A program made the translations under genes and the position numbers. From contig JBDREC010000088.1 of NCBI GenBank assembly GCA_043820105.1, positions 40,133 through 104,132 on the forward strand: a stretch of DNA of 64,000 bases. Direction: 5' to 3'. The notes beneath the pieces are model-generated. The model was not told the DNA's origin. It did no database searches and worked only from the letters and a program-made list of their open reading frames with translations. This DNA is from JBDREC01 sp043820105 [NCBI: Pseudomonadota bacterium] (lineage in GTDB: Bacteria > Bdellovibrionota_F > JAHFAK01). The stretch's first letter is position 1. Each line of letters begins with the position of its first letter. Below, one piece after another: positions 1 to 64,000 of this stretch.

Positions 1-1417
1 AATTCATTATTCCATATTGCTGATATTGTACATCAGTGCCATTTGTTATTTTTGTTACTGCCTCCCATGTACCACCAGGATCTGAAACGTATATTCCAGC
101 CCTTAAAGAAACAGTATTCCACCAGTTACAATCTTCACCACTTCCTGAACATGTTTTTGTCCAGACTCCATTTTCAATTGTCCCAACTGATGCTCCTTCT
201 GATGTCACCTCTGTCCAAGCCTCATTAATAGTTTCACCTGAAAAGTCATCTGCAAATAAAAAGGTGTCAGAAGCTGAAGAAACAGAAGAAATTGTGTTAT
301 GACCATAGTACATATATAAGGTAGTGCTTGAGCTTGCTTCCAAACTTGCAACTTTTACCCAAACCTTAGCTGATGATCCATTAATTTTGCTTTCTATCCA
401 GTGCGAAAGTAGTGTTGATCCATCACTTGCTGTAAATCTTAAATCATCAAAATCTTCCTGCATTTCACTTTCATAACCTACATCTAATTTAACTTGATAA
501 TTTGTAAGATCAGATGCTTCATTGTTTGTAATTGAAATTGCCTTTCGCTTTATCCAGGCAGTTGAAGGGCCTTCTTCTTCGTCATCGTCTTCATCACCAT
601 CTCCGTCTCCATCTCCATCTCCATCTCCGTCTCCATCGCCGTCGCCATCACCATCTCCGTCCTCACCTTGTCCGCCAGAAGCTTCAGAAGCGATATCTTC
701 CAAAACACTTTCATCAACTTCTGAACTTGCTGTTAAAGTCCCATCTTCATCTTCACTAACACTTATTTCACTAAAATCAAATTCTTCTGCTTCTTCTGAT
801 TCAATCCTTATAACAAAATCACTCTGATCATCTGATAGTCCACTTGGATTATAATCTATCACAATATTATTTTCATCTTCTGCCCAATTCTGCCAAGTGC
901 TTACATCTGTTTCCTCAGATAACATTATTATTTTTAATTTAAGGTCTATACCATTTACAACCTGAAGTGAAAAAGATCCATCTTCATTTATTAAAACATT
1001 CGAATGCAATGAATCCTGATTTGCTTCCTGAGAACTTAAAAAGATTGCAGGCAAAGCTGCTGCTTCTGATTTTTTCAATATTTGCTTTTGATAATAGGAT
1101 GATATTACCTCAAAAGGATTTATCTTAAAAAAAGCAGAATTTGGTGCTGCAATATTTTCAGTAGCTGTAAAATCAGTTCTACTTATAAGATCATTTCTGG
1201 TAATTAAGTCACTACGACTTATAATTGTGTCATTAGTGCTAATTGAATCCAAATCAACTGTTCCAGTAATTCGAGAAATAATATAGCCATCTAAAGTTTC
1301 ATTTTCACTTGTATCATCTGACTCTGGTGAACCAGCATTTGAAGAATTTGTTCCCTGGCAAGATAAAATAAATAAGCCAATAATAAAACACATCCCCCAA
1401 ATTAGACTTTTTTTCAT
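1..1417 (-). CDS. DUF2341 surface lipoprotein, 3' end outside window
   Basis: Reading leftward from ATG at 1417 there is one open frame to the window edge, so the C-terminus is missing. The N-terminus is a lipoprotein signal (basic start, hydrophobic run, LSC-Q at the cleavage cysteine) preceded by an AGGAT ribosome site. A low-complexity Asp-Gly linker (plus-strand bases about 590-665, built of 6-bp units) separates an N-terminal region from a DUF2341-type domain, recognisable by AWIKRKAISITNN, LRFTASDGSTLLSHWIES, VWVKVASL and TLYMYYGHN. After it comes the beginning of what looks like a concanavalin-type beta-sandwich. DUF2341 domains occur in exported proteins and are thought to bind ligands or carbohydrate. 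The Asp-rich linker could bind calcium. Exact function is unknown. No sigma-54 promoter was seen on this strand. Confidence 0.8.
   Translation of the reverse strand, partial: MKKSLIWGMCFIIGLFILSCQGTNSSNAGSPESDDTSENETLDGYIISRITGTVDLDSISTNDTIISRSDLITRNDLISRTDFTATENIAAPNSAFFKINPFEVISSYYQKQILKKSEAAALPAIFLSSQEANQDSLHSNVLINEDGSFSLQVVNGIDLKLKIIMLSEETDVSTWQNWAEDENNIVIDYNPSGLSDDQSDFVIRIESEEAEEFDFSEISVSEDEDGTLTASSEVDESVLEDIASEASGGQGEDGDGDGDGDGDGDGDGDGDGDGDEDDDEEEGPSTAWIKRKAISITNNEASDLTNYQVKLDVGYESEMQEDFDDLRFTASDGSTLLSHWIESKINGSSAKVWVKVASLEASSSTTLYMYYGHNTISSVSSASDTFLFADDFSGETINEAWTEVTSEGASVGTIENGVWTKTCSGSGEDCNWWNTVSLRAGIYVSDPGGTWEAVTKITNGTDVQYQQYGIMN
586..665 (-). repeat. 6-bp-unit Asp-Gly coding repeat
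   Basis: Inside the DUF2341 lipoprotein, about a dozen copies of a GAYGGM hexamer encode an alternating Asp-Gly linker followed by an acidic Glu/Asp run. Length of such runs is likely to vary by slippage. Confidence 0.8.
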
Positions 1418-1582
1418 AACTAATCCTGCCCCCATTAATATTAACATTCCGATATTACGGTGTTATTTTTTATAATTATATGTTTTTTCATTATAACATA
1501 TTTAATAATTTAATAAAACTGTAAATTTTGATCAAACCCTCCCTACAGCCACTAGTCCTTAGAAATAGCATGCCTCAGAGAA

Positions 1583-1599
1583 GTGACAAAATTTGTCAC
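1583..1599. promoter_or_regulatory. Palindromic operator 1 (pilin upstream)
   Basis: GTGACAAAATTTGTCAC is a perfect 17-bp palindrome about 150 bp upstream of the pilin -24/-12 promoter, the usual place for an enhancer of a sigma-54 activator. TGTCA half-sites resemble those reported for PilR-type activators; assigning it to PilR is inference. Confidence 0.75.
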
Positions 1600-1647
1600 C
1601 CTTGTCGAGCTGTTTTGTCTTGCAATTTCAGGGGCTTACAACCGGGG

Positions 1648-1662
1648 TGACAAAAATTGTCA
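1648..1662. promoter_or_regulatory. Palindromic operator 2 (pilin upstream)
   Basis: TGACAAAAATTGTCA has perfect 6-bp arms around AAA. Its centre is 64 bp from that of operator 1, about six helical turns, so both would face the same side of the DNA. Confidence 0.75.
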
Positions 1663-1734
1663 GGTTTTTTCTATTGCCGAAACCCAGCCCCTTAAATTGA
1701 TCTATAATTTCAAACAGTTAAAAAATAGAAGTTT

Positions 1735-1750
1735 TGGCATAAAACTTGCT
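1735..1750 (+). promoter_or_regulatory. Sigma-54 promoter of pilin gene
   Basis: TGGCAT-AAAAC-TTGCT: GG at 1736-1737 and GC at 1748-1749 are separated by exactly 10 bp, the sigma-54 -24/-12 spacing. Predicted start is near 1761, giving a 5' leader of about 45 nt ending in an AGAGGAG ribosome site before ATG 1807. Confidence 0.85.
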
Positions 1751-1806
1751 ACAAAAAAAGATCGAGTCTGTTAGTAATATTATTTTTTTTAAAAGAGGAG
1801 ATCAAA

Positions 1807-2316
1807 ATGAAAAAGAAAGGCTTTACATTAGTCGAACTAATGATCGTTGTTGCCATTATCGGCATTTTGGCAGCAATCGCGATCCCATCTTTTATGGCTT
1901 ATATTAAGAAGTCAAAACAATCAGAAGTTAACACTTTATTTAATGGAATGTTTGCAGCAGAAGCTGATTACAATATAGATAATGCAAAATTTCATGAAAC
2001 TCCTGCTATTAAGCCATTTGAAGAAGTTACGGATTTAGATGGAAATAAACAACCAGGATCTCAGGCTGCATTTGCTAATGATACAAATGGATTTAAAATT
2101 ATCGGCTTTGCCCCTGACCAAGATCTTTATAGTGCAGCAAAAGTTGCGTGTAGTGGCGGTTCACTTAGCCCAATTACAATGTGTGCAATGGCTGTTTTTC
2201 AAGATCTCGATGATGATGATACCGCTGGACGCTATATTCAGCCTATAGCTAGAGATAACACGGGAAATGCAGATGCATACAAAATGGGACAAGTGGATAC
2301 TCAGGTTGAAGACTAG
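1807..2316 (+). CDS. pilA: Type IV major pilin-like prepilin
   Basis: 169 residues. The short basic leader MKKKG is followed by [20 protein letters not shown], the class III prepilin N-terminus: cleavage after Gly5 would leave Phe1 and Glu5 in the mature subunit. The SKQSE stretch after the hydrophobic helix matches pilins of delta-type bacteria. Cys115 and Cys126 could form the C-terminal disulfide loop. The subunit should be processed by a prepilin peptidase and assembled into a type IV pilus in the inner membrane. No pilB, pilD or pilQ is in the window. An AGAGGAG ribosome site fixes the start. Transcription is most likely sigma-54 dependent with two upstream activator sites. The gene appears monocistronic, with a repeat-rich gap behind it. 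Confidence 0.93.
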
Positions 2317-2385
2317 GAAAAAGAAACAGGCACTTTTGAAGAGAAAAAGAGTGAAAGGGAACAAGAGAACAAGGCGATGTTGTTT

Positions 2386-2427
2386 CTCGATACTCGATAA
2401 AAACATCGAGCAACGAGCATCTAGCAT
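2386..2427. repeat. Inverted 7-bp repeat (CTCGATA / ATCGAGC)
   Basis: Two CTCGATA-type units are followed after a short A-rich spacer by ATCGAGC, AACGAGC and ATCTAGC units. The arms are complementary, so the tract can fold into a hairpin downstream of the pilin gene. Confidence 0.7.
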
Positions 2428-2564
2428 CAAACTGTACAAATAACTTTAAAACTGATCTATTGAAGGTAGTCCAGATTATTAATTAGTTTTCATCCCTAAA
2501 ATTTCACTTTATGCCACGTTATCCTTAATTTCTTTCAAAATCCCCCTGGTATAGCTTCGTTCGG

Positions 2565-2590
2565 GGATGCTGAAACAAGTTCAGCATGAG
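2565..2590. repeat. Dispersed CTGAAACAAGTTCAG palindrome, copy 1
   Basis: Core CTGAAACAAGTTCAG flanked by GGATG/CATGAG. The same element recurs at 21009-21072 (as an inverted pair) and at 33887-33912. Confidence 0.75.
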
Positions 2591-2743
2591 GAAAAGGAAT
2601 TTCGGTATGGAAAGCAATTAACCACGAACTCATAACCCAAAAGCCACGCCTTAAGCTGCAATCAAAAGCCTGTCAATCAAAAGCCTTGCAAAGTTATTAT
2701 TTTTAAGATACAAGCGTTTTGCATTAAATTTAGGGACCCTATT

Positions 2744-4261
2744 ATGAATCGAGCTCTTTCGTTTTTTATAGTATTTACATTTCTAACAATTTTACTCCCC
2801 ACTTGTGAATTTCTCTCTGGAGAAGGGCCAAGTGAATCTAATATCGAAAATCAAAATTTAGAAGAAAACAATCTTGATCTTAATGAAAATGGCTTTGGAT
2901 CAATTAAGTTAAATGTTTTATATAATGAAGCCACAGAAATTTCTTATTTTGAAATTATAATTTCAGATGAAGCAGAAGAACTAATAAATTCCACCCTAAC
3001 ACCTGAATCAGGTGAAACAAGTTTTCATATTTATAATATTCCAAGTGGAATAGATCGATCAATTGAGGTTAATGCTTATGATATTGACGATACGTTAATC
3101 TTCCTGGGTTCTGCTACGGCAGATATCACCGCTGATACTGAAAGCACAATTCAAATTCAATTATTAGAAGTCAACCCACCAGAAGAAAGCTTAGGTGATG
3201 CCCAAATCAATGGGTTTGAAGTCACACCTGAAGAAATAACTTTTGATTATTATGGTGCTGCCTGGAGAGGGGATAACCTCAACAATATGTACATTGGAAA
3301 ATATGAAGGCCGCATAGCAAGCTTTCGCTTTAAAGCAAAATATACCAAACAAGTTGAAAAGGTGATCTTATACTTAATTCATAGTTACCCAGGTTACTAT
3401 GATGGCGACGGGGGACACATATTAATGGAACTTCAGGCAGATGACGGCTCAGCTGATCATCTGCCTGATGGTGTCACCTTAGCATCGTCTTTAATAACTG
3501 ATCCTTTAATTTCATTTTTCAGAGATTTTTATTTTGATTCGCAAGTTACAATTAATGAGGGCCAACTTTATCACCTTGTTTTTACTAATCCTCACAATGA
3601 CCCTGTTAATAATTATGTTTCAATTGATATGACCTATTCTGTAGATATTCACAGTCCAAGACAAATTGCTTTTACAGACGATGAGCTTGGTGTTATTTAT
3701 AAACGTGCTGGAAACTGGCCATGGGAAGTTAATGAAAGATCATCTCCAATTTTTTCACTTTTCTACACTGATGGCGCAAACCAAGGACAGTGTTATATTG
3801 AATTTCTATCTAACAGTGCTGTTAGAACAATATCTGGAGATAATAAAGTCAGACAGCACTTTACTGTAAGCGATTCAACAAAGATTGCACACTCCACTTC
3901 TGTTCGAATAAGAAAAATCAATGACAATGGAAGCCTAACTGTTCGCCTTGAAAATAATGATGGCAGTTTAATTGAAGAAGGGGAAATCTCCGCAGCTGAT
4001 ATTAATAGCTCAATGAGATATGTAACATATAATTTCACAAATACACATGACCTCGAACTTGCCCAAACTTATAACCTTGAATTAAGCTCAACAGCCGGCC
4101 ACTTTGAAACCTATGGAATGCAAGAAGGCGATCATTACGGCATGGATGGCGATTATCTTTTCTTAGACGGATATATGCAATATAACACAGGTTCAGGCTG
4201 GATAACTCACAGAAACGAATCAATTGATATGCAAGCTTATTTTAGGGTTGAAGCTAATTGA
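2744..4261 (+). CDS. Exported protein of unknown function, possible lipoprotein
   Basis: 505 residues. The N-terminus is a signal peptide ending near Cys21; the LPTC context is a weak lipobox because Thr replaces Gly/Ala before Cys, so lipidation is uncertain. Residues about 50-150 form a beta-rich module of the kind seen in bacterial surface lipoproteins (GSIKLNV, IYNIPSGIDRSIEVNAYD). The rest is also beta-rich, with two similar-looking halves (MYIGKYEGRIASFRFKAKYT and VRQHFTVSDSTKIAHSTSVR). I recognise no catalytic motif. It is preceded by the repeat-bearing gap and followed by the M28 peptidase. No sigma-54 promoter was seen. Confidence 0.7.
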   Translation: MNRALSFFIVFTFLTILLPTCEFLSGEGPSESNIENQNLEENNLDLNENGFGSIKLNVLYNEATEISYFEIIISDEAEELINSTLTPESGETSFHIYNIPSGIDRSIEVNAYDIDDTLIFLGSATADITADTESTIQIQLLEVNPPEESLGDAQINGFEVTPEEITFDYYGAAWRGDNLNNMYIGKYEGRIASFRFKAKYTKQVEKVILYLIHSYPGYYDGDGGHILMELQADDGSADHLPDGVTLASSLITDPLISFFRDFYFDSQVTINEGQLYHLVFTNPHNDPVNNYVSIDMTYSVDIHSPRQIAFTDDELGVIYKRAGNWPWEVNERSSPIFSLFYTDGANQGQCYIEFLSNSAVRTISGDNKVRQHFTVSDSTKIAHSTSVRIRKINDNGSLTVRLENNDGSLIEEGEISAADINSSMRYVTYNFTNTHDLELAQTYNLELSSTAGHFETYGMQEGDHYGMDGDYLFLDGYMQYNTGSGWITHRNESIDMQAYFRVEAN

Positions 4262-4386
4262 AAGATTATCTCACTATTCTTGGGAAAAGTCTTATATAAA
4301 TTATAATTCAATAATTTTTATTTACATTCCTTCTAAAATTATTAAGTATAAAAAAATATATTTTAACGTCATTGGAGGGGGAATCC

Positions 4387-5691
4387 ATGAAACAAGTCTT
4401 TCTTATTCTTTTAATTTTTTTTTACTTTTTATGCACACACTTATCAATAATTAATGCACAGGATTATTTAGTTGCAATTGATACATCTGAATACTCGTAT
4501 GCAGACTTAGTTTTTTCATATGATATAATTGAGGATCGAAAAGATTATGTTCTGGCTCTTGCAAATAATGAACACATAAAAGATCTTGAATATAATGAGA
4601 TTAATTATGAAATTATTGATACTGAACCATTAAAAAATGAATACTTTTTTATCTATCAATACCAAGAAGATGACCTAGAGCTTTTAGAAGAAATTGGTAA
4701 AATTATTTTTTATGATTATGGCACAGTCTTACTCAAAACAAGTCATAAATATGCAATCATTATAGCACAATCAGGTTTTGAAATTTCTAAATTATTCTTA
4801 GAACCTATAAGTTCTCTGCATCAAGCTCAAGCAATTGAATCTTCAGCTTTTAAATACAATAATGATATTAAAGCGATGACGGATTCAGTTGATAAAAAAA
4901 AATTGCTTTCAATTGCCACAACACTTGTTGATTTTGGAACAAGAAAATCAACGAGTCCTCAAGGCATTGAAGCATCAAAATATATTTATAATCAATTTAA
5001 AGAATATGGCTTAAAAAGAGTTGGCTTTCATGATTTTGATAAAAATGCCGACAATGTTGTTGCGGTTTTACCAGGGAATGAGGAACCGGAAAAGATGGTT
5101 ATAATTGGGGCTCATTATGATTCTCTTTCTTCTTATTATTCAACTGTAGCTCCTGGGGCCGACGATAATGCCTCAGGGACTGCTGCGGTCCTAGAAGCAG
5201 CCAGAATTTTTTCAAATTATACTTTCAAATATTCTATTGTATTTATAGCCTTTGCAAGTGAGGAGCTTGGTCTAATTGGATCAAAAAACTATGCTCAAGA
5301 GGCAAGGGAAAGAGGCGATGAAATAATTGCCATGATAAACATAGATATGATAGGCTATTTAGCTGAAAATGATGTTCCTGATATTGACCTTATTCCAGGA
5401 AGAAATGCTCAAGACCTATTAGAACTAGCGCATTTTGCAACAAAAACATATATTGGTGGTTTTTCATCAATCACCGGAAGTTCTCCAATGTTTGCCTCAA
5501 GCGATCATGCTTCTTTTTCAAAATATGGATATAAAGCACTTTGGTTTTTTGAAGACTCAAAAGACGATTCTCCGTTCATTCACTCTGCGAATGATATAAT
5601 GGGCAAGAGTCTTAACAATCCGGAGTTCTTTACAAACTGTACAAAATCTGTAATCGCGACTGCGGCGAGTCTAGCAGAAGTTATTGATTAA
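4387..5691 (+). CDS. Secreted M28-family zinc aminopeptidase
   Basis: 434 residues from ATG 4387, chosen because GGAGGGG at 4374-4381 lies directly upstream and the product then starts with a clean signal peptide ending at NAQD. Residues about 165-434 are an M28 peptidase domain. The metal ligands are visible: GAHYDS (His243), GADDNASGT (Asp259), ASEELGLIGS (Glu292-Glu293), NIDMIGY (Asp320) and a C-terminal SSDHASF histidine. This family uses two zinc ions to remove N-terminal residues from peptides. The N-terminal ~150 residues resemble a propeptide. It probably works in the periplasm or outside the cell, in peptide feeding. Confidence 0.88.
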   Translation: MKQVFLILLIFFYFLCTHLSIINAQDYLVAIDTSEYSYADLVFSYDIIEDRKDYVLALANNEHIKDLEYNEINYEIIDTEPLKNEYFFIYQYQEDDLELLEEIGKIIFYDYGTVLLKTSHKYAIIIAQSGFEISKLFLEPISSLHQAQAIESSAFKYNNDIKAMTDSVDKKKLLSIATTLVDFGTRKSTSPQGIEASKYIYNQFKEYGLKRVGFHDFDKNADNVVAVLPGNEEPEKMVIIGAHYDSLSSYYSTVAPGADDNASGTAAVLEAARIFSNYTFKYSIVFIAFASEELGLIGSKNYAQEARERGDEIIAMINIDMIGYLAENDVPDIDLIPGRNAQDLLELAHFATKTYIGGFSSITGSSPMFASSDHASFSKYGYKALWFFEDSKDDSPFIHSANDIMGKSLNNPEFFTNCTKSVIATAASLAEVID

Positions 5692-5771
5692 GCGGAAAGA
5701 TAATATTTCTTTTATTAAATTTAAATAAAGTATAAGCGGATTGATGAATTTTTTAAAGCCGCAAGTTAAAT

Positions 5772-6308
5772 CTAGCCCAAGATACTTAAACCAAAAAATA
5801 AAATAGAATAAAATATTGCAGACCCATAACAGCATTCACCTTCCAGTTTTACAGAAAGATCCTCTTTGCCGTTATTTAAATAGAAAGTAATATTTTTCAT
5901 ATGTCCGTCAGCGAAGTCCTCAAACTCAAAACGGATTTGAAAATCTGCGCTGAAACTTTCATTAGTAAGATCATCATTAATATTTAAAGTTATAATCTTA
6001 TTATCAGGATCCAGACCCGAAAAAGAAATTGCATAACCCTCAAAATACCCGGTAATTGGTTTTCCTTCTTCGGCGATCACTCCAAATTCTTTTATTTCTT
6101 CACCTGTTTTATATTGGCCTTTAATATGACTTCCACATTCTTTTTCTGCCCAAACAGGAATAAGATTGTATGTTCCAACCAGAACATGATTTACATGTAC
6201 AAGGTCAAAACCTGCACCTTTGATAAATTCTTTATCAGCGTGACCTTCGCTTGCTAATAGATAAACAGGAAATAATAAGATTGATAGAAATAGAAAAGAT
6301 TTTTTCAT
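5772..6308 (-). CDS. Small exported protein of unknown function
   Basis: 178 residues from ATG 6308, preceded by AAGGAGGGG, which decides against an upstream ATG at 6359. A Sec signal peptide ends near LLASEG. The body is polar and beta-rich with paired cysteines (ECGS and ECCYGS), and the last 16 residues are hydrophobic, suggesting membrane retention or a tail anchor. It is divergent from the small gene at 6406. No family was recognised. Confidence 0.65.
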   Translation of the reverse strand: MKKSFLFLSILLFPVYLLASEGHADKEFIKGAGFDLVHVNHVLVGTYNLIPVWAEKECGSHIKGQYKTGEEIKEFGVIAEEGKPITGYFEGYAISFSGLDPDNKIITLNINDDLTNESFSADFQIRFEFEDFADGHMKNITFYLNNGKEDLSVKLEGECCYGSAIFYSILFFGLSILG

Positions 6309-6405
6309 TTGCCCCTCCTTGGCGTTTAGTTGTTTAAAATTGAGTTTGCAATTTGCCAATATTAAGAATAAAAATCAATTAAATAAATTTCTTAAAGGCT
6401 TTAAA

Positions 6406-6675
6406 TTGAAAATAATAAAAAAAGTAAACTTGATATTAATTTTTATAGTTTTCATTAACTTGTTTATAATTACTCAACTTTTTTCAGCTGAGCCTCAAGT
6501 TAATAATCGGGAAGTTATAGAAAGCAGGAATATATCAACTATTCAAAATATATTAAGTATAATAAAAACACTTGAAGCAGAAGCTGTAAACAAGCAAAAA
6601 GACTTTGATCACTCTAAAAATGAAGCTGAGCAACAGGAAATTACAAAACAGATTTCCTCTTCCAGCAGTTCCTAA
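6406..6675 (+). CDS. Small exported protein, TTG start
   Basis: 89 residues from TTG at 6406, with AAAGG at 6394-6398. Starting there gives a typical signal peptide (KIIKKVNLILIFIVF, cleavage near FSAEP). An in-frame ATG at 6319 would instead give a long hydrophilic leader reaching into the divergent neighbour's promoter. The mature part is charged, probably helical (possibly coiled coil: IKTLEAEAVNKQKDFDHSKN), and ends in a serine run. It overlaps the convergent gene at 6672 by 4 bp. Function is unknown. Confidence 0.5.
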   Translation: MKIIKKVNLILIFIVFINLFIITQLFSAEPQVNNREVIESRNISTIQNILSIIKTLEAEAVNKQKDFDHSKNEAEQQEITKQISSSSSS

Positions 6676-7484
6676 AAAAGCAATGTACATCTCGTGTTTG
6701 GAACATTGCCTTCTATAGCAAGCAAAGGATTACTTTCTATACCATACACAGCTTCAATTGAATTAATTTCTAAAATTGAATCTACTGCCAAAGTTTCTGT
6801 AATTTGGAAAATCTCTCTGGTTAACAACCTTAATTGACTTTTAATAAATAGATTGGAAGATTCAAGCAAAAGCACATTAAGAAACCACTCATAAATTGCT
6901 CGGTCCTGTTTCACCTGCCCCAGTGCCCTATCTATAACGTGACATGCAGTAACAAGGGTTTCAGGATTTTTATCAACAATCCAGGCCATATATTGTATTG
7001 CTTCATATGAAGACTCCTCAAAAGACACTCTTATCATTGGATCAAAATTTAATCCCCCAGTTGTATGAGCACCAGCCAACACAAACCGTGCAAGATATAC
7101 TAAAACATTATTTCTAAGTGGACCATAATTTGTTTGCAGTGCTATTTCTCCCAAAACCTTAATTTCATCACCCTTTATAAAATTCTTTTTTCTAGTGCTT
7201 GGGTCAATATAGTCATTGTAAATTTTGTGAATTCGCTCTGGGTATTCCAATGCTTCGTTAATCAATAATCCTAGTATTTGAATTGAATCATAATTTTCAT
7301 TTGATAAACTTACAATTTCATCATTGCCTGATATTATCAATCCCTTATCAGAGGAGGGATTTGAGTTTTGTAAAACACTATCATCTTCAGGATCAAGCGT
7401 TGTTGAATCCATTGAATCTTCTGCAAATACAATAAGTGAAATGATATGATAAAGAAAAAGGGTTAAGCACAATAGTTGTTTCAT
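6672..7484 (-). CDS. Exported helical protein in the sigma-54 set
   Basis: 270 residues from ATG 7484. An ATG at 7532 is excluded because it lies inside a sigma-54 promoter (7528-7543); ATG 7484 sits about 34 nt downstream of the predicted start and opens a signal peptide ending at VFAED. The mature protein begins with an acidic Ser/Asp-rich stretch and then looks all-helical (EEALEYPERIHKIYNDYID, YLARFVLAGAHTTGG, YEAIQYMAWIVDKNPE), perhaps a HEAT-like solenoid. No family was recognised. Its promoter links it to the pilin and the A-B lipoproteins. Confidence 0.68.
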   Translation of the reverse strand: MKQLLCLTLFLYHIISLIVFAEDSMDSTTLDPEDDSVLQNSNPSSDKGLIISGNDEIVSLSNENYDSIQILGLLINEALEYPERIHKIYNDYIDPSTRKKNFIKGDEIKVLGEIALQTNYGPLRNNVLVYLARFVLAGAHTTGGLNFDPMIRVSFEESSYEAIQYMAWIVDKNPETLVTACHVIDRALGQVKQDRAIYEWFLNVLLLESSNLFIKSQLRLLTREIFQITETLAVDSILEINSIEAVYGIESNPLLAIEGNVPNTRCTLLF

Positions 7485-7527
7485 AATATATTTAAATCCT
7501 ATTTTAAATGCAAACTTTTGCATAAGC

Positions 7528-7543
7528 TGCAAGAAAAGTGCCA
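7528..7543 (-). promoter_or_regulatory. Sigma-54 promoter of 6672-7484
   Basis: Reading leftward: TGGCAC-TTTTC-TTGCA, matching the consensus in both elements with correct spacing. It decides the start codon of the downstream gene. Confidence 0.88.
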
Positions 7544-7606
7544 GAACAAATAATTGTCATTTCCTATAATGTCAAGAGCTTATTACAAATTTAGATAAAG
7601 GAACCC

Positions 7607-7977
7607 TTAATATTGAGACAATTTTCCCCCAGCTTTTTTTTCATAACCACCTAACTTTGAATCACCCTTTGAAATCTCAGCAGAAAAGGAGCAATATTCA
7701 TATGGTTCAATTAGCTCAAAAGGATCCCATATCCTAAAATTTCTTTAACTAGAATTGAACCCATTATAGATGAAAAACCTTCATCAAAAGCTGCTGCTGG
7801 GCACCCTCCCTGTAAATGTCCATTATTGCCAGGACAGGGTGCTGCACTATCAGAGTTTTTATAAAACCAAACATGCATTGATTTATGAAAGGATATTTCA
7901 GCAATATTAGGATAATTACCATTTGTATAATCATCTAAATAGAGCTTACCCTTAAAAGAGTTTCCAATATTGTTTTT
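7607..7977 (-). pseudogene. Frameshifted remnant of an exported-type protein
   Basis: Two overlapping minus-strand frames together read like one protein. The upstream frame (after TAA at 7978-7980) has no usable start and contains NSFKGKLYLDDYTNGNYPN, APCPGNNGHL and GGCPAAAFDEGFSS. It ends early at GILLS. The other frame continues with RIWDPFELIEPYEYCSFSAE and SKLGGYEKKAGGKLSQY to a stop at 7607. One indel near 7725 would join them. The content resembles the extracytoplasmic part of the Tad-like proteins in style, but no clear homologue is in the window. Confidence 0.55.
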
Positions 7978-8015
7978 TTATTTGCCTTCTTTCTTAGAAT
8001 AATTGTAATGACACC

Positions 8016-9653
8016 ATGAAAATAATTTTAATTCAGCCTCCAATTCAGGATTTTTATGATACCAAGATAAGACTGCAACCATTAGGTCTTGCATATTTAA
8101 AAGCAAGCATTAATAAATTTCATTCTGAGGTAGAGGTTAAAATTAAGGATTATCACGCTGGATTTAAAAGACAAACCATTTCCTATCCAAAAGAACTTTC
8201 TTATTTAAAGGATTATTACAAGTACCCTGACAAATCGCATTTTTCTAGCTTCTATCAGTACTATCATTTTGGTGCGAGCTTTGAATTTATTGCTACTGAC
8301 ATTGAAAGTGAAAAGCCAGACTTAGTTGCAATATCATCTTCCTTTTCTCCCTATTATAAGGAAGTTTTAAAATGTGCTGAAGTAATAAAATCAAAATTAA
8401 ATGTTCCGATTGTCTTAGGTGGATCCCATGCCTCAAGTATGCCTGAAATGATGCTTGAAAATAAAAACATCGATTTTATTATAATTGGTGAAGGAGAAAG
8501 GCCAATAGTTGAACTAATAAAGGCACTCACAGAAAATAGAGATATCGCTCAGGTTCCTAGTCTTGTTTTTAAACAAGAGGATAAAATAATTTATAATAAG
8601 CTACAAGAAAATTATGATATTAACAAATTAGCTATTCCTGATTTTAATGACCTAAACCCACAAAATTACCTTTATGATGGCAAACCACTTAGCTTTATTA
8701 TCACCTCCAGAGGCTGCCCTTTTAAATGTTCGTTTTGCTCGATTAACAAAGTATTTGGAAAAAATTATAGACGAAGGAATAATGAGTCCATTATAGAGGA
8801 AATGCTTTTAAGATATGAAACTGGCATAAGAGTTTTTGATTTTGAAGATGACAATCTAAGTTTTCACAAAACAGAATTTTCAAAGCTATGCAAATTAATT
8901 ATTAGTACCTTCACAAGAAAAGACATTCAACTTCTAGCAATGAATGGAATTTCTTATCAACTTCTTGATAAAGAAATTTTAGGTTTGATGAAAGAAGCTG
9001 GTTTCACACATTTAAATATATCTTTAGTATCATGTGATCTATCAACACAAGACAAAACAAAAAGATCATTGGACTTAAAAAAATATGAATCTGTAGTTAA
9101 AGAAGCTTTTTTACTTGGGCTTAAAACAGTTTCTTATCAAATTCTTGGTTTGCCAAATGAAAGCCTTGAAACAATGATTGATACTTTAATTTATCAAAGC
9201 CAAAATCCAGTTTTAATAGGTTCATCTATGTACTATCAAACCCCTGGATCACATCTATCAGGGGGAATTGAAAAATCGTCACTATCTGATGTCTATAAAT
9301 CGCGCTTAACTACAATGGCGATTGAAACAGATCTATTTAAAAGAGAGGACATATATACTCTTTTTATTATAACAAGAATAATTAATTTCATTAAGAGTCT
9401 AGAAACTGACCAAAAAGAGATTTCAATTCAAAAGGCATTGAACTTATTAGAAAATAAAGATTTAAGGTCAAAAACTTCAGTAGAAATATTAAACTTACTT
9501 CTATCGGGCAAAGGTTTTTTTGCCTACACAAAAGAAGGTCAAAAAATTCAAAACAAATTTGATAATAATTTGTTTTTAAAAATCTGGATGCAACTTAGTT
9601 ATATAAAAACGCAGAAAGGAATAATAATACTGAAAAATAGTATTATCAGCTAA
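8016..9653 (+). CDS. B12-binding-domain radical SAM protein
   Basis: 545 residues. Residues 1-170 have the cobalamin-binding-like fold typical of this family (MKIILIQPP, LGGSHAS about 134-140, GEGERP about 158-163). Then comes a radical SAM core with the cluster motif CPFKCSFC (Cys234, Cys238, Cys241) and a (beta/alpha) barrel to about residue 430. A strict DxHxxG cobalamin motif is absent (KDYHAGF is the nearest), so true B12 binding is uncertain. Members methylate or rearrange unreactive carbons on peptides, lipids or cofactors; the substrate cannot be read from the sequence. It stands alone and overlaps the convergent 1149-residue gene by 4 bp. Confidence 0.85.
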   Translation: MKIILIQPPIQDFYDTKIRLQPLGLAYLKASINKFHSEVEVKIKDYHAGFKRQTISYPKELSYLKDYYKYPDKSHFSSFYQYYHFGASFEFIATDIESEKPDLVAISSSFSPYYKEVLKCAEVIKSKLNVPIVLGGSHASSMPEMMLENKNIDFIIIGEGERPIVELIKALTENRDIAQVPSLVFKQEDKIIYNKLQENYDINKLAIPDFNDLNPQNYLYDGKPLSFIITSRGCPFKCSFCSINKVFGKNYRRRNNESIIEEMLLRYETGIRVFDFEDDNLSFHKTEFSKLCKLIISTFTRKDIQLLAMNGISYQLLDKEILGLMKEAGFTHLNISLVSCDLSTQDKTKRSLDLKKYESVVKEAFLLGLKTVSYQILGLPNESLETMIDTLIYQSQNPVLIGSSMYYQTPGSHLSGGIEKSSLSDVYKSRLTTMAIETDLFKREDIYTLFIITRIINFIKSLETDQKEISIQKALNLLENKDLRSKTSVEILNLLLSGKGFFAYTKEGQKIQNKFDNNLFLKIWMQLSYIKTQKGIIILKNSIIS

Positions 9654-12600
9654 GCCCTTGGAGGGATATTTGATCTTGTGTCTAAAGCTGCTACCATGGA
9701 AATATTATAACCATAGCGCTGAACTAGAACTTTTCGTTTTTCTGATGTTTCTTTTTGAGCAATATCATGTAATCTATCTTTTGAAATTAACAAAGGAACG
9801 TCTTCATCAAAAGTTTCATTATAATATTCACGGATCATAGCAAAGGCATCAGTATTAAAAATACCTAAAACTTTAGATTGTCTACCAAAGGCTGAAGCAT
9901 CAGGAATAGCAACCGTATAGTCACCATTTTGCCCCCATATATTATTAATAATCATCAATGCAACATTAAAAGTTGTAGCACCAAATTTCCCATCTATTCT
10001 ATAATTTGCGGGCAAGTCAAGGTTTAGAGATTTTGCAATTTGATAAAGTGTAAGTTGAACAGCCATTGCAACAGGTACTGCGGCCCCTCCATTATGAGCG
10101 TCACAAAGAGCAATAAAAAGATCTTCTTTATTTACATTAAAACCATATTTTTGAGCAAGACCATTGTAAACATCTCTATTAGCATCTCTCATTTCAAGCG
10201 CAATTTTTGCAGCGAAAGATGGATCCTGAAGATTCATAAGAGCTTCTTGTCTGGAAAGATTATGGCGGCTTTGAGTAAAATCAACAGACACTTCAAAAGC
10301 ACCTGTTGATCCAGCTTTTAAAGATCTTTCAATGTGTTCATTTTCTTTGGTAGCCCTGTCAGCGATATCAAAAGATTCTCTGGCAAATTGCTGTGCCACC
10401 TGAGGTCCAAAATATTCATTTTCCATGTAAAAGTTTTTAAGCCGTTCAATACCTTCATTAATGCCCTGTTCTAAAACACTCGCTTTTTCTTCCACATAGT
10501 CAGATACAGACTCAAAAGACTCAGCAGCGGTTAAATAGGCTTTTGCTTTTGCATGTGCAATTGAACTATCTGCTTTCATTAATTCTTGAGCTTTTTCCCT
10601 ATACCTTCTTGCCATTTCTAAATTAGCATCACTAACAGTCTTTGATCCTGATTTTATGGTTGGCGAAACAATCCCTTGAGCAACAATAGTTGAGATGCTT
10701 TCTGGACTGTGAATATATTCATTGCCTAAAACAGCTAAATTCCCTGCATAATGAACACCTCTGGCTGCTACATCACCAGCTGTTTCAACGCCGCCAGCAG
10801 CCAGATCTCTAGCTGATGAAAGCATGCCTTCTTGCCCTGATTCACTTCTAACTTTTTTAGCAACTACTAAAGAAGCATCATGAGTAATATCAACAGCTGC
10901 TTCCCTCATCATAACAGTCCCTTCCATTCTTTGCCTTGCATTTTCTCCTTGAGCTGCAAGTTCAAAACCCGTTGCTAAACCTTGTGCATTAGCCCTTGAT
11001 AAAGGATTCGCTTCTGTTTCAGATTTTCCAAGTTGTTCTCTCCCAAAAAGCTGCTCTAAGTATTCTCTATCTTCTTCATCTCCAAAAGTTTGAATTTCAA
11101 TAGCTTCATTTACTTCTGCAGGTAAAGCTCCAGTATGAATATCCTGAATCAAAGGACCATCCATGCTTCTATGTTCTCTGCTGGCTGTAATTTCCTTGTC
11201 TTCATAAACTCTTTCTTGGAGCGCTATTTGCTCATAGGCAGCATTACAAACTTTTTCAATATGTTCTTTTCTTGCCACAAAGGCAACTTCTGATAAGGCC
11301 TGCTCTGATCCCCACTTTTTGATTGATAGATCAATGTTTGGATCAAGCAAGTCCAAAGTAGCAGCTATTGACTTTGCTTGAGCATATGTCCAAAAACTTC
11401 CCATTTTTAGTGGACAAACATCATTAACCCACTGGCTCATTGAATATCCAGATGGAATAACTTGGGCATACCAGCCATCTTCGGACTTATACATTCTTTG
11501 TATTGCAAGCTTCATTAACCTTAATATTCCTTTTTCTTTATAGTTTGGCGTATTTATATCAAACGTATGAACATAGGAAATAAAGGCATCAATATCATTA
11601 ATTTTTGGCAGCATTTGCTTTGGCCCACCGATCATTCTTTCTGGATTTATACCTGCATAAAAACATGCAAGCATTAAATATTTCCATTCTGCTTCTATTT
11701 TTCCTTCTGTCGCATATCTTTCAGGATATTGATTTTTGTAAGCATCCATTGCATTTTGAGCAGCCCCCATCGGAAAAAATCCAGCTATTTGAGGAGGAAT
11801 TATACTTGTAGCTTCTCCTCTTAAAACAGCACTAATTCCTGTTTTCACTTTTTTATGATTTAATGTAAAAATTTCAACTGGAGCGAACAATCTTGAACCA
11901 ATCATTAAGGAAAGGGGTGTTGTTCTTTCAGCTCCAATAATTTCATGAGTAATTATAACATCCGTAAATCTAAATTTCTCACCGCTATTAATTCTTTTGC
12001 TTATCGAGATTTCTTCCCATGTTTCATTCCTGAAAACTTCTGGATTCATTCCTTGAATAATTTGATTATTCATGTTCCAAATATTATTGGAAAAGGACAA
12101 TCCACCAGAAACATCATAAGTTTTAGCGAGTAATTTTTTAAAATTTCCATTTTCGCTTGCTATAAATTCTTTTGTTTGAACACCTCTGTTAATTGAAATA
12201 TGACTTGAAGATGCTGTTATTTTTTTTGTTTCTTGGCTTGCATAAGAAGCAATTATTTTTCCAGCTGCTCCTGTTCCACTAAACAAGTATGATACTGTTC
12301 CATATACGGCTTCATTTGTTTTTGCAAAATTAATAAAATTTTTGTAATCATTTATGAGATTTGAGGCATTTGAAGAAAATATTTTTGTTTTGGTCCAAAC
12401 TGTCTTATTTCTTCTGGCTTCACTTGCCCACTGAGTTTCATATCCTGGAATAAGCAATTCTCTATTGGCGGCCCTTCTATTTAATTGCCAGGCATCTCCA
12501 TGGGGAAAGCTTACATTAAAAAAAGCAGATAATGTACCAATAACATGGGCTGCACATTTAGCTCCTTCTACAAGACCTTCTTCATTTCCATAAATAACAG

Positions 12601-13099
12601 GCATTACATCATCTGTCCTCAAGCCAATTTCAAACATGCCAGGTGAAGGCGAAAGTCCACTTTTTTTACCTGCTGAATATTCAAACTCACCCTCTAATGC
12701 TTCTGTCTCAAACTCAGGAAAAGAAAAGACAACAGCAGTTTCGCCTGTATCATCATCCAATGAACTCTGTTTTAATATCCCAGCGATATGAAGTTTTTGT
12801 AAAACTTCAAGTTTTTGACTTTCGTCAGAACATTTAACTATAACTTCAAAACCTGCTTTTAACCACCTAACTTCTTTATTCTTAATTTGTATGATTTGTT
12901 CTTCAGATTCTATCTGATATTCTGCAACACCAAGGAATCTTGCTAAATTTTTCTTGTAGCCACAGATTTTAGTCAACTCAGGACTGTTTTGAATTATTTC
13001 GAATTCAGGAAGATTAAAAGTTACTTCCAGATCAGGACTTGCATAAAGGGGAACAAATAAAAGAATACTTATTATAATTATTATAAACCTATTAGTCAT
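9650..13099 (-). CDS. Large exported orphan protein (1149 aa)
   Basis: Signal peptide MTNRFIIIIISILLFVPLYA, then about 1130 mostly hydrophilic residues. The first third is mixed alpha/beta with few cysteines. The middle (about 590-900) is strongly helical and Ala/Glu-rich (SIAHAKAKAYLTAAESFESV, VAQQFARESFDIADRA), probably coiled coil. The C-terminal ~200 residues look globular (CDAHNGGAAVPVAMAVQ, FGATTFNVALMIINNIWGQN). I recognise no family. It has its own sigma-54 promoter, divergent from the A1-B1 promoter across a shared 399-bp gap, so it is likely expressed with the lipoprotein cluster and may act with it, for example as an assembly or surface scaffold component. That role is inference from context. 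Confidence 0.8.
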   Translation of the reverse strand: MTNRFIIIIISILLFVPLYASPDLEVTFNLPEFEIIQNSPELTKICGYKKNLARFLGVAEYQIESEEQIIQIKNKEVRWLKAGFEVIVKCSDESQKLEVLQKLHIAGILKQSSLDDDTGETAVVFSFPEFETEALEGEFEYSAGKKSGLSPSPGMFEIGLRTDDVMPVIYGNEEGLVEGAKCAAHVIGTLSAFFNVSFPHGDAWQLNRRAANRELLIPGYETQWASEARRNKTVWTKTKIFSSNASNLINDYKNFINFAKTNEAVYGTVSYLFSGTGAAGKIIASYASQETKKITASSSHISINRGVQTKEFIASENGNFKKLLAKTYDVSGGLSFSNNIWNMNNQIIQGMNPEVFRNETWEEISISKRINSGEKFRFTDVIITHEIIGAERTTPLSLMIGSRLFAPVEIFTLNHKKVKTGISAVLRGEATSIIPPQIAGFFPMGAAQNAMDAYKNQYPERYATEGKIEAEWKYLMLACFYAGINPERMIGGPKQMLPKINDIDAFISYVHTFDINTPNYKEKGILRLMKLAIQRMYKSEDGWYAQVIPSGYSMSQWVNDVCPLKMGSFWTYAQAKSIAATLDLLDPNIDLSIKKWGSEQALSEVAFVARKEHIEKVCNAAYEQIALQERVYEDKEITASREHRSMDGPLIQDIHTGALPAEVNEAIEIQTFGDEEDREYLEQLFGREQLGKSETEANPLSRANAQGLATGFELAAQGENARQRMEGTVMMREAAVDITHDASLVVAKKVRSESGQEGMLSSARDLAAGGVETAGDVAARGVHYAGNLAVLGNEYIHSPESISTIVAQGIVSPTIKSGSKTVSDANLEMARRYREKAQELMKADSSIAHAKAKAYLTAAESFESVSDYVEEKASVLEQGINEGIERLKNFYMENEYFGPQVAQQFARESFDIADRATKENEHIERSLKAGSTGAFEVSVDFTQSRHNLSRQEALMNLQDPSFAAKIALEMRDANRDVYNGLAQKYGFNVNKEDLFIALCDAHNGGAAVPVAMAVQLTLYQIAKSLNLDLPANYRIDGKFGATTFNVALMIINNIWGQNGDYTVAIPDASAFGRQSKVLGIFNTDAFAMIREYYNETFDEDVPLLISKDRLHDIAQKETSEKRKVLVQRYGYNISMVAALDTRSNIPPRA

Positions 13100-13155
13100 T
13101 TTAAACCCTACCCTCTTTTAGAAATAAACATTTTTTTATATTCCCCTAAATATAA

Positions 13156-13171
13156 AGCAATCTTCATGCCA
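13156..13171 (-). promoter_or_regulatory. Sigma-54 promoter of the 1149-aa gene
   Basis: Reading leftward: TGGCAT-GAAGA-TTGCT, with 10 bp between GG and GC. Predicted transcription start is near 13145, giving a leader of about 45 nt before ATG 13099. Confidence 0.82.
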
Positions 13172-13429
13172 GATATTAAAAATGTTATTAGTTCTTTATT
13201 TTCAGGCCATTAAGTCGGGCAAACTACGGTTTTTATGTTAAAATCGCAATTTCCATAGTAATTATTCTGTATTTTTTACATTAATGCCAAAACCGACTTG
13301 TCCCCTTACACATTATCCAAGTTTACACTATTATTCCAAAAGACTCAATCCAAGACACTTTAACATAAAATTCCGACAACCAAAAACATAACCCCCTGTT
13401 TTCACTCAGTTTCCCAGTCACTGGCGAAA

Positions 13430-13445
13430 TGGCACACAATTTGCT
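13430..13445 (+). promoter_or_regulatory. Sigma-54 promoter of unit 1 (A1-B1)
   Basis: TGGCAC-ACAAT-TTGCT, a full consensus match at 10-bp GG/GC spacing, 54 bp before ATG 13499. Confidence 0.9.
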
Positions 13446-13498
13446 TCTATATAAAGGTATAAAAACAAGACAAAAAGTTTAAAAATAGGAGTGAGGAA

Positions 13499-14653
13499 AT
13501 GAAAAAACTACAAATAATCATAAGCTTAGCAATCATATCAAGCTTAATTTACTCTTGTGGACCAAGTTCTGCCAGAAATGCAGCTGAATTCAACAACCCT
13601 TTAGATGATCTTATCGAAAAATGGGGTCAATGCGAAGAAGTATCAGCCACAGCCTCAGATCCATATTGCATTGATTCAGATGGAGATGGTATTCCAGATA
13701 TGGTAGAAATTGAAATGGGCACAGATCCAGATGATGGTGATATGACCAGTGAAGAATTTTGCTATAATGCAATGATGACAGGCTCAGAATATGCTGACCA
13801 ATATTGCCAGGCAATTGGTGTTGGAAGTTTTGCAGACCTTGCTGAAACTTATGCAGCTGATGGATACAATGCAGAAATGCTGTTTCAAATACTAGAAATG
13901 TCAACAGGAGCAATTGAGGCGATCATTGTGGCTTTGATTGAGAGAGGGAAGACAGCGGATGCTCAAGCTGCTACAATGCCAGCAGGATACTGTCAATTAG
14001 ATGGTGAAATTTCTGAGGCTCTTGATGAGTTTTTAGAAGCATTAAGAACTGACACTGGCAGAAGCACTTCAAGTAGTAATAGCGGAAGATCAGAACCAAG
14101 CACTTCAACAACTCAAATTACTTCGCACACTTTCTATGCACTTGACGAAGATAATCATATTGTAAAAACACGAGGTAGTCCTTGGGAATATTTTAAATGG
14201 CTAACACCAGATATGTATGAACAGTCTGATATTATTGACAGCGCCTTAGAAGCTCCTACATTCATTAATATAAACTACATTGGCAATGGCGACTATGAAT
14301 ATGTACTTGGAACTTATGGAGATACAGGATATGCCTATCAATACGGTGAAGTACTTGGCCCTTGTGGTGGAAGTGGTTGTGCTATAATGTTTGTTCCTGA
14401 TTCAACAACACAAAATATAACACTAAACTATCAAGCAATTGGATACACAGGTTGCAAAGAAAGTGGTGATAAAGATTCATTAAAAAAAGATACAACAGGA
14501 GCAGTATACAAATTCGCACTATGCTATGAATCAATTTCAAGTGATGCTGTAGGTGAAAATGGAACCTATACAACAGACCTAAGCGATGATGAAAATTGTG
14601 ATTATTTCTTTAGACTTAATCCAGTTGATTGCAATGATAAAAGTGATGAGTAA
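13499..14653 (+). CDS. A1: TSP3-loop lipoprotein, unit 1
   Basis: 384 residues. The lipoprotein signal ends at IYSC-G (Cys20), followed by SARNAAEFNNPLDDLIEKWG, nearly identical in A2 and A3. A single thrombospondin-type-3-like calcium loop DSDGDGIPD lies at residues 59-67 and continues as EIEMGTDPDDGDM. A cysteine-containing helical region (EEFCYNAM, QYCQAIG) and an amphipathic helix (EMLFQILEMSTGAIEAIIVA) follow, then a Ser/Thr/Asn-rich linker (about 195-215) and a variable C-terminal domain rich in paired cysteines, ending PVDCNDKSDE. It is the first gene of a bicistronic unit present three times in tandem. It is probably anchored in the outer membrane; the role is unknown, with adhesin or pilus-associated protein as possibilities. 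Confidence 0.85.
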   Translation: MKKLQIIISLAIISSLIYSCGPSSARNAAEFNNPLDDLIEKWGQCEEVSATASDPYCIDSDGDGIPDMVEIEMGTDPDDGDMTSEEFCYNAMMTGSEYADQYCQAIGVGSFADLAETYAADGYNAEMLFQILEMSTGAIEAIIVALIERGKTADAQAATMPAGYCQLDGEISEALDEFLEALRTDTGRSTSSSNSGRSEPSTSTTQITSHTFYALDEDNHIVKTRGSPWEYFKWLTPDMYEQSDIIDSALEAPTFININYIGNGDYEYVLGTYGDTGYAYQYGEVLGPCGGSGCAIMFVPDSTTQNITLNYQAIGYTGCKESGDKDSLKKDTTGAVYKFALCYESISSDAVGENGTYTTDLSDDENCDYFFRLNPVDCNDKSDE

Positions 14654-14834
14654 AAAAATAAAAATCATCCTGGCAACTGGTGCTCTGGTGACTGGTGACC
14701 AAGACTAGGATTAAAAGCAAATAAAATTGAAAACTGATTATGAAAACATAAAATTTTCAATAATCAACAATTAATAATCAATTTTCAATGAAAGAAATAA
14801 GTAAGTTAGATAATAAAACGTACAAAGGTGGAAA
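14654..14834. repeat. Repeat insertion between A1 and B1
   Basis: This gap is 181 bp, whereas the equivalent gaps in units 2 and 3 are 41 and 29 bp. The extra sequence has a CTGGTGA-type 7-bp array (14670-14700) and a 16-bp inverted repeat with arms at 14727-14742 and 14774-14789 (one mismatch). B1 translation starts after AAAGGTGG just upstream of ATG 14835. Confidence 0.75.
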
Positions 14835-15860
14835 ATGAAAAAGCTAATAACAACATTATTATTAATATCCTTTATATTGTCATCATGCATGACCTCAGGA
14901 GGAACCTCTGCTAACCAGGTTATTGGTGATGCAGCTGGAAGTGATGAAGAATGGGATTGGGATGAAGATGATCCATTTGGTGGGCTTGAAGATTATGATG
15001 ATACTGATAGTGATGGTGATGGAGTATATGACTGGATTGAAGAACAAATGGGCACAGATCCAAATGATCCAACAGATGTTCCAGATGTAGCAGGTGCACT
15101 GGCCTATGATGCGAGTCTTGATTCTTCAGGAATGTCTAATTTAACAGATTATCTTGGTGGAGCGTTATCAACTTCAATGGCCTCTGTACTAACAGCCTGG
15201 GGACTACCAAAAAATATTAAAACTTGCATAACTCCACGCCCTACAAAAATTAAAGGAAACTTAGTAACAACAGATCAAAAGGCTTTAAAACAATCAAGCT
15301 TTACAATAAACTCTTTGGATATTGATACAGCAACAGAAACACCAACAACAGGAAAATTGAAATTTTCTGGAAACCTTTATTACATGCTAACAAAGGGAAC
15401 TGGTGATAGTAATATACAAGTAGGTCATTATTCTGTACAAGCTGGTATAATTATCATGAAACCAATGGGTTTTACAACTTGTGTTAATACATTCGCAGTA
15501 GATGTGGCTGAAATCCCATGCAAACCTTGTGAGTTTACAGATACAGGCGTTGTTGAAGTATTCGCGGAAGTTTTTGGTGACTGGGCTTGTACTCAAGATC
15601 TGGATAATAAAAAACCTGGTCTTTATGTGGGCTGGGAAGAACCAATTAGCAATGGCTCAATTCAAGGCATTGAATTAACAGGAGTTTCGGCAATTGATGG
15701 AAATTTATATGAATTAACCTATATAAATGATAAAGCTGGAGCAACAGATCAAGAATGTGATGAAATAAGAGATGATTCAACTGAAGTAAGCGCTGAATCA
15801 TTAGTAGAAGATCAGACAAGTATTCTTGAATTAAGAGAGATTTCAACACCGAAAATATAA
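14835..15860 (+). CDS. B1: TSP3-loop lipoprotein, unit 1
   Basis: 341 residues. Lipobox LSSC (Cys18), then an acidic stretch rich in Trp, Asp and Glu, and one calcium-loop motif DSDGDGVYD followed by WIEEQMGTDPNDPTDVPD. Next is a helix pair (SLDSSGMSNLTDYLGG, MASVLTAWGLPKNI), then a beta-rich C-terminal half with conserved FTTCVNTFAVDVAEIPCKPC and VGWEEP segments matching B2 and B3. It is the second gene of unit 1. Its general plan (lipobox, calcium loop, amphipathic helices, cysteine-bearing C-domain) resembles that of A, so A and B may be ancient paralogues. Function is unknown. Confidence 0.83.
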   Translation: MKKLITTLLLISFILSSCMTSGGTSANQVIGDAAGSDEEWDWDEDDPFGGLEDYDDTDSDGDGVYDWIEEQMGTDPNDPTDVPDVAGALAYDASLDSSGMSNLTDYLGGALSTSMASVLTAWGLPKNIKTCITPRPTKIKGNLVTTDQKALKQSSFTINSLDIDTATETPTTGKLKFSGNLYYMLTKGTGDSNIQVGHYSVQAGIIIMKPMGFTTCVNTFAVDVAEIPCKPCEFTDTGVVEVFAEVFGDWACTQDLDNKKPGLYVGWEEPISNGSIQGIELTGVSAIDGNLYELTYINDKAGATDQECDEIRDDSTEVSAESLVEDQTSILELREISTPKI

Positions 15861-15863
15861 GTT

Positions 15864-16006
15864 GAATTTTGAATTTTGAATTTTAAAAACCATACGACAG
15901 TCACTAAAAGTCAATAATATTAATACCATAACAGCCCTAAAACCCTCTTAAAACCAATTTAACAACAGAAACCCACCTCTAATAATCCAAAATTCAAAAT
16001 CCAAAA
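15864..16006. repeat. Inverted heptamer element (GAATTTT...TTCAAAA)
   Basis: Three tandem GAATTTT units (15864-15884) and three units of the complementary series, TCCAAAA, TTCAAAA, TCCAAAA (15986-16006), enclose about 100 bp. The whole element is missing from the otherwise similar gap between units 2 and 3, which suggests an insertion. Confidence 0.72.
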
Positions 16007-16196
16007 CAAACCAAATCCACAAAAATACCAGTAAACCAAATACCAAACACAACTCCCATGCCTAAAATTCAGCAAAAAACCCCTGTTTCCTTAACAAAAT
16101 CGCTGAAGATTATGGATTATAATTAGGATTAGGATCAAGGTTAGAATAAAAAAATCCAAGAAATCTCCATATAAGCTCCCGAAATAACAAGAAACA

Positions 16197-16230
16197 AGCT
16201 TACAGCTGACAGCTTACAGCTTACAACTTA
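16197..16230. repeat. AGCTTAC heptamer array before the unit 2 promoter
   Basis: AGCTTAC, AGCTGAC, AGCTTAC, AGCTTAC and AACTTA in tandem, ending 7 bp before the -24 element. At the matching place unit 3 has a CACTTAC array instead. Confidence 0.8.
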
Positions 16231-16236
16231 TTCTCT

Positions 16237-16252
16237 TGGCACACATCTTGAA
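16237..16252 (+). promoter_or_regulatory. Sigma-54 promoter of unit 2 (A2-B2), weak -12
   Basis: TGGCAC-ACATC-TTGAA: perfect -24 and correct spacing, but -12 is GA instead of GC. Unit 3 has the same change, so units 2 and 3 share an ancestor after unit 1 or are under different strength control. Confidence 0.7.
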
Positions 16253-16320
16253 ATAGAACTCAGTAAGGCGTATATAAAAACTGTATTATTGTATAAAAAC
16301 ACCAAAATGGGAGTTAAGCA

Positions 16321-17454
16321 ATGAAAAATATTAGTTTTTTAGTCGCCTTATCATGGCTCTATCTATTATCAACAATTGGTTGCGGACCAACTGCTGCCAG
16401 AAATGCATCAGAATTTAAAAATCCATTAGATGAATTATTCGACAAATGGGGGCAATGCACAGAAGTTTCCCCAACAGCCACAGATCCATATTGTATTGAT
16501 TCAGATGGAGATGGTATTCCAGATCTAGTGGAACTGGAAATGGGAACTGATCCAGATGATGGTGATATGACCCAGGAAGAATTTTGCTTAAATGCAATGC
16601 AAACCGGATCAGAGTACGCTGAACAGTTCTGTGAAGCCATGGGCCTGGGCAATGGTTTTGGTGATATGCTTGATCAGGCAGCAGCTGGTGATGGATTTAA
16701 TGCAGAACTTCTGATTTCGATTTTGCAATTAACAGGAGATGCTCTGACTCAGATTTTGACAGCTTTTGCTGAAGCGGGAAAGACGAGTAATCCGTATATG
16801 GGATCAGCTCCAACTGGATATAACACAAGAGATAGTGAAAAAACAGATAAAACAAATGAATTACTTGAGGAATTACTATCAACAATGGATGAACAACCAA
16901 GTAATCTTGGACAAGCATCACCTTCAACGATTTCTAGATCACATAATGAATACTCATATTATTATATAGGAAAAGCACCTAGAAGAACTTGGACCAAAAA
17001 TGAAGTTAGAAGCCAGAACGCTTCTCAATGGCAATTTGCTGAACCTACATCTTCTACATCATACATAAATATTGTTAGCACAGAATCAAAATATGAATAT
17101 GTAATCGCATCAAATTATTCTCCAACAGAAGGCCTAAGTTATGATTTTGGGTCTATAACAGACGCTTGTGGAAATATTGGTTGTGGATTAATTTTTACAC
17201 CATACGCCACTTCGCAAAATTATTTTAACGCAATGACAATTCATTCTTATTCAAGTTGTAAAATTGTTGATAACGGTGATAAAACATATGATGATATAAA
17301 GAAAAATACGCCTGGAGCAATTGGTCTATTTTACCTTTGTTATGATCCGATTACAGGCGAAGACACAGGTTATATAGATTCAGATGATAACGAATGTGAG
17401 GTCTATTTGAGAAAAACATTGGTTGATTGTAACACTGAAAGTTCAAGCAGTTAA
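16321..17454 (+). CDS. A2: TSP3-loop lipoprotein, unit 2
   Basis: 377 residues. Lipobox STIGC (Cys21), then AARNASEFKNPLDELFDKWG and the calcium loop DSDGDGIPD followed by VELEMGTDPDDGDMTQEEFC. Up to about residue 170 it is very close to A3 (FNAELLISILQLTGDALTQI). The C-terminal half is much more diverged (ASQWQFAEPTSSTSYINIVS) but keeps the cysteine positions and the VDCN ending. Conserved N-terminal and variable C-terminal halves suggest a common anchor or assembly part and a diversified exposed part. GGGAG lies just before ATG 16321. B2 follows after 41 bp, so the two are probably cotranscribed. Confidence 0.85.
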   Translation: MKNISFLVALSWLYLLSTIGCGPTAARNASEFKNPLDELFDKWGQCTEVSPTATDPYCIDSDGDGIPDLVELEMGTDPDDGDMTQEEFCLNAMQTGSEYAEQFCEAMGLGNGFGDMLDQAAAGDGFNAELLISILQLTGDALTQILTAFAEAGKTSNPYMGSAPTGYNTRDSEKTDKTNELLEELLSTMDEQPSNLGQASPSTISRSHNEYSYYYIGKAPRRTWTKNEVRSQNASQWQFAEPTSSTSYINIVSTESKYEYVIASNYSPTEGLSYDFGSITDACGNIGCGLIFTPYATSQNYFNAMTIHSYSSCKIVDNGDKTYDDIKKNTPGAIGLFYLCYDPITGEDTGYIDSDDNECEVYLRKTLVDCNTESSSS

Positions 17455-17495
17455 TCAATGAATGAACCAATATTATTATTTAGAAAGAGCAATTT

Positions 17496-18458
17496 ATGAA
17501 AAAAATATTTTCAATATACTTATTAATCGCGTTTTTAAGCTACCCATTCACCTCTTGCATGACAGGTGGAACATCCGCTTCCAGAAATCTTTCTGACACT
17601 GGTGGCATAACAGATCCTGGCGCCGGCTGGGATATTGATCCAGGTGATCCTTTTGCTGGTCTTGAGGATTATGACACAACAGACACAGATGGTGATGGGG
17701 TGCCTGACTGGATTGAAGAAGAATATGGCTCAGATCCAAATGATCCAGATTCAATCCCGGATTTAGAAGCAGCCCTTGGTTATGACGAAAGTCTTGATGC
17801 TTCCGGCATGGAAAACCTGGCTAGCACCCTTGGAGGCCTGACTGTCACCATAGCTTCAACCTTGATTTCCTGGGGTTTAACAGCAAATGCGAAAATGTGT
17901 ATCAAGCCATCTGGCAAAGGTAACATAAAAGCATCAGACCTGGAAGCCCTTCAAGGAGCAACACTTTCAATTTCAGGTGGCGCTGGAAGCTTGACCCTAG
18001 CAGGCGGCCTGTACACAATGACAACAGCTGGGGCTCAGGGTGATTATATAGATGCAGGAAATTTTACAATATCCAAAGGTCATCTTATTTTAAAACCAAT
18101 GGGAAAGGAATGTGTTTATACTTATAGTGCTAGTATTCAGGAAGTGCAAAATGAAGGTTCATGCAATCTGTTTTGTATTGGAACCGGAAGTATTCCCTAT
18201 AGTGATTTAGTAGTTGATGGTGTACCAGTCTGCAAAAATGAATGCACAAAACCTAATGACGGAACAGCAATGGCAACAAAGCATAACACACCTCAACTGG
18301 GCTGGGCTGATCCAATTGAATCCTCAAAAATCGATCAATTCAAGTTAGAAGGAATAGACTCTCCAACTAAAACCCCAATAAGCCTAACGTACTCGAACAC
18401 TGGATATAAAAGTACTGGAGTTAGTTATAATGACATCGATGAACCCAGAACTTTCTAA
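17496..18458 (+). CDS. B2: TSP3-loop lipoprotein, unit 2
   Basis: 320 residues. Lipobox FTSC (Cys21), then MTGGTSASRNLSD, an acidic Gly/Asp/Trp stretch and the calcium loop DTDGDGVPD followed by WIEEEYGSDPNDPDSIPDLE. Conserved helices LASTLGGLTVTIASTLISWG and the C-terminal beta-rich half (ILKPMGKECVYTYSASIQEV, QLGWADPI, KLEGIDS) align with B3. The C-terminus is the most diverged part among the three B proteins. It is the second gene of the unit. Function is unknown and likely depends on the partner A2. Confidence 0.83.
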   Translation: MKKIFSIYLLIAFLSYPFTSCMTGGTSASRNLSDTGGITDPGAGWDIDPGDPFAGLEDYDTTDTDGDGVPDWIEEEYGSDPNDPDSIPDLEAALGYDESLDASGMENLASTLGGLTVTIASTLISWGLTANAKMCIKPSGKGNIKASDLEALQGATLSISGGAGSLTLAGGLYTMTTAGAQGDYIDAGNFTISKGHLILKPMGKECVYTYSASIQEVQNEGSCNLFCIGTGSIPYSDLVVDGVPVCKNECTKPNDGTAMATKHNTPQLGWADPIESSKIDQFKLEGIDSPTKTPISLTYSNTGYKSTGVSYNDIDEPRTF

Positions 18459-18613
18459 AAACATGCCTAAATTTCAGCAAAAAATTAAAAAAATGGTGGT
18501 TTTTGGATATACAATCAGAATTAGGATTAGGATTAGGATTAAGTTTAGAATTTGTTTTCAATAATCAAAATCCATTAACCCTCCAATAAGCCCATGAAAT
18601 CACTAAAAAACAA

Positions 18614-18666
18614 ACTTACCACCTAGCACTTACCACTTACCACTTACCACTTACCACTTACCACTT
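18614..18666. repeat. CACTTAC heptamer array before the unit 3 promoter
   Basis: Seven or more ACTTACC units, the first one or two degenerate, end 8 bp before the -24 element. The flanks align with those of the AGCTTAC array of unit 2. Confidence 0.85.
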
Positions 18667-18673
18667 CCCCACT

Positions 18674-18689
18674 TGGCACAGATCTTGAA
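18674..18689 (+). promoter_or_regulatory. Sigma-54 promoter of unit 3 (A3-B3), weak -12
   Basis: TGGCAC-AGATC-TTGAA with 10-bp spacing between GG and GA. The -24 element is perfect and -12 has A in place of C, as in unit 2. Confidence 0.7.
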
Positions 18690-18757
18690 AAATAACCTAA
18701 TTAGAGCGTAAAAAACGTTAAATATTATGAAATAAAAACACTTTGGGGAGTTAAGTA

Positions 18758-19936
18758 ATGAAAAATATTAAACTATTTATTGCCTTAGCATTGCTCATAG
18801 CAATATCAACAATTGCTTGCGGACCAAGCGCAGCCAGAAATGCTTCAGAATTTCAAAATCCACTTGATAACTTATTAGACAAATGGGGTCAATGTGTAGA
18901 AGTATCACCAACAGCCACAGATCCATACTGCATAGATTCAGATGGAGACGGTTTTCCAGATCTAGTAGAACTAGAAATGGGAACAGATCCAAATGATGGA
19001 GATATGACTCAAGAAGAGTTTTGCCTAAATGCAATGCAAACTGGTTCTGAATATGCTGATGCATATTGTGAGGCAATGGGTCTTGGTGGTGGATTTAATG
19101 ATCTTTTAAATCAAGCTGCCGCTGGCAGTGGATTTAATTCAGAACTTTTAATATCAATTCTTCAAATAACAGGTGATGCTTTAACTCAGATTCTAACAGC
19201 TTTTGCTGAAGCAGGAAAGACAAGCAATCCACAAGGGGGCACAATGCCATCTGGTTATAATTATCAAAATGATAAAATAGATAGAGATGAGCTTGCAGAA
19301 CTTCTGAATCAAATGAGAACAAATCCAGATACAAGCTCTTCATCAACAAGCAATAGAGGAAAATCAACACCAACAACAGAGTCAGTAACTCCTGATGAGT
19401 ATACTTTTTATAAATTTGATGACGATGTATTTTCTAACATTTCAACTTTTGCAACAACTTTAGATGCAAACTATGAAGCAGAAACAATGATGCCTTTAGC
19501 TGCAGATAATCCTACTTACCTGAATATCATAAATGTTGAAGGTAGCAAGTATGAATATGTAATAGGAACATATGCTGACTATGGTTACTCATATGAATTT
19601 GGGTATATTAATAATGGTTGTGGCGCTCCTGGTTGTGACCTTATATTAACACCATTTTCAACTCAGCAAAATATTTTTAAAAGTTACACAGCATTATCAT
19701 ACACTGGCTGTAAAGAAGTTAAAAGTCAAAATGGCAAAACCGAATATGATGCATTAAAATCTCAAAGCACTGGTGCAGTTTATAAATTTGCATTATGCTA
19801 CAAATCCATTGCTCAGCAGGCATATGATGGAGAATTATTGGAGCACTGTGATTATTATTTTAGAGCAAACCCCGTTGACTGCAATGATAAAAGTGATGAA
19901 TTAGAAGCAGCTGAAGCCGATGCAACAGATGAATAA
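18758..19936 (+). CDS. A3: TSP3-loop lipoprotein, unit 3
   Basis: 392 residues. Lipobox STIAC (Cys21), then PSAARNASEFQNPLDNLLD and the calcium loop DSDGDGFPD followed by VELEMGTDPNDGDMTQEEFC. It is nearly identical to A2 through LLISILQITGDALTQILTAF, while its C-terminal half is closer to A1 (STGAVYKFALCY, YYFRANPVDCNDKSDE). This mosaic pattern suggests gene conversion between copies. A GGGGAG ribosome site precedes ATG 18758. B3 follows after 29 bp. The function is unknown. Confidence 0.85.
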   Translation: MKNIKLFIALALLIAISTIACGPSAARNASEFQNPLDNLLDKWGQCVEVSPTATDPYCIDSDGDGFPDLVELEMGTDPNDGDMTQEEFCLNAMQTGSEYADAYCEAMGLGGGFNDLLNQAAAGSGFNSELLISILQITGDALTQILTAFAEAGKTSNPQGGTMPSGYNYQNDKIDRDELAELLNQMRTNPDTSSSSTSNRGKSTPTTESVTPDEYTFYKFDDDVFSNISTFATTLDANYEAETMMPLAADNPTYLNIINVEGSKYEYVIGTYADYGYSYEFGYINNGCGAPGCDLILTPFSTQQNIFKSYTALSYTGCKEVKSQNGKTEYDALKSQSTGAVYKFALCYKSIAQQAYDGELLEHCDYYFRANPVDCNDKSDELEAAEADATDE

Positions 19937-19965
19937 ACAAACATTATAAAGGAAAAGAGCAAATT

Positions 19966-20928
19966 ATGAAAAAGATATTTTCAATATATTTAATAATAGC
20001 ATTATTAAGCTACCCACTAAGTTCTTGCATGAGTGGTCAAGCTGCCGGATCAAGAGCTTTATCAGATAGTGGAGCAACAGACACAGGTGATGGCTGGGAA
20101 TTTGATCCGAATGATCCATTTGGCGGGTTAGATGGCATTGATACAACAGACACTGATGGTGATGGAGTTTATGATTGGATTGAAGAAGAATATGGTTCAG
20201 ATCCAAATGATCCAAATTCAATACCAGATCTTGAATCAGCTCTTGGTTATGACGCGAGTCTTGATTCAAGTGGTTTAGACAGTCTTGCTGACACCTTAGG
20301 TGGCCTAACAATTTCACTTGCTACAACATTAATTTCTTGGGGATTAACCGCTAATGCCGTTATGTGCGTAACCCCAGGCCCAGGAAAAGGAAATATTGAA
20401 ACAACAGATCAAGAAGCATTAATTGGAGCATCATTTGCAATGGTTTCGTCAGAAGCTGCTGGAGCAATTAAATTTGATGAACAAACTAGATACTATCTAA
20501 CAACAGTTATTCCTGATTTTGATGATCCCTTTACGGAAACTGGATATTTTAAAATCATAAAAGGTAAATTAATTCTAAAACCAGTCGGAAAAGCCTGCGT
20601 TTATACTTATAAGGCTAGCATTCAAGAGATAACATGTGAACCTTGCGTTACAACAGACTTTCCTATAAGCGATGCTTTGCTTACCATGTTTGGAGATACG
20701 AAATGCACTTCTAATACAAAAAATCAAGTAGCTGGCACTTATATGGGCTGGCAAGATCCAATTGAAACATCAACCTTACTAGAAATGAAAATAGAAGGAA
20801 TTGACTCTCAATCAAAAGCTGAAATTATTGGCCTATATACAAATGCAAGAGCTGGTCAAGGAAATGATATGGAGTGTGACGAAGTTTCAAAATCTGAGAC
20901 AATGACCATTAGAACTATGGCTGAATAA
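19966..20928 (+). CDS. B3: TSP3-loop lipoprotein, unit 3
   Basis: 320 residues. The first 20 residues are almost identical to those of B2; lipobox LSSC (Cys21). The calcium loop DTDGDGVYD (residues 62-70) is followed by WIEEEYGSDPNDPNSIPDLE. Helices LADTLGGLTISLATTLISWG and a C-terminal half with CVYTYKASIQEITCEPC and MGWQDPI are shared with B1 and B2. It ends the three-unit array. A 26-bp-arm inverted repeat and the Tad-like genes follow. Role unknown. Confidence 0.83.
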   Translation: MKKIFSIYLIIALLSYPLSSCMSGQAAGSRALSDSGATDTGDGWEFDPNDPFGGLDGIDTTDTDGDGVYDWIEEEYGSDPNDPNSIPDLESALGYDASLDSSGLDSLADTLGGLTISLATTLISWGLTANAVMCVTPGPGKGNIETTDQEALIGASFAMVSSEAAGAIKFDEQTRYYLTTVIPDFDDPFTETGYFKIIKGKLILKPVGKACVYTYKASIQEITCEPCVTTDFPISDALLTMFGDTKCTSNTKNQVAGTYMGWQDPIETSTLLEMKIEGIDSQSKAEIIGLYTNARAGQGNDMECDEVSKSETMTIRTMAE

Positions 20929-21008
20929 AAATAAAATAATTAAGATTTCTTGAAATTGCTTTCCTAATTTCCTATAATAATATAGAGTTTTTAAATAAAA
21001 GACTGGTG

Positions 21009-21072
21009 GTCATTCTGAACTTGTTTCAGAATCCACTGCGTCCAAGGGATCCTGAAACAAGTTCAGGATGAC
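21009..21072. repeat. Inverted pair of CTGAAACAAGTTCAG elements
   Basis: Arms at 21009-21034 and 21047-21072 are 26 bp each, complementary at 24 positions, with a 12-bp loop. Each arm is itself a copy of the dispersed palindrome found at 2565 and 33887. The stem could act as a terminator after B3. Confidence 0.85.
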
Positions 21073-21095
21073 AAGCCAATATATATTGGAATAAA

Positions 21096-21698
21096 ATGAA
21101 TAAATTTAATTTACGACATACTACATACAACTTACGACTTAAACGAAAAGGACAAACTTTAATTGAGTTTGCTCTCATCTTGCCCTTTTGGTTTTTTCTA
21201 GTTTTCTTTTTTATCAAGCTTTGCTTTTTCTTGGTAGAAGAGCACATTGGAACATACATAGCATTTATGGCAGCCAGATCATATCAAGTTTATGGAAATG
21301 AAAAAGAAGAAAATGGCTCTGAAATGAAATATAAAAAAGTGGCAAAAGATATGTTATCTCACTCTTTTTTATTTACAAGTGAAAATGAACAAACCATAGA
21401 TGTTTTCGTAGACAGCGCTAAAGCTCAAAATATGACTGTCTTTTCACAAGAAAGTAACTTTTACCAATACGATGCGCTGCTTGATATATATGGAATGTCA
21501 CAAAACCAAGATAATTACACATTAGGAGTCCAATCCCCTGATCAAGCAATAGACAAAGGACGCTTCGGAATTTTAAAACTAACCTTTCCACACACCTGGA
21601 ATATTTTCCCAATGTTAGGTGGATCGATGTTTGATAAACATGAGATTTATGTACCGTATAGGCTGGAGCCTTTGTTGATACCCGATAGCGGGGGGTAG
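21096..21698 (+). CDS. TadE-like pseudopilin
   Basis: 200 residues. The TadE-type segment RKGQTLIEFALILPFWFFLV starts at about residue 17: a basic/Gly cleavage context, Glu five residues into the hydrophobic run and a single membrane helix, as in minor pseudopilins of Tad/Flp pili. The exported part (about 45-200) is unique. Residues 6-15 (LRHTTYNLRL) are encoded by a degenerate 7-bp array (21111-21141) that looks like an insertion in the leader; no in-frame start lies between the array and the helix, so it must be translated. It is the first of three Tad-like genes, about 170 bp after B3. Confidence 0.8.
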   Translation: MNKFNLRHTTYNLRLKRKGQTLIEFALILPFWFFLVFFFIKLCFFLVEEHIGTYIAFMAARSYQVYGNEKEENGSEMKYKKVAKDMLSHSFLFTSENEQTIDVFVDSAKAQNMTVFSQESNFYQYDALLDIYGMSQNQDNYTLGVQSPDQAIDKGRFGILKLTFPHTWNIFPMLGGSMFDKHEIYVPYRLEPLLIPDSGG

Positions 21699-21707
21699 TG
21701 GGGTGTT

Positions 21708-21746
21708 GGTATTTGGTATTCAGTATTTAGTATTCAGTATTCGGTA
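21708..21746. repeat. GTATTCA heptamer array, left arm
   Basis: GGTATTT, GGTATTC, AGTATTT, AGTATTC, AGTATTC, GGTAGG in tandem. Its reverse complement series is at 22223-22250, so the two arms bracket the four-helix-bundle gene. Confidence 0.85.
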
Positions 21747-21805
21747 GGTGAATAGAGGGTGTTATTGTTAATGTGCTTTGGTGAATAAAGCTATATTGAG
21801 GTTTT

Positions 21806-22162
21806 ATGACGATTAAAAATTTTAGAGAATTAATTGTTTGGCAAAAGGGAGTTGAATTAACAGAATTAGTTTATAAAATTACTAAAAGCTTTCCTAAGCA
21901 CGAACAGTACTGTTTAAATCAGCAAATAAGAAGATGTGCAATTTCAATCCCATCTAACATTGCAGAAGGTTTCGCGAGAAAACACAACAAAGAATTTAAA
22001 CAGTTTTTATATATTTCTTTAGGTTCATTGGCTGAACTCGAAACGCAATTAGAAATAGCAAACAAACTAGCATATATGAATAATAAAATTTATGATAACA
22101 TAATCACAGAAGTTACACATGAATATAAAATGATTTTAAATTTAATAAAAAAACTAAAATAA
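21806..22162 (+). CDS. Four-helix-bundle protein (23S rRNA IVP / S23 family)
   Basis: 118 residues. The full family pattern is visible: NFRELIVWQKGVELTELVY, FPKHEQYCLNQQIRRCAISI, PSNIAEGFARK, FLYISLGSLAELETQLEIA and a last helix. Members are small helical bundles first found in intervening sequences of 23S rRNA genes and structurally related to the Avd protein of diversity-generating retroelements; their molecular role is not settled. Here it sits alone between a TadE and a TadG-like gene, flanked by inverted 7-bp arrays (21708-21746 and 22223-22250), as if it had arrived as a unit. No reverse transcriptase or rRNA gene is nearby. Confidence 0.9.
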   Translation: MTIKNFRELIVWQKGVELTELVYKITKSFPKHEQYCLNQQIRRCAISIPSNIAEGFARKHNKEFKQFLYISLGSLAELETQLEIANKLAYMNNKIYDNIITEVTHEYKMILNLIKKLK

Positions 22163-22184
22163 AATAGAAAGATTTTCAATAATA

Positions 22185-23603
22185 ATGAAAAATATCTTCA
22201 AAAAATGGACCCCTCTTAAACCAAATACTAAATACCGAATACTGAATACTAACCACGGCCAGGCCCTAATAATGTTCGCCCTCTCAGTCATGCTATTCAT
22301 GGTCCTACTCAGCTTTGTTGCAAATATGTCTCGCTTAACAAACTATAAAATCCGCCTGCAAACAGCTGTAGATATGGCGGCCTATAATGCAGCGGCCATC
22401 ATGGCTTATTATATGTCGAATGATTCGCCTGATGAGGATTCTGTGGCTGAGATAAACAGGGAAATAATGATAGATTTCGTGAAATTTCGGGAGGGAGTAA
22501 CTTTGGCGAATTGTTCTAAGATACCGACTGAACATGGTCCTAGAGAAAACTGTTATCCTGGTATGATGTTAGAAATGTCAGAATGTGATGCTGCCCCTGG
22601 AATTGGTCCCCCTTGTACACATCCTGGGGTTGGATCACGGGCAAGTGAATCAATAGATGCATATTATGATGATTATTTGGCAAGAACCGAAAAAAGACAT
22701 GAAAAAATCTATTATTTAATGTTAAATGCTTATAAAAACGCAATAACTTCTGCTAAAAAAACTATTGAAGCAAATTTACCTAATGTTGATGTAGAAAATG
22801 AACTTATAACAATTGCAAATCCATTAAAATTTATCCAGGAATCTGAAAATATTATCCCTTCATTTTATTGCCCTGAAATACAAGCGGGATGGCAAACTGA
22901 ATATAATTGTTTTTGCACATTATCCTCAAGTCCTGACCCAACATTTATGGCAATGCCTTATGATGAAAAAATAGGCTCTGTAAACCGCCGACTTATTTTT
23001 GACAGAACTAATTCTTCTGGTTATTTTTTAGTAGGCGTTGTTCAAAGTGCCCATGATCCGGTCTTTGACCCAAGCACAAAAGAAAAGCCAGCCCCATTTG
23101 ATTATATGAACTTTTCATCTGCCTTTGGAAGACATGATTTCCCGGCTATGCAGGCCTGGGCAGCTGCTGCGCCTTATAGAGATTGGAATGAAGTAACAAA
23201 TTCAAGCGATACACCCATTAGAGACCCCTATTTAAAAGAATACATTCAAAGAACAGTTGATGTAATTCGTAATTGGCATCATGATCACAAGAGATATCAT
23301 GAATATTGGAGTAGTCTTAATAATCTACATGGTGACTATTATGCTGAAGGCCCCCCTGATGAAACGGATTACGCCCCTGACGCCCTCTTTTACCCAAATC
23401 CAAAATACAGAGTTCGCTTCATCCCTCTTGCTGGTGGAGAAGGACCATATGGATTAGGATTATATGGAAAAGATTCAAGTGCAAATCCATTTGAACTTTT
23501 TGGATTATCTGAGATATTATTTGGCAATGATGCATATGTAAATCATTTGGCTTCGTCAGGAGTGAATGCGCAGAATGCTTATAAGGCGTTGTTTAGGCAT
23601 TGA
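22185..23603 (+). CDS. TadG-like exported protein
   Basis: 472 residues. HGQALIMFALSVMLFMVLLS at about residues 25-44 is a Tad-type membrane segment with the Gly-Gln start; VDMAAYNAAAIMAYY after it is the conserved patch of TadG-like proteins. The remainder is periplasmic or external, with several Cys-Pro pairs (NCYPGMM, PPCTHPG, YNCFCTLSSSP). The leader before the helix (residues about 12-24, PNTKYRILNTN) is encoded by the 7-bp array at 22223-22250. It lies between two TadE-like genes and probably works with them in pilus or surface assembly. No TadA ATPase or prepilin peptidase is in the window. Confidence 0.78.
   Translation: MKNIFKKWTPLKPNTKYRILNTNHGQALIMFALSVMLFMVLLSFVANMSRLTNYKIRLQTAVDMAAYNAAAIMAYYMSNDSPDEDSVAEINREIMIDFVKFREGVTLANCSKIPTEHGPRENCYPGMMLEMSECDAAPGIGPPCTHPGVGSRASESIDAYYDDYLARTEKRHEKIYYLMLNAYKNAITSAKKTIEANLPNVDVENELITIANPLKFIQESENIIPSFYCPEIQAGWQTEYNCFCTLSSSPDPTFMAMPYDEKIGSVNRRLIFDRTNSSGYFLVGVVQSAHDPVFDPSTKEKPAPFDYMNFSSAFGRHDFPAMQAWAAAAPYRDWNEVTNSSDTPIRDPYLKEYIQRTVDVIRNWHHDHKRYHEYWSSLNNLHGDYYAEGPPDETDYAPDALFYPNPKYRVRFIPLAGGEGPYGLGLYGKDSSANPFELFGLSEILFGNDAYVNHLASSGVNAQNAYKALFRH
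22223..22250. repeat. AATACTG heptamer array, right arm, translated
   Basis: AAATACT, AAATACC, GAATACT, GAATACT: the reverse complement of the array at 21708-21746. It lies inside the first codons of the TadG-like gene. Confidence 0.85.
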
Positions 23604-23606
23604 GAA

Positions 23607-23660
23607 TAAGTGGTAAGTCGTAAGTGGTAAGTGGTAAGTGGTAAGTGGTAAGTCGTAAGT
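23607..23660. repeat. TAAGTGG heptamer array
   Basis: Seven TAAGTGG/TAAGTCG units plus TAAGT directly after the TadG-like stop codon. It is the inverted partner of the array at 23792-23865, about 130 bp away. Confidence 0.92.
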
Positions 23661-23753
23661 ATTTGTTGATGAAGTTAAGGTTTTTTGATTTGAATTAAAG
23701 ATTGAGCTAAGGAGCTTATAAATCAAATTCAGGACGCTAACAAAGAGGAATAA

Positions 23754-24497
23754 ATGAATAAAACCAAAAACATCCAAAAACTAGCAAAGCCCTTACGACT
23801 TACGACTTACCACTTACGACTTACCACTTACCACTTACCACTTACCACTTACCACTTACCACTTAAACGCCGTGCCCAAACCATCATCGAATTCGCCTTT
23901 GTCGTTTTCTTTATTGCTCTGTTTATCCTTGCTGCTCTTTATTTCTCAAGAGTCCTGAAATTCGCTACATCTAAAAACCTTAGAATTAGAACTGACATTA
24001 TGAAAGAATATACAACCTGTGAATCCAGATTTTATGATTATTATCTTTTGCAGTCCATGGAAGGAATAGATAATCCACCCAGTGAAAACCTGGGCTTTAG
24101 AACAAATACTCATATTGAAAATCAAGAGCCTTTAAGATGGTTCACAACAGATGGTTCTGGATCAAGAGATATTGCTTATATTTACGCGGGAAAAAGCCTT
24201 GAGGAGGGAGGATATGCTCCAAACATATTTGCAGATCCAGAAGCAAAGTTTTTTGTTGGCTATGGCTCATTTTTGTTAATGTTAAATGAAGATGAACTCC
24301 CTGATGCTTCTTTGCCAATGAATGATTACGAATCTTTTCAGGAAGAATATGCAGGTGGAACCTCAGATTCATGGACAACTGCTTCGCGAATAGAAAAGTT
24401 GAAAGATAATCTTGATTATGAACAAAGGCGGCAATCTGATTACAATAGGGTTTTAGCGGATCCTAATCGGAATGTTTGGATAAATAATCAGAAATAA
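23754..24497 (+). CDS. TadE-like pseudopilin with repeat-encoded leader
   Basis: 247 residues. AGAGGAATAA before ATG 23754 supports this start. Residues about 14-37 are an imperfect heptapeptide repeat (LTTYHLR, LTTYHLP, LTTYHLP) encoded by ten 7-bp units. It is followed at once by KRRAQTIIEFAFVVFFIALF, a TadE-type cleavage site and membrane helix. No alternative start exists between repeat and helix, so the repeat must be translated as the cytoplasmic leader. A prepilin-type peptidase would remove it from the mature protein, which explains why it is tolerated. The exported domain is unique. It is the last gene of the Tad-like group. Confidence 0.8.
   Translation: MNKTKNIQKLAKPLRLTTYHLRLTTYHLPLTTYHLPLKRRAQTIIEFAFVVFFIALFILAALYFSRVLKFATSKNLRIRTDIMKEYTTCESRFYDYYLLQSMEGIDNPPSENLGFRTNTHIENQEPLRWFTTDGSGSRDIAYIYAGKSLEEGGYAPNIFADPEAKFFVGYGSFLLMLNEDELPDASLPMNDYESFQEEYAGGTSDSWTTASRIEKLKDNLDYEQRRQSDYNRVLADPNRNVWINNQK
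23792..23865. repeat. CTTACCA heptamer array inside a TadE-like gene
   Basis: Ten CTTACCA/CTTACGA units plus CTTA, in frame with the gene at 23754. Together with 23607-23660 it forms a long inverted repeat. Confidence 0.93.
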
Positions 24498-24505
24498 GTG
24501 CTAAG

Positions 24506-24594
24506 TTTGTAGTGGAGGGGCTTGTCCCCTCCTTAATACGGGCAGGGCTTGTCCCTCGCGTAAAAAGGGAGGGGATAAACCCCTCCCCTACAAG
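24506..24594. repeat. G+C-rich palindromic intergenic element
   Basis: Stems GGAGGGG/CCCCTCC (24514-24532, loop CTTG), GGGCAGGG/CCCT, and GGGAGGGG/CCCCTCCC (24567-24587), enclosed by TTGTAG and CTACAA ends. It resembles the widespread REP-like GGGCTTGTCCC elements and may terminate the Tad-like transcript. Confidence 0.85.
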
Positions 24595-24610
24595 GATGAA
24601 GGAAAGATGA

Positions 24611-25687
24611 ATGTTAAATAAACTTAAAAACCGATTACTCAGTCTTTTGAAAATAGAATCCGTTACCGGAAAGGAAAAAGAAATCGCTGATTATATTGAA
24701 TCCCTTTTGGCGAAACAGGCTTCCTATAAAAACATCAGACGTTATGAAAATACTATTATTTGTCATGCGGATTTAGATAAGGAAAAAAAGAATATTTTAT
24801 TAGCAGGGCATATGGATACTGTTCCAGGTCATATTGAAATTAGAGAAGATAATGCTCGTGTTTTTGGACGAGGCTCTGTTGATATGAAGGCAGGGCTTGC
24901 TGTTATGCTCTGTTTGCTGGAAAACCTTTTACCTGCTGACTTAAATTATAATCCTATTTTTTGTTTTTATTCCGGGGAGGAAGGAGACTTCACGAGCAAC
25001 GGTTTAAAAAAGATTATTGAGCATGACCAAAAAGAAAGTGATGAACTAAACGATTTTTGGAATAAAATTGCACTGGCTTTTTTACTCGAACCAACAGGAA
25101 GCGAAATCCAGCTTGGTTGTCAGGGCTCATTGCATGCCAATATAAAAATCTCTGGAAAAGCCGGCCATTCAGCAAGGCCTTTCTTGGCAAATAATGCGAT
25201 ATACAAGGCATATGATTTTATAAATAAAATTAAAGACACTAAAAGCATAGTACATAAAATAAATAATCTGGAATTTACAGAAGTTTTAGTAATAACTCAG
25301 ATCAATACCTACACTGCAAATAATGTGATTCCTGGGGAATGTTATGTAAATATTAATCACAGATTTCCTCCGGGAACAACCAAAGAAATGTCTATTGAAG
25401 TAATTAAAAAGCTTATTCCTGATGATGCAAGCCTGGAAATAAAAGACTTTGTACCTTCTGGAAAAATTGCTGATACTTCTATTCTAGCTGATTTCACTTT
25501 AAACTCAGGTGCACAAATCGGAGCCAAGCAAGCATATACTGATGTAGGACTTTTATCCCTGCATGGGATTGAGGCGATCAATTTTGGGCCAGGTAATCCG
25601 GACATGTGCCATACGGAAAACGAGAGTATTGATGCTGGGGATTTGTTGGGGTGTTATATGGTACTAAAAAACTTTTTAAAATCTTAA
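24611..25687 (+). CDS. dapE: M20 metallopeptidase, DapE-like deacylase
   Basis: 358 residues. Two-zinc M20 hydrolase: GHMDTVP (His67, Asp69), GRGSVDMKAG (bridging Asp91), YSGEEG (catalytic Glu123, metal Glu124) and a C-terminal HTENE. Between them is the usual lid/dimerisation domain (about 175-285). The length and the GRGSVDMKAG form suit succinyl-diaminopimelate desuccinylase of lysine/peptidoglycan synthesis, but related acetylornithine deacetylases and dipeptidases cannot be excluded from the sequence alone. It is not in a dap operon. Start ATG 24611 has AAGGA upstream, just after the G+C-rich palindrome. Confidence 0.8.
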   Translation: MLNKLKNRLLSLLKIESVTGKEKEIADYIESLLAKQASYKNIRRYENTIICHADLDKEKKNILLAGHMDTVPGHIEIREDNARVFGRGSVDMKAGLAVMLCLLENLLPADLNYNPIFCFYSGEEGDFTSNGLKKIIEHDQKESDELNDFWNKIALAFLLEPTGSEIQLGCQGSLHANIKISGKAGHSARPFLANNAIYKAYDFINKIKDTKSIVHKINNLEFTEVLVITQINTYTANNVIPGECYVNINHRFPPGTTKEMSIEVIKKLIPDDASLEIKDFVPSGKIADTSILADFTLNSGAQIGAKQAYTDVGLLSLHGIEAINFGPGNPDMCHTENESIDAGDLLGCYMVLKNFLKS

Positions 25688-25698
25688 TGTATAAAAAT

Positions 25699-25802
25699 TA
25701 ATTAATTAATAATTATTAATTGTTAACTATTAATTATTTGATAACAGGTGGACGTTTTAAGAAAAATAATTAATAAGTAATAATTAACAATTAATAATTA
25801 AT
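25699..25802. repeat. Inverted AT heptamer pair (TTAATTA)
   Basis: TAATTATTAATTGTTAA-type repeats at about 25699-25738 and their reverse complement at about 25766-25802 enclose 27 bp. The unit is 7 bp (ATTAATT), a more AT-rich version of the other heptamer arrays. Confidence 0.7.
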
Positions 25803-25826
25803 GAAAAGACAACAACAAGAAGATAA

Positions 25827-26421
25827 ATGAAAAAATTAGTGATTCTATTAGGCCTCACAGGCTCCTTTGCTACAGGCAAAAGTCTTATTTCAAGTTTTTT
25901 TAAAAAGCATAATATCGCCTTAATTGATGCTGACCAAATCGCTAAAGATATTACAAAAAAAGGTAGTGCTTGCTATAAAGCCATAAGCGAAACTTTTGGA
26001 AAAAAGATATTTTTTGATGATGGGCAAATTAACAGAAAAAAACTTCGCAGGCTTGTTTTTAATGATCAAGCACAAAGAAAAAAACTAGAGGCCATTTTAC
26101 ATCCTGCAATAAGATCTGAAATAATTACTAAAATTGAAATTTATAAAGATAAAAAAGAAAAGCTAATTGTAATTGACGCTCCACTGCTCTTTGAAAATGG
26201 ACTTAATAAATTAATGGATAAAACTATTGTTGTTTTTGTTGATGAAAAAACTCAGCTTATTAGAACCAAAAAACGAGATAAATATAATGCACGAGAATTA
26301 AAAAAAATCATAGACTCACAAATGCCAATTTCCGATAAAATTAAACTTGCAGATTATCTTATTGATAATTCGGGAAGTATAGATAATACTTATAAAAAAT
26401 TCATGAAGGTCTTAGAAGATA

Positions 26422-26438
<17 letters not shown>
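25827..26438 (+). CDS. coaE: Dephospho-CoA kinase
   Basis: 203 residues, the usual family size. P-loop GSFATGKS (12-19), the substrate motif DADQIAKD (34-41), HPAIR and IDAPLLFE identify CoaE, which phosphorylates the ribose 3'-OH of dephospho-CoA in the last step of coenzyme A synthesis in the cytoplasm. The stop overlaps the start of the next gene by 17 bp, so both are probably cotranscribed. Confidence 0.93.
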
Positions 26439-29101
<2,663 letters not shown>

Positions 29102-29106
29102 TTAAA

Positions 29107-29140
29107 TAAGTGGTAAGTGGTAAGCGGTAAGTGATAAGTA
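29107..29140. repeat. TAAGTGG heptamer array upstream of pyrG
   Basis: TAAGTGG, TAAGTGG, TAAGCGG, TAAGTGA, TAAGTA in tandem immediately 5' of the pyrG ribosome site, so it would lie in or near the leader. Confidence 0.85.
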
Positions 29141-29241
29141 AAAATATAGATTAACACTTATAGCATGACGCCTAACACTATATGGGGATTTTTTATCACG
29201 GGAGTATTAGTTAAATGCTATAAGGATTTTTGTCAAATGAA

Positions 29242-30291
29242 TTAATGTTTCACTCTCCACTTTGCACCTCGTCCCAATCCTTTTAATTCTAATAATCCTT
29301 CTTCTTTCATTATTATTAGTACTTTTTTTATCATAGCAGCACTAACACTTGGGACCTTGTTTGATATTCTTGCTAGGCTAAATTCACCAGGTTCATTGAG
29401 AATTGCTTGCCTTATAAGTTCTGACTTGTTTTTATGGATATGTGTAATTTTTTCCAAACTATCGTTAAATTCACGATAAGCTTCTTTAAGAGTTTCTAAA
29501 AAATATTTATGCCAAACCCAAATATCATGTTTTGCATCGTGCCAGTTTTTTGAAGATTCCTTTAATGTTGCATAATAATTAATCTTAGTTTCTTCAATTA
29601 TCCTTTCTATACTAATATACTTACCGACTCTATATCCATTTTGGTAAAGAAGGAGTAGTTTCATTAATCTCGATACTCTTCCATTTCCATCTCGAAATGG
29701 ATGTATGCACAAAAAGTCAAAAACAAAAGAGGAAATTACCAATAACTCGGGTAATACTTTTTTATCCATTAAATCCTGATAAGCTAAACACAACTGTTCA
29801 ATATATTTCGAAGTTAGAGAGGCTGCAATTGGAGTAAATCTCACATATCTTTCTCCATTTTCAAATATTTCAATAATTTCATTATCTTTTTCTTTAAATT
29901 TGCCAGCGTCAGAACAAAGTTCTCCCTGCTGGCAAATTTCATGTAATTTTAAAATGCAGCTGGAATTTATTTTAATCTGATCAAATGATTCATGTATCCA
30001 TTTAAGTGCTTTTTTATACCCTAATATTTCCTCCTCTGGCCGATTATTTGGTTTAACATCACCACTTAAAAGTGGCTTAAGTCGGCTAGAATCGGTTAAT
30101 ATTCCCTCAATTCTATTTGATGATTCTGTACTTTGAATAATGGCGAGTTCTGTTAAAGTTTTAAGCATTTCAGGTTTCAAATTAAACCAATACTTTTCTT
30201 TTCCTCTTGATTCCATACATGTTCCAATTAACCATGATATATGAGGTGGAATTTGAATTTTTGATAAAAATTGAGGTTTAAAAGAATGCAT
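29242..30291 (-). CDS. Fic-family protein with N-terminal inhibitory helix
   Basis: 349 residues. The core motif HPFRDGNGR (197-205) carries the catalytic His. SNRIEG (58-63) fits the inhibitory [S/T]xxxE[G/N] helix placed N-terminally, the class II arrangement. A C-terminal winged-helix-like region (SELIRQAILNEPGEFSLARI, PSVSAAMIKKVLIIMKEEGL) could bind DNA. Fic enzymes usually transfer AMP to protein Ser/Thr/Tyr. No separate antitoxin is next to it, which fits built-in inhibition. The palindrome just upstream may be its own operator. Confidence 0.9.
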   Translation of the reverse strand: MHSFKPQFLSKIQIPPHISWLIGTCMESRGKEKYWFNLKPEMLKTLTELAIIQSTESSNRIEGILTDSSRLKPLLSGDVKPNNRPEEEILGYKKALKWIHESFDQIKINSSCILKLHEICQQGELCSDAGKFKEKDNEIIEIFENGERYVRFTPIAASLTSKYIEQLCLAYQDLMDKKVLPELLVISSFVFDFLCIHPFRDGNGRVSRLMKLLLLYQNGYRVGKYISIERIIEETKINYYATLKESSKNWHDAKHDIWVWHKYFLETLKEAYREFNDSLEKITHIHKNKSELIRQAILNEPGEFSLARISNKVPSVSAAMIKKVLIIMKEEGLLELKGLGRGAKWRVKH

Positions 30292-30304
30292 AATCTACTC
30301 AAAT

Positions 30305-30361
30305 AGGATAATAATAAAATAATATTATCCTATTATTATCCAATTATCAATACAATTATCC
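30305..30361. promoter_or_regulatory. Palindromic operator candidate upstream of fic
   Basis: AGGATAATA (30305-30313) and TATTATCCT (30323-30331) form a perfect 9-bp inverted repeat; further TTATCC half-sites follow at 30336 and 30356. The position, directly before the Fic start, suggests autoregulation through its C-terminal helix-turn-helix-like part. Confidence 0.6.
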
Positions 30362-30444
30362 AATTTACAAATAAATGATTTGAAGTTAAAGTCTATAGAA
30401 GAAACCGATATTTAAATCTTTTCGGATATTGTGTTTTATCCTTT

Positions 30445-31194
30445 TCACAAATGGAATAATAAGTTTATCGCGATTCCATGCCCTTCATCAAGAATATTTT
30501 GATAGCCAAGCTCAAGAATAAGAAAATTCCAGATTATACCACCAAGGCCTGCTTCAAATCCAAAATTATTCTCATCTTGTAAGGTGGCTTGAACAGCCGA
30601 ATCAAGTGAAGCGTAAGTTGGAATATTTCTTCTAATTCCATACCAGCCTCCTGATGCTGTTAAATAAAGTCTTCCTGGAACAAAATAAACCTTTGGATTT
30701 AGGGACCAGTTTAAGATATTTGCATCCCAACCAGTAGTATCTACACTGTAACCTGATGAATTTGGATCAAGGTCCATATCTGCAAAAGTGATGCCTAAGC
30801 TAAAATATTTGGCTATAAAAAAATCAAGCCCCATTTTAAAACCAAAACCATTGTTCCATTTATCATACATATTTCCAATTGGCATTAACCAATTCATTCC
30901 AATATTTAAAGCAAGATCTCCTGTTTCCTTATCTTCAATTTTTATAATGTTAATTTCCTCACACTGACTTTCACCGTCTTTCTTTCTAAACTTTTTGATC
31001 TTTTTAATTTTGCCCTTATCCTTCTTAATTTCAATAGTCACAACTTCATCACTATCAACTGTATTATCTTGTTCTTCTATTCCCTTGTTCTCTTGTTCCC
31101 CTGTTCCCTTGTTCTCCTGTTCTCCATCTTGCGCAAAAATAGAAACAGCAAATAAGATTATAAAAACTAGAATGAATAAACCTTTAAACTTCAT
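30445..31194 (-). CDS. Small outer-membrane barrel candidate
   Basis: 249 residues from ATG 31194, with AGGAGG upstream (an earlier ATG at 31215 lacks one). Signal peptide ends FAQDG. The mature N-terminus, EQENKGTGEQENKGIEEQDN, is encoded by an 8-bp tandem array; a Lys-rich stretch follows (about 50-70). From about residue 80 the pattern of alternating hydrophobic residues, Gly/Trp/Tyr-rich turns and the LLFHL terminus fits an 8-strand outer-membrane barrel. Its function is unknown. Confidence 0.68.
   Translation of the reverse strand: MKFKGLFILVFIILFAVSIFAQDGEQENKGTGEQENKGIEEQDNTVDSDEVVTIEIKKDKGKIKKIKKFRKKDGESQCEEINIIKIEDKETGDLALNIGMNWLMPIGNMYDKWNNGFGFKMGLDFFIAKYFSLGITFADMDLDPNSSGYSVDTTGWDANILNWSLNPKVYFVPGRLYLTASGGWYGIRRNIPTYASLDSAVQATLQDENNFGFEAGLGGIIWNFLILELGYQNILDEGHGIAINLLFHL
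31081..31125. repeat. 8-bp TCCCTTGT array inside a coding region
   Basis: TCCCTTGT, TCTCTTGT, TCCCCTGT, TCCCTTGT, TCTCCTGT on the plus strand, encoding the mature N-terminus of the minus-strand barrel protein. It is the complement of the 27034 series. Confidence 0.85.
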
Positions 31195-31384
31195 ATTGGC
31201 CTCCTGTTCTCCCAATTAATTATTAATTATTAGTTATTAATTATTTTAAAAAAGCACCCAAAACTAAAATAAACTATTAATGTATTTAGCAACATACATG
31301 CCAAAACCATTCCCAAATAATATTAATAGCTTAGTCTCACTATTTTTTTTCATTTTTGGAATAAATTTCTCAAATTGAGAAAAC

Positions 31385-33835
31385 TTACTCTAGAGTAATA
31401 CCTAAATAAATTTCAAAGTTCTCTGTTTTTACAGTAGCTTCGCCACCAAATTGGATATCTTTTGCTCGAGTTGCACTTTTAATATCAATGACCGTATTTT
31501 GAAGAGCCTTTGAAATTTCTGCATCTGATTTAATTCTCAGCTCTGGCAATTCAGTATTAAGTGACAAAGAGTTTTCTGTTTTATATCTTCTCACACCCTT
31601 GACAACTTCAACTAAATATTCGCAAGTCTTTTCAGCTTCTGCATTAATAAAACTTTCGTTGAAAACTGGCCACTTTGAAATATGTACTGATTTTTCAGAG
31701 CCCTCTTTTCTCAATAAGCCTTGAAAAATCTCTTCTGTTACATATGGAATAAAAGGTGCATAAAGCTTAATAATAGAATCAAGGATAATTGAAATTGTAA
31801 TTTGAGCAGATAGTTTTTGCTCTTCACCATAAACCTCTGGTTTATACAATCTATCTTTGGCGATTTCTAAATAATTATCACAAAGATCCAGCCAAAAGAA
31901 ATGATCAACTGCATTTCTTACTTTTGCAAATTCATAAACTTTAAAGTTTTTGGTAGCACTTTCAATAACCCTATTGAGTCTTGAAAGGATCCACTTATCA
32001 ACAACATTAATGATCTCAGCATCATTATGTTTTTCACAATCAAAATCTGTTAAATGCATTTCTATAAACTTTGAGGCATTCCATAGTTTGTTGGCAAGTT
32101 TTTTACCTTGAGCAACTTCATCTTCGCTGTAATTAAGATTATTTCCAAGATTAACTGAAGCAGACCAATATCTGAGCGCATCAGCTGAATATTTATTCAT
32201 AACAAAATCAGGGGTTACAAAGTTACCTTTTGATTTGCTCATTTTCTTTCCATGCTCATCAAGGCCCCAGCCTGAAATCATGACTGTTTCCCAGGGCAAG
32301 GAATCTGTATGAAAATGTGATTTAACAACAGTATAAAAAAGCCAGGTCCTGATAATCTCGAAACCTTGAACACGAACAGTCATTGGATAAACCTGATTTT
32401 CCCTGTTTACTTCCTCTTTCCAAAGAGCATTTATTAAAGGAGTAAGTGAAGAGGTCATCCAGGTGTCCATTACATCTTTTTCCCCAATAAACTCTTTATG
32501 TCCACACTTAGGGCAAGTATCAATGCTTGGACTATCTTGTGTTGGATCAACAGGCAGAGCTTTATCATCTGGAACTATAATTTCTTCACACTTTGCACAA
32601 TACCAAACAGGAAAAGGCACCCCATAATATCTTTGGCGTGAGATACACCAATCCCACTTAAGATTTTCAACCCAGTTATCATATTGAGTTTTATAATAGG
32701 CAGGATACCATTTTAATTCATTTCCTCTTTTTAGCATTTCTTCTTTAACATCAAGCACCTTAATAAACCATTGTGGGGTCATATAAAACTCGACAATGGT
32801 CCCACATCTTTCATGCACACCAACATTGTGATTAAGTGCTTCTTTTTTAACAACTCTTCCCTGGCTTTCTAAGATTTCCATAACTTTTTCACGAGCTTCA
32901 ATGATTTTCATTCCTGCAATTGGTCCTGCTTCTTCAGTAAAAACGCCATTTTTATCAAGAAACAAGCGAGTATCCAGATTATTTTCACGCCATCTATTAA
33001 CATCTTCAAAGTCACCCCAGGTACAAACCTGCATTAGTCCTGATCCAAATTCAATATCAACATCTTCATCTGCCATTACTTTTACTTGGTGATTTGTAAT
33101 TGGAATTACCACTTCTTTGCCAATAAGATCTTTATATCTTTCATCATTCGGATTAACAAACAAAGCAACGCAAGATGGGATAAGCTCAGGTCTGGTCGTC
33201 GCAATTATATACTCATTTTCCTTATCCCCAAAATTAATATAATTTAAAGTTGAGGGTTTTTCTTCTGTTTCTATTTCAGCTTGAGCAATAGCAGTTTGAC
33301 ATCTTGGACACCATATCATTGGATCGTTTTTTCTTTGTATTCTACCTTTTGAAAAAAGATCAATAAATGATCTTTGTGAGATTCTTCTACACTTTTCATT
33401 AATGGTGCTGTAAAGCAAAGACCAATCTACTGACAAGCCTAAAGCTCTCCAAAGCTTTTCATAGGTTTTGCCACCTTCTTTTGTTTCTTTAAGACAGAGT
33501 TCAATAAAATCAGATCTTTTAATTTTAGATTTATTTATTTTATGTTTTTTTTCAACAAAGCGTTCTGTAGGAAGTCCATTATCATCAAAACCCATTGGAT
33601 AATAAACGTTATATCCCATCATTCTAAAAAACCTAATAACAAATTCTGCCTGAGAATAGCTGATCGCATGACCAACATGTAAATGAGCTGAACTTACATA
33701 AGGTGGAGGTGTATCAACAGAAAACATCGGCTTAGAAGGGTCATATTTATATTTATATATATCTTCTGCTTCCCAAAAATTTCGAATCTTTTCTTCAAGC
33801 TCAGCAGGTTTATATCTTTTTTCAAGTTTGCTCAT
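31385..33835 (-). CDS. valS: Valyl-tRNA synthetase, short (archaeal-like) form
   Basis: 816 residues. Class I synthetase: HVGH signature (53-56) after PPPYVSSAHL, the editing/CP1 region, KMSKSKGN, and zinc-type cysteines (CPRCQTA, CAKCEE, CPKCGH). FDDNGLPTERFVEKKH and DVMDTWMTSS are typical of ValS. It attaches valine to tRNA-Val. It lacks the long C-terminal coiled coil found in most bacterial ValS (usually about 880-950 residues), so it is closer to the archaeal/rickettsial kind. Stand-alone gene; heptamer arrays lie in the gap upstream. Confidence 0.95.
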   Translation of the reverse strand: MSKLEKRYKPAELEEKIRNFWEAEDIYKYKYDPSKPMFSVDTPPPYVSSAHLHVGHAISYSQAEFVIRFFRMMGYNVYYPMGFDDNGLPTERFVEKKHKINKSKIKRSDFIELCLKETKEGGKTYEKLWRALGLSVDWSLLYSTINEKCRRISQRSFIDLFSKGRIQRKNDPMIWCPRCQTAIAQAEIETEEKPSTLNYINFGDKENEYIIATTRPELIPSCVALFVNPNDERYKDLIGKEVVIPITNHQVKVMADEDVDIEFGSGLMQVCTWGDFEDVNRWRENNLDTRLFLDKNGVFTEEAGPIAGMKIIEAREKVMEILESQGRVVKKEALNHNVGVHERCGTIVEFYMTPQWFIKVLDVKEEMLKRGNELKWYPAYYKTQYDNWVENLKWDWCISRQRYYGVPFPVWYCAKCEEIIVPDDKALPVDPTQDSPSIDTCPKCGHKEFIGEKDVMDTWMTSSLTPLINALWKEEVNRENQVYPMTVRVQGFEIIRTWLFYTVVKSHFHTDSLPWETVMISGWGLDEHGKKMSKSKGNFVTPDFVMNKYSADALRYWSASVNLGNNLNYSEDEVAQGKKLANKLWNASKFIEMHLTDFDCEKHNDAEIINVVDKWILSRLNRVIESATKNFKVYEFAKVRNAVDHFFWLDLCDNYLEIAKDRLYKPEVYGEEQKLSAQITISIILDSIIKLYAPFIPYVTEEIFQGLLRKEGSEKSVHISKWPVFNESFINAEAEKTCEYLVEVVKGVRRYKTENSLSLNTELPELRIKSDAEISKALQNTVIDIKSATRAKDIQFGGEATVKTENFEIYLGITLE

Positions 33836-33886
33836 TGTTAATTCCTTAGTAATATTTTAAATTTGAAATTATTTTTTGAATAAAAT

Positions 33887-34027
33887 GGATCCTGAAACAA
33901 GTCCAGGATGACACCCCATTGCCAGCAACCAGCAACCCCTACCACTTACCACTTACGACTTACGACTTATCACTTACCACTTACGACTTACCACTTACCA
34001 CTTACGACTTACCACTTACCACTTACC
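33887..34027. repeat. Composite repeat gap between valS and the GGDEF gene
   Basis: In order: one CTGAAACAAG palindrome (33887-33912), two CCAGCAA heptamers (33921-33937), then about twelve CTTACCA/CTTACGA heptamers (33942-34027) that run up to the stop codon of the FHA-GGDEF gene. Confidence 0.9.
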
Positions 34028-34029
34028 CC

Positions 34030-34932
34030 TCAATTCATCTCCTTACTCAACACAACCCTATTTCTACCTCTTTTCTTTGCCTCATAAAGTGCTTTATCAG
34101 AATCTTCAATCATATCATTATAGTTTTTAAACTTTGTAAGCGAAGGAGTTAATGAGGTAACACCCATACTAATAGTAACAGGGATATCTTTGTCATTATA
34201 ATTAAAGTCAATGCCTTCAACTAGCTTTCTAAGCTTTTCAGCTATTTGACCTGCTTTTTCTTCATTTGTTTCAGGTAAAATAATTCCAAATTCCTCGCCT
34301 CCATAGCGTCCAATAATATCTTCTTTCCTTAGGTTTCTGGTAACAAGGGAAGAAAGGCGCTTTAAAATGTAATCTCCTGCTGGATGGCCATGAATATCGT
34401 TTACAAGCTTAAAGTGATCAAGGTCAAATAAGACCAGTGAAAGATCACGTCTATACCTTTTAGATCTTGAGAATTCATTAAACAGACATTCCATGAAAAA
34501 CTTTTTGTTATAAACTTGTGTCAAACCATCTAGAGTTGCAAGCCTGTAAATAACCTCATGATACGCATTTTCAATATTATCCTGAGAAATGAATTTTAGG
34601 ATAGTATTACCAATAAGAATCAAATCACCGTCTTTTAAAATAGTGGTTTTTGTTTTCTTAGTATTTATATAAGTTCCGTTGGTGCTATCAAGATCTTCAA
34701 TAATTACCTTGTCACCTTTATTAATGATTCTTGCATGCTTTCTGGAAACATTTTCTTCATTAACACGAACCTCAACATTTTCGCCCCTTCCAATACACAT
34801 TTCCAAAGCATCAAGGTTATATTTTTTACCAAGTTGTGAGCCATGAATAATAACAAGGCAAGCATTGTTTCCAGGTCCTGTTTTTTCAAAGACCTTGTCT
34901 TTTTTCTGAATAATGGTAGGATCATCAGCCAT
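34030..34932 (-). CDS. FHA-GGDEF diguanylate cyclase
   Basis: 300 residues. An FHA domain (about 40-115: CIGRGENVEVRV, NVSRKHARI, DSTNGTYIN) that should bind phosphothreonine peptides is followed by a GGDEF domain (about 130-300). The active site is GGEEF (211-215), and RxxD (202-205) lies five residues before it, the canonical product-inhibition site. It should therefore make cyclic di-GMP from two GTP and be feedback-limited. The input is probably a Ser/Thr kinase signal, although no kinase is in the window. Two MshEN-type proteins at 38917 and 39687 are candidate receptors. It is followed directly by the heptamer array. Confidence 0.93.
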   Translation of the reverse strand: MADDPTIIQKKDKVFEKTGPGNNACLVIIHGSQLGKKYNLDALEMCIGRGENVEVRVNEENVSRKHARIINKGDKVIIEDLDSTNGTYINTKKTKTTILKDGDLILIGNTILKFISQDNIENAYHEVIYRLATLDGLTQVYNKKFFMECLFNEFSRSKRYRRDLSLVLFDLDHFKLVNDIHGHPAGDYILKRLSSLVTRNLRKEDIIGRYGGEEFGIILPETNEEKAGQIAEKLRKLVEGIDFNYNDKDIPVTISMGVTSLTPSLTKFKNYNDMIEDSDKALYEAKKRGRNRVVLSKEMN

Positions 34933-34952
34933 AATATCTTCTTTATTAATTA

Positions 34953-36338
34953 TTAAACAAAAAATTCATCAATTACATTAGAATACTTATCAATATCTTG
35001 AAAAAGTTCAACTTCTTTTTTGCTTCCAAGCAAGGCTTTAGCATATTTTTTTCCAACTTCAACCCCTGGTTGATCAAATGGGTCAATATTTAAGATATAT
35101 CCTGTTATAGCTGTCACCATTTCAAATAGAAAAAATAAAGATCCAATCGTTTCAGGACAAATCCTTGGTAAAATAAGCTCAAAACTTGGTTTTTTTTCTT
35201 TGGCAAGCCCAATTGCTGTTGCCTTTAGCTCTGCTTTAATTAAATCAGTAAAGCTTTTTTCATGAAGATAATCAAACCCTTCGAACAAAGGTTCTTTATT
35301 TGAAATAGGAAAGTCTTTTTCGTATTCTGAAACTGAAATTAAACCTATTAGCTTATTGGTAGGACCTTCCATATATAACTGAAGTTGTGAATGTTGATCG
35401 CGGGAACCAAGAGCCTTCAGAGGTGTTTGACCAATATTAACTTCATTTCCATCAAGATCAAACTTCTTACCCAAACTTTCACCCCATAGTTGATTAAACC
35501 AATCAGAAACATACTCAAGACTATCGGAGTAAGGCATCAAAACCAGCTCTGAAATATCTTTTTCTATCCAGTAATAAGAAATTATTAAAGCTAAGGTCAA
35601 GGAAGGATTAATAAAAGCCTGATCAGGTCTTGAAAGCCTAAGCATATTTTTAGCGCCAACAATAATTTCCCTTATATTTATTCCCATTAGAGCAGCCGGC
35701 AATAAACCCACAGGACATAAAACAGAGAATCTGCCACCAACTGTCGATGGAATATCAAAACATGGAATATTATTTTCAGTGGCAAATACCTTCATTGGGC
35801 CCTTTTGGGGATCAGTAATAAAAACCAAATGCTCACAAAGCTTATCTTTAGGAATAACTTTTATAATAAGATCATAAAAAGCAAAAAAGTGAGAAATGGT
35901 TTCAACAGTTGTTCCTGACTTGCTTGTAAAAACATAACAGCTTTCACTTGGATTCACAATGCCGGCTAGATCATACATTGTCTTTGGATCAACATTATCT
36001 ACAAAAAATATTTTGGGTTCATTAATTACATTATGATATCTATGAAGCAGAGATTTAAATAAAGTGTTAGGTCCTAAAGATGAACCACCTATACCAAAAA
36101 AGACAATATTTTTATATTTACCACGAACCTTTAAAGCAAAATCTTCAATAGAAGAAAGATCCATATCATTCTTTATTAAATTATAAAAACCAAGCTTAGC
36201 GTTATTTTGATCATTCAAAAACTTTTCTATTTTATCTTTGTGCAATAAATAAAAATTATTAATTTTCTTATGAGTCAAACCAAATTCAGGACCAATTATT
36301 TTTTCAGATAATTTACTAAAATTCAGGTTTATTTTCAT
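34953..36338 (-). CDS. pgi: Glucose-6-phosphate isomerase
   Basis: 461 residues, the shorter bacterial form. FGIGGSSLGPNTL, FTSKSGTTVET, TVGGRFSVLCPVGLLPAAL (a PGI signature) and QLWGESLGKK are clear. It interconverts glucose 6-phosphate and fructose 6-phosphate in glycolysis. The 20-bp spacing from the FHA-GGDEF gene downstream allows cotranscription. Confidence 0.95.
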   Translation of the reverse strand: MKINLNFSKLSEKIIGPEFGLTHKKINNFYLLHKDKIEKFLNDQNNAKLGFYNLIKNDMDLSSIEDFALKVRGKYKNIVFFGIGGSSLGPNTLFKSLLHRYHNVINEPKIFFVDNVDPKTMYDLAGIVNPSESCYVFTSKSGTTVETISHFFAFYDLIIKVIPKDKLCEHLVFITDPQKGPMKVFATENNIPCFDIPSTVGGRFSVLCPVGLLPAALMGINIREIIVGAKNMLRLSRPDQAFINPSLTLALIISYYWIEKDISELVLMPYSDSLEYVSDWFNQLWGESLGKKFDLDGNEVNIGQTPLKALGSRDQHSQLQLYMEGPTNKLIGLISVSEYEKDFPISNKEPLFEGFDYLHEKSFTDLIKAELKATAIGLAKEKKPSFELILPRICPETIGSLFFLFEMVTAITGYILNIDPFDQPGVEVGKKYAKALLGSKKEVELFQDIDKYSNVIDEFFV

Positions 36339-36435
36339 GGATATACCTCAAATGTACTTTAATTAGGGATGTTTATAAAATTGGTAAATTTAAAGCAAGG
36401 TAAAAGTTGGGAATTAAGATTAAAACAATCTATGT

Positions 36436-37947
36436 TTAAAAGAAAACAAATGTAACTAGAATAAAAACTGGAATCAATACTGGAATTGAGTATTTAAACA
36501 TATAACCAAAAAAACTTGGCATTATAATTCCTGCTTCTTCTGCTATTGACTTAACCATAAAGTTAGGTGCATTTCCAATATAGGTATTAGCGCCCATGAA
36601 AACTGCGCCACAAGATATCGCCATCAGATAAATTTCCTGCTCTTTGATTAAGGCAGCCACTGCGCTTGGTTCAGGCATTCCAGCAAAGAAACTTCCTAAG
36701 GCAGTATTAAAGAAAGTTAAGTAAGTTGGTGCATTATCAAGAAAACTTGATAAGATACCAGTTACCCAAAAATAATGATATGGCTGTTTTACTGCTTCAA
36801 TTATAAAGGCAAGGCTTCCTTCTGATCCAGCTTTTAATATTGCAAGGGCAGGAATGATAGTCATAAAGATGCCTGCGAATAAATAAGCAACCTCCAAGAT
36901 TGGAAACCAAGTAAAACCATTTTTCTCTCTAATAAGTTTCTTGGTTGTGATCATTGAGAAAACACCCATCATAATAATTAGAAAATCCCTAAGAGTGTTT
37001 TGAAGTTCAATATGAACACCCAAAATATTTAATTGCCCTAGTTTTAACATACCACTCATTAAAACAGCGGCAACTATTCCAGCAAGAAATAAAACATTAT
37101 GATAACCAGAAATTTTAAATTTAACAGCATTAGCTGGGTCAAGTTTTTCGTTTTTATAGGGGTCTTTTGCATATAAAAAAGAATCAATAGCAAAATAAAC
37201 ACCAAGTAATATTAATGATACAAAGCTCATTGGAGCAATCAATTTTAGAGTCCAGAAAAATGGGACTTTGTGCAAGAATCCTAGAAATAAAGGAGGATCT
37301 CCAAGTGGGGTAAGTGATCCACCAATGTTACAAACTAGAAAAATGAAAAACACAACAGTGTGTGTCTTTTTTTGCCTTTGATCATTTGCTCTAAGTAGTG
37401 GTCTGACTAAAAGCATAGCCGCTCCAGTTGTTCCAACCCAAGAAGCAATTACTGTTCCAATTAATAAAATAATAGTATTTACAACTGGAGAGCCTTTCAT
37501 AGAACCTTCAAGCAAAATGCCGCCTGAAACAGTAAAAAGTCCCCAAAGTAAAATAATAAAAGGAATATAGTCTATCATGTAAATGTGCATTATTTCGTAA
37601 AAGGCTACGCTTTTAAAGGCAATCAAAAAGGGCACGGCAAATAAAAGGGCCCACATTGCAGAAAGTTTTGGAAAATGATGGTGCCAAAAATGAGGGGCAA
37701 ATAATGGAAACAAAGCTATTGACAATAAAATTCCGATAAAGGGAATAATTGACCAAAGTGGCAGTTTCTGACCTAAATCATTTCCATGTTGGCCTTGATT
37801 CTCAGATTCAACATGACCATTTTCAGCCTCTTGCGCGTTATGTGTAATTTCCTGCCCATGACTATTTGTTTCTTCTGCAAATGAATTAGCAATAAGTGAA
37901 AATGCAAATAAAGCTAAACCAATAAACAAAATCCTAACTATTCTCAT
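36436..37947 (-). CDS. NhaD/ArsB-superfamily ion transporter
   Basis: 503 residues. N-terminal signal peptide and a His/Glu-rich periplasmic stretch (about 25-60, SHGQEITHNAQEAENG), then about twelve membrane helices. NIGGSLTPLGDPPLFLGFL and SSFLDNAPTYLTFFNTALG are the paired motifs of the NhaD/citrate-transporter superfamily; NAPNFMVKSIAEEAG near the end fits too. The likely activity is sodium/proton antiport at the inner membrane. The His-rich tail might sense pH or bind metal (inference). Confidence 0.85.
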   Translation of the reverse strand: MRIVRILFIGLALFAFSLIANSFAEETNSHGQEITHNAQEAENGHVESENQGQHGNDLGQKLPLWSIIPFIGILLSIALFPLFAPHFWHHHFPKLSAMWALLFAVPFLIAFKSVAFYEIMHIYMIDYIPFIILLWGLFTVSGGILLEGSMKGSPVVNTIILLIGTVIASWVGTTGAAMLLVRPLLRANDQRQKKTHTVVFFIFLVCNIGGSLTPLGDPPLFLGFLHKVPFFWTLKLIAPMSFVSLILLGVYFAIDSFLYAKDPYKNEKLDPANAVKFKISGYHNVLFLAGIVAAVLMSGMLKLGQLNILGVHIELQNTLRDFLIIMMGVFSMITTKKLIREKNGFTWFPILEVAYLFAGIFMTIIPALAILKAGSEGSLAFIIEAVKQPYHYFWVTGILSSFLDNAPTYLTFFNTALGSFFAGMPEPSAVAALIKEQEIYLMAISCGAVFMGANTYIGNAPNFMVKSIAEEAGIIMPSFFGYMFKYSIPVLIPVFILVTFVFF

Positions 37948-38052
37948 TTTCTTTACCTTTTTTGTTAATATTAATCTAAAAAAACGACCATCTGTTTATC
38001 TAATTAAACTAAAAAGGCAATGAAAAAAACCAAGATTTGTCAAAAATGACGT

Positions 38053-38094
38053 CTCCCCTTGTTCCCCTGTTCCCTTGTTCCCCTTGTTCTCTTG
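38053..38094. repeat. 8-bp TTCCCCTG/TTCCCTTG array
   Basis: About five TCCCCTTGT-type units upstream of the lipoprotein gene at 38136. An open frame from 38037 runs through it, but the signal peptide starts at 38136, so the array is taken as untranslated leader. Confidence 0.8.
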
Positions 38095-38135
38095 AAAAAC
38101 TTGACCTAAATAAAAAGATAAAGCATATTAAGAAT

Positions 38136-38927
38136 ATGAATTTGTTAAAAATAAAATTGCTCCCATTAATCTTTTCAATAATTATCATCCTTAGCTCTTG
38201 CTCTTTGCATACAGCTCCAAAGAAATTTTCTAATAATTTAAACTGCAATAATTTTTTATTAAAAATTGAACAAATTGAACTTGATAGGAATTTAGAAAAT
38301 ATAAAATATCAGGCAAAATTATTTTTAAATGATTCTCAAAGCTCAAAGCAAGTCTTAGTTTACGTTTTTATTAAGGAAAATAAAAAGTTAAGAATTGAGG
38401 CTGTCACTGATTTTGGAACAACTATTTTTCTGCTTATAATTAATGAAAAAACTCTAAGTCTTTATAGACCAAATGAAAATGCTATTTATATCGGTAACAA
38501 TTCAAGCTCTAATATTCATCAGGTTCTGGGGGTCGCGGCTTCATCAAAACTTTTATTTACCCTGCTTTCCAATAGATTCCCAACTTTTCCTGAAAATACA
38601 AGCTGTACAAATAATGAAGATACTATAAAACTTGAGTCAAAAAATAATTTCACAAAAAAAACCGTGCTAATTAGTCCCCAAAAAAAAGTTATTGAAAATT
38701 ATAAATATCAAGATTTAGATGGAAATATTTTAGAAATTACTTATAATGACTTTAAAGAAGTTGAAGGAATAATGTTTCCGCATGAAATAAAACTTCATGA
38801 TCCAGGCAAAGAAAACAAAATAATAATAAATGTTAATGCAATATTTATGAAACAAAAACTTGATGAAAAACTTTTTAGAATTTCAGTTCCCAAGAATGTT
38901 GAAGTAAGGACCTTTAATGGCAGTTAA
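38136..38927 (+). CDS. LolA/LolB-like (DUF4292-type) lipoprotein
   Basis: 263 residues from ATG 38136, chosen because the signal peptide (KIKLLPLIFSIIIILSSC) starts there. Lipobox LSSC. The rest alternates beta strands in the style of LolA/LolB half-barrels (VLVYVFIKENKKLRIEAV, FGTTIFLLIINEKTLSLYRP, DGNILEITYNDFKEVEGIMFP). Proteins of this fold carry lipids or lipoproteins across the periplasm. Identification is by pattern only. It overlaps the next gene by 11 bp, so the two are cotranscribed. Confidence 0.65.
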   Translation: MNLLKIKLLPLIFSIIIILSSCSLHTAPKKFSNNLNCNNFLLKIEQIELDRNLENIKYQAKLFLNDSQSSKQVLVYVFIKENKKLRIEAVTDFGTTIFLLIINEKTLSLYRPNENAIYIGNNSSSNIHQVLGVAASSKLLFTLLSNRFPTFPENTSCTNNEDTIKLESKNNFTKKTVLISPQKKVIENYKYQDLDGNILEITYNDFKEVEGIMFPHEIKLHDPGKENKIIINVNAIFMKQKLDEKLFRISVPKNVEVRTFNGS

Positions 38928-39672
38928 GAAAAAATTTGGTCAAATACTACTTGAAGCAGGAGTTATAAATCAAGCAATGCTTGAAAAAGCACTTGCAAAA
39001 CAGGAGATTTGGGATGATAAAATTGGGCAAATTATGATGGCTCTTGGGTATTTTGATGAAAAAATATTAATAGCTACTCTTTCCTGCCAGCATTCAATTC
39101 CAATTGTTGACCTTGATTATAAAACTGTTACTTCAAGGGCCTTAAAAGCCTTACCTGAATCTATTATTTTAAAACATAAAGTCTTACCAATTGAACTTAC
39201 CCCAACAAAGCTTAGACTCGCCTATTGTGAAAACAGTGATATGTCTATTTTATCAGACTTATCAGTTACTGTTGGATATACAATAGAAAAACAACTTGTT
39301 ACAACACAACAACTAACAAACAAACTTCAATATTACTTTGGTGTTCCAAAGGTATATACAAAGAAAAGAAAAATAAGTAAAAAAAGAGCGAAAAATATTA
39401 AAAATATAATTAAAAGAAGAATATCTGACATTTTTCCAGGCCTTGAAAAAAGATCAACCCTCATTAATGCATTCCTTGGAAAACCAAAAACACCAAAGGA
39501 AATTGAATTAAGGATTGGCGAACTTGCAGAAGATATTATAATTGATAAAAATTGGCTCAAAGTCGAATCTGAAAAATCAATTAGAGATAGAAGATTAATT
39601 ACAATTTTAAAAAAATCCCGAGACCTTTTTACAATACTTGATAAAAAAGGAGTTTATAGCTACAAAAAATAA
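38917..39672 (+). CDS. Stand-alone MshEN (T2SSE_N) domain protein
   Basis: 251 residues. Residues 6-70 carry the double MshEN motif: FGQILLEAGVINQAMLEKAL, then IGQIMMALGYFDEKILIATL and IPIVDLDY. In PilB/MshE/GspE ATPases this N-terminal domain binds cyclic di-GMP or ATP. Here no ATPase domain follows; the C-terminal half is Lys/Arg-rich (about 120-175), possibly an interaction surface. It overlaps the lipoprotein gene and is followed after 14 bp by a second, more degenerate member. It could be a c-di-GMP receptor for surface structures. Confidence 0.78.
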   Translation: MAVKKKFGQILLEAGVINQAMLEKALAKQEIWDDKIGQIMMALGYFDEKILIATLSCQHSIPIVDLDYKTVTSRALKALPESIILKHKVLPIELTPTKLRLAYCENSDMSILSDLSVTVGYTIEKQLVTTQQLTNKLQYYFGVPKVYTKKRKISKKRAKNIKNIIKRRISDIFPGLEKRSTLINAFLGKPKTPKEIELRIGELAEDIIIDKNWLKVESEKSIRDRRLITILKKSRDLFTILDKKGVYSYKK

Positions 39673-39686
39673 GCTATAAAAATAAT

Positions 39687-40271
39687 ATGGAAATTAATTC
39701 ACAAGGAAACATACAAAAACTCTTAGATTATTTTGCAGAAAATAATATTATCACCATAAGTGAACTTGGAAATCTACACTTAGAAGCAAAAGCTCAAAAC
39801 AAACCAATAACCGCTTTGTTAAGAGAAAAAGAGATAATAACCGAGACTGAGCTTTTAAAAATTGTCTCAAAGCTTTACAAATTAAAAATTATCAACCTTT
39901 CGAAATCAAAAGTCTCAAAAGATGTAAAATATCTCCTTTCTGAAAAAATATTATTAAATTTTTCCTGTGTTCCAGTTGCCCTTGAGGGAAAAAAACTTGT
40001 CATGGCTTTTAGTATGCTTCCTGATAATATTTTCATTGAATCAATTGAATCTGTCATAAACAAAAAAATTAAAATATTATTGGCAAATCACCATGAAATC
40101 GTGACCCTGATTAATAAAGAAATCATCCCTCTTTTCAGAACTAGCGGCTCCCGTCAAGATTCTAGCAGACGATATGATATTTATATCGCGAAACTAAACT
40201 CTTTAGCAATTTTCATGATCTACTCTGGAATAATGTCAGACAAAGAACTTGAAAACTTTTTGGAAGATTAA
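39687..40271 (+). CDS. Second, degenerate MshEN-like protein
   Basis: 194 residues. The repeated pattern ALLREKEIITETELLKIVSK and LYKLKIINLSKSKVSKDVKY LL resembles the second half of MshEN and the start of the following GspE-N alpha/beta module (VPVALEGKKLVMAFSMLPDN, IESVINKKIKILLANHHEI). The first motif (about 8-32) is poorly conserved. Cotranscribed with 38917; it may be a partner that has lost nucleotide binding. Function is inferred only. Confidence 0.62.
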   Translation: MEINSQGNIQKLLDYFAENNIITISELGNLHLEAKAQNKPITALLREKEIITETELLKIVSKLYKLKIINLSKSKVSKDVKYLLSEKILLNFSCVPVALEGKKLVMAFSMLPDNIFIESIESVINKKIKILLANHHEIVTLINKEIIPLFRTSGSRQDSSRRYDIYIAKLNSLAIFMIYSGIMSDKELENFLED

Positions 40272-40278
40272 ACCAATA

Positions 40279-41181
40279 ATGGATCTTAAAAAAAGAATTA
40301 AAAGCCTTGCTTTAAAACTTGGGGCAAGTGACATAGCTTTTACAAATGTAAAAAACTTCGATCTTTTAGATAATTTTTTTATCTATAAAAATGAAAAAAA
40401 TGTGCCTGGAATGGAATATATTTCTAATTCAATTGAAAAGCGCCTTTTTCCATTAAAAGAGCATCCTTTTGCAAAAACTGCTATAATGATAGCTGTAGCT
40501 AATAAGCTAGAAAAGAAACCAGATCTAGGTTTTAAAATAGCTGAATATGCCCTAAGCCTTGATTATCATATAAGAGTAAAGGAAATATTATCTATCATTG
40601 AATTTAGCTTACAGAAATTAGGTCTACAGACATATTCATTTGTTGATGCTCAGCCTGTGCTCGAAAAACATCTGGCATCGCGCGCAGGTCTTGGAAAGTG
40701 GGGTAAAAATGGTCTATTGTATAATAAAAAATGTGGTAGCTATTTTAATATAGGTGGCATATTTACTGATTTAAAAATCAAAGTTGTAAATACAAATGAT
40801 TTAAAGTTAGACTGCGGAGATTGTAATAAATGCATTGAAGCATGCCCAACTAATGCTATTAAAGAAAATTATAAAATTGATCCTGTAAAATGCATTTCCT
40901 ATCAGACCATTGAAAACAAAGAAGATATTAATGAGTCAATCAAGCCAAAATTAAGCAATTATATTTTTGGTTGTGACATTTGCCAGCTGGTTTGCCCCAA
41001 AAACTCAAATATTAAGGGAAGCTTACTTCCACTTGAATTACTTAAAATAAAATCTCTCACTGATCAAATATTATCTCTGGATTCTAATAAAGAATATAAA
41101 AGAAAATTCAGTGAAAGCCCACTTGGAAGGTTAAAACTTGAAAAAATAAAAAACAACATCAAAGCAGCAACCAGCAACTAG
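40279..41181 (+). CDS. queG: Epoxyqueuosine reductase
   Basis: 300 residues from ATG 40279; an ATG at 40249 would overlap the previous gene by 23 bp. DUF1730-type N-terminal domain (VPGMEYISNSIEKRLFPLK, VDAQPVLEKHLASRAGLGKW), then a double [4Fe-4S] ferredoxin motif CGDCNKCIEACP and CDICQLVCP. QueG uses cobalamin and iron-sulfur clusters to reduce epoxyqueuosine to queuosine in tRNA. It is at the short end of the family because the C-terminal HEAT-like part is reduced. CCAGCAA heptamers follow the stop. Confidence 0.92.
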   Translation: MDLKKRIKSLALKLGASDIAFTNVKNFDLLDNFFIYKNEKNVPGMEYISNSIEKRLFPLKEHPFAKTAIMIAVANKLEKKPDLGFKIAEYALSLDYHIRVKEILSIIEFSLQKLGLQTYSFVDAQPVLEKHLASRAGLGKWGKNGLLYNKKCGSYFNIGGIFTDLKIKVVNTNDLKLDCGDCNKCIEACPTNAIKENYKIDPVKCISYQTIENKEDINESIKPKLSNYIFGCDICQLVCPKNSNIKGSLLPLELLKIKSLTDQILSLDSNKEYKRKFSESPLGRLKLEKIKNNIKAATSN

Positions 41182-41192
41182 CAACCAGCAAC
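41165..41192. repeat. CAGCAAC heptamer array after queG
   Basis: CAGCAAC, CAGCAAC, TAGCAAC, CAGCAAC in tandem. It covers the last codons and stop of queG, so the C-terminal AATSN is repeat-derived. Confidence 0.85.
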
Positions 41193-41262
41193 TATTTATT
41201 TGACTTTTATCAGACATTCGCCTAAAGACGCACTACATTAAAAATGGTTGGAGTACTTTGAA

Positions 41263-41502
41263 ATGGCTAATAAAGTCAACTTGGAAAAATCACTCGGAGA
41301 AATAGAAGAAATTGTAAGCAAGCTTGAAAAAGGCAATATTACGATTGACGAATCAATCAAACTCTTTGAATCAGGTGCTAAAAAAATTAAAGAATGCGGT
41401 GCTTTTTTAGAAAAAATGGAAGAAAAAATTAGTAGCGTTGTTATAAATGATGATAATTATAGCCTAGATAAATTTGACTTTCACCTGGATAGTAAAGAAT
41501 AA
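41263..41502 (+). CDS. xseB: Exodeoxyribonuclease VII small subunit
   Basis: 79 residues from ATG 41263 with GGAG at 41250-41253. Helical hairpin SLGEIEEIVSKLEKGNITID, then ESIKLFESGAKKIKECG, the complete XseB pattern. It joins the large subunit XseA to degrade single-stranded DNA; xseA is not in the window. The order xseB-ispA-dxs is common in bacteria. Confidence 0.92.
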   Translation: MANKVNLEKSLGEIEEIVSKLEKGNITIDESIKLFESGAKKIKECGAFLEKMEEKISSVVINDDNYSLDKFDFHLDSKE

Positions 41503-41545
41503 TTTCTCTGGCATAGAATAAGCACCCCAAAACAGGATCAAATCC

Positions 41546-42421
41546 GTGGAAATAAACAAATACCTATCCGAAAATAAAAAGTATATTAACACTTTAATTT
41601 CAACTTATTTTGATTCACAGAATATAACCCAAAGCACCTTACTAAAAGCAATGGAATACAGCATGAAAGCTGGAGGAAAAAGACTCAGACCAATCCTGTG
41701 TTTATCAACTTTTAATATTTATAATGATAATACAGATAAAATATCAAATTTTTTATTAGCCATTGAAATGATCCACACATACTCTTTGATTCACGACGAT
41801 CTACCTGCAATGGATGATGATAACTATAGAAGAGGAAAGCTTACAAATCACAAAAAATTTGGTGAAGCCATCGCCATTTTAGCAGGTGATGCGCTTTTAA
41901 CTGATGCCTTTTGGCTAATGGCAAACACTGAAATTACAGGCTCTAATTTAATTCAAGCAATAAGTTGTTTTTCCCAGGCAGCTGGCTCAGGTGGGATGGT
42001 TAGTGGTCAAGTCCTTGACATAGAAGCAATTGGAAAAGAAATTGACCTTAACGCTTGCTTAAAAATGCACGCTAACAAAACCGCTGCCTTAATCAAGGCA
42101 AGCATCGTTTGTGGCGCTCTTTTAGCCGAGGCTCCTAAAAATCATTTAGCAAAACTTGAACTATTCGGTGAAAATATTGGACTTGCCTTCCAAATAATGG
42201 ATGACGTTCTTGATGATGAAGAAAGTGCAAATATGGGTAAGGATATTGGATCTGACAAGACAAAAAATAAACCAACAATATTGTCCTTGCTTGGTAAAGA
42301 AAAAAGCTATAAGCTGATTAATGATTATTTTAATAAAGCTATCGAAGCTCTTGAGTTTCTAGATGATAAGGCTTGTTATCTAAAACAAATAGCAGCTTTT
42401 ATAATTAAAAGGAAAAGTTAA
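41546..42421 (+). CDS. ispA: Geranyl/farnesyl diphosphate synthase
   Basis: 291 residues from GTG 41546, with AGGAT upstream. First aspartate-rich motif DDLPAMDD (84-91) and second DDVLD (219-223), with GGKRLRP and the KTAAL region. It condenses isopentenyl and allylic diphosphates to C10-C15 chains. It is separated from dxs by 4 bp, so precursor supply and chain elongation are expressed together. Confidence 0.93.
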   Translation: MEINKYLSENKKYINTLISTYFDSQNITQSTLLKAMEYSMKAGGKRLRPILCLSTFNIYNDNTDKISNFLLAIEMIHTYSLIHDDLPAMDDDNYRRGKLTNHKKFGEAIAILAGDALLTDAFWLMANTEITGSNLIQAISCFSQAAGSGGMVSGQVLDIEAIGKEIDLNACLKMHANKTAALIKASIVCGALLAEAPKNHLAKLELFGENIGLAFQIMDDVLDDEESANMGKDIGSDKTKNKPTILSLLGKEKSYKLINDYFNKAIEALEFLDDKACYLKQIAAFIIKRKS

Positions 42422-42425
42422 ACTA

Positions 42426-44369
42426 ATGTATAAATTTTTAGATAATATCCAGGGACCTGAAAGCATTAAAAACTTTGATGAAACCCAGCTTTATTGCTTA
42501 GCTGATGAAATCAGACAAAAAATACTTTCAACTTGCTCTCATAATGGTGGACACTTAGCACCGAGTCTTGGCGCTGTTGAAATTTCAATTGCCTTGCATT
42601 ATATTTTTAATTCACCTATTGATTCAATTGTTTGGGATGTTGGTCATCAAAGCTATCCTCACAAGCTTTTAACAGGAAGAGTTTCAAAGTTTGAAACTGT
42701 TAGAAAACTAAATGGACTAAGCGGCTTTACCAAAATATCTGAAAGCAAACATGATGCTTTTGGAGCAGGACACGCCAGCACCTCAATATCAGCAGCAATG
42801 GGAATTGCGACCGCGAAACAGCTTTCAAATGACCCTTCAAAAACAATTGCAGTTATTGGAGATGGTTCAATGACAGGGGGCCTTGCGCTGGCTGCTTTAA
42901 ATCAAAATGAAATAATGAAAAAAAATCTCTGTGTTGTTTTAAATGACAATGAAATGTCTATATCAAAAAACGTTTCAGCTATTGCCTCTTTTTTAAGCAG
43001 AAAATCTACCAGCAAACAAATGTACAATTTGCAAAATGATATTAAATCGTGGCTCAGCACTTTTCCTTCTGTTGGACAAAATGTTATTAATCTCATTAGC
43101 AAAACAAAAGAAATTGTTAAAAGCATTATTACTCCTGGCATGCTTTTTGAAACACTTGGCTTCAGATATATTGGACCTATTGATGGACATAACCTTGAAG
43201 AACTCCTTGAAGCTTTCTCAAATGTTAAACACCTTGATGAACCAGTTTTAATTCACTGCTTAACCAGAAAAGGAAAAGGCTATAAACCAGCGGAAGATGA
43301 TCCAGAACGTTTTCATGGTATTGGACCTTTTGATCCATTAAAATCGTCAGCGAACAATGAATCCTCAAGGGTTTCATATACTGAGGTTTTTGGCGATACA
43401 ATGCTTGAACTTGGAGCAAAAGACTCAAAAATCGTAGCTATCACTGCGGCAATGTCACCTGGAACTGGCCTTTGTAAATTTAAAAAGAAATATGCAGATC
43501 GCTTTTTTGATGTTGGCATTTGTGAAGAAAATGCTGTGATTTTTGCAGCAGGTCTTGCTAAAATGGGCTATAAACCTGTTGTAGCAATTTACTCAAGCTT
43601 TTTACAAAGAGGTTATGATCAAATAATTCATGATGTAGCTCTGCAAAATCTACCTGTAATCTTTGCAATTGATAGAGCTGGAATAGTTGGAAATGACGGA
43701 CCCACTCATCATGGCAACTTTGACATTTCCTTCTTAAGACACATTCCAAACCTTGTTATTATGGCTCCAAAAGATGAAAATGAACTTGTAAACATGCTTC
43801 ATACAGCTGCAAGCCTTAACAAACCAGTAGCCATTAGATATCCAAGAGGACATGGCGTTGGGGCAAGACTTGATAAGGAAAAATGTATCCTTGAGCTTGG
43901 CAAAAATGAAATTATAAGATCCGAAACTTCAAAAAATAAAGTATTAATATTAGCTTGTGGAAATACTGTTTGGCCAGCAAATGAAGCTGCATCAAAGCTT
44001 GAAAAAGATGGAATAAAATCAGATTTAATTAACTGTAGATTTATTAAACCCTTTGACACAGAATTATTAATAAAACTTAGCAAAAATTGTAAGGCAATCG
44101 TAACAGTTGAAGAAAATGTATTAGCAGGTGGTTTTGGCTCATCTGTCTTAGAAGTAATTAATGATTTAAATATCCCATCAAAACCCTTATTAAGAATTGG
44201 AGTTAAAGATGAATTTGTCTGTCAAGGTTCTCAAGCTGAGCTTAGGGAAATTTATGAAATTGATGCTCAAGGGATCTATAAAAGAACTAAGTCTTTTTGG
44301 AATTCACTCTACCCTGAAAAACAACAGCTTCATAAAACAAAAGTTAAAACTAACCAGCAAAGCTTATAA
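42426..44369 (+). CDS. dxs: 1-deoxy-D-xylulose-5-phosphate synthase
   Basis: 647 residues. Thiamine-diphosphate enzyme: GHQSYPHK (His73), GAGHASTS (His116), GDGSMTGG (145-152) and the transketolase-like second half DRAGIVGNDGPTHHGNFD, then RYPRGHGVG. It condenses pyruvate and glyceraldehyde 3-phosphate, the entry to the MEP isoprenoid pathway; ispD is at 47760. Dut follows after 1 bp. Confidence 0.96.
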   Translation: MYKFLDNIQGPESIKNFDETQLYCLADEIRQKILSTCSHNGGHLAPSLGAVEISIALHYIFNSPIDSIVWDVGHQSYPHKLLTGRVSKFETVRKLNGLSGFTKISESKHDAFGAGHASTSISAAMGIATAKQLSNDPSKTIAVIGDGSMTGGLALAALNQNEIMKKNLCVVLNDNEMSISKNVSAIASFLSRKSTSKQMYNLQNDIKSWLSTFPSVGQNVINLISKTKEIVKSIITPGMLFETLGFRYIGPIDGHNLEELLEAFSNVKHLDEPVLIHCLTRKGKGYKPAEDDPERFHGIGPFDPLKSSANNESSRVSYTEVFGDTMLELGAKDSKIVAITAAMSPGTGLCKFKKKYADRFFDVGICEENAVIFAAGLAKMGYKPVVAIYSSFLQRGYDQIIHDVALQNLPVIFAIDRAGIVGNDGPTHHGNFDISFLRHIPNLVIMAPKDENELVNMLHTAASLNKPVAIRYPRGHGVGARLDKEKCILELGKNEIIRSETSKNKVLILACGNTVWPANEAASKLEKDGIKSDLINCRFIKPFDTELLIKLSKNCKAIVTVEENVLAGGFGSSVLEVINDLNIPSKPLLRIGVKDEFVCQGSQAELREIYEIDAQGIYKRTKSFWNSLYPEKQQLHKTKVKTNQQSL

Positions 44370-44370
44370 A

Positions 44371-44829
44371 ATGACAGATCTTAAAATAAAGATATTAAGA
44401 CAATTAAAAGATAATGAAAAAGTCGAAGATTTTTTGCCTTCTTACCAAACTCAAGGCTCAGTTGGAATGGATCTAAAAGCGTGGATAGATTCTGACATTG
44501 TGCTTGAGCCTGGCACACGATTTTTGGTTCCAACTGGTCTAGCGATTGAAGTTAGCGAAGGTTATGAAGCACAAATCAGACCAAGAAGCGGTTTAGCTAT
44601 AAAAAATGGAATCTTCATTGTAAATTCTCCAGGAACAATTGACTCAGATTACAGAGGAGAAGTTCAAATCATAATAGCGAATTATGGCGAAGAAAACTTC
44701 ACCATAAAACGCAAAGATCGCATTGCTCAAATGGTGATCAACAAAATAGAAAAAGTTAACATCTCTCTTTCCGAGAATCTAAGCACCACTGATCGTAGTT
44801 CCGGCGGCTTTGGTCATACAGGAGTTTAG
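44371..44829 (+). CDS. dut: dUTP diphosphatase
   Basis: 152 residues from ATG 44371, right after dxs. All five family motifs are visible: SVGMDLKA, PRSGLAIKNGI, NSPGTIDSDYRGEV, RIAQMV and RSSGGFGHTG. The trimeric enzyme cleaves dUTP to dUMP and diphosphate, keeping uracil out of DNA. An ATG at 44197 would lie deep within dxs and is rejected. The AT heptamer array follows. Confidence 0.95.
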   Translation: MTDLKIKILRQLKDNEKVEDFLPSYQTQGSVGMDLKAWIDSDIVLEPGTRFLVPTGLAIEVSEGYEAQIRPRSGLAIKNGIFIVNSPGTIDSDYRGEVQIIIANYGEENFTIKRKDRIAQMVINKIEKVNISLSENLSTTDRSSGGFGHTGV

Positions 44830-44838
44830 TAGCTACAC

Positions 44839-44877
44839 AATTAATTATTATTTATTAATTATTAATTATTAATTATT
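44839..44877. repeat. ATTAATT heptamer array after dut
   Basis: About five TTAATTA-type 7-bp units in tandem. Similar AT-rich arrays lie at about 31217-31246, 25699-25802 and 51561-51587. Confidence 0.75.
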
Positions 44878-45014
44878 CCCACTCCCTCTTTTCCTCCAAT
44901 TTCCAGAATCAAGAGCCAAAACGATACTACAATCCAAGAATGCCAGAACACAATAATCCCAAATTACCCTTCAAACTTAGCAACTTATAGGCAAACAACT
45001 TAAACCCGAAAAAC

Positions 45015-45030
45015 TGGCAAGGAATTTGCA
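45015..45030 (+). promoter_or_regulatory. Sigma-54 promoter of 45071-45595
   Basis: TGGCAA-GGAAT-TTGCA, GG and GC 10 bp apart. The predicted start near 45041 gives a leader of about 30 nt before ATG 45071. Confidence 0.8.
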
Positions 45031-45070
45031 AATACTGCTTGCACTTTTCAATTAAGCATGGAGTGTAATC

Positions 45071-45595
45071 ATGAAAACAGCTATTCAAACAATATTTTAT
45101 TTAATTTATCTATTTTTATTTTCAGCGAGCGTTCTCGTTGCCTCAACTTTTGAAGCAGGGCTTGATTCTAAATCACAAGCATGCATTGAAAGATTAACGC
45201 TTTCTTATCTTCAGGAAAATGCGGAAACACATTGGACTGATATAGATATCTATCCAAGAGGCGATGGATTCATAACACCTTTGAAGTGTGAAACTAATTT
45301 AGAAAATGATAAAATGAAAGATATAAGCTGCGATTTTTTATCCACAGCCCAAATAGCCATTATTAACAATGCAACAGGTAAACTAGAAGAATTAACCATA
45401 CAAGTTAACCTTACAGAAACCCTGGTTACTCCTATTATGACTCAACCTTATTTAGTAGATATGAAAGCAGGCGACAATAGTGAATTGAAAATTTATATCT
45501 TAAATTCACAAGACGTCTTTAATTTCGATTTTCTAATGGAGCTTGTTGAGATTTCGAAAGATCCAAGTGAAATATTTGAAGAATGTTTACTTTAA
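45071..45595 (+). CDS. Small exported protein in the sigma-54 set
   Basis: 174 residues. Signal peptide KTAIQTIFYLIYLFLFSASV, cleavage near VAST. Cysteines at ACIE, KCET, SCDF and EECL could make two disulfides. The C-terminal half is beta-rich (LEELTIQVNLTETLV). No family was recognised. Though surrounded by housekeeping genes, it has its own sigma-54 promoter, linking it to the pilin and A-B lipoproteins. It overlaps convergent rpe by 9 bp. Confidence 0.72.
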   Translation: MKTAIQTIFYLIYLFLFSASVLVASTFEAGLDSKSQACIERLTLSYLQENAETHWTDIDIYPRGDGFITPLKCETNLENDKMKDISCDFLSTAQIAIINNATGKLEELTIQVNLTETLVTPIMTQPYLVDMKAGDNSELKIYILNSQDVFNFDFLMELVEISKDPSEIFEECLL

Positions 45596-46228
45596 TTGCG
45601 AAATCGCTTTTTTATAATCTTCAGCATTAAAAATAGCGTTTCCAGCAACCATCACATGAACGCCGCTTGCTTTAACTAATTTCGCTGTTTCGGCATTAAT
45701 ACCACCATCCACAGAAATCAAACAATCGGATTTTGCAGCATCAATTGCCTTTCTTAGGTATTTTATTTTATCTAGTGATTCTTTTATAAACTCTTGACCG
45801 CCAAACCCTGGTTCAACTGACATAACTAATATCAAATCAAGATCAGGTAATAATTTTAGTAATTCTTTACAATCGGTTTTTGGCTTTATGGAAATACCGG
45901 CTTTTTTTTCTAGATTTTTTATATCTTTTAATAAGGTGCTAGGATCATCACTTGCTTCAAAGTGAAAAGTAATATAATCAGATCCTGCATCTGCAAAGTC
46001 CTTTATATATTTTTCTGGATTTGAAATCATAAGATGAACATCAAGGGGCAAGCCCGTAACTTTTCTTATGCTTCTAACAACTGGCGCTCCAATTGTAACA
46101 TTAGGAACAAAGTGACCGTCCATAACATCAATATGGATCCAGTCAGCTCCTGCTTTTTCAACATTTTTTATTTCTTCACCAAGGCGTGCAAAATCAGCAG
46201 ACAAAATTGAAGGTGCTATTTTAATCAT
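45587..46228 (-). CDS. rpe: Ribulose-phosphate 3-epimerase
   Basis: 213 residues, complete TIM barrel. IAPSILSADFARLGEEI, HIDVMDGHFVPNVTIG (metal His32, Asp34) and MSVEPGFGGQEF are family signatures, with ISVDGGIN near the end. It interconverts ribulose and xylulose 5-phosphate in the pentose phosphate pathway. The start overlaps the fmt stop (ATGA), so it is in an operon with fmt and def. Confidence 0.95.
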   Translation of the reverse strand: MIKIAPSILSADFARLGEEIKNVEKAGADWIHIDVMDGHFVPNVTIGAPVVRSIRKVTGLPLDVHLMISNPEKYIKDFADAGSDYITFHFEASDDPSTLLKDIKNLEKKAGISIKPKTDCKELLKLLPDLDLILVMSVEPGFGGQEFIKESLDKIKYLRKAIDAAKSDCLISVDGGINAETAKLVKASGVHVMVAGNAIFNAEDYKKAISQLK

Positions 46229-47157
46229 ATAAATTTTATCTCTTTCTTATATCCATTAATAAAATCAACACAAGACATGCGCCTTTTATTTTCAAGATGA
46301 ATCTCTAAAAGTTCCAGGGTGCCATCACCAGTATTTACTAAAAACCCATCATTTGATGAACATGCAAAGGAGCCTGGCACTCCGGAAACTGACAATTCGC
46401 AAAGTCTTGATTTATAAATAGTTACTTTTTTATCATCAATTGTTGAATGAGCTCCAGGTATTGGAGAAAGCCCTCGAATAAAATTATGAATTTCTTTTGC
46501 TGTTTTATTCCAATTAATTCTGGAATTTTCAGGCGTAATTTTTTCAGCGAAAGTGACTTCAGAAGAATCTTGTGTTTGTGGCTTTGCTTGGCCTGACATT
46601 AATAAATCAATAGCTTCGCACAAGCAATCCGCACCTAAAACAGCAAGCTTATCGTGCATCATGCACAAATCATCATTTTCACCAATTTCAATTTCACGCT
46701 TCAAAACAATATCACCTGCATCCATTTCATCTGTTAGAAAAATACAAGAAACGCCTGTTTTAGTATCGCCATTAATTATTGGCCAATATAAAGGAGCTGC
46801 TCCTCTGTATTTGGGAAGCAATGAAGGGTGAATGTTTATTGTTTTAATCTTTGGCAAATCTATAATATCTTCAGGTAAAAATTTACCATAAGCAACTACT
46901 GCCACAATATCAATTTCAAGTTCTTTGATTTTTTGACAAGTTTTTCCCTTTTTAAGACTTTTTGGTTGAAAAACAGGAAGGTTAAGTTTCTCGGCTTCTG
47001 TCTTTACAGGAGGAGGAGTCAATAGAAGCCCTCTGCCCTTTGGCTTATCAGGCTTAGTGACAACACCAACAATTTGATAGTTATCATTTGAGGCTAATTT
47101 TTTAAGACAAGGAATGGCAAACTCTGGTGTACCCATGAATAATATTTTAGCTTTCAT
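46225..47157 (-). CDS. fmt: Methionyl-tRNA formyltransferase
   Basis: 310 residues. KILFMGTPEFAIPCLKKL, NIHPSLLPKYRGAAPLYW (formyl-transfer site Asn-His-Asp set) and DEMDAGDI identify Fmt; the C-terminal ~100 residues form the tRNA-binding domain. It formylates initiator Met-tRNA; the adjacent def product later removes the formyl group. Gaps of 3 bp to def and an overlap with rpe indicate one transcript. Confidence 0.95.
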   Translation of the reverse strand: MKAKILFMGTPEFAIPCLKKLASNDNYQIVGVVTKPDKPKGRGLLLTPPPVKTEAEKLNLPVFQPKSLKKGKTCQKIKELEIDIVAVVAYGKFLPEDIIDLPKIKTINIHPSLLPKYRGAAPLYWPIINGDTKTGVSCIFLTDEMDAGDIVLKREIEIGENDDLCMMHDKLAVLGADCLCEAIDLLMSGQAKPQTQDSSEVTFAEKITPENSRINWNKTAKEIHNFIRGLSPIPGAHSTIDDKKVTIYKSRLCELSVSGVPGSFACSSNDGFLVNTGDGTLELLEIHLENKRRMSCVDFINGYKKEIKFI

Positions 47158-47160
47158 AAG

Positions 47161-47688
47161 CTACTTGCTCCCAATTTCCTTGTTATATCTTCTTACATAG
47201 AGTTGCTTTTTAAGACGACTAATTTGATCAAGAATTGTTAAGCCTTGAAGATGGTCCATTTCATGTTGAATAACAACCGCGTGAAACCCAGAGGCTTCAA
47301 TTACAAACTTTTCCATCTCTTCATTATAGGCTTCAACTTTAATAGTTTCATATCTTTCAATTTCTTCCTCAAATTCGGGAACAGATAAACAACCCTCTGT
47401 ACATTTTTGTAATCCAGCTTTACTTACAAGTTTAGGATTTATTAAAACTTTAGGATTACTAACAATTTCTTCGTTTTCTGTTTTTTGAGCAGCATATCCC
47501 TGATCATAAACAAAAAGACAATGATCCTTACCAACTTGATTAGCAGACAAACCAATTCCAGGTGCTGCAAACATTGTCTCATACATATCTTCAATTAATT
47601 TCTTAATAGAGCTGTCAACTTTTTCAACAGGAACACACTTTTGGCTTAAACTTGGGTCATTAAAATGAAGAATTTTTAATAAACTCAT
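47161..47688 (-). CDS. def: Peptide deformylase
   Basis: 175 residues. The three motifs are intact: GIGLSANQVG (44-53), EGCLSVPE (Cys100 metal ligand) and QHEMDHLQG (His142, Glu143, His146). It removes N-formyl groups from new proteins. First gene of def-fmt-rpe. Confidence 0.95.
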   Translation of the reverse strand: MSLLKILHFNDPSLSQKCVPVEKVDSSIKKLIEDMYETMFAAPGIGLSANQVGKDHCLFVYDQGYAAQKTENEEIVSNPKVLINPKLVSKAGLQKCTEGCLSVPEFEEEIERYETIKVEAYNEEMEKFVIEASGFHAVVIQHEMDHLQGLTILDQISRLKKQLYVRRYNKEIGSK

Positions 47689-47759
47689 ACTTATATTTCC
47701 AAAACATCAAATAATTAAATTAATAAAAAAAGCAGACATACATCAATCTTCTAATTCTG

Positions 47760-48488
47760 TCAACTTTGCAAATAGCTAGCACTTAAGTTCAAATCTTCTT
47801 TATGTGTAATTTTAATATTAGCTGATAAACCTTTGACTACATAAACACTTGCTAAATTGTAATTAAAAACAAGACTTACATCATCAGTAACATTTATATT
47901 TTGATCCTGCTTAGCCATTTGATGAGCTTTTTTAATCAGGCTTGCCTTAAAGCCTTGCGGTGTTTGCGCTTGCAATATTAAATTTCTAGCCGGAATTTCT
48001 ACAATTTCCATTTTATCATTTACTCTATAAATTGTGTCGCTTGAAGCACATGCACAAGACACAGCATCATGAGATTTTAAGGCTTCTAATACATCATTGA
48101 TAAGCTCATCTGCAACAAAAGGTCTTACAGCATCATGAATTAAAATGAGATCATCATCATTTTGAATTGCATTAACTCCAATAAAAGAGCTTTCTTGCCT
48201 TGATAAGCCTCCATCTAATATTTTAGATACTTTTTTATAAGAATTTTTAGAAATAATTTCTTCAATCAATAAACGAAAGTCTGGATTTGCAACAAGAATA
48301 ATATTATCAATATTTTCATTTCTTTCAAAAGCTTCAATTGAAAGTTCAATTACTGTTTTACCCTGAATTTCAATGAATTGTTTTGGTAAATCTGTGCCAA
48401 ACCTTTCACCTTTTCCTGAAGCTAAAATTATTGCATTAGATTTCTGCACTTGTTTATTCTGCATAAGCTTTATTTTTAATTTATTCAA
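47760..48488 (-). CDS. ispD: 2-C-methyl-D-erythritol 4-phosphate cytidylyltransferase
   Basis: 242 residues from TTG 48488, preceded by AGGAT; ATG 48464 is an alternative. AIILASGKGERFGTDLPKQF is the nucleotide-binding motif (Ser replaces the more usual Ala in AAGxG), with HDAVRPFV and TPQGF. It makes CDP-methylerythritol, the third MEP step after dxs. IspF is not adjacent. Confidence 0.9.
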   Translation of the reverse strand: MNKLKIKLMQNKQVQKSNAIILASGKGERFGTDLPKQFIEIQGKTVIELSIEAFERNENIDNIILVANPDFRLLIEEIISKNSYKKVSKILDGGLSRQESSFIGVNAIQNDDDLILIHDAVRPFVADELINDVLEALKSHDAVSCACASSDTIYRVNDKMEIVEIPARNLILQAQTPQGFKASLIKKAHQMAKQDQNINVTDDVSLVFNYNLASVYVVKGLSANIKITHKEDLNLSASYLQS

Positions 48489-48652
48489 AGTTAAATCCTA
48501 TGTTTACTTAATTATAATAACTTTAACAATTGATTTCCCCTAATCTTTAATTTTTGAAAATAAAAGTGTCAACGTTTGATACAGAATTTTATAGACTTTA
48601 GAGATTATATTTTTTATGCAAATAGAATGATTATCTAAATTATTGAAGCAAT

Positions 48653-49303
48653 ATGCTAATTTGCCCAGAAAATATTTCAAAATGGTCGATTTATCTAAAT
48701 TCAAATGAAGACAAACTTATAGGCATAAGTCATGCAGATATTGTTACACTAGCTTGCAAGCTAAAAGTTTCAGCTATTCAATTAACAGATAAACTTGCTA
48801 GCCCTAATTCACTTTATGAAACTGCTTTTTGCTTGCGAAAAATTACCAAAGATTTTGGCATTCCATTTATTATCAATGATAGATTAGATATTGCGAATGC
48901 CATCCTCGCGGATGGTCTTCATATTGGACAGGAAGATATTCCAATAGCTGTTGCTAATAAATTAATTAATGACGATATGCTATTAAGTGTAACCTGTAAT
49001 AATATTGATCAAGTCATTGAGTCAGAAAAATGTTTGTGTGATTTTATCAAAATCGGTCCTTTTTATGAAGAAAACTTTGAAGGAAAATCAATTAAAAATG
49101 ATGAAAGCTACCAGCTTTTATTTGAAATAAAAAAAATATCTAACCTTCCTATTATTGGCTTTGGTGATTTTAATAAAGACAATGTTAAAACAGCTCTAGA
49201 TGAAGGAATTAACTGCATTTCAATAACACCCAAGGGTAACAATCTAGAAAAAATTGAAAATAATATTTGTGAAATAAAATCAGTTTTGGAAAATATCATA
49301 TGA
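48653..49303 (+). CDS. thiE: Thiamine-phosphate synthase-like protein
   Basis: 216 residues. TIM-barrel motifs of ThiE are visible though diverged: VSAIQLTDK, FIINDRLDIANAILADGLHI GQ, FIKIGPFYEE and the phosphate loop IIGFGDFNKDNV. ThiE joins the pyrimidine and thiazole halves of thiamine. The gene overlaps thiL by 4 bp (ATGA). No TPP riboswitch was found upstream. The divergence leaves some chance of a related TenI-type role. Confidence 0.8.
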   Translation: MLICPENISKWSIYLNSNEDKLIGISHADIVTLACKLKVSAIQLTDKLASPNSLYETAFCLRKITKDFGIPFIINDRLDIANAILADGLHIGQEDIPIAVANKLINDDMLLSVTCNNIDQVIESEKCLCDFIKIGPFYEENFEGKSIKNDESYQLLFEIKKISNLPIIGFGDFNKDNVKTALDEGINCISITPKGNNLEKIENNICEIKSVLENII

Positions 49304-50298
49304 GCATTCTAAACAAAACAGGGGAATTTGCTCTTATAGAAAAAATCAAAGAGCTCTTTCCCAAAAATTATCCTGATGAGGTCATTTGTGGTATTGGCGA
49401 TGATACTGCTATTATTAAAAAGGATGATAATCACTCAATTTTAGCAACAGTGGATATGCAAGTTGAGGGAAAACATTTTGACACAAAATATGCAAGTTTC
49501 TATGAAATTGGGCAAAAAGCACTTTCTGTTAATATAAGTGATATCGCTGCAATGGGAGGAAAACCAAGTTTTGCATTTATTTCACTTGGTCTGCCAGGCA
49601 ATTTAGAAACAAATACTTTTGATCAAATCATGCATGGCATAAAAAAAGAAGCAACAGAATATCAGATAAGTGTACTTGGTGGTAATATTGCAAAAACAAA
49701 TCAAATTATCATTGATATATTTTTAATGGGAGAAATCAATACCAAGCACATCCTTAAAAGAAGTGGAGCAAAAATAAGTGATAGAATTTTCGTCACCGGA
49801 AACCTTGGATCATCGGCTCTTGGTTTAAAAATGTTACAGGATTTTGGGAAAGACTATCCAAGAGAATTTGAAAACTCTGTAAAGGCTCACTTAAAACCAG
49901 TTCCAAGAATAAAGGCAGGACAAGTAATAGCAAAAGCTGGCTATGCAACAGCAATGATAGATATTAGTGATGGCCTTATCCAAGATCTGGAACATGTTTG
50001 CGAAGCAAGTAAAGTTGGTGCAATTATTTATAAAGATAAATTGCCTGTTGCCCATGATGTGCAAACTCCAGAATATAGCATAAAAGATTTGGCTCTATGT
50101 GGAGGTGAAGATTATGAACTGCTTTTTACCATGAAAAGTGACACCTCCATTGGCCTTATAGAATCTCTTTTTAAGGAGAGCGGAGTTAAGCTTACAGAGA
50201 TTGGCAAGATTACAGATTATGAGGATAAGATTAAGATTTTGGATAAAGATGGTGGTGATGTTAAGCTATTAAGCAAAGGTTGGGACCATTATAGGTAG
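49300..50298 (+). CDS. thiL: Thiamine-monophosphate kinase
   Basis: 332 residues. PurM/ThiL fold: IGDDTAII, TVDMQVEGKHFD, KALSVNISDIAAMGGKP, VTGNLGSSALG, ISDGLIQDLEHVCEAS and GGEDYELLF. It phosphorylates thiamine monophosphate to the diphosphate needed by Dxs and others. Cotranscribed with thiE. Heptamer arrays follow the stop. Confidence 0.94.
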   Translation: MSILNKTGEFALIEKIKELFPKNYPDEVICGIGDDTAIIKKDDNHSILATVDMQVEGKHFDTKYASFYEIGQKALSVNISDIAAMGGKPSFAFISLGLPGNLETNTFDQIMHGIKKEATEYQISVLGGNIAKTNQIIIDIFLMGEINTKHILKRSGAKISDRIFVTGNLGSSALGLKMLQDFGKDYPREFENSVKAHLKPVPRIKAGQVIAKAGYATAMIDISDGLIQDLEHVCEASKVGAIIYKDKLPVAHDVQTPEYSIKDLALCGGEDYELLFTMKSDTSIGLIESLFKESGVKLTEIGKITDYEDKIKILDKDGGDVKLLSKGWDHYR

Positions 50299-50373
50299 TA
50301 AGTCATAAGTGGTAAGTTGTAAGTTGTAAGTTGTAAGTATAAATCTTTAAAACACTTACCACTTACCACTTAT
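50299..50373. repeat. Inverted heptamer pair between thiL and anmK
   Basis: TAAGTCA, TAAGTGG, TAAGTTG x3, TAAGT (50299-50338) and CACTTAC, CACTTAC, CACTTAT (50353-50373). The arms are complementary around a 14-bp spacer and end just before the AAAAGG ribosome site of anmK. Confidence 0.9.
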
Positions 50374-50386
50374 AAAAAGGATACTC

Positions 50387-51562
50387 ATGTCAAACAATTT
50401 ATTCATAGGTGCCATATCAGGCACATCAATGGACGGACTTGATGTTTCGATTTTAGACATATGCAAAAAGTCCAGGGAAAATTATGCTTTTAATTCTATT
50501 TTCTTTAAAACGTATAAATATCCTGATGCATTAAACGCAGAATTAAAACAACTTGTTTTCACAAAAGAATTTGAGCTTAAGGATTTTTGTGAACTGCAAT
50601 ATAAGATGGGAAAATTCTTTGCAGAAAGTATTCTTAAAGCCGTCAAGGCTTCAGGAATTAATAAGCAAGATATTAAAGCAATTGGCTCCCATGGTCAAAA
50701 TATTTATCACCTGCCAAGTAGTATTAGTGATGAACCATATTCTTTTCAAATAGGCCACCCCTCAATAATCGCAGGACTTACAGACATTACAACAGTTTCA
50801 GATTTTAGAATGGCTGATATTATCGCCCATGGAGAGGGAGCGCCCCTGGCCCCGATTTTTCACTATCACTTTTTTAAAAAGTTTAAAAAGTCGTTCATTG
50901 TATTGAACATCGGTGGAATTGCAAATATTACAGTGATTGATTATTCAAAAGAAAAAATAAAAGTTTCAGGCTTTGATACAGGCCCTGGAAATACTCTAAT
51001 TGACAGAGCAATGAATCGTCTCTTTAAATTGCCTTATGACAAGAATGGACAGATTGCTAAAAAAGGAAAAGTAGATTATTCAATAATAAAAAAACTATTA
51101 AAAAATGATTATTTCCAGAAAAACAACCCAAAGTCTTCTGGTCTTGAAAAATTTGATGACAAGTATTTAAAAAGCATCATTCGAAAACTACGAGCTAAAA
51201 GAGCAAATAAAAATGACATTATTTCAAGCTTAACAGCTTTAACAGCTGAATCGATTTCTTTAAGCTTAAATAAACATCTCAGAAAAAACATGGATACTGT
51301 TGTTTTATGTGGCGGTGGCCCCAAAAATAGCACAATGATTTCCTTTTTAAAAAATCTTCATCCAGACCTATCTTTTATAAATTCTGATAAATTTGGAATT
51401 TCAATCGACGAAATGGAAGCGGACTTATTTGCATTTTTAGCTTATTTATCCATTAATGGCCATAGAGTTAACCTAAAAACAGTAACAGGTTCAAAAAAAG
51501 AAATTTGCTTGGGAGTAATTGCACCTGGTGGTAATTATAGGTCTGTATACCTCTCACATTAA
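50387..51562 (+). CDS. anmK: Anhydro-N-acetylmuramic acid kinase
   Basis: 391 residues. AISGTSMDGLDV (9-20), GSHGQNIYHLP, NIGGIANIT, GFDTGPGNTLIDRAM and VLCGGGPKNSTM are all AnmK motifs. It phosphorylates and opens 1,6-anhydro-MurNAc during recycling of peptidoglycan. Length is normal. The gene is alone; no murQ is nearby. Confidence 0.94.
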   Translation: MSNNLFIGAISGTSMDGLDVSILDICKKSRENYAFNSIFFKTYKYPDALNAELKQLVFTKEFELKDFCELQYKMGKFFAESILKAVKASGINKQDIKAIGSHGQNIYHLPSSISDEPYSFQIGHPSIIAGLTDITTVSDFRMADIIAHGEGAPLAPIFHYHFFKKFKKSFIVLNIGGIANITVIDYSKEKIKVSGFDTGPGNTLIDRAMNRLFKLPYDKNGQIAKKGKVDYSIIKKLLKNDYFQKNNPKSSGLEKFDDKYLKSIIRKLRAKRANKNDIISSLTALTAESISLSLNKHLRKNMDTVVLCGGGPKNSTMISFLKNLHPDLSFINSDKFGISIDEMEADLFAFLAYLSINGHRVNLKTVTGSKKEICLGVIAPGGNYRSVYLSH

Positions 51563-51725
51563 TTATTAATTATTGATTATTAATTATTTTCACCCCACCC
51601 ATCCATATGCCGTATTTTCACCAAAACACTAATTAAATGATACCTTAATGCTCAAAACAAAAACTGTAAGCCAGATCACACTCCCATAAGGCCTTGATTT
51701 GTCTTATGTTTTCAATTGTCCCTTT

Positions 51726-51741
51726 TGGCACGATTCTTCCA
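51726..51741 (+). promoter_or_regulatory. Weak sigma-54-like promoter
   Basis: TGGCAC-GATTC-TTCCA: perfect -24 and correct spacing, but -12 is CC instead of GC. It lies 49 bp before ATG 51790. Listed as a weak candidate because of its position. Confidence 0.35.
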
Positions 51742-51789
51742 TATAAGCATATACTAATTAGGTTAATAAAAAAGAAGGTAACAAACACA

Positions 51790-52143
51790 ATGCAAAGCTT
51801 AAGTTTTAAAAGATTATTTCTAATCGTACTTTTCACAATTCTTGGTTCATTTCTATATTCACTAAATGCATATTCGTCTGAGATTGGAATTTTAGCCAAA
51901 AATAAAATCGAGCAACATGTAAAAATCATTGAAAATAAGACTTCTATAGAAAAACTTGCCTTTTATGATAAAGATATATCGACATATAAAGACATCATGA
52001 AATTCATAGCAAGGGCAACTGATAATTTAAATGGCTTGGCCCTGGCTTATGATAATAAGCAAATCCTTTTCAAACCAGCACTCGTTGAAAGAAATGATAA
52101 AGTTCATTTGAATTTAGCAGTATTATTTTCTTATAGAATATAG
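51790..52143 (+). CDS. Small exported protein of unknown function
   Basis: 117 residues from ATG 51790, where a signal peptide begins (FKRLFLIVLFTILGSFLYSL, cleavage near AYSSE); an ATG at 51694 would add 32 unlikely residues over the promoter. The mature part is charged and mixed alpha/beta. It abuts the convergent TPR gene stop to stop. No family was recognised. Confidence 0.6.
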   Translation: MQSLSFKRLFLIVLFTILGSFLYSLNAYSSEIGILAKNKIEQHVKIIENKTSIEKLAFYDKDISTYKDIMKFIARATDNLNGLALAYDNKQILFKPALVERNDKVHLNLAVLFSYRI

Positions 52144-52890
52144 TTACTTCGTCTTCCTATCTTTCGGAAACAGCTTATCAACAATTGATCGCTTAATTGG
52201 CTCTTCTCCGACCAAAACCCTCAAATTATTCTTAGCAGTATGATTATCTTCCCATAAATCCAGGGCTGTAGAGTAACTTTTAATGGCATCATTATGCCTT
52301 AGAAGATGTCTTTGAATCATTCCGAGATTTGTATAACTTACTGATAATCTTCGATAAGTTTCGACTTGAGCAATTTCAATCTCTTCGATTCTCTTATTTC
52401 TGAATTTTTCAATATCTTTGCCTTTGAAAGCTTCGTCATTTGGCTGGAAATCACCCTTTATTAGATTGTAAATATCATTTTTTGCTACTTCCCCATAAGT
52501 TTTTAGCCATTTTACATAGATTGCAATGCTTTTTAAAGCAAAATCATGTGCTTTTTGTAGATATTCACTTTTTTCTTCTTCTGACTTTTGTTCATAAATT
52601 GCTAGCATCAAATTTGCGGATGCAAAATTATTATAAATAATTCCAATTTCATATGACTCAGAATAAGATGGATATTGCAGATAGATTTCTTCAAGCTTTT
52701 GCAATAAAGCAAAACCCAAATTATAGTCCTTATTATTTATGAGCTTATCATATTCTGAAAGCAATTTCCTTGCTTCAAACACTCTTGGATCTTCATAGGC
52801 ATTTTTACTTTCATAGTAAAAATAAATTATTACTAAACCTATGATAGAAAAAATAAAAATAAGAGAAAATAATATGGTTTTATTAAGCAT
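52144..52890 (-). CDS. Membrane-anchored TPR protein
   Basis: 248 residues. One N-terminal membrane helix (TILFSLIFIFSIIGLVIIYF), then helical repeats; the clearest TPR-like pair is near the C-terminus (RRLSVSYTNLGMIQRHLLRH, DAIKSYSTALDLWEDNHTA). TPR units mediate protein-protein contact, here in the periplasm. The gene lies 20 bp after the symporter gene and could be the end of that operon. Confidence 0.72.
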   Translation of the reverse strand: MLNKTILFSLIFIFSIIGLVIIYFYYESKNAYEDPRVFEARKLLSEYDKLINNKDYNLGFALLQKLEEIYLQYPSYSESYEIGIIYNNFASANLMLAIYEQKSEEEKSEYLQKAHDFALKSIAIYVKWLKTYGEVAKNDIYNLIKGDFQPNDEAFKGKDIEKFRNKRIEEIEIAQVETYRRLSVSYTNLGMIQRHLLRHNDAIKSYSTALDLWEDNHTAKNNLRVLVGEEPIKRSIVDKLFPKDRKTK

Positions 52891-52910
52891 AAAAATAATA
52901 AGTTAAAATT

Positions 52911-54596
52911 TTAGCTGTGAACTTGTTCAACAAGGAGTTTTCTGATTTCAAGTGGTGTTTCTTTTCCAAATCTAGAAAAAACAATATTGAATAAAATTGC
53001 AAGTGGTGCACCAATCCATGCAAAATACCATGCATTTAACCAATAAGTAATAAAATCATTAAATGGTAAAACCACGCCAAATTTATTTGCAATAAAGTAG
53101 GTTAAAGAAATAAGTGAAACTCCGATTCCTACTGAAAGTCCAGCAATAGCACCTGTTTTATTTGAACCTGTCCACCAAATTCCAAGTAGGAACAGTGGGA
53201 AAATTGTACAACCAGCTAAAGAAAAAGCAACAGCAACTAATTGAGCAATCAAAGCAAGTTTCATAAGTGCAACGACTGCAACTGAAACCGCCATAAGAAT
53301 TGTACCAACTCTAGCCATTAATAATTGCTTCTTTGCTGATGCATCAGGATTAAATACTTTAACATATAAATCATGAGAAAAGGCAGAAGCTCCTGCTACG
53401 AGCAAACCCGAAACCGTTGAAAATGCAGCTGACACACCACCTGCTGCTAAAAAGCCAACAATCAGAGGATGAATTTTTCCAAGTTGAGCGGTGTAAACAA
53501 CAATTGCATCTTTAGCGAGGACTCCAACATCTGGATTTGCTGACAATATTTTTCCAAACGCTGAATAAATTGGAGCAGACCAATATAATAAACAAATAAA
53601 GAAAAGTCCCCAAACAACTGACCATCTGGCGTCATTTGCTTTTGGCACAACATAAAATCTTTGAATAACATGAGGAAGTCCAGCAGTTCCAACCATTAAG
53701 GAAAAGCTTGTTGCCATCCATTGAAAAAATGTGCTTCCGGTTGCAGGATCCCAGGGCATAGCAAACTCAGGGCATGGCACAATTGCAAAATCATGCCCAT
53801 ACGAATTCACCAGAGCGACCGCGTCCGCCAGATTTGGGGCCGGGATTCCTGTAACAATGTCAGAAACAATGCTTCCATAACCAATTTGAGGAATTATCCA
53901 GAAATAATCATATTTAAAGGTAAGCATAAAAAGTGGAATCAAAAAGGATATAATGATGATTACATATTGAATCTGCATGTTTTTGGTAACACCAAGCATA
54001 CCTGAAATCAGTGTATAACAAAGCACAACTGAGGCTCCTATTAAAACTGCCCAGGTATAGTCAACACCAAGTACCCATTTAAACATAAGACCGATTCCAC
54101 CGAACTGTCCAACACAATAGGCAAAGGAGATGAAAATCGCAACAACAGCACCAGTTGCCCTCAGACCCTGAGAATAATATCTATCGCCAATAAAATCAGG
54201 GGCAGTATATTTTCCGTATTTTCTAATTTGGCCAGCCATTAATATTAATAATAAAACATAGCCGCCAGTCCAACCAACGACATATGATAAGCCATGATAA
54301 CCGTAACCATACATGATTGCTGCCATTCCCAGAAAAGATGCAGCACTCATCCAGTTTGAAGCAATAGCCATACCTGAGCCAACTCTGGATATCTTTCTTC
54401 CTGCAGCCCAATAGTCGCCAGTGTCTTTTGCCTTATTTAAAATACCAACTAAAACAAAAAGACAGAGAATTGAAATAAGAATAATAGCAGGGCCTACCTT
54501 AAAGCCTCCTTCAAGCTTAGTGGCACTTGCAAAGCTTAGGCTGGGTATTACTAATAAAGTAAAAATTATATAATATAACTTATTAAATTTAGTCAT
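52911..54596 (-). CDS. Sodium:solute symporter (ActP/VC2705-like)
   Basis: 561 residues with about 13 membrane helices. Family motifs: DYWAAGRKISRVGSGMAIAS, NWMSAASFLGMA, GKYTAPDFIGDRYYS and STVSGLLVAGASAFSHDLY. Relatives import acetate or other short acids with sodium. The small DUF4212-like partner is directly upstream (54620) and a Cache-CBS-DUF294 protein further upstream, the usual genomic company of this symporter subfamily. The substrate is not readable from the sequence. Confidence 0.93.
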   Translation of the reverse strand: MTKFNKLYYIIFTLLVIPSLSFASATKLEGGFKVGPAIILISILCLFVLVGILNKAKDTGDYWAAGRKISRVGSGMAIASNWMSAASFLGMAAIMYGYGYHGLSYVVGWTGGYVLLLILMAGQIRKYGKYTAPDFIGDRYYSQGLRATGAVVAIFISFAYCVGQFGGIGLMFKWVLGVDYTWAVLIGASVVLCYTLISGMLGVTKNMQIQYVIIIISFLIPLFMLTFKYDYFWIIPQIGYGSIVSDIVTGIPAPNLADAVALVNSYGHDFAIVPCPEFAMPWDPATGSTFFQWMATSFSLMVGTAGLPHVIQRFYVVPKANDARWSVVWGLFFICLLYWSAPIYSAFGKILSANPDVGVLAKDAIVVYTAQLGKIHPLIVGFLAAGGVSAAFSTVSGLLVAGASAFSHDLYVKVFNPDASAKKQLLMARVGTILMAVSVAVVALMKLALIAQLVAVAFSLAGCTIFPLFLLGIWWTGSNKTGAIAGLSVGIGVSLISLTYFIANKFGVVLPFNDFITYWLNAWYFAWIGAPLAILFNIVFSRFGKETPLEIRKLLVEQVHS

Positions 54597-54619
54597 TTCT
54601 GATTACCTCCATTTGTAAC

Positions 54620-55285
54620 TTAAGCATCATCGTGTGCTGAATATTTTTTATTTATTTTATCTGTTGCTTTACAATATATAAAACAAAGCGCTACAAAGAG
54701 AATTAACAAAAATTCAGCTGTATACCAATAATGAAAAGGAAATCCCAAAAACCTGGTATCAGTTAAAAATGATTGGTAATGTGTTAAGTATAGATTCATA
54801 ATAGAAGGAACAGCACTCATACTCTCTTGGCAAAGCTCCTTAGACACATTTGTTATTATAAAAAAAGGCAAAAGCTTCACTTCTAAACTATCCTGTTTTA
54901 AATTTAAAGCTTGGGCAAGAGCCACAGAGTCTTTAGGATTTAATGATGGATCTAATTTGTAAAGCTCATAAGAAAGCACTTTAGAAAGCGTTTCTTTATG
55001 TTCTTTTTTAATAGATTTTCCCATAACAGCGATTAAGGACTTAATAAAAACCTGCTGATCTGCAACTGTTGCCTGTCCACTTTCAACAGAGGACCAAACA
55101 GAATTAAAAGCAACAAGTGTTTTTTCCTGAACTGGTTTTTCAATAACTTTTAATAGAATCTGAAATCCAAAAATAGCGAAAGCCCAAATTAAAACCATTA
55201 TAATAATCATCCTGGTGTTTGCTTTTGCTCGATCAGTTGTAGGTCTAAAAAAACTGATCCTTACATCTTGATTTTGTTCCGACAT
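54620..55285 (-). CDS. DUF4212-like symporter subunit with large insertion
   Basis: 221 residues. The ends match DUF4212: FFRPTTDRAKANTRMIIIMV with helix 26-47, and FPFHYWYTAEFLLILFVALC with helix 188-206 plus DKINKKY. Typical members are about 80-100 residues with the two helices close together. Here about 130 extra helical residues (50-178) sit between them, on the periplasmic side if topology is conserved. It precedes the symporter by 23 bp. The insertion might sense ligand or gate transport; that is inference. Confidence 0.82.
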   Translation of the reverse strand: MSEQNQDVRISFFRPTTDRAKANTRMIIIMVLIWAFAIFGFQILLKVIEKPVQEKTLVAFNSVWSSVESGQATVADQQVFIKSLIAVMGKSIKKEHKETLSKVLSYELYKLDPSLNPKDSVALAQALNLKQDSLEVKLLPFFIITNVSKELCQESMSAVPSIMNLYLTHYQSFLTDTRFLGFPFHYWYTAEFLLILFVALCFIYCKATDKINKKYSAHDDA

Positions 55286-55407
55286 TTTTACTCCTAATTA
55301 ATATATACTTAAAAAAGGACGAAATTTCCTAACCTAGTAAAAATGTGGAGTCAATGAGAAAAAATTGGCGGGCAAGTATTGGCAAAAAAGGGATAGGCAC
55401 TTTTTGA

Positions 55408-57963
55408 CTATGCCTTTAAAAAGTCGAAATCAAGTTTGCTTTGGAAGTTTGAAATTTGGGAAAAGCTATTTTGAAGCATTACTCTTTCCATGTGAGTTAA
55501 GCGGGATAGATGAATATTATTATTGGGTTTTTCACCCTCATTCATTTTTCTTGCTTGTTTTGCAAACCTAACTTGCATCAAATAATTATAAACCTGCATA
55601 GCTTCTTGATAATCTGTTTTGTTTAATGCACCTTTTTCAAAAAGTTTTTCAAGTCTGTTAATTGTGTTTGTTTGAAATATATTATTTTGAAGAGCATAAA
55701 TCCGTGCATATTCTATCAAAGGTCTTATTGCCTTTTTAATATTAAAGATTTCCTCATTATCCTCACTTTTTTCAGCTGAGATTTTCCCAAAAATATTTAA
55801 AGGTGGCTTTGAAAGCATTGCATTTGTAGCGAGGTTTCGAAAAAATGTATTATTTGCCTTTAGTTTATCAGAAATAGTATTTTTAATTTCTTCAATAAAT
55901 TCATCATTTCCGTATATGCACCTAAAATCAAAGAATATGCTTAATTGTAACAAATCTTTTGGATCGGAATTTTCGATCCATTTGCTAAAATATTCTTTCC
56001 ATACAGAAATTGGCTGGCACCAATTTAAATTTTTAGCCATTATTTCACCTGTGCAAAATGAATAGCCAGCTTTATCTAAATTAGTGCAAACAAGCTCACC
56101 TAATTTTAAAAAATAATTTTGATAAGCTTCTGGATTTTCGGTTGAATCATCATAAATAAAAGCATTATCCTGGTCTGTAACAAGGGTTTGCTCCTGGCGA
56201 CCTTCGCTTCCCAAAGCTATGAAAGCAAAGTCGCATGGAGCATTGCCAAGCTCAGCTATTGCAAACTTAATTAATTTTACTGTAATTGAATCTGATATGG
56301 TTGTTATAATTCTTGTTATGTTTTTTGACATGGCTCCTGATTCAATTAAAGTTTTTACGAGCATTGGAAGTTGCTTATGATAATCAACAATTTCAGCAAC
56401 TGTTTTTGCTTTCTTTATTTCTTGAAGTAAAATTGTTGGTGAATATGATTTTAGTTTTAAAAGCTCCTTGTTTTCTAAAACACTTAAAATTTCATTACTA
56501 TCACTTTTAACAACAATATGACCTATGTTATTTTCCTGCATTTTAATAGATGCTTCAAAACTTAGAGCTCTGTCTGAAATTGAGATAAGGGGGGTTGAAG
56601 CAAGCCCAGCTATGCTTGAATTTAAATTCAAACTTTGTGAAAATATTTTATTTCTAAAATCTTTATCAGTAACAATTCCAATATAATTTTCTTCTTTATC
56701 CTTAATTAAAATCGAGCTTTTATCCATTTTCTTCATAAGCTCAGCAGTTTCCTTGATTGAAGCTGATGAAGCAATTTCAATAAAGTCTTCAAAAAAATCT
56801 TTAACAGGTTTATTAAGATATAAAAGCTCTGTCTGAAGCTGAGATAATATCTCATCTCTTTGTCTATCTATCTTTCTTTGTTCAACTTGCTTATTAAGAC
56901 TAAGGTCCTTAAAATTCATGACAATTGTATTTTTTCCATGAAAAACGATCTTTGAGGTATTGAGAATTACAGGAACTTCAGCGAAATCTTTCTTTTTAAG
57001 TATGACTTCATAATCATTAAAAAGTTCTTTATTTGAATTTCCTTTTAAAAAGGCATCCAAGTTCTTTCGCCAAATTTTGCTGTCTTCATATTCTGTCACA
57101 ATGATGTCATCAATTGTAAGTAAATTAAATTCACTTCGACTGTAATCTAAAAGCTCAAGCAAGGTTTGGTTTGGGTAAAGGTTTTTGCCATCAAGCAAAA
57201 TCATCGTTCCTTCTGATGAAACGCTAGCCAGTGCTTTATATTTTTCCTTTGATTCTTTAAGCTTAATTTCTGCCTCAAGTTTTTTGCTTTCAATTGAAAA
57301 ACTTTGCTTCATTATGAACAATAAAAATAAGGCAAGGCTTAAGCAAATTAGACCTGAAATATTAACAAGGCTTTTTGTAAGACTTGAAATTTCTAACTTA
57401 ACATCTTCAATATAAATTCCAGTTCCCACAATCCAATTCCAATCATTAAACCTTTTTACATAAGAAAGTTTTGGAACAATCTTGTTTGCATCATCCTTCC
57501 ATTGCCACATGTAATTCACATAGGCCTGACCCTTTTCCTTTGTTGCATTTACAAACTCAACAAAAAATTTCTTGCCAGCCTTATCTTCAAAGCTTGACAG
57601 GTCCTTTCCATTGAGGTCTTTTCTATAAGGATGCATAATCATTTTTGGGATTAAATCATTTATCCAAAAATAATCCTTATTTTCATCCCCGTATCTAAGA
57701 GCTTCGATTTCTAAGATCGCCATTTGTTGAGCTTTTTTTAATTCTAAATTACCAAGCTTGTTTTCATTTGAATATTTATTCAAAATCGAAACAGCGCTAT
57801 TTGTGAGCTGCATTATCATTTCCTGCTTCTTTCTCATAATCATATCTTCATACTTAGGAATAATGATATAAAAAATTGAAGAAACGAATAAAACAATGGC
57901 AAGTAATGTTGGAAAAATGATCTTAAAAAAGAATCCTTTTAAACTCTTATATTTAGCTGTCAT
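55408..57963 (-). CDS. Cache-PAS-CBS-DUF294 signalling protein
   Basis: 851 residues. Helix (14-36), a periplasmic single Cache domain (about 40-195: DYFWINDLIPKMIMHPY, WNWIVGTGIYIEDV), second helix (about 200-218), a PAS-like region (245-355), a CBS pair (about 395-505), then a DUF294 nucleotidyltransferase domain with GSEGRQE (585-591) and Asp597/Asp599, and a DUF294 C-terminal domain. Cache domains often bind small carboxylates. DUF294-CBS proteins commonly sit next to ActP-type symporters and probably regulate them. The stop lies 122 bp before the small subunit gene. Confidence 0.9.
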   Translation of the reverse strand: MTAKYKSLKGFFFKIIFPTLLAIVLFVSSIFYIIIPKYEDMIMRKKQEMIMQLTNSAVSILNKYSNENKLGNLELKKAQQMAILEIEALRYGDENKDYFWINDLIPKMIMHPYRKDLNGKDLSSFEDKAGKKFFVEFVNATKEKGQAYVNYMWQWKDDANKIVPKLSYVKRFNDWNWIVGTGIYIEDVKLEISSLTKSLVNISGLICLSLALFLLFIMKQSFSIESKKLEAEIKLKESKEKYKALASVSSEGTMILLDGKNLYPNQTLLELLDYSRSEFNLLTIDDIIVTEYEDSKIWRKNLDAFLKGNSNKELFNDYEVILKKKDFAEVPVILNTSKIVFHGKNTIVMNFKDLSLNKQVEQRKIDRQRDEILSQLQTELLYLNKPVKDFFEDFIEIASSASIKETAELMKKMDKSSILIKDKEENYIGIVTDKDFRNKIFSQSLNLNSSIAGLASTPLISISDRALSFEASIKMQENNIGHIVVKSDSNEILSVLENKELLKLKSYSPTILLQEIKKAKTVAEIVDYHKQLPMLVKTLIESGAMSKNITRIITTISDSITVKLIKFAIAELGNAPCDFAFIALGSEGRQEQTLVTDQDNAFIYDDSTENPEAYQNYFLKLGELVCTNLDKAGYSFCTGEIMAKNLNWCQPISVWKEYFSKWIENSDPKDLLQLSIFFDFRCIYGNDEFIEEIKNTISDKLKANNTFFRNLATNAMLSKPPLNIFGKISAEKSEDNEEIFNIKKAIRPLIEYARIYALQNNIFQTNTINRLEKLFEKGALNKTDYQEAMQVYNYLMQVRFAKQARKMNEGEKPNNNIHLSRLTHMERVMLQNSFSQISNFQSKLDFDFLKA

Positions 57964-58804
57964 CTCTAACCCCCCTCACAAACGAAGAAAGTTCACTTAA
58001 AGTGCTTTTTTTATCTTTGTAATCTGTAAAAGATTCTGGAAATACTTCTAAAGTAATAGCGCCACTATAATTATCATTTTTTAATCTTCTAATAAGACAT
58101 GAAAGCGGCTGGGATCCTTTTCCTGGAAAACGATGTTCCTTTTTAAAAAAATCTGACACATGCAAATGAATAATTTTATCTTTTAATTTTTCATAATAAA
58201 CTAAAATATCATGTCCTGTTGTAGCTACATGTGTTGTATCAAAAGTTAGGTGATCAAAGAAAGTAATATTTTCAGGCTTGTTTAATGAATAATTTATTTC
58301 TTTGCTTCTTAAAAGATAATTTTTAAAGGCTTTGATTGTTTTAAGGCTATCAACCTTTGAAAAATATTTTTTATATGAATTATTGAAAATTGGAAACATT
58401 CCTAAAAAAGGATAAACTTCTGGCATGTTTTCAACTGCTAATTTTATGCTTGTTTCGGCCTGGATTTTAGGGATATTTTCTTTTTGCCATTTAATTACTT
58501 CACAAGCTACCCCAACATGAATAACAACAGTTGAAACATCAAACTCTTTAGCAATTTCTAAAGTTTTATAAATCCTTTCCCCAGGATGATTTGGCCACGA
58601 ATCAATATCCCAAAAGTAAAATGGTTCGTGAATTATCTTAACTGGTTGATTGAATTTATGGGAAATTTTTTTTATTTCATTAACTGACTTAAGGCTTTTT
58701 CCCCAAATAAGCTCTACTCCATCAAATCCTGCTTTGGCTGAAATTTCAAAAATCTCTTCTAGGGGATATTTAAAAAGACTGCCTGTAGATAATAATATTT
58801 CCAT
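57953..58804 (-). CDS. Sugar phosphate isomerase/epimerase (TIM barrel)
   Basis: 283 residues. AP-endonuclease-2-like TIM barrel: GFDGVELIWG, VKIIHEPFYF, TVVIHVGVACE, AVENMPEVYPF, FDTTHVATTGHD, IIHLHVSDFFKKEHRFPGKG and ALEVFPESF. Metal-binding His, Glu and Asp residues are in their usual places. The substrate is unknown, probably a keto-sugar. It overlaps the DUF294 gene by 11 bp, so it heads that operon. Confidence 0.85.
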   Translation of the reverse strand: MEILLSTGSLFKYPLEEIFEISAKAGFDGVELIWGKSLKSVNEIKKISHKFNQPVKIIHEPFYFWDIDSWPNHPGERIYKTLEIAKEFDVSTVVIHVGVACEVIKWQKENIPKIQAETSIKLAVENMPEVYPFLGMFPIFNNSYKKYFSKVDSLKTIKAFKNYLLRSKEINYSLNKPENITFFDHLTFDTTHVATTGHDILVYYEKLKDKIIHLHVSDFFKKEHRFPGKGSQPLSCLIRRLKNDNYSGAITLEVFPESFTDYKDKKSTLSELSSFVRGVRDDS

Positions 58805-59045
58805 GAATTAATTAAAAACGAGAAAAGTTTTAATGTCAATTATGTATATAATCAAAGTTGTTGAAATTCAAGCAAAAATAGACCAAACGCGTCATAACAA
58901 AATGTGTTGTCTGAAATCTGTTTTTATAATATTTCAAATGTCCGTCTGACTCTTTTACTAATTTTCTTGATAAAAAAAACAGCTTTCAATAACCTACTTT
59001 TAAAATAAGAACTATGCGAGCGTTCATAAAAAAAAGGAGACTTGA
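58805..59045. other. Divergent intergenic region
   Basis: 241 bp between the epimerase and the small membrane protein. No palindromic operator, sigma-54 promoter or repeat array was seen. Confidence 0.5.
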
Positions 59046-59264
59046 ATGAAATTCCTAAAGTACCTTGGTGTTATTCTTAACATCACCTGCGCGATTCCTG
59101 TTGTTTTTTTTCTTACTGTTGGTGGTGAACTTATAACAGTTTATCAGTATGTTGGTTCAGTTTTTCTATTTTTCTTTCTTGGACTTAACATATTTTTAAT
59201 TTTATTTCTGCCTTCTTCTGGCATGAAACCTGTCAGTTCAGACAATAAAAAGCAGCAGAACTAA
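59046..59264 (+). CDS. Small two-helix membrane protein
   Basis: 72 residues with AAAGGAG upstream of ATG 59046. Two hydrophobic helices (about 5-28 and 35-55) joined by a short loop, and a polar tail. It lies 13 bp before the MATE gene and is probably cotranscribed. No family was recognised. Confidence 0.68.
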   Translation: MKFLKYLGVILNITCAIPVVFFLTVGGELITVYQYVGSVFLFFFLGLNIFLILFLPSSGMKPVSSDNKKQQN

Positions 59265-59277
59265 AATAAATTTAATA

Positions 59278-60624
59278 ATGCCAAACAACGACATTGACAT
59301 AAAAGCAGGCTACAAACAGGTCTTTATCATTGCCTACCCTGTTATGTTTTCAATGATAGCCAACTCCCTGCACCATTTAACTGACACCTATTTTCTAGGA
59401 ATGGTAAATTCAGCCCAGCAAGGGGCTTCAGGCCTGGGTGGCACACTCACCTGGACAACCTTTTGTTTGTTTGTTGGGACTATCAATGTCATTATCACAT
59501 TCACTTCTCAAAGCTATGGTGCAAAAAAATTTAAAGAATGTGCTAAACCCTTTTGGATTGGAATTTGGTTTTCTATATTTGCGGGATTTATTACGGCTGG
59601 CCTTATACTTTTCTTGCCAGCACTGATCAAACTAATAACTCCTCAAAAAGAAATCATCAGGCCTTTTTATCTTTTTACTTCAATAAAACTTGCTGGATCT
59701 ATATTTGTTTATTTTAATTTTGCTTTTGTTAATTTTTTCAATGGTCTTGGAAAAACTAAAATTCCAATGTTTATTGGTATTTTTACAAACCTTTTAAATG
59801 TCTTTTTGGACTGGCTTTTGATTTTTGGAAACTGGGGCTTTCCTCGCCTTGAAATCGCTGGAGCCGCCTGGGGAACCATTATCTCTATTGCCGCTGGAAA
59901 CATTATTTTATTTTTTATTTTTTCAGCTCCAAAAATGAAGGAGACATTTGCAACAACAAATATCTATTTTCCTTCGATAAAAGAAATAAAAAGATTTTTA
60001 AATATTGGGTTTCCAATTGGCATTCAAATGTGCCTTGGAATGCTAGCCTGGTTTACTTTTTATTCAATGATTTCAAATATGGGGGTTGCCCAGCTAGCTG
60101 CGAACAGCATTATTTTAACAATTTGCATGGTTTCGTTTATGCCTGGACATGGTCTATCAATCGCTGCTAACACCCTGGTTGGCAGATATATTGGAGCAGG
60201 GAGACTGGACCTTGCCAGACAATCTGCTTATACAGCAATAAAACTGGCCATGATTATAATGTCTCTAGCTGGTCTATGTTTTCTATTATTCAGACAGCAA
60301 TTAATGGAATTATTTTCAAAAGATCCTGAAGTTATTTATTATGGATCAAAAATTTTAATGATAGCAGCAGCCTTTCAGATAGCTGACGCGATTCAAGGAA
60401 CAACTTCAGGAGCCCTAAAGGGCGCTGGTGACACCAAATACCCCATGTATCTTTCTATAATATTTGCCTGGACCATATTTGTTCCTTTTATTTATATATT
60501 TGGATTTGTTTTTGGATATGGAGTCATAGGAGCGTGGTTTTCAACCTTTATATACTTTACCCTTCTTGCAATCAGCTATTTACTAAGATTTAAAAATGGT
60601 CCATGGGAGAAGATTAAGATTTAA
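59278..60624 (+). CDS. MATE-family efflux transporter
   Basis: 448 residues with twelve membrane helices in two related halves: LHHLTDTYFLGMVNSAQQGA, GLGKTKIPMFIGIFTNLLNV and FLDWLLIFG, then GHGLSIAANTLVGRYIGAGR and SGALKGAGDTKYPMY. MATE proteins export cationic drugs or metabolites with sodium or proton influx. The normal length supports an intact protein. It overlaps the convergent lipoprotein gene by 4 bp. Confidence 0.93.
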   Translation: MPNNDIDIKAGYKQVFIIAYPVMFSMIANSLHHLTDTYFLGMVNSAQQGASGLGGTLTWTTFCLFVGTINVIITFTSQSYGAKKFKECAKPFWIGIWFSIFAGFITAGLILFLPALIKLITPQKEIIRPFYLFTSIKLAGSIFVYFNFAFVNFFNGLGKTKIPMFIGIFTNLLNVFLDWLLIFGNWGFPRLEIAGAAWGTIISIAAGNIILFFIFSAPKMKETFATTNIYFPSIKEIKRFLNIGFPIGIQMCLGMLAWFTFYSMISNMGVAQLAANSIILTICMVSFMPGHGLSIAANTLVGRYIGAGRLDLARQSAYTAIKLAMIIMSLAGLCFLLFRQQLMELFSKDPEVIYYGSKILMIAAAFQIADAIQGTTSGALKGAGDTKYPMYLSIIFAWTIFVPFIYIFGFVFGYGVIGAWFSTFIYFTLLAISYLLRFKNGPWEKIKI

Positions 60625-62216
60625 TGAGTAACAGTAAAGTCAATCTCCTGATCAAGGGAAATTAAGCTAGGTTCAAGTGATAAACCGTAACTATCAGCCA
60701 TATCTTCCAAGGTAACATGATCAACAGCATCAAGCAAGGTTTGATATGAGGAATCAACCTCTTCTTCATTTCCGCTTAAATCAAATGACAATGGATTTTG
60801 GTAAAGCAGGTAATTGTAACCACAAGTATCACTATTAGCCAGTTCATTTTCCGAATCCTCACAAATTTCTTCAAAATAATTGACAAGGTCAGTGCGCACT
60901 TCCTCCCAATATTGATCGAATGTAAGCGAATCCTGCAAACTGCCCTCTAAATCAATCCCCCTGTCACAAAAATCATAACTTGTTGAAATTGAAGCAGCAC
61001 TAAAATCAGCATTTGTAGTCTCACAAATATTTGCAGAAGTAACTTGCCAAACAGTCCAATTTTCACTTCCTTCAGTAGCACTATAGTCTTCAAAAATATC
61101 TGCACTTTCGTCCAGGCCCGATGAAACCAGGTTTTCAAGATCGTAAAATTCTCCATAATTCATGATAAGATAATTTTCATCAAGGTCTATAATGCTATTT
61201 GTAATGTATGCTGTCTGATATGAAGAGTTACCAATAAAATAAGTCTGCTTCGCATACCTCATTGTTTTGGCAGCTTCATCAGTTGGATTACTTATTTCAA
61301 GATAATTGTTTGAATAGCCGGTTGTATCATCTGTTGATAGGTCAAAAAGCTTTTTGAAAGTTATTTTACCATCTGTTGCTTTTGTAAAGGACAAACTAGA
61401 GAGCGTTAAATATGTAGTTTCAACAAAATCATTGGCTAAAATTTCTGAATTTTTATCTTTTAAAGAGGAATATGTATAAGAAGTCAGATTTCCGCTTGAA
61501 TTAATATTAAACAAGAAATTTGTAACCTGCTGATAATAAAATTCTTCCTCTGTGTATGTTGAAATTGAATACTGATAGGTGTCGCTGGAAGATAATGATA
61601 AAACAATAAGCTGAGGATAATTCTGACTAATTACATTATCAAAACTATCGTCAACTTCAATATAAATAGAATCACCAGTTATTGGGCCATAATCTGCCAT
61701 AATTACATCTATATCATAATAAAATAATAAATGAACCAGCTCAAGCCACTCCTCATTTACTTCTTCTATGCTTTCACCTAAAAAACCCCATGCAGGATCT
61801 GTAATATAAGGCCAAAAATTATCCCCATATAAAAAATTCAAATTGCCGTTTGTTGTAGCCAGCTCACTATCATTAACCGGAAAAGGAAAACTTTCACCCT
61901 CATGCAAAGACGAAAAATCAGAACTTGAAATATTTACCCTTGCATATTCAATAGTTGTTGTTGAATTAGTGCTGTCATCATCAGAAGTTTCATCAGATTC
62001 AGACTCTGTTTCTGTATCAATAGATGCAGCATCTCCACCTTCAGCTGTACTACCATCTGTTGATTCTTCTCCAGCATTGTCACCTGAATCACCAGAACCC
62101 TGGTCACTATTACTAGGCCCATTTCCATTGTCAGCAGTCAAACAAGAATTAAAAATAAACAGTGAAAATATAATTATTAGAACTAAATATAGGATTTTTT
62201 TGAATAAACTTAACAT
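60621..62216 (-). CDS. Acidic lipoprotein of unknown function
   Basis: 531 residues from ATG 62216, with GGAGAGG five bases upstream; a GTG at 62222 would overlap that site. Lipobox FNSC. Residues about 27-90 are a low-complexity Gly/Ser/Asp/Glu linker (SGDSGDNAGEEST). The rest is a beta-rich, Ser/Thr/Tyr-rich extracellular-style domain with few basic residues and a cysteine-bearing segment (ICEDSENELANSDTCGYN). No family was recognised. In style it is like the DUF2341 and 505-residue surface proteins. Confidence 0.72.
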   Translation of the reverse strand: MLSLFKKILYLVLIIIFSLFIFNSCLTADNGNGPSNSDQGSGDSGDNAGEESTDGSTAEGGDAASIDTETESESDETSDDDSTNSTTTIEYARVNISSSDFSSLHEGESFPFPVNDSELATTNGNLNFLYGDNFWPYITDPAWGFLGESIEEVNEEWLELVHLLFYYDIDVIMADYGPITGDSIYIEVDDSFDNVISQNYPQLIVLSLSSSDTYQYSISTYTEEEFYYQQVTNFLFNINSSGNLTSYTYSSLKDKNSEILANDFVETTYLTLSSLSFTKATDGKITFKKLFDLSTDDTTGYSNNYLEISNPTDEAAKTMRYAKQTYFIGNSSYQTAYITNSIIDLDENYLIMNYGEFYDLENLVSSGLDESADIFEDYSATEGSENWTVWQVTSANICETTNADFSAASISTSYDFCDRGIDLEGSLQDSLTFDQYWEEVRTDLVNYFEEICEDSENELANSDTCGYNYLLYQNPLSFDLSGNEEEVDSSYQTLLDAVDHVTLEDMADSYGLSLEPSLISLDQEIDFTVTH

Positions 62217-62375
62217 ATCCACCTCTCCCCTTGTATATATTTCTTCGAAAAAAGTTATACCCTATTAAAACAAAAAGCCTTTTTATTATATCAAAGACTT
62301 ATTGGAAAATATGTGCATTTGATCACAATACTCATTATTATAGTATAATTTTGAAAGAAAATTAAGAAATTTTTT

Positions 62376-63179
62376 TTATTTCTCTTTTAGCCAAAGCTCT
62401 TCAAAAGCGTTTAAGAGATTATTCTGAAAAATCGGATCATCAATGGCGCTTTCAATTAATCCTAGATAGGCATGCAAATTTGATATTTCATTAAAATCAT
62501 CAATTCCAGCCAAAACGAGTTCTTCTTCAGCAAACAACTTCAAAGGATCAATATTATTTTTTGCAATATCATATAATAATATTGCGCTATCAAATTGGGT
62601 CGGGCCATTTTCTGCTCTTCTTTGGAAAAATTCATCAGCAAGCATAAATAAAGCAGGGATCTCTGCATCGCCCATGCCTAAATTGTCTATAATTTTAATT
62701 GGTTGTGAGGCAGGCTTTGAACCAGAATATCCCGGCCTAGGTCCAGCACAATTATCCGCGTAGCCTGAAGCACCACAGCCTCTACCTTTTGTACCCAAAC
62801 CTCCAAAGCCAGAGGCTGAAGCTCCACCACCAAGACCTGATCCTCTTGAACCCAAACCTCCACTGCCAAACTGAATGCCTTTTGCGCCAATAAGTCCCCC
62901 AATTCCACCTAATAAGTCAGAATTCAAGCCATATGAGCTGAATACCTCTTCCAGCTCTCCACCATCTCGAAATGCTGCATGTAAACCGGAACTTTCAGCA
63001 ATAATTTTATTAATATCGCGTTTGTCCGCTTCTCTCTTGTATGCAGGTGCCCTTTCCAGTTTTATAGGATCGCAGTGTGTATCAGCCATTAATGAAAAAA
63101 ACAGGTTGCTAATAAAAAATGCTCCTACTGCAAAAGTTAAAATAGTGTTTTTGAATTTTGTCTGTTTTGTAATAAGCAT
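62376..63179 (-). CDS. Exported protein with Gly-rich AgmX-like repeat
   Basis: 267 residues from ATG 63179, with GGAG six bases upstream. Signal peptide ends near LMADTHCD. A Gly-rich core (about 88-150) has two related blocks, GSGGLGSRGSGLGGG and GFGGLGTKGRGCGASGY, resembling the Gly-rich motifs of AgmX/PglI-type proteins in gliding and adventurous motility. Flanks are helical (LHAAFRDGGELEEVFSSYGL and the C-terminal third, with YLGLIESAIDDPIFQNNLLN). Assignment to that family is tentative. Confidence 0.62.
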   Translation of the reverse strand: MLITKQTKFKNTILTFAVGAFFISNLFFSLMADTHCDPIKLERAPAYKREADKRDINKIIAESSGLHAAFRDGGELEEVFSSYGLNSDLLGGIGGLIGAKGIQFGSGGLGSRGSGLGGGASASGFGGLGTKGRGCGASGYADNCAGPRPGYSGSKPASQPIKIIDNLGMGDAEIPALFMLADEFFQRRAENGPTQFDSAILLYDIAKNNIDPLKLFAEEELVLAGIDDFNEISNLHAYLGLIESAIDDPIFQNNLLNAFEELWLKEK

Positions 63180-63190
63180 AGAGGTCTCCA

Positions 63191-63224
63191 AGCATATTAA
63201 TAATTGATTTTGTTCTAATATGCT
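63191..63224. promoter_or_regulatory. 9-bp inverted repeat upstream of 62376-63179
   Basis: AGCATATTA (63191-63199) and TAATATGCT (63216-63224) are perfect complements around 16 bp, overlapping the ribosome-site region. It could be an operator or a leader hairpin that controls translation. Confidence 0.5.
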
Positions 63225-63553
63225 CGGAATTTTTTATAAAATAGCTAGATTCTAAGCGAAAAACATAGATTTTTATCCCCAAAACATAAAAATCTTTATT
63301 TTCATTCGCAAATATTGTACCAAAGATTTTAAAATTACCAGCCACGCCATAAAACTCATCGAAAACAATACGTTATGCAATGTCATCAAGCTTTTTATTA
63401 AAAACCATTTAGCCGTTCACACACATTCTTCTCAAATCCGAAAAATCTGATAGATATCACACAATATTTAAACCTTTTATTAATTGGTACTATTAAAATT
63501 CCTTAACACTTATAAACTTTGAAGGTGCCTGGAAATCCAAATAAAAGGCGCCT

Positions 63554-63840
63554 ATGGAAAAGAAAAAATAACCTTTATTGGATAAAAGGAACTAATTAAG
63601 AACAAAAAAGCTACAGGACGAGCTCTGGATAAAGTTGACTTTGAATAACCAATAGACAAAAATGCTGAAACAAAAGGAAAATCCTTTCTTAAAATCGATT
63701 CTTTTCAGACTGGCAAAATCGATATCGTCCTTGTAGCCAGAGAAGGCAACACCGCCTGTCAAATACTAGGCAGTAAAAACGCACCATTCCATTCAGTCGT
63801 CGTCGGAATTGTAGATGATATATGTTTTTCAGCCGTTTGA
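63554..63840 (+). pseudogene. Decayed gene with two in-frame TAA stops
   Basis: One frame reads KITFIG-stop-KELIKNKKATGRALDKVDFE-stop-PIDKNAETKGKSFLKID and on through GKIDIVLVAREGNT and APFHSVVVGIVDDI to TGA at 63838. The stops at 63583 and 63646 are each one base from Tyr codons. A 1-bp shift near 63560 would add MEKK from ATG 63554. Codons such as GTC, ATC and GCC are more G+C-rich than in neighbouring genes, so it may be of foreign origin. The family was not recognised. Confidence 0.5.
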
Positions 63841-63852
63841 CAAAAATTGTCA
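63838..63852. promoter_or_regulatory. Palindromic operator 3
   Basis: TGACAAAAATTGTCA, identical to operator 2 upstream of the pilin. A lone TGTCA half-site follows at 63860-63864. Confidence 0.75.
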
Positions 63853-63899
63853 CCCTGCCTGTCAATTTTATTCCAATAATTACAACCCCTTAAAAAAGG

Positions 63900-63914
63900 T
63901 GACAATTTTTGTCA
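63900..63914. promoter_or_regulatory. Palindromic operator 4
   Basis: TGACAATTTTTGTCA, centre 62 bp after operator 3. This nearly repeats the 64-bp spacing of the pilin pair. Confidence 0.75.
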
Positions 63915-63921
63915 CGCGGCC

Positions 63922-63936
63922 TGACAAAATTTGTCA
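63922..63936. promoter_or_regulatory. Palindromic operator 5
   Basis: TGACAAAATTTGTCA, the same sequence as operator 1. Centre is 22 bp (two turns) from operator 4. Confidence 0.75.
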
Positions 63937-64000
63937 CTTTTTGCGTTTTACAGTTTTTTCTCAATTTTGCTTTTCAATAAAATGTAATATCTATTGTTCA

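What the first reader, a model, noticed from the sequence alone, without database searches (positions are those of the whole stretch)
13430..20928. Three tandem two-gene units encoding paired calcium-loop lipoproteins
A1-B1, A2-B2 and A3-B3 have identical order, own sigma-54 promoter each, a conserved N-terminal half (lipobox, RN motif, DxDGDGxPD loop, amphipathic helices) and a variable C-terminal half. Strict A-B pairing through duplication suggests the two proteins work as a complex, with the C-terminal halves diversified for ligands, phage or host avoidance. I do not recognise the family. With the divergent 1149-aa protein and downstream Tad-like genes this is the best candidate for an undescribed surface system.
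Basis: partly seen in the sequence, partly recalled or inferred. Interest (0 to 1): 0.88.

Follow-up and report, generated by a model that had tools for sequence, protein, structure and literature searches.

The report
Three pairs of calcium-loop surface lipoproteins
An uncultured bacterium carries three old tandem copies of a two-gene unit for lipid-anchored proteins with a calcium-binding loop, whose far ends may be small ligand-binding barrels and which seem to be switched on together with its pili and other surface proteins.

Summary
Six intact ORFs form three A-B units; all six have a lipobox and one DxDGDG calcium loop, and each unit has an upstream sigma-54-like site (units 2 and 3 depart at the -12 element). 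The loop is a bacterial TSP3 repeat (one of six passes the Pfam cut-off). The lipid-proximal module is far more constrained than the C-terminal half, and synonymous divergence is high, so the duplications look old.

Three points change the reading. (1) A and B share their N-terminal module. (2) Separate, low-confidence models of A and B both lead to calycin-type barrels (lipocalin, NlpE, TP0435). (3) The promoters fit a wider pattern: 8 of 10 strong sigma-54-like sites in 64 kb lie just upstream of ORFs (shuffles: mean 0.07, at most 1), among them a type IV pilin, the 1149-aa protein and A1-A3.

Most likely these are outer-membrane lipoproteins with a conserved calcium-stiffened base and a variable ligand-binding barrel. 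No relative beyond the TSP3 repeat was found, but the organism's own lineage could not be reached, so A-B pairing elsewhere and complex formation remain untested. New variant of a known kind.

The parts
13156..13172 (-). sigma-54-like site CTGGCATGAAGATTGCT, 57 bp before the 1149-aa gene
9650..13099 (-). 1149-aa protein with an N-terminal signal peptide (by eye), divergently transcribed; candidate co-regulated partner (inferred)
   Evidence: no Pfam or NCBIfam match above cut-off
13429..13445 (+). sigma-54-like site of unit 1 (ATGGCACACAATTTGCT)
13499..14653 (+). A1 lipoprotein, 384 aa
14835..15860 (+). B1 lipoprotein, 341 aa
16236..16252 (+). sigma-54-like site of unit 2 (TTGGCACACATCTTGAA; the -12 element departs from consensus)
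16321..17454 (+). A2 lipoprotein, 377 aa
17496..18458 (+). B2 lipoprotein, 320 aa
18673..18689 (+). sigma-54-like site of unit 3 (TTGGCACAGATCTTGAA; the -12 element departs from consensus)
18758..19936 (+). A3 lipoprotein, 392 aa; the only one of the six whose TSP3 repeat passes the Pfam cut-off (25.1 against 25)
19966..20928 (+). B3 lipoprotein, 320 aa
21005..21073 (+). REP-like palindrome between B3 and the tadE-like gene (-45.2 kcal/mol, z -8.8); may separate the transcripts
   Evidence: sigma-70-like promoter 20950-20978 (11 of 12 consensus bases) and no terminator-like site in this gap

Best explanation
A and B are outer-membrane lipoproteins built on one plan: a lipid anchor, a short linker, one Ca2+-binding TSP3 repeat that stiffens the stalk, a helical segment (longer in A), and a C-terminal calycin-type (lipocalin/NlpE/TP0435-like) beta-barrel, probably disulphide-bonded, that binds a ligand or another surface molecule. 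Each A-B pair is made from one sigma-54-dependent transcript, together with the type IV pilin and other exported proteins. The lipid-proximal module is nearly fixed because every copy docks on the same partner or location. The barrels have diverged by ordinary old duplication, giving three pairs of different specificity.

Shown by sequence: gene order, lipobox, TSP3-like loop, shared A/B N-terminal module, sigma-54-like sites, and the contrast in constraint. Suggested only: the barrel fold. Inferred: Ca2+ binding, outer-membrane location, disulphides, one transcript per pair, the common docking partner, ligand binding, and the A-B pair acting together.
For: Lipobox in 6 of 6. DxDGDG loop in 6 of 6. 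TSP3_bac is the best Pfam match for 5 of 6 full-length proteins, 1 of 6 over the cut-off. Mature N-terminal parts of A and B score above all of 300 shuffles in 9 of 9 A-B comparisons; hhalign probability 95.8% over A 1-82 / B 1-84, signal peptide included. Foldseek, by row titles (fold assignment of titles recalled): 47 of the 50 rows shown for A (639 matches in all) are lipocalins or a related fatty-acid-binding-type barrel; 30 of the 50 shown for B (1119 in all) are lipocalins, NlpE, TP0435 or other small lipocalin-like or lipoprotein entries. VIA-align for B: TP0435 Z 9.9 (84 aligned, rmsd 2.6), Bacteroides lipocalin-like proteins, one deposited as a putative monosaccharide-binding protein, Z 8.6-8.8 (rmsd 3.6-6.7), NlpE Z 8.4 (rmsd 2.2). 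For A: designed, avidin, lipocalin and FABP barrels over residues 213-372, best Z 7.4. Cys beyond the lipid Cys: 10 in A2 and A3, 11 in A1, 6 in each B. Acidic mature proteins, D+E 43-67 against K+R 16-20. sigma-54-like sites: 8 of 10 upstream of ORFs against a shuffle mean of 0.07 and maximum of 1 in 300. sigma-54 control of the bacterial exterior is an established theme (PMC3162934, passages read).
Against: Both models have low confidence (mean pLDDT 39.9 and 35.9; three-sequence alignments). No Foldseek match reached E 0.001; the lipocalin rows for A fit loosely (target TM-score at most 0.36, rmsd 8-15), and 20 of the 50 rows shown for B are other folds, mostly DNA sliding clamps at low score. 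The tool warns that Z under 8 is common. The isolated C-terminal parts match no Pfam family at E up to 10. The calycin Gly-X-Trp/Arg signature is missing at the barrel start in all six; one late match occurs in B1. A and B C-terminal parts are not related by hhalign (probability 0.2); only 1 of 9 pairs (A1-B1, 5 of 5000 shuffles as good) looks related. The segments after the repeat show no A-B relation in any of 9 pairs. Location, Ca2+ binding and ligand binding were not testable.
Confidence: 0.45

Rival explanations
1. A and B form an obligate heteromeric complex, for example a two-chain receptor, with matched pairs that do not cross-assemble.
For: A-B order is kept in 3 of 3 units, with no sigma-54-like site (up to 2 mismatches) between A and B in any of them. 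The rank order of divergence is the same in A and B: copies 2-3 closest, then 1-3, then 1-2.
Against: Duplication of the whole unit explains both facts without any contact between A and B; the upstream DNA of units 2 and 3 was duplicated as well. With three copies the trees are trivial. No other genome with A or B was found.
Confidence: 0.3
2. They are accessory lipoproteins of the Tad-like / type IV pilus apparatus, such as surface-located pilus docking or retention factors.
For: TadE/TadG-like genes follow at 21096, 22185 and 23754. The sigma-54-like set includes the type IV pilin at 1807. B1 has a weak match to the Amuc_1099 pilus-like system family around the repeat (13.8 bits against a cut-off of 50). 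No intrinsic terminator was found between B3 and the tadE-like gene.
Against: A hairpin of -45 kcal/mol and a sigma-70-like promoter lie between B3 and the tadE-like gene. Only one of the three Tad-like proteins passes a Pfam cut-off (22.5 against 22.3). No tadA, tadB or tadC gene was recognised among the 37 of 49 window ORFs of 150 aa or more that were scanned.
Confidence: 0.15
3. They are cell-cell contact lipoproteins comparable to the myxobacterial proteins CglD and MtsD (gliding motility, cohesion).
For: Weak NCBIfam matches are to CglD (A2, E 0.00031) and MtsD (A2 0.011, B2 0.039).
Against: These matches cover only 24-40 residues around the TSP3 repeat, at 12-19 bits against cut-offs of 400 and 800; they reflect the repeat, not the protein.
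Confidence: 0.1
4. A variable antigen or phage-receptor array that changes by recombination between the copies.
For: C-terminal parts vary much more than N-terminal parts, and A1-A3 is closer than A2-A3 in the C-terminal part although the reverse holds in the N-terminal part. dS is lower in the N module of A (0.47-0.82) than in its C-terminal part (1.16-1.67), which leaves room for past exchange there.
Against: Synonymous divergence is high in every segment outside the signal peptide (pS 0.35-0.92), so there is no sign of recent exchange. No dedicated search for switching repeats was made.
Confidence: 0.07

Closest known systems
TP0435 (Tpp17) and TP0751 of Treponema pallidum: lipoproteins with a lipocalin-type barrel
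   Same: Lipid anchor and C-terminal calycin barrel; TP0435 is the best structural match to the B model (Z 9.9) and TP0751 is listed too (5jk2, Z 7.0). Their location, surface or periplasm, is judged differently in print (PMC4861935 and PMC7521688, passages read).
   Different: In TP0751 the N-terminal extension is described as disordered; here it is a TSP3 module that is the most conserved part. Here the genes are paired, tandem and sigma-54-linked. No sequence match to these chains was found in the PDB searches with A and B.
NlpE of Escherichia coli
   Same: Outer-membrane lipoprotein with a small barrel (Z 8.4 to the B model).
   Different: No Pfam match, NlpE included, for the C-terminal parts at E up to 10; the TSP3 module is extra.
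Bacterial TSP3-repeat envelope proteins (TraB, CglD, MtsD of Myxococcus)
   Same: A TSP3 repeat as a predicted Ca2+-binding link between envelope domains (TraB: PMC6372800 and PMC12045341, passages read).
   Different: Matches to CglD and MtsD are confined to the repeat; the other domains of TraB as described (outer-membrane barrel, OmpA) are not seen here.
sigma-54 control of the bacterial exterior
   Same: Lipoproteins and other surface components behind -24/-12 sites (PMC3162934, passages read).
   Different: Here the targets are A-B units, a type IV pilin and an unknown 1149-aa protein in an unplaced lineage.

Membership tests
Bacterial TSP3 repeat (PF18884) | Pfam gathering score of 25 bits | tested here: inconclusive
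   A3 25.1 passes; B1 23.4, B2 22.9, B3 19.9 and A1 16.4 fall below; A2 not listed (1 of 6 passes)
Bacterial TSP3 repeat (PF18884) | Acidic calcium loop DxDGDGxxD followed by G(T/S)DPxD | tested here: met
   6 of 6 (the consensus is recalled)
Bacterial lipoprotein | Type II signal peptide with lipobox | tested here: met
   6 of 6 by pattern and hydrophobicity; no dedicated predictor was available
Lipocalin / calycin superfamily | Closed 8- or 10-stranded antiparallel beta-barrel | tested here: inconclusive
   low-confidence models; matches of this fold prevail, best Z 9.9 (B) and 7.4 (A), no Foldseek E below 0.001
Lipocalin / calycin superfamily | Gly-X-Trp/Arg signature at the start of the barrel | tested here: not met
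   absent in 5 of 6 C-terminal parts; in B1 present only late (residue 248)
Lipocalin / calycin superfamily | Sequence match to a lipocalin or NlpE family | tested here: not met
   0 of 6 C-terminal parts match any Pfam family at E up to 10
Tad pilus system | A or B match a Tad family | tested here: not met
   no Tad match for any of the six
Tad pilus system | A-B genes share a transcript with the tad-like genes | tested here: inconclusive
   hairpin and sigma-70-like promoter in between, but no intrinsic terminator; no transcript data
sigma-54 regulon | -24/-12 site upstream | tested here: met
   the -12 element of units 2 and 3 departs from consensus
sigma-54 regulon | Dependence on RpoN and an enhancer-binding protein | not testable with these tools
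   no genome of the organism is held
Constant A-B pair | A and B co-occur in other genomes | tested here: inconclusive
   no homologue beyond the TSP3 repeat, and no genome of the organism's own lineage to serve as positive control

The most novel reading that the evidence does not exclude
A new class of modular surface receptor: paired lipoproteins that share one invariant calcium-stiffened base, docking on a common co-regulated partner (possibly the 1149-aa protein), and carry exchangeable lipocalin-type barrels. A sigma-54 programme expresses them together with type IV pili, so that an uncultured bacterium displays a matched set of ligand-binding heads when it becomes surface-active.
Probability: 0.2. 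Interest if true: 0.62.

Novelty: new variant of a known kind. Interest (0 to 1): 0.4.

Why it matters
If right, it joins two known parts, the TSP3 calcium spacer and the lipocalin-type barrel, in one lipid-anchored protein. No paper in the library searched held 'thrombospondin type 3', 'lipocalin' and 'outer membrane' together. A fixed base with variable heads, present as three old pairs on one contig, is a natural comparison for asking what the base docks on and what the heads bind. The sigma-54-like set gives a short list of genes in an unplaced lineage that probably act together at the cell surface.

Tried and rejected
Homologues: genome contigs with the A alignment gave none. Viral contigs with A, B and the 1149-aa protein gave none. 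Plasmids with A3, B3 and the 1149-aa protein, and phages with A3, gave none. Whole-genome searches: A in phyla of 30, 20, 3 and 42 genomes gave 1 match in 95, to the TSP3 repeat only; B in 30, 20 and 42 genomes gave 1 match in 92, to the repeat only; the 1149-aa protein in 20 and 30 genomes gave 0. None of these phyla is shown to be the organism's own, so the absence carries little weight. CTP synthase in 12 genomes (best 61%) and DXP synthase in 34 (best full-length match 53%, a fragment 57%) did not place it either. The Pfam Tad family in 4 of these genomes gave none. VIA-align compares only chains that Foldseek ranks highest; families not listed there are not excluded.

Full-length common ancestry of A and B: supported only for the N-terminal module; the C-terminal test passed in 1 of 9 pairs and the segment after the repeat in 0 of 9, so it is not claimed. 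Recent gene conversion as the cause of N-terminal conservation: not needed, since synonymous divergence is high there too; older exchange in the N module of A is not excluded. A peptidoglycan-binding motif in the 1149-aa protein was suspected by eye; no Pfam match supports it. PDB sequence searches with A, B and the 1149-aa protein gave a best E of 0.35. Inverted repeats in the three upstream regions gave no shared activator site that I could recognise. Rfam and tRNA scans of the window gave nothing. Literature searches that returned no paper: TSP3 with Tad pili and lipoprotein; TSP3 with lipocalin and outer membrane. Listings were seen as listings; from the hits five papers were opened and only passages read.
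Full report
What is there. The six reading frames are at the stated places and in the stated order. The other two A copies are 57% and 52%, and the other two B copies 56% and 42%, identical to the third copy. Each protein starts with a signal peptide and lipobox and carries one DxDGDG loop. The 'RN' motif is in all three A and in B2 only. Pfam recognises the loop as a bacterial TSP3 repeat: A3 passes the cut-off (25.1 against 25), A1 and the three B fall below it, and A2 is not listed. No other Pfam or NCBIfam family reaches its cut-off for any of the six; PHROGs, tried with A3 and B3 only, gave a best E of 0.08. The isolated C-terminal parts match no Pfam family at E up to 10.

A and B are related to each other at the N-terminus. 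Profile comparison gives 95.8% probability over A 1-82 and B 1-84, signal peptide included. The mature N-terminal parts score above all of 300 shuffles in each of the 9 A-B pairs; part of this is the shared repeat. Beyond the repeat a common origin is not shown: the segment after it is at shuffle level in 9 of 9 pairs, hhalign of the C-terminal parts gives probability 0.2, and only A1-B1 stands out, with 5 of 5000 shuffles as good, one of nine pairs tried.

How the copies evolved. In A the lipid-proximal module is 78-89% identical between copies and the C-terminal part 35-47%. In B the figures are 53-72% and 31-43%. Synonymous differences are many in every segment outside the signal peptide (pS 0.35-0.92), while dN in A is 0.07-0.14 in the N module and 0.52-0.71 in the C-terminal part. 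The duplications therefore look old, and the N module is held by selection. Recent copying between genes is not needed, but dS in the N module of A (0.47-0.82) is lower than in its C-terminal part (1.16-1.67), so some past exchange there is possible. Upstream DNA of units 2 and 3 is alignable, including the promoter-like site; unit 1 shares only short stretches with them. A most-conserved base under a variable head suggests a shared docking partner and different targets. That is inference.

Promoters. Sites with at most one mismatch to YTGGCAC-N5-TTGCW and an intact GG number 10 in the window; shuffles give 1.1 on average, at most 4. Eight of the ten lie between 10 bp inside and 120 bp upstream of the start of a same-strand ORF of at least 150 aa, against a mean of 0.07 and a maximum of 1 in 300 shuffles (the consensus is recalled). 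The genes are a type IV pilin (1807), a frame of 286 aa whose likely start at 7484 gives an exported protein, the 1149-aa protein, A1, A2, A3, a 256-aa and a 174-aa protein, both exported by eye. A ninth site, at 51725, precedes a shorter exported protein with its ATG at 51790; the tenth, at 37444, lies inside a gene. The sites of units 2 and 3 lack the usual C of the -12 element and are duplicates of each other, so they count for less. Control of envelope genes by sigma-54 is an established theme (PMC3162934, passages read).

The Tad-like neighbours. The three downstream proteins are TadE/TadG-like, one of them just over a Pfam cut-off (22.5 against 22.3). Between B3 and the first lies a palindrome folding at -45.2 kcal/mol (z -8.8), with partial copies elsewhere in the window, and the best of 75 sigma-70-like matches in this 15-kb region (11 of 12 bases; shuffles give 56 matches on average). 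No intrinsic terminator was found in the gap. I lean to a separate transcription unit; it is not settled.

Fold. Models from three-sequence alignments have low confidence: mean pLDDT 39.9 for A3 and 35.9 for B3. The C-terminal parts, modelled separately, nevertheless lead to the same place. For A, 47 of the 50 Foldseek rows shown (of 639) are lipocalins or a related barrel, best E 0.0045, but with loose fits (target TM-score at most 0.36). For B, 30 of the 50 shown (of 1119) are lipocalins, NlpE, TP0435 and similar entries, best E 0.0025; the other 20 are mostly sliding clamps of low score. After realignment B matches TP0435 at Z 9.9 (84 residues, 2.6 A), Bacteroides lipocalin-like proteins at 8.6-8.8, and NlpE at 8.4; 15 of 998 chains reach Z 8. 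A matches designed, avidin-type and lipocalin-type barrels at up to 7.4, a level the tool calls common. Against it: no Foldseek E below 0.001, no Gly-X-Trp/Arg signature at the barrel start, and no family match. The barrel is the best current reading, not a result, and membership in the lipocalin family is not claimed.

Mechanism. The proteins are lipid-anchored, acidic and rich in cysteine (10 in A2 and A3, 11 in A1, 6 in each B besides the lipid Cys), which fits an oxidising compartment and a calcium-bound stalk. In A, Cys58 and Cys89 (A3 numbering) flank the TSP3 repeat; disulphide-dependent calcium binding by bacterial TSP3 repeats is the subject of a 2017 paper that I saw only in a reference list. 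The closest architectural parallels are TP0751 and TP0435 of Treponema, lipoproteins with a lipocalin-type barrel, whose surface or periplasmic location is judged differently in print (PMC4861935, PMC7521688, passages read), and TraB, where TSP3 repeats link envelope domains (PMC6372800, PMC12045341, passages read).

Limits. The organism could not be placed and no genome of it is held. Searches in the reachable phyla found the repeat only (1 of 95 genomes for A, 1 of 92 for B). The finding is real and orderly, made of recognisable parts in an unusual combination; interest is moderate.

Noticed in passing
1734-1750, 7528-7544, 13156-13172, 31288-31304, 45014-45030, 51725-51741: Sigma-54-like sites before a type IV pilin and several exported proteins of unknown function; together with A1-A3 a compact set of envelope genes.
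   Followed up: yes
21005-21073; partial copies at 2564-2589 and 33884-33913: REP-like palindromes; the first folds into a very stable hairpin.
   Followed up: partly
18629-18663, 23820-23861, 23625-23652 (minus strand): Short tandem heptamer repeats (CTTACCA type) in or near intergenic DNA, on both strands.
   Followed up: no
9650-13099: 1149-aa exported protein without any family match above cut-off, with its own sigma-54-like site.
   Followed up: partly
31385-33835: Valyl-tRNA synthetase of the PRK13208 type (archaeal character recalled) in an apparent bacterium; the best of the relatives found are 49-51% identical and include archaea.
   Followed up: partly
G008, contig 29, 18985-20610: The CTP synthase frame of an unnamed small genome contains one in-frame TAG; assembly error or code change not decided.
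   Followed up: no
60621-62222: 533-aa acidic protein whose first 24-43 residues, mostly signal peptide, weakly resemble those of B2 and B3 (E 0.004-0.11); unknown function.
   Followed up: no
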